Positions 1 to 23,758 of a stretch of 23,758 bases of DNA are shown here, one piece after another. Origin of the DNA: a virus; IMG/VR virus record IMGVR_UViG_3300045922_000360, positions 1 through 23,758 of that record. One strand, written 5' to 3'. How positions within the stretch are numbered: the first letter of the stretch is position 1; each line of letters opens with the position of its first letter. The translations under genes and the position numbers were made by a program. The notes beneath the pieces were generated by a model that ran no database searches, was not told the DNA's origin, and saw nothing but the letters and a program-made list of their open reading frames with translations.

Positions 1-252
1 GAGGTTTACCGGATTGTCGCAATGGACATGCGGTTTTCGCTGGAGAACGAGGAGGAGCAGTCCCTTGCCCGCGTCGTGCATTACACCTGCGAGCGGATTG
101 GCGAAGAAACGCCGTGGGGTGGTCGCGCGTTTGGAACGACTATAGCCGACATCTACGAAGCGCGCGTTTGGCGGAACTGGGCGAATAAAAATGGCGGCGA
201 CATGATGACCGGGCAGCCGATACTAGCTATGCCTGTCGCTGCGGGTGGTTAG
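1..252 (+). CDS. 3' end of an unidentified tail-region protein (5' truncated)
   Basis: The frame is open from the first base, so the gene begins upstream; the first internal ATG is at 22. The visible 83 residues are acidic early on (ENEEEQSL), followed by a segment rich in aromatic and basic residues (IYEARVWRNW). I recognise no family. Its place just before a giant tail protein suggests a tail-tip or baseplate role, which is inference. It ends at a TAG (250-252), and the next large ORF starts at the following base in the same frame, so the two could be one gene split by an amber codon. Confidence 0.6.
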   Translation, partial: EVYRIVAMDMRFSLENEEEQSLARVVHYTCERIGEETPWGGRAFGTTIADIYEARVWRNWANKNGGDMMTGQPILAMPVAAGG

Positions 253-3200
253 GTGGTCTACAAAACAGGGCGCGAGCGGCGGGCAGAGTGGAGCGTCGCC
301 GGTGAATTTAACTGCAGGTACTGGCACCGCGTGGGTTTTTTGCCTAGCCCGCCAGACCCGAACATCAGGAGCCGTGGCGGTACTCAGTCGCTCAAACTTG
401 GGATAACGCAGAACTCAACCTCCGTTGCCTTCTTCGAGATGATTCTGGAGCCGGCGGTTCCGAGCTTCGACCCGTTCGGTGATGTGTTCGGCAGTCTGCC
501 GCTGCCTGTTACACTGGTTGACCAGCAGTTTAGTATCGGCGTTCAGACGGGCGGCGCGCCCGCTCTGGCACCTGATAGCGACATCGGCGCGGCGTTCTGG
601 TTTGCGCTTCCAAGCCCGACGCCCGCTCAATTTGAGTCTGAGTGCACCGTTGACTATGAGGTCACCTTCGGGGTTGACCTTGAGGAGTATTTCGAGGTCA
701 TCGAAATTCCCAACCCGAGCGACCCGAACGGATTTCCAGCCTATGGGGGCGTCCCAAACAATCCGTGGAACGGCTTCCCCGCGTTCGATGGCTCTAAGCA
801 TCTGCGCATTCGGTGGTTCGAGGCGACCAAACAGCACGGCAAAATCAACGCCGATGCGACTTTAACGGTCACCAGCACGGAGGGCGGCGGGTCTGCACGC
901 GTTAGCGCCGAATCTGATATTGACGTGATTATCGAGTGGCACGAATATGGGCTCACAGTAGAGACGGAGAGTCTGGCGGCTGACACATTTCAGACAACAC
1001 ACAGCGGGAGCCAGACATTTAACGGCGTACTGTTGCGCGCGCCCGGAATGCAGATATCTGGCAGCGGATACCTGAACGCATGGGGTGAGCCGTTTGTTAT
1101 GTCGGTCTCGGGCGTGCCGGCTGAAGACAATTATCAGAGCGTCTCGATCACGGACGCGACGATTTCGCCTCCCTACGAGCACGCCTATAATCTACAGCTG
1201 CGCAACTGGACGTCCGCCTACCCGTTTGGTCAAAAAATACGACTCCGGAAGGGCGGAACCGACGTCCATCCGATCACCGATGTATTGCTAGCGACGCCGA
1301 ACCTGTCAGGCGAGTTCGAACAATATAGGGCGGCGGGCAAGTTATGGCGCAATGGCGGGCTACATTTAAACTATAGTCTTGACACGACGGGCGCGGTTGG
1401 TTGGTATCTCGAAGACCCGTTTAAGCAGACCGAGCCGAGTATCAGCGCGAACCAGAAAGAGGCGGCGCGCGACTGGCGGATAATGCTCAGCGGGACGGCT
1501 TGGGACGCGGCGGACTGGGAGATGGACAACCCGCACACCATAGGCGCGTTCTCCTCTGCTGACTGGTCGGTCACCAATGCATCTGTTGCCAGTTCTACGC
1601 CCTACACAGATGTTGAGCCGGTGAACCCCGCTAACCCGATAGTGTTCACTTTGGACACAATCGCGCTGGCAGATTTTCGCGCCTATCGGTTCCTGCGGTT
1701 CCCGATTACGTACCTCCCGTTTTCTACACCGACGACTGAACCGGCAGTTCTGACCATAGACGGGCGCACGTTTTCAGCATCGTTCGATGACACCTCTACG
1801 GAGATTGTTTTTGACCTCTGCAACCCCGACGATTTAACCCCGCCGCTCCAAACTCAAGATTCTATCTGGGACGGGCTAGGTGACGGCACATTCGGGGTCG
1901 GGCAGGCGGGCGAGGTTACTCTGTCGTTCAAGCTCGCTGCAAAAGATTTCATCAGCTTCACCGGCTGGCAGATGTTCGTATCTGACTCCGCCGCTCTGAC
2001 TTGCCAATCATCGTTTGAACGTTGGGTGGAGGGTAGCCCCGAACGCAAGCGGTTCCTCTGGCTGAACACCGACCACCGAATCGGCTACGAACAAGAGGAC
2101 ATGCAGCGGACGGGCGTTGCGCCGTTCTATTCGTACAGTTGGCGGTCGATTTCGCAGCTAGTGGGCGACCAGCCGAAGGGCATCACAATTACCGAAAAAA
2201 CGACGTTCCCCGCAGACGATTTTCATAAAAATGCACGCGACGCGATCAATCTAGGCGGCAACGGCTGTATAATCACAGGCCCGATCGACGCTCTGGTTTA
2301 CGAGGAGACAATCGGCGTGGACGCTCTGACGCCGCGCAATCTCAGAGGCCAGATGCAATGGGACTCGGCGATTGGCTATCCGATAATCGGCAATTGCTGG
2401 GACCTCGAGCCCTACCCCGATGGGACAGACCCGAGCATCAAGCGCGCGTTGGGGATGCGTTCCCGCAAGTACCTGCGCTCGACTTCGTGGGGTCTAGTCA
2501 TCGGTTCCGGCGGCAGCATGGGCAGCGACGTTGTGGACGCGCTGGACATTGTGGCAAACGAGCCTTACACGGACACAACCGACGCAATCGGCAGGTACAC
2601 GATGCAGCACCTGAGGGGCGGTGCAGACCACACCATCAGCTACACGGCGGCGAGCCTGTCGAACGCCATCACGGTTGCGCCGAGGCATTGGCACCGGACA
2701 GCTTTCACCGGCGAAACTCGGTTCATCGGTGCCTACGCGGTTTCGCCCAGTCTGCAACACGTGTTAGGTTCTTTCGAGCCGACGCCCAGCGGTCTTCGCA
2801 TCGGTCTGAGCTTTGCTGGTAACGAACCGTTCCCGCTGGCGTTTCAGCTTTTCGTAACATCGACTCCTGCCCAGAACGACGGCATGGGTCTGGCTTTTTC
2901 AGACGCTGGAACCCTCTACGTGGTCTGGCGCGACGCCGGAGACGTCAAACTAGGCAGGGCAGATACATATTCAGCAATTACGACTATGGCAACAATCGCA
3001 GCGGGGACAGACCCGCAAATCGACGTCAGCCGCACCGGCTGGCTGTACATCTACTGGCGGGACGGGAGCGAAATTAAAGGGCAAATCCGAGACCCGCGCG
3101 GAAACATTGTCCAAAGCGTATTCTCGGCGGTCGCATCCGGTGTAACCGGCGGGTTTTCTGCTCGGTGGAGTCCCACCGCTGGCGGGAGTTGGCGGATGAT

Positions 3201-3267
3201 TATCATCTACACCAGCGGCGGGAACGTCGTTCAGGTCACAAGCCCTGACGGCGTGGTTTTCAGCTAA
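253..3267 (+). CDS. Large putative tail fibre/adhesin protein with C-terminal propeller-like repeats
   Basis: About 1004 residues, rich in Gly, Ser, Thr, Asp and aromatic residues with alternating beta-type sequence, as is common in phage tail-tip and receptor-binding proteins. Roughly residues 875-1004 contain at least two similar units built around a hydrophobic strand and 'WRD' (VVWRDAGDVK, then IYWRDGSEIK), resembling BNR or propeller-type blades. No enzyme motif was recognised. The GTG at 253 is taken as the start only because it directly follows the upstream stop; no good Shine-Dalgarno site is seen, and the true start could lie downstream or the frame could continue from the upstream ORF. 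The 3' end overlaps the convergent minus-strand gene by 8 bases. A tail adhesin role is inferred from size, composition and location. Confidence 0.7.
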   Translation: MVYKTGRERRAEWSVAGEFNCRYWHRVGFLPSPPDPNIRSRGGTQSLKLGITQNSTSVAFFEMILEPAVPSFDPFGDVFGSLPLPVTLVDQQFSIGVQTGGAPALAPDSDIGAAFWFALPSPTPAQFESECTVDYEVTFGVDLEEYFEVIEIPNPSDPNGFPAYGGVPNNPWNGFPAFDGSKHLRIRWFEATKQHGKINADATLTVTSTEGGGSARVSAESDIDVIIEWHEYGLTVETESLAADTFQTTHSGSQTFNGVLLRAPGMQISGSGYLNAWGEPFVMSVSGVPAEDNYQSVSITDATISPPYEHAYNLQLRNWTSAYPFGQKIRLRKGGTDVHPITDVLLATPNLSGEFEQYRAAGKLWRNGGLHLNYSLDTTGAVGWYLEDPFKQTEPSISANQKEAARDWRIMLSGTAWDAADWEMDNPHTIGAFSSADWSVTNASVASSTPYTDVEPVNPANPIVFTLDTIALADFRAYRFLRFPITYLPFSTPTTEPAVLTIDGRTFSASFDDTSTEIVFDLCNPDDLTPPLQTQDSIWDGLGDGTFGVGQAGEVTLSFKLAAKDFISFTGWQMFVSDSAALTCQSSFERWVEGSPERKRFLWLNTDHRIGYEQEDMQRTGVAPFYSYSWRSISQLVGDQPKGITITEKTTFPADDFHKNARDAINLGGNGCIITGPIDALVYEETIGVDALTPRNLRGQMQWDSAIGYPIIGNCWDLEPYPDGTDPSIKRALGMRSRKYLRSTSWGLVIGSGGSMGSDVVDALDIVANEPYTDTTDAIGRYTMQHLRGGADHTISYTAASLSNAITVAPRHWHRTAFTGETRFIGAYAVSPSLQHVLGSFEPTPSGLRIGLSFAGNEPFPLAFQLFVTSTPAQNDGMGLAFSDAGTLYVVWRDAGDVKLGRADTYSAITTMATIAAGTDPQIDVSRTGWLYIYWRDGSEIKGQIRDPRGNIVQSVFSAVASGVTGGFSARWSPTAGGSWRMIIIYTSGGNVVQVTSPDGVVFS

Positions 3268-3427
3268 TCAGCATCCCGAGGACGCCGACCGCGAAACCGA
3301 CGAGCGAACCGGCGATAAGGCGAGCCACCCAGTCAGCGGTCTGAACGTCTTCGCCCCGCGCGCGGCGGGTCGCCAAATCCATGACGACGAAGAGCAACAC
3401 GGCGGTCATGCAGATGGCGATAATCAT
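3260..3427 (-). CDS. Small protein with two membrane segments
   Basis: 55 residues from an ATG at 3427 that overlaps the stop of the upstream gene in an ATGA, implying translational coupling; longer upstream starts would run into that gene. Residues 1-16 (MIIAICMTAVLLFVVM) form one hydrophobic segment, a charged linker follows (RRARGED), and residues about 37-54 form a second (LIAGSLVGFAVGVLGMLI). It is the last gene of the leftward early operon and converges with the tail adhesin gene. Function is unknown; a holin-like or superinfection-exclusion role is possible but nothing specific supports either. Confidence 0.6.
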   Translation of the reverse strand: MIIAICMTAVLLFVVMDLATRRARGEDVQTADWVARLIAGSLVGFAVGVLGMLIS

Positions 3428-3915
3428 TTGCCCACCCTGATTTTGAACGGTGCCAACCCGCACTCTGGCGCGCAACCGAACGAGCGGATGAGAACCAACA
3501 AATGTAGAACGGGAATCGACAGACGGGCTTCTTTGTTCGGTCTGATTTCCAGTTCCGTTTCATAGTTCGAGCCTAGCATAATCTGGTTCCGTGAATTCAC
3601 CCGCAGAAACAGCCGTTGGCTGTGCAGGCTCTTGCCGTCGATGATTCTCAGTGAGATGTCAATCTCAACAAAATCACACTGTTTGTCCACCGTGTATCTA
3701 TAGCGGGTCACGAACGGGCACTCGCGCAGCGCGTCGATGCTGGACTTCCGGGCGTCGAGCCCAGTTGCTGCGCGCAGAACATCTCGCCAGTAGACGTCGA
3801 GCGGCATGGTTAGGCGTTGCGCCTCAGCGCGGTCTGCCAGCCGTTGGAGTTCGGCGAGAATCGCGTCTGATTGCTCGGTGATGATTTCTTCCATCACGTC
3901 TTGGGCGTTGCTCAT
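3424..3915 (-). CDS. Hypothetical protein of the early operon
   Basis: 163 residues. The N-terminal ~45 residues are helical and charged (MEEIITEQSDAILAELQRLA). The rest alternates basic and hydrophobic residues (DFVEIDISLRIIDGK, LFLRVNSRNQIMLG), suggesting a beta-rich domain. It overlaps its neighbours by ATGA on both sides (3912-3915 and 3424-3427), so it is translated as part of the leftward operon. I recognise no family and assign no function. Confidence 0.6.
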   Translation of the reverse strand: MSNAQDVMEEIITEQSDAILAELQRLADRAEAQRLTMPLDVYWRDVLRAATGLDARKSSIDALRECPFVTRYRYTVDKQCDFVEIDISLRIIDGKSLHSQRLFLRVNSRNQIMLGSNYETELEIRPNKEARLSIPVLHLLVLIRSFGCAPECGLAPFKIRVGK

Positions 3916-4121
3916 TGCAGCCTCTCGAAGCCGAGGTTCATTCGGTCTTGTTCTAGGCGTTCATGACCAGCTGAGACGCTGGAAACGAAATGCACGACGA
4001 GTAGCGCGAACGCTGCGGCGATGACTAACCCGATAATGAGGTTGGCGATCCGCTGCTTACGCTGTTTGGCACGGACGCGGGCGATTTCCGCGTCGGTTGG
4101 GTAGTGGTTCATGGTTTTCAT
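3912..4121 (-). CDS. Small single-pass membrane protein
   Basis: 69 residues: a short hydrophilic N-terminus with basic residues (RVRAKQRKQR, about 15-24), one strong hydrophobic segment (IANLIIGLVIAAAFALLVVHF, about 25-45), then a charged tail ending GFERLQ. By the positive-inside rule the N-terminus should be cytoplasmic and the tail outside. The ATG at 4121 is preceded by an AAAGGAA ribosome site; a second in-frame ATG three codons later is less well placed. It is coupled to the downstream gene by an ATGA overlap. Function unknown. Confidence 0.55.
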   Translation of the reverse strand: MKTMNHYPTDAEIARVRAKQRKQRIANLIIGLVIAAAFALLVVHFVSSVSAGHERLEQDRMNLGFERLQ

Positions 4122-4143
4122 GGTTCCTTTTGTTGGTTGGTTG

Positions 4144-4159
4144 GGGCGGTTGCCCGCCC
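4144..4159. other. Perfect 6-bp GC-rich hairpin in the leftward operon
   Basis: GGGCGG at 4144-4149 pairs with CCGCCC at 4154-4159 around a TTGC tetraloop. It lies in the only appreciable gap (4122-4170) of the leftward operon, between the repeat-protein gene and the small membrane-protein gene. No U-tract follows on either strand, so it is not a classical intrinsic terminator. It could stabilise or process the transcript, or reduce expression of the last three genes. Confidence 0.4.
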
Positions 4160-4170
4160 TGTTGCTTCTG

Positions 4171-4446
4171 TTATCGTCCCACCTTCTTAGCCCATTTCCG
4201 GTCGGAGCCGCAGTCTAGAGCCATCCAGAAGGCGTAGGTAGCATGGTCTCCCTGCTCGATAATTCGTTCAGCCCATTTCCGGTCGGAGCCGCAGTCTAGA
4301 GCCATCCAGAAGGCGCATTCGGCAGAGCCAGCCGTCTCGATGATGCGTTCTGCTTCCGTTCTGAATTCGCAGTCTTCCCGCGCAAGCCACCACGCCCGCT
4401 GAGGCGTCAGGTAGCACTTGTAGTTAGTGTTGTTGTTTTCGTTCAT
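4171..4446 (-). CDS. Helical-repeat protein (three ~27-residue units), copy 1
   Basis: 91 residues. Three related units follow an N-terminal MNEN: one ending EFRTEAERIIE, then AFWMALDCGSDRKWAERIIE, then AFWMALDCGSDRKWAKKV. The last two share an identical 13-residue core, and the DNA repeats exactly (see repeat entry). The units look amphipathic and helical, a solenoid-like pattern; I recall loosely similar 'A..YARDV..G.WPEAE' repeats in hypothetical phage proteins, but that comparison is inference. A strong GGAGGAG (4455-4461) precedes the ATG at 4446, the best ribosome site in the operon. A paralogue lies at 6330-6584. Function unknown; a protein-interaction role is plausible. Confidence 0.65.
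   Translation of the reverse strand: MNENNNTNYKCYLTPQRAWWLAREDCEFRTEAERIIETAGSAECAFWMALDCGSDRKWAERIIEQGDHATYAFWMALDCGSDRKWAKKVGR
4189..4315. repeat. Perfect 46-bp direct repeat within the repeat-protein gene
   Basis: Bases 4189-4234 recur exactly at 4270-4315, an offset of 81 bases, equal to 27 codons. Synonymous positions are also identical, so the unit was duplicated or homogenised recently. It encodes the 'MALDCGSDRKW' part of the protein repeats. Such a repeat can gain or lose a unit by slippage or by annealing-mediated recombination without breaking the frame. Confidence 0.9.
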
Positions 4447-4790
4447 TGTGTGTTCTCCTCCGCAAATCGCTGGAAAATCCCGCTCTCGCGCAAATCATCC
4501 AGCACCGCGTTAAACTCGTCTTCGTCACCATCGCAAACGTGTAACTCGCCCTTGCTAATCGTGACAGTTGTTGTGTCCGGCAAGCAGAATACCGAAGTCA
4601 CCCGCCAGCGTCCAATCTGCACCGAGACGGACGCGGAAATATCGGTTATGCCATATGCCAGATGAGTCAGCATATCGTCGTATCGCACATAGAGTGCAAC
4701 ACATAGAAATTCGTCATCCGGCATTGGCTCCCAGCCCAGCACCTCGCAGAGCCTGCTAACCGCCTGCTCCATCATTTCTTGTCTAGTCAT
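4443..4790 (-). CDS. Hypothetical acidic protein of the recombination operon
   Basis: 115 residues when started at the ATG at 4790, which has GGAG upstream at good spacing inside the end of the Rad52-like gene and overlaps its stop by 8 bases. A TTG four codons upstream is possible but less likely. The N-terminus is helical (MTRQEMMEQAVSRLCEVLGW), the middle is beta-like (VSVQIGRWRVTSVFCL), and the C-terminus is acidic (DGDEDEFNAVLDDL). It ends in an ATGA overlap with the repeat-protein gene. No family was recognised; linkage suggests an accessory role in early DNA metabolism. Confidence 0.6.
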   Translation of the reverse strand: MTRQEMMEQAVSRLCEVLGWEPMPDDEFLCVALYVRYDDMLTHLAYGITDISASVSVQIGRWRVTSVFCLPDTTTVTISKGELHVCDGDEDEFNAVLDDLRESGIFQRFAEENTQ

Positions 4791-5412
4791 TCTTAACTCC
4801 AAGAGTGAGATAGTTCATCGTGTCATCGCCGGTTGCGCAACCAGCCTCGACAGCAGACGCGAGCAGACCATAGGGTTCGCCCATTGCCGTAATCGCCTCG
4901 AACTGCTCCTTGCTGACGCCAGCATCTTTCACAAGCTGTTTCTTCTGCGCAGCAGTCAGCACCGCCGGTTTCTCAGCACGCTCCGGCTCTCGCAATCCTT
5001 CATGGTCTGGCTTCTCCCAGAGCCAATTACCGAAGGCGTCCCCGAATGTCCTAAGGGCGCGTTTCAGCGCGTCGGTCACTGCCTCTTTCGATGCTTTTTC
5101 ACTGTCGCCAGAACCCCAGCCTGTATCCTCGCGGGTGACGGACGAGCCGCATACATTTGCGGTTACCTTGACCACTGCGAGCCAGCCGCTGGATCCGATT
5201 TGCCGGAGGTCGGTAACACTGTAGCTCCAGCCGCCAAAGCCGAAGATTTTGTTGGCTTGGTCGATGGCAACATAGCCCGCTATGTAGTCGAGCGTTTTAC
5301 CCCCTGCACCCTGCCGCTGCTTGATTAACGATTTGTCAATCTGTTTAGCCAACATCTGTTCCTGCGTCTCGCGGGGAAAGTGCTGGTCGATTTTGTCGCC
5401 GGCTTTCGTCAC
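4783..5412 (-). CDS. Rad52-family single-strand annealing protein
   Basis: 209 residues. The Rad52/Rad22 core is clear: a segment around residues 43-66 (DYIAGYVAIDQANKIFGFGG, then WSYSV) matches the 'Y..GW..I..AN..FGF.GWS' signature, and residues 109-133 (KEAVTDALKRALRTFGDAFG, then N) match the 'KEAVTDALKRALR.FG...GN' signature. Family members anneal complementary single strands during phage recombination, replication and repair. The C-terminal ~65 residues are less conserved and may mediate partner contacts. The start is GTG at 5412, overlapping the stop of the Gam-like gene, with GGAGG six bases upstream. Adjacency to Gam-like, SSB-like and (divergently) RuvC-like genes fits a recombination module. 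Confidence 0.9.
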   Translation of the reverse strand: MTKAGDKIDQHFPRETQEQMLAKQIDKSLIKQRQGAGGKTLDYIAGYVAIDQANKIFGFGGWSYSVTDLRQIGSSGWLAVVKVTANVCGSSVTREDTGWGSGDSEKASKEAVTDALKRALRTFGDAFGNWLWEKPDHEGLREPERAEKPAVLTAAQKKQLVKDAGVSKEQFEAITAMGEPYGLLASAVEAGCATGDDTMNYLTLGVKND

Positions 5413-5927
5413 TTTGAACCTCCGAGCTTGACGGCGAACGACTCGCCAGCAGGCACGACTTCAGCAACGCCAGCAGCCACAGCAGACTCTAGAGCTTCGC
5501 CGGTCAGCTTCGAGACCAACGGCGATTTGGTGATTTTCACCGCTTCCGGCGTGTAAGCCTCAAGCCACGGCAGCGCGTCCTCTGTCAGTGCCACCCGTTC
5601 GGGCGTGGTTCGGAAGCTAAGCCGACCATATGGCAGCGTCAGCGTTTTGGTTTTCTGGTCTGCCAGCTGCTCCCGAGCGAACGATTCAAGTTCACCGGAG
5701 AATCTGGTTTGCAGCCAGTTCAGCCGCGACTCATGCTGTTTAACCAGCTTTTCGAGGTTGGATTTTGCCGCTTCCATGGCTGCCTGCTCGGCTAGCATTT
5801 TTCGCATCACCCAGTTAGCGGAGTCCGCATCTCGAACGTGGAATTGCTCAGCGGTTTCGTGTCCTAAAATCTCGCCAGTTTCTGGGTTGACGAGAAACCC
5901 GTCTATGTTGATTGTTGTGGTTTCCAT
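5409..5927 (-). CDS. Gam-like host-nuclease inhibitor / Gp157-type protein
   Basis: 172 residues. Residues about 40-95 form a long coiled coil (AMEAAKSNLEKLVKQHESRL). A compact segment follows: LTLPYGRLSFRTTPERVAL, then WLEAYTPEAVKITKSPLVSK. This coiled coil plus '(T)LPYGxLSFR..P..V' plus 'W......AVK' pattern is that of the phage Gam family, in which Mu Gam binds DNA ends and blocks RecBCD-type nucleases; siphovirus Gp157 proteins look similar. Placement directly upstream of a Rad52-type annealase, overlapping it by GTGA, is typical. Its ribosome site, GAGGA, lies within the end of the preceding mini-ORF, so its translation may depend on that ORF. Confidence 0.8.
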   Translation of the reverse strand: METTTINIDGFLVNPETGEILGHETAEQFHVRDADSANWVMRKMLAEQAAMEAAKSNLEKLVKQHESRLNWLQTRFSGELESFAREQLADQKTKTLTLPYGRLSFRTTPERVALTEDALPWLEAYTPEAVKITKSPLVSKLTGEALESAVAAGVAEVVPAGESFAVKLGGSK

Positions 5928-5935
5928 TGTGGTTG

Positions 5936-6004
5936 TTAGTCCTCGAACGGGTCGAACGGTTCGGGGTCTCGCCCCAGCCGTCCGATGATGATTAGTTTAT
6001 TCAT
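5936..6004 (-). CDS. 22-residue SSB-like miniprotein (N-terminal strand plus acidic tip)
   Basis: A 22-codon ORF starting at the ATG at 6004, inside an ATGA overlap with the upstream HTH gene, and ending in TAA at 5936-5938, eight bases before the Gam-like start. Its first 15 residues, MNKLIIIGRLGRDPE, are almost exactly the consensus N-terminus of bacterial single-strand DNA-binding proteins (MNKVILIGRLGRDPE type). Its last six, FDPFED, are acidic and contain Asp-Pro-Phe, loosely recalling the SSB C-terminal tip. The rest of the OB fold is missing and there is no room for it. It may be a deletion relic kept as a translational coupler for the Gam-like gene, or a functional micropeptide. The SSB match is seen directly; any function is inference. 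Confidence 0.55.
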   Translation of the reverse strand: MNKLIIIGRLGRDPEPFDPFED

Positions 6005-6333
6005 TGTGCTTCTTGTGTTTCGTAGCGCACCCAGCGGCAAGCCCGCTGATAGTCTGCGCTCGTTGTCATGCCGAGTTCGCGGCAAATCGTCCTAATGGTT
6101 CGGTCGCCTTGCAGCCAAGCTTTAACCACCGCCTCCCGCTGTTCGAGACCATCGACTGTAAGGGGTTTCGCCGGTTGGCGTAGCTGCTCTTCTCGCGCCC
6201 ATCGTCTAACCGACGCTTCACCGCAACCAACTTGCGCGGCTATCTGGCGATAACTGAGCCGAGTCGAGACCAGCAGGTGCAATGCGTGGGCCCGCTCAGC
6301 AACAAGGACGGGTTTTCGTGGTCGCCCTCTCAT
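6001..6333 (-). CDS. Small DNA-binding protein with two helix-turn-helix motifs
   Basis: 110 residues from the ATG at 6333, which overlaps the stop of the upstream gene as ATGA; an upstream in-frame ATG (6354) lies inside that gene and is less likely. The N-terminus has an AT-hook-like RGRPRKP. A homeodomain-like helix-turn-helix follows at about residues 27-46 (LSYRQIAAQVGCGEASVRRW), and a second probable one at about 78-102 (RTIRTICRELGMTTSADYQR). This resembles small phage regulators or the N-terminal part of transposases. As the second gene of the leftward operon, it is a good candidate to bind the divergent control region at 6585-6637. No specific target can be shown. Confidence 0.65.
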   Translation of the reverse strand: MRGRPRKPVLVAERAHALHLLVSTRLSYRQIAAQVGCGEASVRRWAREEQLRQPAKPLTVDGLEQREAVVKAWLQGDRTIRTICRELGMTTSADYQRACRWVRYETQEAQ

Positions 6334-6584
6334 TTGCCCACCTGCCGCAACCACTCACGAGATGAGCCGCAATCCTCAACCATCTTTATTGCCACCCATG
6401 TATCGCCTGCTCGCTCAATGATGCGTTCCGCCCACTCGCGGGGCGAGCCGCAGTCGCGAACCATTTGGTAGGCGTCTTCGGCAGCCTCCTCGATAATTCG
6501 CTCAGCTTCCGGACGAAACTCACGGTCGGCTTTCGCTCGCCGATATGCTTCGTAGGGCGTCGGTTGTTCTGTGTTTTCGTTCAT
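6330..6584 (-). CDS. Helical-repeat protein (three ~25-27-residue units), copy 2
   Basis: 84 residues from the ATG at 6584 (MNEN), with AGGTGT just upstream; a start seven codons earlier has no ribosome site. It is a paralogue of the protein at 4171-4446: both begin MNEN, both have EFRxEAERIIE followed by two 'DCGSxRxW' units (DCGSPREWAERIIE, DCGSSREW), and both end with a VG dipeptide plus a basic residue. DNA identity between the two genes is low, so the duplication is old, unlike the repeat inside copy 1. It is the first gene of the leftward operon, so it should be made early and at high level. Function unknown. Confidence 0.6.
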   Translation of the reverse strand: MNENTEQPTPYEAYRRAKADREFRPEAERIIEEAAEDAYQMVRDCGSPREWAERIIERAGDTWVAIKMVEDCGSSREWLRQVGK

Positions 6585-6637
6585 ACACCTATTATGACGC
6601 GTCAAACCACGTAAAGGTGTCGTCTGATTAGGAAATC
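6585..6637. promoter_or_regulatory. Divergent early control region with nested dyads
   Basis: This 53-base gap separates the leftward recombination operon from the rightward replication genes, so it should carry promoters for both. It holds a perfect 10-bp palindrome, TGACGCGTCA (6595-6604), nested in an inverted pair ACACCT (6585-6590) / AGGTGT (6615-6620). TATTAT at 6590-6595 could be a rightward -10 box, and CATAAT on the other strand (6591-6596) a leftward one; no convincing -35 boxes are visible. The dyad would overlap these elements, as an operator does. Promoter assignment is tentative. Confidence 0.4.
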
Positions 6638-7120
6638 ATGAAAATTCTAGGTTTGGACATGGGCACAACAGCCGGCGCAGCGTTGCAGGATGCCGGCGGC
6701 TTGCGAGTCTGGGAGGGGAACTTCACCCCACGACGTGGCGCGTCCTATGGTCTGCGGTTTATCGAGTTCTCCGCATGGCTGGACAGCATATACAGCGAGT
6801 GCCAGTTTCAGCTTGTCGCCTACGAGCAAATTATCGGCATTTCCAACCGTGGCGGGCAATCTGCGCAGCAACAAATCTGGGGCGGGTTTTTAGCAACGCT
6901 CGCGGTCTGGTGCGATGCGCGAAGTATCGATTACGTGGGGCTATCGGTCACGGCGTGCAAGAAATTGGCGACAGGTAAGGGCAACGCCAGCAAAGATGAA
7001 ATGCTAGCGGCGTTTGAATCTGCAACGGGTCTGAGTGCATCCCATGATGTCGCCGATGCTTACTGGGTCATGCGGTTAGCGGAGTGGGAGTTTACGGCAG
7101 GTACCACGCTTCAGCCATGA
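6638..7120 (+). CDS. RuvC-like Holliday junction resolvase
   Basis: 160 residues with RNase H-fold nuclease motifs in the expected order: the first strand with Asp7 (MKILGLDMGTTAGAA), an internal acidic site Glu63 (LVAYEQ), and a C-terminal His136-Asp137-x-x-Asp140 (SHDVADAYWV). A basic/Ser segment KGNASKDEM lies between, as in phage RuvC proteins. These enzymes cut four-way and branched DNA in a metal-dependent reaction, resolving recombination intermediates and trimming concatemers before packaging. The length is typical of the phage family. An AGGA site lies close upstream of the ATG. It is the first rightward gene, divergent from the annealase operon with which it likely acts. Confidence 0.8.
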   Translation: MKILGLDMGTTAGAALQDAGGLRVWEGNFTPRRGASYGLRFIEFSAWLDSIYSECQFQLVAYEQIIGISNRGGQSAQQQIWGGFLATLAVWCDARSIDYVGLSVTACKKLATGKGNASKDEMLAAFESATGLSASHDVADAYWVMRLAEWEFTAGTTLQP

Positions 7121-7146
7121 ATTGCGTAGTATGATTCCTGCCAGTG

Positions 7147-7986
7147 ATGAACAAATCCCGTGTACCACAAGTGTCGGTGGACGCAACCGGTGAACGACCG
7201 CCCAGCCGCATAAACGGCAAGCAGAACCCAGAATATCAGCGGTGGCGATACCGCCAGAAGCAAGCAGCCGCAGCCGGCGACCTGAACAAAACCAACGCAC
7301 TGCTAGAGACGCTGATTGCCGAGGTGCAGACGCTTTCACAGCTTCTCCGCGACCTGTCTCAGACTATCGCCCAGCAGTCCATGTTGTCACAACATTTAGA
7401 GGGTGTTGCGCGACAATTTGAACCCAAAACTGCAACAATCGCACAACATGTTGTGAATGTTGTTAACAACACGCACCAAGAACGACCCGATGTTGTCACA
7501 ACATTTGAACCTGAAAATCAGAGCGTTGAACCTAATGTTGTGAATGTTGTTAACAACACGCAGCCAACAAAAAGCCCCCCCTCTTCTCCCCCCCTTATTT
7601 CCCCCCTTCCCCCTAACAACCCCCTACCCCCCTATAATCCCCCCAACATCACCCCCCAAAAAGAGATCCCCCCTTTAGGGGATAAATCCCCTCCCCCCTA
7701 CGCCAAAACCGGCGGGGTTGATGGCGTCTGGGAGCGTCTCCCCGCAGACTGGCAGACCCCCGAGATGCGGGCAATGCTCGATGCGTTCGAGATGCACAGG
7801 AAGTCGCTGCGCAAGTCGGCGTGGACGCCCATTGGTTGCCAGCAGAAAGTCACCGAATGGCTGAAACACGACCTGCAAACGGTGATTGACTCTGGCTGGC
7901 ACAGCATCGAGCAAAATTGGCAGGGTATCATCGTCCGACACGACCGAAACCAGCGCAAAATGCCGATTATCCCCGAGGGATGGTAA
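7147..7986 (+). CDS. Replication initiator-like protein with proline-rich linker
   Basis: 279 residues from the ATG at 7147 (a GTG one codon earlier is possible; no clear SD). It starts with a basic region (about 20-42), then a coiled coil (about 45-90, NALLETLIAEVQTLSQLLRD), then a low-complexity part with a repeated VVNVVNNT (residues 102-109 and 131-138) and a proline-rich linker (about 140-185). The C-terminal domain (about 193-262, containing LPADW, AFEMHRKSLRK, VIDSGWHSIEQNWQG) resembles the C-terminal domain of many phage replication proteins ('Y...R...K.....A.....L......VI..SI..GWQG'). No standard N-terminal winged helix is visible, so the DNA-binding part is unclear. The repeats in its gene may be the origin, as in lambda O. 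Confidence 0.6.
   Translation: MNKSRVPQVSVDATGERPPSRINGKQNPEYQRWRYRQKQAAAAGDLNKTNALLETLIAEVQTLSQLLRDLSQTIAQQSMLSQHLEGVARQFEPKTATIAQHVVNVVNNTHQERPDVVTTFEPENQSVEPNVVNVVNNTQPTKSPPSSPPLISPLPPNNPLPPYNPPNITPQKEIPPLGDKSPPPYAKTGGVDGVWERLPADWQTPEMRAMLDAFEMHRKSLRKSAWTPIGCQQKVTEWLKHDLQTVIDSGWHSIEQNWQGIIVRHDRNQRKMPIIPEGW
7381..7562. other. Candidate replication origin: palindromic ATGTTGT/ACAACAT repeat cluster
   Basis: The heptamer ATGTTGT starts at 7381, 7448, 7457, 7490, 7535 and 7544, and its complement ACAACAT occupies 7389-7395, 7443-7449 and 7498-7504. These build palindromes: ATGTTGT-C-ACAACAT at 7381-7395 and again at 7490-7504; CACAACATGTTGTG at 7442-7455; and TGTTGTTAACAACA at 7458-7471 and 7545-7558. 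A 28-base direct repeat spans 7448-7475 and 7535-7562 (offset 87 bases, 29 codons). Clustered iterons inside an initiator gene, over its low-complexity linker, parallel the lambda-type origin. Origin function is inferred. Confidence 0.5.
7575..7698. other. G-free, C-run tract (minus strand G-quadruplex-prone) next to the repeats
   Basis: Ten runs of five to seven C occur between 7575 and 7698, and no G at all from 7575 to 7662 on the plus strand. The minus strand is therefore a dense series of G-runs able to form quadruplexes. It encodes the proline-rich linker of the initiator-like protein, but the choice of CCC for nearly all Pro codons goes beyond the protein need. Strong strand asymmetry beside an iteron cluster suggests an unwinding or replication-fork element; this is inference. 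Confidence 0.6.
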
Positions 7987-7999
7987 AACAAATTCGAAC

Positions 8000-8527
8000 A
8001 TGCAACTGACCACCGAGACAGTGAAAGCCGCCCTCAAACTCTGGGCGCGGCACCTGAAAAACCCGCCCCAACTGACCGACGAAATGGCAACCGACTGGCG
8101 GTTGATTTTTGATTCTGAAATACCGGACCAGACCTTCAAAAGCCTTGCCGTTGCAGCACTCCGAACCCTGACATGGTTCCCCGCTCCAGCAGAGTTCGCG
8201 GCACTTATGGAGACCGGACTGGACGAACGCGCCGAATTGGCGTGGCTGCACGTCAAGCGGCGCGGTGGCAACATCAAAACCCCCGGCGATGTTGGCGGCG
8301 AACCGTGCGCACTATGGGCAGCTGCAAGTCTGGGCAAACACGCTCTGGAATCGCTCCGTCATCACCCATCAGACCCGTTCAACGAACGCGAACTGAAAAA
8401 GGATTTTCTGCTGCTATACAAGCTGGCATGGCGCCGTGGTCTAGGGCTTGAGACCTACAGCGGGAAACGTCCGGAACTGCCGCAATCCCAAATCAGCAGA
8501 AACCAACAACTGCCGGAACACGTCTGA
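8000..8527 (+). CDS. Putative helicase loader-like replication protein
   Basis: 175 residues from the ATG at 8000, 13 bases after the initiator-like gene; an in-frame ATG at 7886 lies deep inside that gene and is rejected. The N-terminal half (ALKLWARHLKN, then DWRLIFDSEIPDQTFKSLAV, then LTWFPAPAEFAAL) fits the pattern of phage helicase-loader proteins of the G39P-like type: 'W...L.......A...L......FPPTPAEI'. The C-terminal half is helical and charged with no motif recognised. Initiator followed by loader is a common phage replication pair that recruits the host DnaB-type helicase, and no phage helicase is seen here. Assignment is by pattern and context only. Confidence 0.5.
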   Translation: MQLTTETVKAALKLWARHLKNPPQLTDEMATDWRLIFDSEIPDQTFKSLAVAALRTLTWFPAPAEFAALMETGLDERAELAWLHVKRRGGNIKTPGDVGGEPCALWAAASLGKHALESLRHHPSDPFNERELKKDFLLLYKLAWRRGLGLETYSGKRPELPQSQISRNQQLPEHV

Positions 8528-8538
8528 AACCAGAGCCG

Positions 8539-9090
8539 ATGAGTAAGCCCGCATTTGTCCGCACCATGACCGACGCTCAGTGGCGAAACGCAACCACCCA
8601 CGAAAAAGCCCTGCATGTCGCGAGAGGTAAAGTCGGCGTCAGAGGCGAATGGGGACACGGGCGCGGCTTCTGGGTCAACCAATTTCTGGCGTCCGTGGGG
8701 CTAAGTCCCGGCTACAACTGGTGCGCCGCTTTCGTGCGCTGGTGCCTACTCCAAGCAGGCGCGCCGGCTAACAGACTTCCGAATGCGAGGCAGTCGGCAG
8801 GCGTCTGGGCATGGCGCAACTGGGGACGCGAAACGCTCCGACTGAAGCGAAACAACCCCGAACGCGGAGATCTGTTCTTCTGGATTAACCCGAACGGCAC
8901 CGGTCACATCGGCTTCATCGCCGAGGTCTTCCGCGACAATAACGGCAACTGGGCAAGCCTGCGCACGCTTGAGGGCAATACGAACGCCGCCGGTTCACGC
9001 ACTGGCAACGCCGTTGCAGAGCAGAGGCGCAGCCGAGCGTTGCTGCAGTCCAAGCACGACTTCGGGTTTGTCAGCCTCAGGGGTTTGTGA
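8539..9090 (+). CDS. CHAP-domain endolysin
   Basis: 183 residues. A CHAP cysteine peptidase/amidase core is clear: the nucleophile Cys62 in YNWCAAFVRWCLLQAG, His123 in the GDLFFW...GTGHIGFI strand pair, and Glu145 in TLEGNT as likely third residue. CHAP enzymes cleave peptidoglycan stem peptides or the amide bond to the sugar. There is no signal peptide, so release should need a holin, and two small membrane proteins follow immediately. No separate cell-wall-binding domain is apparent; the N-terminal ~25 residues precede the catalytic fold. The ATG at 8539 has no strong ribosome site. It is coupled to the next gene by TGATG. Confidence 0.85.
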   Translation: MSKPAFVRTMTDAQWRNATTHEKALHVARGKVGVRGEWGHGRGFWVNQFLASVGLSPGYNWCAAFVRWCLLQAGAPANRLPNARQSAGVWAWRNWGRETLRLKRNNPERGDLFFWINPNGTGHIGFIAEVFRDNNGNWASLRTLEGNTNAAGSRTGNAVAEQRRSRALLQSKHDFGFVSLRGL

Positions 9091-9332
9091 TGAGCGAGAA
9101 AACGGAAACGCAAATCATCGAACAAGTCAGCCGCATGATGGCACTGGTCAAAACGATAGTCGCGCTGGTGTGCGTTCTCGGTCTGGCAACGTTCTGGATT
9201 GCCATGATGCAGTTTCAGCTAATGGCACTGCACGATGACCTTGGCCGGGTAAAATCGCAACTTGAACGCCTAACGGAGGAGACAACCGCCAGCCGCGAAC
9301 GTCTTATCAGGCTAGAGGAAAAATCACGATGA
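9090..9332 (+). CDS. Lysis-cassette membrane protein with coiled coil (spanin- or holin-accessory-like)
   Basis: 80 residues from the ATG at 9090, which shares a base with the endolysin stop (TGATG). A short charged N-terminus precedes one membrane segment at about 18-40 (LVKTIVALVCVLGLATFWIA). The rest is a coiled coil with heptad-like leucines (LGRVKSQLERL, SRERLIRLEEK). One membrane helix followed by a coiled coil recalls inner-membrane spanins or XhlA-like lysis accessories, but no specific signature decides it. Its stop overlaps the next start by ATGA. A lysis role rests on position. Confidence 0.6.
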   Translation: MSEKTETQIIEQVSRMMALVKTIVALVCVLGLATFWIAMMQFQLMALHDDLGRVKSQLERLTEETTASRERLIRLEEKSR

Positions 9333-9520
9333 ATTTTCAAAACGTTTTAGCTGGAGCAGTGGCAGGATTCCTTGCCGCTCTAATTGTTGACCTCAACGCG
9401 TGGAAACACGCAATCGAGCAGGGGTTGGGTTTCGAGTTCGATTGGAAACTCGCGCTCGGTCGATGGGTTACGGGCATCATCTCAGGCGCGTTAGCGGGTC
9501 TGGGTATTTCAAATCTTTAA
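9329..9520 (+). CDS. Putative holin with two membrane segments
   Basis: 63 residues. Two hydrophobic segments (about 4-20, QNVLAGAVAGFLAALIV; about 46-62, WVTGIISGALAGLGISN) are joined by a polar loop with FDWKLALGRW. This compact two-helix form, with a tryptophan-bearing amphipathic stretch before the second helix, is common in small phage proteins next to endolysins. Holins open the membrane to release the endolysin. The ATG overlaps the stop of the preceding gene. Assignment is from topology and context, since holin families are poorly conserved. Confidence 0.6.
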   Translation: MNFQNVLAGAVAGFLAALIVDLNAWKHAIEQGLGFEFDWKLALGRWVTGIISGALAGLGISNL

Positions 9521-9532
9521 CGGGTAAGAGCA

Positions 9533-9566
9533 AACAACGGGCGGTTGTTCCCCTTCGCAGCCGCCC
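9533..9566. terminator. Alternative stem-loops between lysis and packaging genes
   Basis: Two mutually exclusive stems are present. AACAAC (9533-9538) pairs with GTTGTT (9544-9549), and GGGCGG (9539-9544) pairs with CCGCCC (9561-9566). They lie in the 64-base gap between the holin-like and small terminase genes. The run after the second stem is AAAATTTTAAA rather than a U-tract, so a classical terminator is doubtful; an attenuator or processing site fits equally. The GGGCGGTTG start also occurs in the hairpin at 4144. Confidence 0.3.
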
Positions 9567-9584
9567 CAAAATTTTAAACACTTT

Positions 9585-9971
9585 ATGCCAGCAGGTCGAA
9601 AGCGCGATTCCGAAATAGACGAGAAAATCGAGCAGGTCATTAAATTGATTGAGCAGGGTCTGTTCGTCAACCACGCGGCGGCGTCGTGCGGTTTGTCAAA
9701 AGACACTCTGTATAACCGAATGCGCGAAGACCCGGAGGTTCGGGCGCGAGTTATCGCAGCAGGCGACAAGGCGTTCGGTCTGATGGAGAAAATCGTTATG
9801 CGCGCTGCCTTGCAAGACTGGAAAGCCTCCGCATGGTATCTCGAACGCCGGAAGCCGGAACTCTATGGTCGCCGAATGAAACTCGACATCTCTAAGATGA
9901 GTACAGAACAATTGCAGGAACTGCTAGAGCAGCTAGACGACGAAAGGTTCGAGATTGACGAATCACTATGA
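9585..9971 (+). CDS. Terminase small subunit-like DNA-packaging protein
   Basis: 128 residues. A basic N-terminus (MPAGRKRDSE) leads into a helix-turn-helix (about 18-48, with VNHAAASCGLSKDTLYNRM), an alpha-helical segment, and the ASAWYLERRKPELYGRR motif (about 81-97) typical of one large group of small terminases. The C-terminus is acidic and helical (MSTEQLQELLEQLDDERFE), probably for oligomerisation. These proteins recognise the packaging site and regulate the large subunit. No SD is visible upstream of the ATG, which follows an AT-rich leader. The stop overlaps the next ORF by ATGA. The large subunit follows 400 bases downstream. Confidence 0.75.
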   Translation: MPAGRKRDSEIDEKIEQVIKLIEQGLFVNHAAASCGLSKDTLYNRMREDPEVRARVIAAGDKAFGLMEKIVMRAALQDWKASAWYLERRKPELYGRRMKLDISKMSTEQLQELLEQLDDERFEIDESL

Positions 9972-10156
9972 TAACGCAGGTCCCCGTTAAGAAGATTATT
10001 CCGCACCCGAAGAACGCAAGGCGCTGGCAAACAACGCGACGCGAAGACCAGATGCCGTTGCGCTCTTTACAGATAGCAACCTCAATGTCGGGATTACTCC
10101 GTCAAGATGGGACGGATACCGCGAGCATGGCAACAACATCAAAGACGCGGTCGTAA
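9968..10156 (+). CDS. ParB-like N-terminal fragment, probably out of frame after residue ~18
   Basis: 62 codons starting at an ATG coupled to the small terminase stop (ATGA). The first 18 residues, MITQVPVKKIIPHPKNAR, match the start of ParB/Spo0J-type nuclease-like domains ('V.ID.I.PHP.NPR'). The remainder of this frame is Arg/Thr/Ser-rich and looks non-coding, whereas the -1 frame is open with normal codon character to 10272. The simplest reading is a frameshift near 9991-10020, giving a disrupted gene; programmed -1 frameshifting is possible but I see no canonical slippery heptamer. ParB-like genes often sit near terminases in phages. Confidence 0.4.
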   Translation: MITQVPVKKIIPHPKNARRWQTTRREDQMPLRSLQIATSMSGLLRQDGTDTASMATTSKTRS

Positions 10157-10272
10157 GAATAAACCACCACCTCAGAGGGTTGGGCGAGGTGGTGGAGCGA
10201 GTCCGTTGTAAATCGATGTCTTACGGCATCATCAAGTTTTCCAAGCCAGCTCCTGAACTCGGGAGTGGTTGA
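9991..10272 (+). pseudogene. Open -1-frame continuation of the ParB-like ORF, lacking its own start
   Basis: After a TAA at 9988-9990 this frame stays open for 93 codons to a TGA at 10270-10272. It reads like protein (LANNATRRPDAVALF, ITPSRWDGYREHGNN, IKDAVVRINHHL) with purine-first codons typical of the surrounding genes. It contains no usable ATG, GTG or TTG before about 10176, so it would have to be reached by a -1 shift from the ParB-like start at 9968. I do not recognise the sequence, and it does not continue an obvious ParB domain, so fusion or decay is possible. Confidence 0.3.
10164..10195. other. Perfect 10-bp inverted repeat between terminase genes
   Basis: CCACCACCTC (10164-10173) is the exact reverse complement of GAGGTGGTGG (10186-10195), with a 12-base loop. 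This is the strongest hairpin noticed in the window. No U-tract follows, so it is unlikely to terminate transcription. Its position between the small and large terminase genes makes it a candidate part of a packaging recognition site or an RNA control element for the large subunit. Confidence 0.5.
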
Positions 10273-10365
10273 AGTGTTCCGCCAACTGCTTGACATTCAC
10301 AGCCGAATTGCATCCGTCCATGATATTATGGTTCCCATGACATTTGTAATTGTATCCTAAATCAT
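10273..10365 (+). promoter_or_regulatory. AT-rich leader upstream of the large terminase gene
   Basis: No convincing gene is seen here. The base composition turns AT-rich from about 10320 to the terminase start at 10366, in contrast to the flanks. A perfect -35-like TTGACA occurs at 10290-10295, but no -10 box is found at standard spacing; TATTAT at 10324-10329 is too far away. The region may hold a late promoter of another type or simply the 5' leader. Confidence 0.25.
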
Positions 10366-11739
10366 ATGTATGAGTTATCTATAAAACATCAGCTGCGGGA
10401 AGCTGTTCGCGCCCGTCTTGAGCGGCGGTTGTCGCTTGCCAGTGACCAGTCAGCGGGCGAGTCATTTCTGGAATGGTTCGAGCGAACGAAGCCCAAAAAA
10501 TACACTGTCCCGCACCACGTGAAGATGATTGGTCACCAATTGCAGCGTATAGAGTCTGGCAGCCTAGAGCGTCTGCGTATCCACATGCCGCCGCGTCACG
10601 GCAAAACCGAAACTTGTACGCTGAATTTCCCGATGTACTATATGCTGCGGCGGGAGCAAGCGCGGGTACTCATCACCTCTTACAACCAGACCAACGCATC
10701 TAGATTTTCGCGTACTCTTCGGAATCGCTGGGTAGCAATGGGGCAGAACCTTGAAACATCCGCCGCCTCTCACTGGTCGGACGGGCACGGGCGCGAACTG
10801 TCGGCGCGCGGTGTAGGCTCGCCGCCCACGGGGCAAGGGTTCGACCTCATCATAATCGACGACCCGATTAAGTCACGCATCGAGGCGGACAGTGCTACCT
10901 ATAGAGACAGGGTTCATGCTTGGTTTACAGACGACCTTTTAACACGTCTGGAGCCGGGCGGGAAAATTGTACTCATTGCCACCCGTTGGCATCATGACGA
11001 TTTAGCCGGACGCATTGGCAAGGACTGGGAAACGCTCGACTTGCCCGCAATCGATGAAAACGGAAACGCTCTATGGTCAGAACGTTTTCCAATTGACGCG
11101 CTCAATCAGATTCGAGAGCAGATGAAGCGCGAAGAGGGCGAGTATAGCTGGGAGGCGCTTTACCAGCAGAACCCGACGCCGAAGACTGGCTCGCATTTTG
11201 ACATCGGCAAATTGCAATTTATCGACGTTGTGCCAAACGTTGTTGAGACCGTGCGGGGCTGGGACTTCGCAGCGACTAAAGGCGATGGCGACTATACAGC
11301 GGGCGTCAAAATCGGAAGAACAGAGGGCGGCGAATTTGTGCTGCTTGATGTTGTGCGGGGTCAATGGGGCGCGCTCGACGTTGAACGGATGTTGGCGGCA
11401 ACAGCAGAAGCGGACGGCAGAGCGTGCAAAATTGCCATGCCGATAGACCCGGGCGCAGCGGGTAAATTCCAGTTCGCGCGGTTCCAACGGTTGCTCTCAG
11501 CGTTTGCGGTGCATGGCGAGACGGTCAGTGGTTCCAAAATCGTCAGGTCGCAGGCGTTGGCGGCGTGCATTGAAGCGGGCAACCTCCTCATCCCGAGGGG
11601 CGCAAACTGGGCAACCGATTTCGTGGAAGAGCTTAGGCAATTCCCAAACGGCAGGAACGATGACCAAGTGGACGCGGCGGCGGAATCCTATAATCATCTG
11701 GCTGGCATGGGTCGGGTAAACAGATGGGAAGTATTTTAG
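10366..11739 (+). CDS. terL: Terminase large subunit (ATPase and nuclease)
   Basis: 457 residues with both motor and nuclease domains. Walker A is MPPRHGKT (74-81), Walker B LIIIDDP (161-167), and the coupling motif IATRWHHDD (204-212). The RNase H-like nuclease shows Asp300 (RGWDFAAT), Asp361 (PIDPGAAGK) and Asp432-Asp433-x-x-Asp436 (GRNDDQVDA). The order and length match the Terminase_6-type large subunit. It pumps DNA into the prohead through the portal and cuts concatemers. The ATG at 10366 has no SD; a second ATG four bases later is out of frame and short. The small subunit lies upstream and the portal downstream. Confidence 0.95.
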   Translation: MYELSIKHQLREAVRARLERRLSLASDQSAGESFLEWFERTKPKKYTVPHHVKMIGHQLQRIESGSLERLRIHMPPRHGKTETCTLNFPMYYMLRREQARVLITSYNQTNASRFSRTLRNRWVAMGQNLETSAASHWSDGHGRELSARGVGSPPTGQGFDLIIIDDPIKSRIEADSATYRDRVHAWFTDDLLTRLEPGGKIVLIATRWHHDDLAGRIGKDWETLDLPAIDENGNALWSERFPIDALNQIREQMKREEGEYSWEALYQQNPTPKTGSHFDIGKLQFIDVVPNVVETVRGWDFAATKGDGDYTAGVKIGRTEGGEFVLLDVVRGQWGALDVERMLAATAEADGRACKIAMPIDPGAAGKFQFARFQRLLSAFAVHGETVSGSKIVRSQALAACIEAGNLLIPRGANWATDFVEELRQFPNGRNDDQVDAAAESYNHLAGMGRVNRWEVF

Positions 11740-11777
11740 CGTTCCAAAACACCAGATAAGCGCGTCTATAACTACAC

Positions 11778-12419
11778 GTGAATTATTTCGAGCGTTTCCC
11801 CGCGTCCCCTCGCGCCCGAGAATTTGTTGACGGTTTCATTGGCGACAACGCCGATAACCGTTACGTAGTCGTCGAGGCAAACACAGGATTCGACCTCGTT
11901 ACGTTTGACCCGGGAGTGGTTACGATTCTATCGCCAGACCCGTCAGGCGCGGGAGCAGGCATCACCCGACCGGAGCTTTTCCCTGTGGGCAATGGTTCCT
12001 TTTTCCGTTGGATGGCAGAAATCCGGCACAACACGGCGGCTGAATACGATACAGACCTTGCCATCGGTCTGAACATTTCAATTTCGCATTTTTCCGCACC
12101 GTTCCCCGATGCGATTTATTTTACGATTCCAGCACAGAATACCCGTTGGCGGTGCGTCATTCGCAACGGCGGCAACGAGGTTTACAACGCCGAGGTAGGG
12201 AGCGTGTTCCCGCTGGACACAATCCAGACTCTGGCGATTCGCGGCGATATCGACGCCACCGGCAAGTTCCGGTGCATTTTCTACATTGACAAGGTCGCTG
12301 TTGCGTCTGCTGAACTTCCGTTCCTGCCCTGCGATTTGGGACCCGGCGTGCTAGCTATAGGGCAGCTGACAGGCAACCTACAGCTTCTGAGCTGGGGCAC
12401 CCGCGCTCGCATCATTTAG
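11778..12419 (+). CDS. Putative jelly-roll (concanavalin-like) virion protein
   Basis: 213 residues from a GTG at 11778 (GTG AAT TAT TTC); no strong SD. The sequence is beta-rich and follows the pattern of LamG/concanavalin-like sandwich domains: an opening strand region (DGFIGDNADNRYVVVEANTG), FFRWMAEIRHN, TDLAIGL, DAIYFTIPAQNTRWRCVIRN, then LAIRGDIDATGKFRCIFYID followed by a closing strand region (LPCDLGPGVLAIGQ). Such domains bind glycans or decorate virions. It ends one base before the portal start, so it is made with the head genes. The fold is inferred by eye, and the placement between terminase and portal is unusual for an adhesin; a head decoration is an alternative. Confidence 0.5.
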   Translation: MNYFERFPASPRAREFVDGFIGDNADNRYVVVEANTGFDLVTFDPGVVTILSPDPSGAGAGITRPELFPVGNGSFFRWMAEIRHNTAAEYDTDLAIGLNISISHFSAPFPDAIYFTIPAQNTRWRCVIRNGGNEVYNAEVGSVFPLDTIQTLAIRGDIDATGKFRCIFYIDKVAVASAELPFLPCDLGPGVLAIGQLTGNLQLLSWGTRARII

Positions 12420-12420
12420 C

Positions 12421-13683
12421 ATGTTCGACTGGTTCAAGGCGATTTTCAGCACGCGACAGGTGCAACCCTACACGGGGGGCATCGCGCACTTTCCGGGTTC
12501 GTTCGATACGAATCTGGACTATAGGCGAGAGGCTGGCGACCTCACACTAAACGCTGTTGTATCAATCTGCATCCAGTTTCTGGCAAACAAAGCCGACGAA
12601 GCCCCGCTAGTTTATCAGCGTCTGACCGACGACGGTTGGCAGGACGCAGGCGAGCATGAAGTTCTCGAGCTCCTCGAAACCCCGAATCTTGACTACGATT
12701 TACCCGCGCTGATGTTCGGCACCATCGCCAGCTATTCAACTGCCGGCAACGCCTACTGGTACAAGGTTCGCGAAGGTCGCAAAATCAGGGAGCTAACCTA
12801 CCTGCCGCACTATTCAGTCACGCCGGTATTCGATGAGCGGCGGATATCGAACCGTGCGATTTCAGCTTACAGAATCTCGACCGTCGAAGGGCAGGTAACC
12901 GTTCCCTCATCCGATATCGTGCATCTGCGGCACGGCATGAACCCTCGTTCGCCGGCTTTGGGCATCTCACCGCTGGCTGCCGTCCTGAAAGAAATCACGG
13001 TTGACAACTGGGCGGCGAGCTACTCGGCGAACCTGCTGAACAATCTGGGCGTCGGTTCGTATCTGCTCTCGCCCAAGCTGAACGATGGTAGCGCGCCGAA
13101 CAAAGAACAAGCCGCACAGATTCAGGACAGGTTCAACCAGCTTCGGCGCGAAGGTGTCGGGCGTCCGATTGTATCGGCGTTCGCACTGGACGTCAAACAA
13201 TTGAACCTTACACCGGAAGACATGGCGCTGGATACAGTGATTCGGCATCCGGTCTCCCGCATATGTGCTGCTCTGGGCCTAGACCCAATGGCTCTGGGTT
13301 TGCCTAGCAGCTCCAAAACCTACAACAACTACGGCGAGTCGCTGCAAGCGGCACTTGAGAATGGCGTCGTGCCCATGCTCAGCAGTCTGGCAAAGCAGAT
13401 TACGGGGTCGCTACTATGGGATGAGGGACATTCCAGAGAGTATCGGTTGGCGTTCGACATTTCGGGGATGCGCGGTTTGCAGGAAGACGTGGACAACCTT
13501 CACGCGCGGGTTCGTGGTGATTTTAACGCGGATTTGATTGACCGAGAGACGGCAAAAATCGTACTCGGTTATCCAGTGGAACCCGGAGACAGAGGACTCT
13601 ATGCATCAGTGGCAAAAAACCCGTGGGCGGCATCAATGCCGGCACCTCGCGCTGACAACGACTCAGACCAGACTAGCGAATAG
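12421..13683 (+). CDS. HK97-type portal protein
   Basis: 420 residues. The N-terminal MFDWFKAIF, the segment LNAVVSICIQFLANKADEAP (about 42-61), and the pattern STAGNAYWYKVREGRKIREL / LPHYSVTPVFD / VPSSDIVHLRHG, followed by GISPLAAVLKEI and the RICAALGLDPMALGL motif, are those of HK97-like portals (Phage_portal family). Twelve subunits form the ring at the special vertex through which DNA enters and leaves. The length is normal. The acidic C-terminal tail may serve assembly. It starts one base after the preceding stop, without SD, and is followed by a minor head protein, protease and capsid in the classic order. Confidence 0.92.
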   Translation: MFDWFKAIFSTRQVQPYTGGIAHFPGSFDTNLDYRREAGDLTLNAVVSICIQFLANKADEAPLVYQRLTDDGWQDAGEHEVLELLETPNLDYDLPALMFGTIASYSTAGNAYWYKVREGRKIRELTYLPHYSVTPVFDERRISNRAISAYRISTVEGQVTVPSSDIVHLRHGMNPRSPALGISPLAAVLKEITVDNWAASYSANLLNNLGVGSYLLSPKLNDGSAPNKEQAAQIQDRFNQLRREGVGRPIVSAFALDVKQLNLTPEDMALDTVIRHPVSRICAALGLDPMALGLPSSSKTYNNYGESLQAALENGVVPMLSSLAKQITGSLLWDEGHSREYRLAFDISGMRGLQEDVDNLHARVRGDFNADLIDRETAKIVLGYPVEPGDRGLYASVAKNPWAASMPAPRADNDSDQTSE

Positions 13684-13726
13684 AATAACGACCGTTGCCG
13701 AGCCGGTCGGGTTCGTGCGGTCGAAA

Positions 13727-14335
13727 ATGAACCCCGCTCAGTCCAGTTTCTACGCATCGCTTATTCGTTACCGTGACGATTTCTGGCAGGAGGCACGAAT
13801 CTACACGCGGACGCTCGACGTGGACAAATGGTATCAGTCATTTTCATCAATGCTGGTTGATGTTCACGCCCGCTCGGCGTTTCATGGCGCGTGGCTCTCA
13901 ACAGACAAAAGACCGCAACGGTTAGATGAGGAGTTCCTCCGCGTCGGGCGGATGGTTGCCCAGAATCAGGCGCAATGGGTTCTCAAGTTTCGAGCCAAAC
14001 TAGAGGACAACCCCGAACTAACCACGGAGCAGATAGCGCGGCAAATGTCAATGTATCTAGGTCGGGCGCAAGGCACAGCCAACGAAGCTTTTCTGCATTA
14101 CTCGCCGCCGCTTGATATTTTCGCATGGCAGACTACGAGCGGTGAATCGTGCCCAAGCTGTGAATATTTCGGGAGTCTTGAGCCGATGCCCGCGCAGGAG
14201 TGGCCGACAAGCCCGAGGGCGAACGATACAGAGTGTTTGTTTAACTGCAAGTGCGTGTGGATTCGAGAACCCGGAAGCCAGTCTGAGACGTCTGGATTTA
14301 TGCCCGCAGTCTTCTGGGCTGAGGATGAAGAGTAA
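13727..14335 (+). CDS. Minor head protein, Mu F/SPP1 gp7-like
   Basis: 202 residues from the ATG at 13727, just after the portal gene; the frame is open from 13538, inside the portal gene, which I regard as overprinting. An in-frame GTG at 13715 is an alternative start. The C-terminal region has the signature of phage head morphogenesis proteins: CPSC (142-145) near SGES, then Pro-rich spacing, then C170...C174-x-C176 (CLFNCKCVW), where family members end in '..HPNCRC..'. The N-terminal half is helical. These proteins sit inside the prohead near the portal. Ending directly at the protease ATG, it belongs to the head operon. Confidence 0.65.
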   Translation: MNPAQSSFYASLIRYRDDFWQEARIYTRTLDVDKWYQSFSSMLVDVHARSAFHGAWLSTDKRPQRLDEEFLRVGRMVAQNQAQWVLKFRAKLEDNPELTTEQIARQMSMYLGRAQGTANEAFLHYSPPLDIFAWQTTSGESCPSCEYFGSLEPMPAQEWPTSPRANDTECLFNCKCVWIREPGSQSETSGFMPAVFWAEDEE

Positions 14336-15217
14336 ATGAGCGAGAGAGAGTCAACAAGGGCGGGTCTGCAAACCCGTCAAATTGATAGCGTAGAAATTCG
14401 CGCCTTGGAGGGTGAGAATACCCGAAAAGCCGAACTACGCGCGGCAGTGGTCGGTAACCTAGACTCCCACCGCTCAGTGTTTTTCCCGGGCGCGTTCGAG
14501 GGCACGACGGAAGATTTTGTCCGCGGCGGTCATCTGCTGGTTGCGCATAACTGGGATTTGCCAAATATTGGCATGATTGAATCGGCGCGGCAAGAAGGTA
14601 ACGCGCTGCTGGCAACAGTGCATTTCTACAACACGCAGGCTGGAAACGACATGTACCATGTGCTGCGGGAACGCTCAGCAGCCGGCAAGACTATGGGCGC
14701 CTCTATCGGGTTCTTTATCGAGACCGAGCGGCACTATCGCGACGGGCGCGAACTGCTGGCAGACGCTGAACGCATGGGCGTTGATTTGAGTTTGTTTGAC
14801 CCTGCATTGGCGCAGGTCGATGGCGAGGTCTGGGGCATTCAGAAGGTTAAAAGCCTCTACGAAGTCTCGCTGGTGGTTGCGGCATCGAATCCGCTAACAG
14901 AAGCCATGAACGTGCGGCAATTGAAAGCCGCCGAAGAATTGCAACTTGCTCTTGACGCGGTTGCTAGGGTGTCGGAGCGTTACCGGCAAATCCGAGAGAT
15001 TCGGGTTGCTGAAGGGCGCGACCTGTCACCCGACAAGAAAGCCGAGCTTGCAGCGGCTAAAGCATCACTTGACGCGCTGTCTGCCCAACTGGCGGATATC
15101 GTGTTCGACGACTCGTTGCCCAGAGCGACGGGTCAGACCAAAGACAGCATCGCGCCTCGTTCTTTGTCGTGCAGAATCATGGCAAACGAACTGGAAATGA
15201 TGCTCAAATACATCTAA
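14336..15217 (+). CDS. Prohead serine protease (HK97 family)
   Basis: 293 residues. The N-terminal domain has the peptidase U35/S78 motifs: DSHRSVFFPGAFEGT (about 43-57), the catalytic His71 in LLVAHNWD, and Ser123 in MGASIGFF, with SLYEVSLVVAASNP after it. It matures the prohead by cleaving capsid delta domains and scaffold, then itself. The C-terminal ~90 residues form charged helices (RYRQIREIRVAEGRDLSPDK) that may act as scaffold-like segment. The ATG directly follows the preceding TAA. The gene ends two bases before the capsid start. Confidence 0.9.
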   Translation: MSERESTRAGLQTRQIDSVEIRALEGENTRKAELRAAVVGNLDSHRSVFFPGAFEGTTEDFVRGGHLLVAHNWDLPNIGMIESARQEGNALLATVHFYNTQAGNDMYHVLRERSAAGKTMGASIGFFIETERHYRDGRELLADAERMGVDLSLFDPALAQVDGEVWGIQKVKSLYEVSLVVAASNPLTEAMNVRQLKAAEELQLALDAVARVSERYRQIREIRVAEGRDLSPDKKAELAAAKASLDALSAQLADIVFDDSLPRATGQTKDSIAPRSLSCRIMANELEMMLKYI

Positions 15218-15219
15218 AA

Positions 15220-16503
15220 ATGAAAATCGAAGACATCAAGAAAAAGGGTCTTAAAGTCGTTGCCGATTTGCGGGAGCTGGGCGAAAGTCTGGCTGCTGGC
15301 AAAATCGGCGAGGACGAGTACGAGACCCGATTGGCAGAGCTGCAAGCTGAAGCCACACTCATCGAGAAATCGGCGAGCGTGAACAAGCGCGCAGCAGAAT
15401 TGGAGTCGTCATTTGCGTTCGAGACCCGGCAGGTTGGAACTGCTCAGGTTTCGCAAACCGAAGAATCGACGACCGTTGAATCAGAGGGGTTGGCACTAAG
15501 CGACAAGCAGTTCAGAGCCATCTCGACCCCTGAGTATCGGGATGCGTTCACCGACTATGTTCGGCGCGGCAACAACGCTGCTTCGGCATCGTTCCGAACG
15601 TTGCAGGTTGGTCTCGACACGAACGGTGGATACCTCGTTCCTGCTGACTACCTCAACCAGATTGTCACGCGCGAGCCGGCACCGGCTAGTGTTGTTGACT
15701 ACGTGCAGCAGATTAACACGTCGAGCGACCGGTTGCAGATTCCGCGTTCGGCATATGCAGGGCAGACCGGCGACACGAACGGCGACATCTACTCATCGAA
15801 CCTTCGCATCCAATGGACTGCGGAGACCCAGCAGGCAACGGACGTTACCCCCACTTTCGGCATCCATGAGATTCCGGTTTGGGGCGCGAAAGTCCAAGTG
15901 CCGATTACCCGTCAGATGATGGAAGATTCCGCGGTGGACATCATGGGCTACATCTCGAACGAGATTGGCACCACGTATCGCCTCGGAACTGAGGACGCGA
16001 TTCTGAACGGTGACGGGGTCAACAAGCCGAAGGGCGTGTTGCGCTCTCCGGGCGCGACCTACGAACCGCCCACGACTAATGTTGGCAACCCTGTTACTCC
16101 GCAGGGTCTGGCAAATCTGGTCTATCAGGGTTTGCCGCAGCAGTATGCTGCAAATAGCAGAGTGGTTATGAACCGGTCGCTGTTTGCGACGCTGGCGATG
16201 ATTACGCAGAACTCAAACCTTGTTTGGGATGGCGTCTTCACCACCGCGGTTAGCAGAGCGGCGGGCGAGGCACTTTTCGGTTACCCGATTAGCTTCTCCT
16301 CGTTCATGCCTGCGGCTGGCGGCGGTAATAACATCATCGCCTATGGCGACTGGTTCCAATCGTACCTCCTCGTTCGACGTCTTGGAATGTCGGTCGAGAT
16401 GGATATCAGACCTGCCGAAGAGGTCGGGCGCATCGTTGCTCGAACTCGGTTTGGCGGCGATATCCGCAATCCTCGCGCGTTGCGCATCGGGGTGCAAAGC
16501 TAA
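15220..16503 (+). CDS. Major capsid protein (HK97 fold) with N-terminal delta domain
   Basis: 427 residues from the ATG at 15220 (MKIEDIKKK); an in-frame ATG at 15169 lies inside the protease gene. Residues 1 to about 100 are charged and coiled-coil-like (ADLRELGESLAAGKIGEDEY), the delta domain that acts as built-in scaffold and is removed by the protease. The mature part begins near the SFRTLQVGLDTNGGYLVPAD motif and continues with the SVVDYVQQI, VPITRQMMEDSAVDI, NGDGVNKPKGVL and FGGDIRNPRALRIG segments typical of HK97-type capsids. Multiple copies form the icosahedral shell. The start follows an A-rich leader with no SD, as in the tail tube genes. Its stop shares a base with the next ATG. 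Confidence 0.93.
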   Translation: MKIEDIKKKGLKVVADLRELGESLAAGKIGEDEYETRLAELQAEATLIEKSASVNKRAAELESSFAFETRQVGTAQVSQTEESTTVESEGLALSDKQFRAISTPEYRDAFTDYVRRGNNAASASFRTLQVGLDTNGGYLVPADYLNQIVTREPAPASVVDYVQQINTSSDRLQIPRSAYAGQTGDTNGDIYSSNLRIQWTAETQQATDVTPTFGIHEIPVWGAKVQVPITRQMMEDSAVDIMGYISNEIGTTYRLGTEDAILNGDGVNKPKGVLRSPGATYEPPTTNVGNPVTPQGLANLVYQGLPQQYAANSRVVMNRSLFATLAMITQNSNLVWDGVFTTAVSRAAGEALFGYPISFSSFMPAAGGGNNIIAYGDWFQSYLLVRRLGMSVEMDIRPAEEVGRIVARTRFGGDIRNPRALRIGVQS

Positions 16504-16961
16504 TGCATAACCTAAGTTCAAACTCAACAATCCAGCACATCGGGCAAAACCTGACTGCTGGAACAGATGGCGCGTTCGTCCAGCCTGCCGTGTCGGTGGA
16601 CATGTCGGGCTTTGACTCGTGCATGTTCATTGCGATTGTGACGGGCGTTGCGACTGCCCAGTTTGCAATTCGCGTCAAGGCGGCGTCAACCACTGGCGGA
16701 CATTCGGCGGTTAGTTCTACCACCGGCGTTGTCGCTGCGATTCCTGCGACTTTGGTTGACAACACGACCCTCGTTTTTCGGGTGGACGTGACCAAGCCGA
16801 GAGACGGTCAGCGATGGCTCCGCGCTGAGTATCAGCGAACGGTTGCCAACTCGCAGGTGGTCATCATCGCGGTGCCGTACAATGCGAAAACGCAAGCGGC
16901 GGTCCAGAACGCATCTGTCGCTGCATCGGTTGCTGTTGCTGGAGTGGCAGGGGCAGCCTAA
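16503..16961 (+). CDS. Putative capsid decoration or small virion protein
   Basis: 152 residues, starting within the capsid stop (TAATG). It is beta-rich with regular hydrophobic strands (CMFIAIVTGVATAQFAIRVKA, LVFRVDV, WLRAEYQRTVANSQVVIIAV) and an alanine/valine-rich C-terminus. It opens with NLSSNSTIQHIGQNLTAGTD. Small beta proteins immediately downstream of the capsid gene commonly stabilise or decorate the head; this one has no diagnostic motif. The assignment rests on position, coupling and composition. Confidence 0.5.
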   Translation: MHNLSSNSTIQHIGQNLTAGTDGAFVQPAVSVDMSGFDSCMFIAIVTGVATAQFAIRVKAASTTGGHSAVSSTTGVVAAIPATLVDNTTLVFRVDVTKPRDGQRWLRAEYQRTVANSQVVIIAVPYNAKTQAAVQNASVAASVAVAGVAGAA

Positions 16962-16968
16962 AAGCTGC

Positions 16969-16992
16969 GGGGGGGGGGTTCGGCTCTCCCCC
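16969..16992 (+). other. G10 homopolymer and G/C hairpin between head genes
   Basis: Ten consecutive G occupy 16969-16978, followed nine bases later by CCCCC (16988-16992), so GGGGG (16974-16978) can pair with it. The element fills the 43-base gap between the decoration-like gene and the next small gene. A run of ten G is striking in this genome; it is outside coding sequence, so length change would alter spacing or RNA structure but no protein. Confidence 0.6.
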
Positions 16993-17004
16993 ACTTTGAA
17001 CACT

Positions 17005-17217
17005 ATGAAATATCATTTTTTTGGCAAGGACTCTGGTTGGTGCAAGCTGGTTGACGAGAACGGCAACTGGCGCGACGTGCTGGCTAGTGAATTTGACGTG
17101 CGCTGGAAACGCGACGGCGATTACTGGGTCGAGATTCGTAACCCGAAGCCGTCTGAAGAGGACGAGCCTAAGAAGCCGAAGCCGAAGGCGACGACCACCG
17201 ATATCAAACCAGAATGA
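17005..17217 (+). CDS. Small hypothetical virion-region protein
   Basis: 70 residues from the ATG at 17005; the frame extends upstream but only through shadow sequence of the previous gene. It opens MKYHFFGKDSGWCKLVDENG and has a short beta-like domain (WVEIRN), then a charged tail alternating acidic and Lys-Pro residues (SEEDEPKKPKPKA). The upstream gap holds the G10 element and no SD. The stop overlaps the connector start by ATGA. Small basic/acidic-tailed proteins occur here in many siphoviruses; the function is unknown. Confidence 0.6.
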   Translation: MKYHFFGKDSGWCKLVDENGNWRDVLASEFDVRWKRDGDYWVEIRNPKPSEEDEPKKPKPKATTTDIKPE

Positions 17218-17828
17218 GCTATCCGACCGCCGCGAACCTTGTCAGCTACCTAGCCGAGATGGGCGTAACCGTCCCCTCTGGCACGGCTGGCGGGCGCATT
17301 GCGGCGGTCGTCTCTGAGTTTGAGCGGCAGACCGGTTGGGTGCCGTTCGTTGGTGTGGCGACGCCGGAAGCACGCATATACGATGCACCGTTTGGCATTG
17401 CTGGCGTCTTTTCGCTGCACCTAGAGGGCGGCATCTACGACATAACGGGTTTAACGGTTGAGTTTCTCGACTATCAAGGAAATTGGACGGTGCAGCCGGC
17501 TGCTGATTATGTTCTGCGCTCGTGGGTGCCCGTTGCGGGTTCGCCGGTTGTCATCATCGGGCTGAAGCGGTTGCCGGTGCCGCGTTACCAAAGTGTGCGA
17601 GTGACGGGAAGATGGGGATACCACGCAAATTGTCCAGCCGACGTTTTTCAAGCGATGCTCGACAAGGCGGCATCCGATATTCTGGCGACCACGGCTCTGG
17701 CGCAAAGCCCCGCCCAAGAAGTCAAGCTGCAAGACATGACGGTCAAAAGCGGCGCAGGTTACGAAGCTATGACAGCGCGAGCGGCGACTGACTGGCAGCG
17801 CGTGATTGAACGATACAGGAGGTTCTAA
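17214..17828 (+). CDS. Head-tail connector (adaptor, HK97 gp6/gp15-like)
   Basis: 204 residues. The N-terminal SYPTAANLVSYLAEMGV with an early helical segment (AAVVSEFERQTGW) and later W...PADVFQAMLDKAASDIL and WQRVIERYRR helices follow the all-helical plus strand pattern of adaptor proteins that attach beneath the portal. A beta segment lies between them (LTVEFLDYQGNWTVQPAADY). Position after the capsid genes and before the stopper-like gene fits. The ATG overlaps the previous stop. Family assignment is by pattern and synteny. Confidence 0.6.
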   Translation: MSYPTAANLVSYLAEMGVTVPSGTAGGRIAAVVSEFERQTGWVPFVGVATPEARIYDAPFGIAGVFSLHLEGGIYDITGLTVEFLDYQGNWTVQPAADYVLRSWVPVAGSPVVIIGLKRLPVPRYQSVRVTGRWGYHANCPADVFQAMLDKAASDILATTALAQSPAQEVKLQDMTVKSGAGYEAMTARAATDWQRVIERYRRF

Positions 17829-17830
17829 GC

Positions 17831-18169
17831 TTGCCGTTCCCTTCCGTTATGTTCAACGCGACTCTGGATATTCAGGAGGCGTTGGAGGAGTTCGACCTTG
17901 ACGGCGTGAAGGTCAAAAACGTATTTGTCGATGCAGGTTCGCTCAGGTGCAATATTCAGCACATGACGCCAAGACGCGCGTTTGACGCTTGGCAGGTCGA
18001 GACGAATAAGGGCTTGACTATGTTCTGCTCCTTAGAAGACGCGGAGCGGGTCAAAGTGGGCGACCGGTTGACGTTTGGTTCGATGGTTCGGGCGGTTGAA
18101 GCGGGCCCGGTTTTTGTTGACAACTGGCAGGGACTGTCTTACGCAAAGTACCTGCTGATGGAGCTATAG
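17831..18169 (+). CDS. Head closure/stopper-like protein with TTG start
   Basis: 112 residues from a TTG at 17831, supported by a perfect AGGAGG at 17817-17822 with eight-base spacing; the alternative ATG six codons later is too far from that site. The sequence is a small beta-barrel type: GVKVKNVFVDAGSLRCNIQH, VKVGDRLTFGSMVRAVEAGP, FVDNWQGLSYAKYLL. This suits a head completion (stopper) protein, which closes the portal after packaging and joins the tail. The function is inferred from order and size. Confidence 0.5.
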   Translation: MPFPSVMFNATLDIQEALEEFDLDGVKVKNVFVDAGSLRCNIQHMTPRRAFDAWQVETNKGLTMFCSLEDAERVKVGDRLTFGSMVRAVEAGPVFVDNWQGLSYAKYLLMEL

Positions 18170-18173
18170 GCGG

Positions 18174-18611
18174 GTGAGACTAAACGATGCGTACAACGAT
18201 TACCGAGCGGCGATTATCGAGACCGTGGTTGCCATCTGGCAGCCTGAGAAGCTCTGGGAAGACCCTGTTCTGATTGAGCAGGCAGAGGTAGCCGATGGTG
18301 TGCATGCTATGGTCACTTTGGAGCCTCCGATTACTATTGAGTTTCAGACGGCGACCCATGACGAGGCAACGTTTACGTTCACCGTCGGCATCAAGGTTGC
18401 GGCGGTCTCCGGTGAACCGGTGGCAGCTGAGCTTATGCCCCGCTTATTCGAGCTTCGCGAAGCGTTGCAGAAACAGCCGACGTTCGCTGGTAGTGGCTAT
18501 CTGCCGATTGTTCGGTCTATCAGCTACGACCCTTTATTGCAAGACAATTACCACATCTATGGTTCGCTCACTTTCGAGGTCAGGGCGGCGGTGGAGCGCA
18601 AAGAGCCGTGA
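18174..18611 (+). CDS. Putative connector or tail-completion protein
   Basis: 145 residues from a GTG at 18174, four bases after the previous stop. Helical N-terminus (YRAAIIETVVAIWQPEKLW), then beta strands with a short central motif (TIEFQTATHDEATFTFTVGI), a helix (MPRLFELREALQKQ), and a final strand (IYGSLTFEVRAAVE). The strand-helix-strand arrangement and length resemble tail terminator/completion proteins, which normally sit just here. No specific signature was found. GTGA overlap with the next gene. Confidence 0.5.
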   Translation: MRLNDAYNDYRAAIIETVVAIWQPEKLWEDPVLIEQAEVADGVHAMVTLEPPITIEFQTATHDEATFTFTVGIKVAAVSGEPVAAELMPRLFELREALQKQPTFAGSGYLPIVRSISYDPLLQDNYHIYGSLTFEVRAAVERKEP

Positions 18612-19168
18612 AAACGTACTACAATCCGAGGCAGTATCACCAAGCGTGGACGAATCGGTTAAACCAGATGCAGTCTTCGCTCGTGCAGGGCGTAGAGGAC
18701 ATTGCGCGCGCCACCGAGGTTGACTATAAGCGGTTTTCGCGTGGTTCGGTCAGCACGAAGGAGCTTCGGAGCATGGGGCACCCGTTCGGGCGGACTGGCG
18801 GCGGGATGCAGCGTGGGCAGACTCAGGCGGGGCGCGTTGGTCGCTCTGGTGGTCAGTTCACGCGGCGCGGTGTGATTAAGCCCTTGCCGATTAACCGGCA
18901 GACCGGCAGGCTATATGCCGGCATCAAAATGGTTCGAACCGGCAGACATTCATGGGAGATTTTCAGCGATGCGCCTTATGCCAAGTACATCTACGCTCCT
19001 GAAGGAACATCTCGAATGGTCGGGCGCGGATTTTCGGGGGTGTCTCCGAGCCTCGCTGCACGTCTAAAGGTTAGGGCAACGGCATCGATGGATGGCGCGG
19101 TTACCAAAGCGTGGCGGTCACGTAATACAGCATTTTTAACGTATTGGCGGAACAGAAATAAACGATAA
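18608..19168 (+). CDS. HK97 gp10-like connector/tail-completion protein
   Basis: 186 residues from a GTG at 18608 overlapping the preceding stop. Contains the Gly/Arg-rich middle (GRTGGGMQRGQTQAGRVGRS), then INRQTGRLYAGIKM and DAPYAKYIYAPEGTSRM, which resemble the 'TG.L..SI......A.YA.Y.E.GT..M' pattern of gp10-like minor tail/connector proteins. Strongly basic overall. It would act at the head-tail junction or in tail completion. The stop (TAA) immediately abuts the first tail tube start. Confidence 0.6.
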   Translation: MKTYYNPRQYHQAWTNRLNQMQSSLVQGVEDIARATEVDYKRFSRGSVSTKELRSMGHPFGRTGGGMQRGQTQAGRVGRSGGQFTRRGVIKPLPINRQTGRLYAGIKMVRTGRHSWEIFSDAPYAKYIYAPEGTSRMVGRGFSGVSPSLAARLKVRATASMDGAVTKAWRSRNTAFLTYWRNRNKR

Positions 19169-19948
19169 ATGGCAAACAGGGCATCAAATCTAAACGTAAC
19201 GGCTATCACAATTGGCGCGACCGAGTACGTGACTCAGGCAATCGAGGGAACGGTCTCGCTCAACCTAGAACACGACGACGGGCGAGGCATGGGTTCCACG
19301 CAGGCGATTTACAGAGCGGTGGCAGCCAAGCAAAACGCCACAGCGAATATTACTGTCTTGCGCGACCAGTCCGCGGCACGAATTACGCCGTTAGATTTGA
19401 CCGTTTTCACCATCGGCGCCACGTCTGAACTGGGCACCATGAAAAGCTGGAATTTGGCGGTGGAGACCGAGAGTCAGGACGGTTCGGCGGCGGCTGACCG
19501 GTGGACGTTTGCGAATCGGACAGGCATAAGGTTCACGGCTTCGGGTCGGCTGTTGGCTACATCGTCCGCACCTGCAACCAGAGCGGCGATTCTTGGCGCG
19601 CTGTCCGGAACGGAATTGACGCTTACATCTACATTCGGGGTTGGCAACACCATTGCGCTTCCCATGCGGCTAATCGGCTTCTCACAACAGGCGACGCGTG
19701 GTGAGATTACCGGCTATGATTTGGAATTTGTGAGCAACGGAACGGCGCCATCTATCAGCTCTACTTTTCCTGTTTTCGCGCTTGCGGTTGGCGGCGGCGT
19801 TGTATCGCCCGCTACGTTCACATACGGCGACGGCGGCACACTGTCAGGCAACTGGCTGGTAACGTCTGCCGCTCTGAGTATTGAAGATTCGCAGGTGGTC
19901 AGGGAGTCGTACACCCTTGTAAATCGCGGAGTCATCGCGCTAACCTAA
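19169..19948 (+). CDS. Tail tube-like protein, paralogue 1
   Basis: 259 residues, beta-rich. It shares with the next gene the segments GRGMGSTQAIYR..., LDLTVF...ELGTM, VETESQDGSAAADRWTFANR, a GALSGT turn, GEITGYDLEFVSNG and the final YTLVNRGVIALT, so the two are clearly paralogues over their whole length. Position before the chaperone and tape measure, size and beta content fit a major tail (tube) protein. The C-terminal ~60 residues could be an added outer domain. The start follows a TAA directly, in an A-rich context with no SD, matching the capsid gene and its sister gene. Confidence 0.65.
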   Translation: MANRASNLNVTAITIGATEYVTQAIEGTVSLNLEHDDGRGMGSTQAIYRAVAAKQNATANITVLRDQSAARITPLDLTVFTIGATSELGTMKSWNLAVETESQDGSAAADRWTFANRTGIRFTASGRLLATSSAPATRAAILGALSGTELTLTSTFGVGNTIALPMRLIGFSQQATRGEITGYDLEFVSNGTAPSISSTFPVFALAVGGGVVSPATFTYGDGGTLSGNWLVTSAALSIEDSQVVRESYTLVNRGVIALT

Positions 19949-19949
19949 A

Positions 19950-20735
19950 ATGTCGGACAGAGTTACAGCCCTTCAGTTGGTTTCGCTCAACATCGGCACG
20001 TCTGGACCCGGCTCCGACATTAAAGCCGTCTTGATTAACGGGCAAATGAGCATCACGATGGCGACCGCAGATGCACGCGGCATGGGCACGGGGCAGGCGA
20101 TCGAACGCCACGTTCCGGTCAAAGAGTCGGCAACCGGTTCTATCGAGTTTCTGCGCTTCCAGTCAGGCAACGAGATTACCAACCTAAACGTGACGGTTTT
20201 CTCGCCCGGCGGCGTTGAACTAGGCACCATGCGCTCGTGCGCTATTTCGTTTGAGGTCGAAACGGAGGACGGTTCCGCAGCAGCTACCCGTTGGACGTTT
20301 GCCAACCGGTTAGGTCAGACAATCAGGGTGCGTGGCACATTGACGGCGAACACGTCCGGCGGTAACGCGCAAAGAACGGCGATTGCTGGCGTTCTATCTG
20401 GCACGGCGGTTACAATGACGTTCGCAACGGGCGCGGGCCACTCTATCGGATTTCCGGCGCGAATTGTGAGCGTCGGCACAGCGAGCACTAGGGGAGGTAT
20501 CACCACTTACGATATCGAACTAATCAGCAACGGGGGTTCTGCAACGGTTACCGGTTACAACGCGTTTTTGCAAGGCGTCGGCGCCGCTACATATTTTCTC
20601 AGTATGAACGCAGGGGACGGCTCGTTGGTGCAGATGGATTGCCTTTTTACGAGCGGTGAGGTCACCGTTGAAAACGGTGCAATTGTCACCGAGCGTTACG
20701 AATTTGCAAACAGAGGAGCAGTCACGATTACATGA
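19950..20735 (+). CDS. Tail tube-like protein, paralogue 2
   Basis: 261 residues, paralogous to the preceding gene: ARGMGTGQAIERH, LNVTVF...ELGTMRS, VETEDGSAAATRWTFANR, GVLSGTAV, GITTYDIELISNG, ending YEFANRGAVTIT. Divergence is moderate and spread over the length, so the duplication is not recent. It may form the tube, a second ring type, or a specialised tail-end subunit; which copy is major cannot be read from sequence. It starts two bases after the sister's last codon region (AAAATG, no SD) and overlaps the next ORF by ATGA. Confidence 0.65.
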   Translation: MSDRVTALQLVSLNIGTSGPGSDIKAVLINGQMSITMATADARGMGTGQAIERHVPVKESATGSIEFLRFQSGNEITNLNVTVFSPGGVELGTMRSCAISFEVETEDGSAAATRWTFANRLGQTIRVRGTLTANTSGGNAQRTAIAGVLSGTAVTMTFATGAGHSIGFPARIVSVGTASTRGGITTYDIELISNGGSATVTGYNAFLQGVGAATYFLSMNAGDGSLVQMDCLFTSGEVTVENGAIVTERYEFANRGAVTIT

Positions 20736-20854
20736 CAGACAAAAACAAAAAACCAAAACAAGAAGTGGAGCAGACAGAAGAGAAGGACGTTGGCGCCGGC
20801 GGTCGCTTGTGCGAGCCGGTTGTAGAGAGCGAGGAGGAATCGGACGGTGCTTAG
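20732..20854 (+). CDS. 40-residue charged protein
   Basis: A short ORF coupled by ATGA to the tail tube stop. It is Lys-rich at the start (MTDKNKKPKQEVEQTEEKD) and Glu-rich at the end (VVESEEESDGA), with a GAGG turn between. It carries a GAGGAGGAA (20831-20839) that serves as ribosome site for the following GTG start, so translation of this ORF and the next is linked. Disordered and highly charged; function unknown. It could be only a coupling leader. Confidence 0.5.
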   Translation: MTDKNKKPKQEVEQTEEKDVGAGGRLCEPVVESEEESDGA

Positions 20855-21143
20855 TTTGCCCGAATTGATGGCGATTCAGCCGAGCAGCAGGCGCGTCTAC
20901 ATCGGCGTTGTCGGGTTCGTTCACATCCTGTTTTTCAGGCTGGCGTTCCGATTGACGCCGGTTGACCTTAACGCTAATCAGACGGTTTCTCTTGCAGGCG
21001 TTGCGTCGGTTAGGCTGGGCGTTTTGTTCGACCAGCTAATCAGGGCGTTGGGCGGCAAAGATGGTCTTTGGGAATCAGACGAGCAACGGGCATCCGCTGG
21101 CGTCGGCTCTGTTACAGGTAGAGTATTTATCGAAATCAGATGA
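20847..21143 (+). CDS. Hypothetical tail-region protein
   Basis: 98 residues from a GTG at 20847 with a strong GAGGAGGAA about eight bases upstream; it overlaps the previous small ORF by eight bases. Contains a hydrophobic stretch (VYIGVVGFVHILFFRLAF) then LNANQTVSLAGVASVRLGVLF and a Gly-rich end. I recognise no family. The location between the tail tube and the assembly chaperone suggests a tail role. It overlaps the chaperone start by ATGA. Confidence 0.55.
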   Translation: MLSLPELMAIQPSSRRVYIGVVGFVHILFFRLAFRLTPVDLNANQTVSLAGVASVRLGVLFDQLIRALGGKDGLWESDEQRASAGVGSVTGRVFIEIR

Positions 21144-21619
21144 GTAGCTTAAATAATCTAATTGACCTCGCGCCAGAGCGCAAAACCGAGGTGGTGGTTC
21201 AGGCGGGCGGCGAGATCTTGCGGTTCATTCTGCCGACGACCTTCGACGACTTTATGACGATTCGGCGCCAGTCCAGCCAGTGGGCTTTAGACTATATAGA
21301 AGGGCGCGTTTTTCCGCCTGCAACATACGCCGGTCTTCCGCTGGCGACTTCGGAGGACGTTCTGGCGTCTTGCTGGATGCTTGCGGCGATGGATGCCGAC
21401 CCGCAAAACACATGTTGGCTGTACTCGCGTCTGGCTGCTGTCCATTGGGAGGTCTTTGGTCAGATTATGCAGGCGGTCACAGACGAGATAGGCGTTTCGA
21501 CGGTCGAGGTTGAAAAGGTCCGTATCGAGGACGCTAAAAAAAATTGCAATCCAACAGCATGTACCGATGGCGACTGCAACTCGCCCGAGACGTGTACGGA
21601 AGGCACTACAGCGAACTAA
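21140..21619 (+). CDS. Tail assembly chaperone, zero-frame product (gpG analogue)
   Basis: 159 residues in the position of the lambda G-type chaperone, between tail tube and tape measure. The body contains ILRFILPTTFDDFMTIRRQS and helical segments (VLASCWMLAAMD, WEVFGQIMQAVTDEI). The last ~25 residues, after the A8 run, form a Cys/Thr-rich tail with four Cys spaced C-x4-C-x4-C-x5-C, which is probably a by-product of dual coding with the -1 frame. It binds the tape measure during tail assembly by analogy with lambda. See the frameshift product entry. Confidence 0.7.
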   Translation: MSSLNNLIDLAPERKTEVVVQAGGEILRFILPTTFDDFMTIRRQSSQWALDYIEGRVFPPATYAGLPLATSEDVLASCWMLAAMDADPQNTCWLYSRLAAVHWEVFGQIMQAVTDEIGVSTVEVEKVRIEDAKKNCNPTACTDGDCNSPETCTEGTTAN

Positions 21620-21723
21620 CGCCGGAGCAAGCGAACAACCTAACCGAACTGCTCGCGCTGGCGATAATCGAGAGCGAAGAGCAAGACAAGGCGTTTAAGG
21701 ACATCAGGCAGAGGAAACAATGA
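21140..21723 (+). CDS. Tail assembly chaperone, -1 frameshift product (gpG-T analogue)
   Basis: A -1 shift on A AAA AAT (21538-21544) continues translation to the TGA at 21721-21723, giving a ~194-residue protein. The -1 extension adds about 60 residues: MYRWRLQLARDVYGRHYSEL, then an acidic/helical end with LALAIIESEEQDKAFKDIRQ and KQ. This is the expected T-like extension, and its stop overlaps the tape measure ATG as in many siphoviruses. In lambda, the ratio of G to G-T controls tail assembly around the tape measure. The extension has no good start of its own beyond an internal ATG, which supports the frameshift. Confidence 0.7.
21538..21544 (+). promoter_or_regulatory. Slippery heptamer A AAA AAT for -1 frameshift
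   Basis: An A8 run (21536-21543) in zero frame reads AAA AAA AAT; a -1 slip re-pairs both tRNAs on AAA. A small stem GGCGA/TCGCC (21569-21573 with 21581-21585) lies downstream, further away than the usual stimulatory hairpin, so its role is uncertain. Confidence 0.65.
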
Positions 21724-23525
21724 GCGTTGACAGGTTAGTAACTTCAGTTGAGCTTCGGGACGGTGTAAGCGGTCCTGCGCGTGGTGTTCGCCGGTCAACC
21801 GATGATGTCGCCAAGAGTATGGATAAGCTCTTAGGCAAACAGGGCGGCGATGCCTTCCGGAATCTGAATACCCTCTTCCCCTCCTTGACCAGCAATATTA
21901 CGAATTTCGCGAACGTAATACCCGCTGCGGGTGCGAAGTTTTCGGCGTTCGGCAAGTTGCTGGCTAACCCTGTTGGGCTAGGTGTTTTGGCTGTCGGTCT
22001 GACTGCGGCGGCGGCGGCGTTTGGTGCGTTTTCATCGCTCGCTACGGCGGCGACGGGCTATGTAACAGGATTCATGCAAGCGGTCGGCAGCTACGCGGGT
22101 TCCGGTCTACGTGCGTTCGGGCAGTCTATATTCTTCGGACTGAGTAAACCGTTCATTGAGGCAGCTAAATCTATGGATCAGTACGAGCGCAAGTTCATTG
22201 CCATTATGGGCAAAACACAGGCACGGCAGATGGTCAATTTTGTCGTTGGCTACGCAGAGAATTCTCGCCTGCTTTTGCCTGAGCTGATGGACATTGCGCG
22301 CATCCTCCCGCGTCTTGGGTTGGGCAATCAGATTGAGCGGATGATGCGGATGGTGGAGACGCTCGCGGTCTCTGGTCCGGGCGATGCAAACTCAAACGCG
22401 CAGGGCGTGCTAGCGGCGTTGCAGATGATAGCCGGCGGACGCGGTGAAATGGCGATGCGCCGCAGGTTGATGCAGTTTGGAGTCACGGAAGACCGTTTGC
22501 GTGAATTCGGCGGCATCGACGACCTCAAGAGCGCGACGCCTGCTCAGATGTTCGAGGCGTTGGCGCGTCTGACTGAAAATTTCAGCTACTTCAAAGACGT
22601 TCTCGCCAGCAACGCGAATAGTATCGACAACGTCTTGGGCAGCTTTGAGCAAACTATCATGATGGCAAAAGCTGCCATCGGTAAAGCGGTTGCCGAGTTC
22701 ATGTTGCCCGCTCTTACAGGTGCCCAGCAGGTCATTAAATACGTTTCAGAATCGGGACTTCTGGAAAAGGTCACTAAACAGATTGGCACCCTATTTGGTG
22801 CGGATGACGAGAACGCTATGGGTCGCTCGATTGCGTTTATGGCGGCGGCGGTGGAGCGGCTATCTGAAATTTGGGATATCGTGGTCCAGTACTTCAAAGA
22901 CCTCTGGGGCGCGCTCTCGGGGATTCTGTCCGCGTCTTGGGCGACTTTGGCGGACATCCTCACCCAATTTCTGACAGCGTTCAGGCAGCCAATGATCCTG
23001 TTGGTTCAGGCTCTAGGCTCGTTCGTCCCAGCCGCCGCAATCGTAGCCCAACAGTTAAAGGCGTTGTCTGGCGACATCAAGGCGGGCAACCAGACTAAGG
23101 ACGCGTTTGACATGTTCGGTCAGATTTTTGAGGCATTTCGACAGCGTGGTTTTGAGTTTGGCAAATCGATTGCCGACAGAGCCAAAGAAATAGAGGAGGG
23201 CGCGAGAGCGAGGGCTGACCAGCCCGCGACCGCCCCGAGCTTGCAGAACGTTACGAGACTTGAGGATGAGGACGACCTCGGACTTGACGCGGTGCTTGGG
23301 AAAACGTCCCCTCTGGTTGCTGCTGTCACTGAAAACACGAAAGCCCTTCGCGACATGGCGGCGGTCGTCATGGGTGGCGGCGAGTTAGCGCGAACCGGTG
23401 TAACGGCGTCGGATTTGTCAGGTGTTCAGAGCGCGTCGGCGTTTGCGCGTGCGTTGGAGCAGGCGTTGGAGTCGTTGGCGGTTCGGGGTCATCGCTCCAT
23501 TGCGATTTCCCGCCCGATGCCCTAA
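21720..23525 (+). CDS. Tape measure protein
   Basis: 601 residues, the longest gene of the tail block. It opens with MSVDRLVTSVELRDGVSGPA, typical of tape measures, then has a hydrophobic segment (about 82-115, LGVLAVGLTAAAAAFGAFSS) and a long helical body with regular amphipathic helices and another hydrophobic region around 400-445. At roughly 1.5 angstroms per residue the tail would be about 90 nm, which is modest. It starts at ATG 21720, overlapping the chaperone -1 stop, with AGAGGAAA upstream. No peptidoglycan-degrading motif was seen. It overlaps a convergent gene by a few bases at its 3' end. Confidence 0.88.
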   Translation: MSVDRLVTSVELRDGVSGPARGVRRSTDDVAKSMDKLLGKQGGDAFRNLNTLFPSLTSNITNFANVIPAAGAKFSAFGKLLANPVGLGVLAVGLTAAAAAFGAFSSLATAATGYVTGFMQAVGSYAGSGLRAFGQSIFFGLSKPFIEAAKSMDQYERKFIAIMGKTQARQMVNFVVGYAENSRLLLPELMDIARILPRLGLGNQIERMMRMVETLAVSGPGDANSNAQGVLAALQMIAGGRGEMAMRRRLMQFGVTEDRLREFGGIDDLKSATPAQMFEALARLTENFSYFKDVLASNANSIDNVLGSFEQTIMMAKAAIGKAVAEFMLPALTGAQQVIKYVSESGLLEKVTKQIGTLFGADDENAMGRSIAFMAAAVERLSEIWDIVVQYFKDLWGALSGILSASWATLADILTQFLTAFRQPMILLVQALGSFVPAAAIVAQQLKALSGDIKAGNQTKDAFDMFGQIFEAFRQRGFEFGKSIADRAKEIEEGARARADQPATAPSLQNVTRLEDEDDLGLDAVLGKTSPLVAAVTENTKALRDMAAVVMGGGELARTGVTASDLSGVQSASAFARALEQALESLAVRGHRSIAISRPMP

Positions 23526-23659
23526 AGTTCTGACAGTTCGCGCTCCGCTTCGTTAGCAAGTGCCAGTTCGGCGAGCTTCTCCATCCGCCACATTTCAGCG
23601 AGCAGTTCGAGTTCTACGAAGTCTTCCTCGGTTAGGTTCTGCGGGTCGATGGTGTTCAT
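23522..23659 (-). CDS. 45-residue acidic helical protein (minus strand)
   Basis: From an ATG at 23659 with AGGAGG six bases upstream, ending in TAG at 23522-23524, which overlaps the tape measure stop convergently. The product is acidic and helical (MNTIDPQNLTEEDFVELELL, then MEKLAELALANEAERELSEL). Excellent ribosome site and coupling with the upstream gene by ATGA argue it is real despite its size. No family recognised. It lies on the opposite strand to the tail operon. Confidence 0.6.
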   Translation of the reverse strand: MNTIDPQNLTEEDFVELELLAEMWRMEKLAELALANEAERELSEL

Positions 23660-23758
23660 TTTGTTCCTCCTGATTGTACCCCGCCGAACTCAGCGACAAG
23701 GGCGCGCACACTCATCATCTCGTCGAGAAATGCTTCAGATGGTTCGGTTCCAGCGGTG
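23656..23758 (-). CDS. 3' end of an unidentified minus-strand gene
   Basis: Only the last ~33 codons are in the window, ending in a TGA at 23656-23658 that overlaps the next start as ATGA. The visible part (SEAFLDEMMSVRALVAEFGG) is helical. It carries the AGGAGG used by the downstream gene. The beginning lies beyond the window edge and no function can be proposed. Confidence 0.5.
   Translation of the reverse strand, partial: TAGTEPSEAFLDEMMSVRALVAEFGGVQSGGTK

Follow-up and report, generated by a model that had tools for sequence, protein, structure and literature searches.

The window analysed here comprises all 23,758 bases of a viral record in IMG/VR. Another record (G001; 25,802 bases), which is more than 99% identical to the window in the shared parts, overlaps both of its ends: bases 1–3931 correspond to window positions 19828–23758, and from base 7083 onward it follows the window from position 1. 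Together the two close into a circle of 26.9 kb, a composite of two strains that differ by sequence replacement or indels at window 4122–4391 and 10300–10307 and are more than 99% identical around these sites. The predicted terminase, portal, prohead protease, HK97-type capsid protein and CHAP endolysin identify the virus as a tailed phage, and several cyanophages are found among the relatives of its terminase and portal proteins (identity 24–38%). No RNA families or tRNAs were found, and the literature yielded papers on oriλ and nothing on this phage or on phage origins with C-runs.

The early genes fall into a leftward set, which includes those of Mu-Gam-like and Rad52-like proteins, and a rightward cluster. 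The latter starts with the gene of a RuvC-like resolvase (6638–7120, plus strand; phrog_159, E = 1.6e-15), followed by an orphan early gene at 7147–7986, a gene for a 175-aa orphan protein (8000–8527, plus strand) and then the endolysin gene. The 175-aa open reading frame occupies the position of lambda P and, judging from this position and from a WFPAPAEF motif recognised by eye, is a putative helicase loader. Its product matches no family, the lambda P and G39P families included (no match to PF06992, PF11417 or PF20081), and a search for relatives of the gene in viral and genome contigs returned near-identical phages or nothing usable; a weak match in contig L013, which misfits the likely genes there, was discarded. 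Relatives collected through the RuvC-like protein are mosaic phages whose other genes gave no help. As none of the scanned proteins of the 26.9-kb circle could be recognised as a helicase, primase or polymerase, the phage would need to recruit the host replisome. Among the other orphan genes, two on the minus strand (window 4171–4446 and 6330–6605) encode small proteins that share DCGS..(K/R)WAERIIE-type repeat units, and a near-identical DNA repeat of 51–53 nt lies at 4184–4234 and 4263–4315.

The gene at 7147–7986 (plus strand) encodes a putative initiator of 279 aa when read from its ATG, with a GTG at 7144 as another possible start. The protein consists of a basic N-terminus with a heptad pattern, a segment coded by repeats, a proline-rich linker and a helical C-terminus, the helices of the last being taken from a low-confidence structure model with which Foldseek gave no meaningful match. 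By inspection, the basic N-terminal segment QRWRYRQK is followed by leucine and valine residues in a heptad pattern, an arrangement that could form a dimeric DNA binder. The protein has no match in Pfam, PHROGs or NCBIfam, no tblastn match in phages and no winged helix. Searches of viral and genome contigs, by tblastn in phages and with a degenerate motif from the N-terminus again gave near-identical phages or nothing usable, and no relative divergent enough for a test of repeat conservation was found.

Between 7381 and 7562 the gene carries a dense cluster of short repeats, described in an earlier note on this DNA, and every element listed there is present. Nine heptamers ATGTTGT/ACAACAT lie at 7381, 7389(−), 7443(−), 7448, 7457, 7490, 7498(−), 7535 and 7544. 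They build two copies of the perfect 15-bp dyad ATGTTGTCACAACAT (7381–7395 and 7490–7504, in different reading frames), one perfect 14-bp palindrome CACAACATGTTGTG (7442–7455) and two copies of a second, TGTTGTTAACAACA (7458–7471 and 7545–7558). The 23.8 kb contain 15 perfect palindromes with a length of 12 bp or more, and these are the five longest; their centres (7388, 7448.5, 7464.5, 7497 and 7551.5) are irregularly spaced, with gaps of 60.5, 16, 32.5 and 54.5 bp. A 28-bp direct repeat (7448–7475 and 7535–7562, plus strand), which encodes VVNVVNNT twice, sits in a 60-bp duplication that is 77% identical at a spacing of 87 bp. The cluster spans 0.28–0.50 of the gene, with the heptamer peak at 0.37. 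The 15-bp dyad occurs in 50 IMG/VR stretches, none of which besides the near-identical phage contains the cluster; in the dyad-bearing stretches that were inspected, the dyad seems to result by chance from codons of the DVVTT kind, and they were set aside. A search of phages and plasmids by blastn, with the repeat block as query, found nothing convincing.

The whole window contains 11 heptamers against 2.0 expected, with a maximum of 7 in dinucleotide shuffles. Because the cluster is coding, a test conditioned on the protein weighs more, and for this we used 10,000 synonymous-codon shuffles of 7381–7563 (two sets of 5000). No shuffle had nine heptamers (the highest count was 5); one attained five palindromes of 12 bp or longer, and two contained a repeat of 28 bp. 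When the whole gene 7147–7986 was permuted, the palindromes were reached in 0/300 cases and the score for any heptamer, diluted by C-runs, in 5/300. Furthermore, an identical 17-mer, ATGTTGTCACAACATTT, occurs twice, 109 bases apart, and is read in two frames: at 7381 as ATG TTG TCA CAA CAT TT (MLSQHL) and at 7490 as gAT GTT GTC ACA ACA TTT (DVVTTF). Duplication at the protein level therefore cannot explain it. The earlier proposal that the DNA rather than the protein is selected is borne out by both the synonymous-shuffle excess and the 17-mer: selection acts on the cluster DNA itself. Comparison with the near-identical phage goes in the same direction, with six SNPs in 7147–7986, five of which change the protein and none of which falls in a heptamer or palindrome; this pattern is as an origin would predict, but it is weak evidence, as only about 0.6 site hits are expected by chance.

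Directly after the repeats lies a feature that the earlier note had overlooked, a 147-base tract (7567–7713, plus strand) with ten runs of 5–7 C, corresponding to G-runs on the minus strand, that codes for the proline-rich linker. Its 18 prolines are encoded by CCC (15) and CCT (3) and never by CCG, which is the favourite proline codon of the phage (108/202 in the other genes counted; Fisher test for CCC enrichment, p = 7e-7). C exceeds G by 66 in the tract, and by no more than 55 in any of 5000 synonymous simulations. Of all such C-runs that this strand of the genome carries, two thirds fall in the tract, which also gives by far the strongest G4/i-motif-type signal of the genome (G4Hunter −2.7; next 1.7). 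Since this linker is also shaped at the DNA level, the peculiar segment extends past 7562 to about 7713. The tract is a candidate strand-opening or structural element. A more specific version, in which a C/G-run array (G-quadruplex or i-motif) beside the palindromic sites is the opening element and works with a new initiator that has a basic segment and a coiled coil in place of a winged helix, seems rather doubtful to us. Elsewhere in the genome, the longest homopolymer G run is a run of ten at window 16969.

General origin signals are less telling. Scans of genome stability and AT content revealed no distinct or lambda-type AT-rich tract beside the cluster; the repeat block is moderately unstable, ranking third among 200-bp windows and eighth among 100-bp windows. 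The minimum of the cumulative GC skew shifts with treatment, lying at 8611 in the raw data, at 6541 without the C-run tract and at 13332 after detrending. The most AT-rich and least stable stretch of the genome is at 10290–10366, just before the gene of the terminase large subunit, and is possibly a promoter or packaging region.

We consider it probable that the cluster at 7381–7562 is the core of a replication origin placed, in a lambda-like layout, within the very gene that encodes its initiator. Dimers of the initiator would bind the five dyads and the half-sites, and the resulting nucleoprotein complex would strain and open nearby DNA; the opening could take place in the repeat block, which is moderately AT-rich, or in the C-run tract. 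The 8000–8527 protein would then bring in the host replicative helicase. Rightward transcription through the ruvC, initiator and loader genes would yield the proteins needed and, as in lambda, might also activate the origin. An initiator role for the 7147–7986 gene is something we infer and do not assign, because the gene has no database relatives and no O-type winged helix, a lambda-type AT-rich tract is missing and the GC-skew minimum depends on the treatment. The estimates we attach to this reading and to the four alternatives that follow are not strictly exclusive.

It is conceivable, if unlikely, that the origin, or part of it, is bound by another phage or host protein and that the 7147–7986 protein has a different role, such as helicase recruitment. 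This reading overlaps with the preferred one in calling the cluster an origin, and it accommodates the lack of a recognisable DNA-binding domain in the protein. However, in lambda and in the initiators that we compared the sites sit in the gene of their own binder, and the QRWRYRQK segment and leucine/valine heptad pattern, as far as inspection goes, could make the protein a dimeric binder itself.

Perfect dyads of 14–15 bp are also typical for the sites of dimeric regulators, and an HTH protein is encoded nearby (6004–6354). The dyads could thus be operators of this or another phage repressor or regulator, that act from within the gene and silence the rightward cluster or form a roadblock to it. 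This appears quite improbable, given that no dyad copies occur elsewhere in the window, including the divergent gap at 6606–6637 where early operators would be expected, that no convincing promoter lies beside the cluster and that nine irregularly spaced half-sites inside a coding region would be unusual for operators.

Some other cis-acting role, for instance as a partition or centromere-like, recombination or packaging site or as a structure of the single strand, such as one for lagging-strand initiation, strikes us as similarly improbable. The inverted copies do pair across the region when it is single-stranded (z = −3.9 for DNA and −2.4 for RNA), but this fold largely follows from the repeats themselves, and palindromes with 0–1 central bases fit protein dimers better than hairpins. 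Moreover, no ParA/ParB-type or integrase match was found among the scanned proteins, and the terminase small subunit is encoded 2 kb away. Finally, ordinary evolution of a low-complexity linker (VVNVVNNT and proline-rich) by in-frame duplication, in the absence of selection on the DNA, can be dismissed as highly improbable: although the 60-bp unit does look like such a duplication and single dyads elsewhere arise by chance in DVVTT-type codons, this account is excluded by the synonymous shuffles and is at odds with the 17-mer in two frames 109 bp apart, with heptamers in both orientations and with the avoidance of G in the proline codons of the tract.

An initiator-embedded origin, the reading we prefer, can be set beside other phage initiators. 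Applied to three wHTH-type initiators, two of them from cyanophages, the repeat scan peaked at 0.35 of the gene in Synechococcus phage Sc-Yong805-2, at 0.39 in Microcystis phage Mae-JY24 and at 0.44 in Faecalibacterium phage Lagaffe, with scores as high in 9/300, 22/300 and 1/300 permutations, respectively. Sc-Yong805-2, Mae-JY24 and the relatives of Lagaffe have PHROG matches to, or annotations as, replication initiation. Six other genes of the window showed no excess in the same test. The pattern is common and not universal, since three of the eight other initiators examined (Shimadzu, nd4 and Harrison) have no clear heptamer cluster and that of Myxococcus phage Mx9 has palindromes only; in Mx9 (L098, approximately 2349–2411) long perfect palindromes, ACCCCGCGCGGGGT, AACCCCCCGGGGGGTT and GGGGTCCGAGTCGGACCCC, lie in the middle of the annotated initiator gene.

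As in the window, the repeats of Sc-Yong805-2 (GGACGTCC/AACCGTCC) and Mae-JY24 (AACCGTTCA, four times) sit in the linker-coding part, and in Sc-Yong805-2 the sites are palindromic with C-runs beside them. By eye, the C-terminus of the Sc-Yong805-2 protein (HSIRNSYQGI) also resembles that of the window protein (HSIEQNWQGI), both being HSI..xQGI-like, and the small next gene has a WPSTPEI motif where that of the window has WFPAPAEF. BLASTP of the two C-termini gave E = 0.044, which is a lead only, as there is no significant overall similarity. The N-terminal domain of the Sc-Yong805-2 and Mae-JY24 proteins matches phrog_9474, whereas the window protein lacks it, and no relatives of the Sc-Yong805-2 initiator were found in viral contigs.

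The unrelated IMG/VR contig L171 has a similar arrangement, with eight CATGTCG motifs in nested palindromes, then C-runs, within a gene that precedes a DnaB helicase gene. It differs from the window in motif and protein, in its missing 5' end and in having the helicase directly next; having been found post hoc by a search for C-runs, it serves as an illustration and not as a test. Positions 1–300 of this contig, with dense CATGTCGCGACATG palindromes followed by a purine tract and the C-runs, are probably the origin of another phage. In a further contig (L207, approximately 5880–6110), repeated GGGGGGACA-type runs, reading in either orientation, lie shortly before a gene resembling that of a single-stranded-DNA-binding protein.

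Iteron plasmid origins resemble the window in having replicon-specific clustered repeats, which in plasmids are bound by an initiator that the replicon encodes. However, most plasmid iterons are direct repeats with helical phasing to which monomers bind (PMC5043065), whereas the sites in the window are mostly dyads and lack such phasing.

The closest parallel is the lambda origin, which lies inside gene O, where near-perfect 19-bp inverted repeats bind O dimers (PMC5043065); an adjacent 40-bp AT-rich tract opens, and DnaB is recruited by P (PMC5043065, PMC7466680). That lambda has its iterons in the same part of O, as the earlier note stated, is correct: they are annotated at 0.39–0.48 of O, against 0.28–0.50 of the gene here. 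When used as a positive control, lambda O gave a heptamer peak at 0.37, where the iterons begin and exactly as in the window gene, with a score as high in 1/300 permutations. Both phages have inverted-repeat sites clustered midway through an early gene, here demonstrably selected as DNA, and in the window a small gene follows in the place of P. Unlike in lambda, the sites are perfect 14–15-bp palindromes of three types at irregular spacing, compared with four similar imperfect iterons of approximately 18–19 bp; the neighbour of the cluster is a C-run tract and not an AT-rich tract; and neither homology to O or P nor an O-type initiator (a winged helix or a PHROG or Pfam initiator family) was found. 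The proposal of a lambda-like origin in an initiator gene thus stands as regards placement, selection on the DNA and the small downstream gene, while no homology marks the gene as an initiator. By the features tested, the layout is lambda-like and the protein falls outside the lambda O family. The C-run tract raises the testable question of how an origin that has no AT-rich tract opens. If our reading is true, counts of heptamers and palindromes conditioned on the protein in linker-coding parts would offer a sequence-only route to phage origins and orphan initiators, and the lambda layout would recur with a putative initiator that has no detectable homology to O, which would suggest that it evolved independently.
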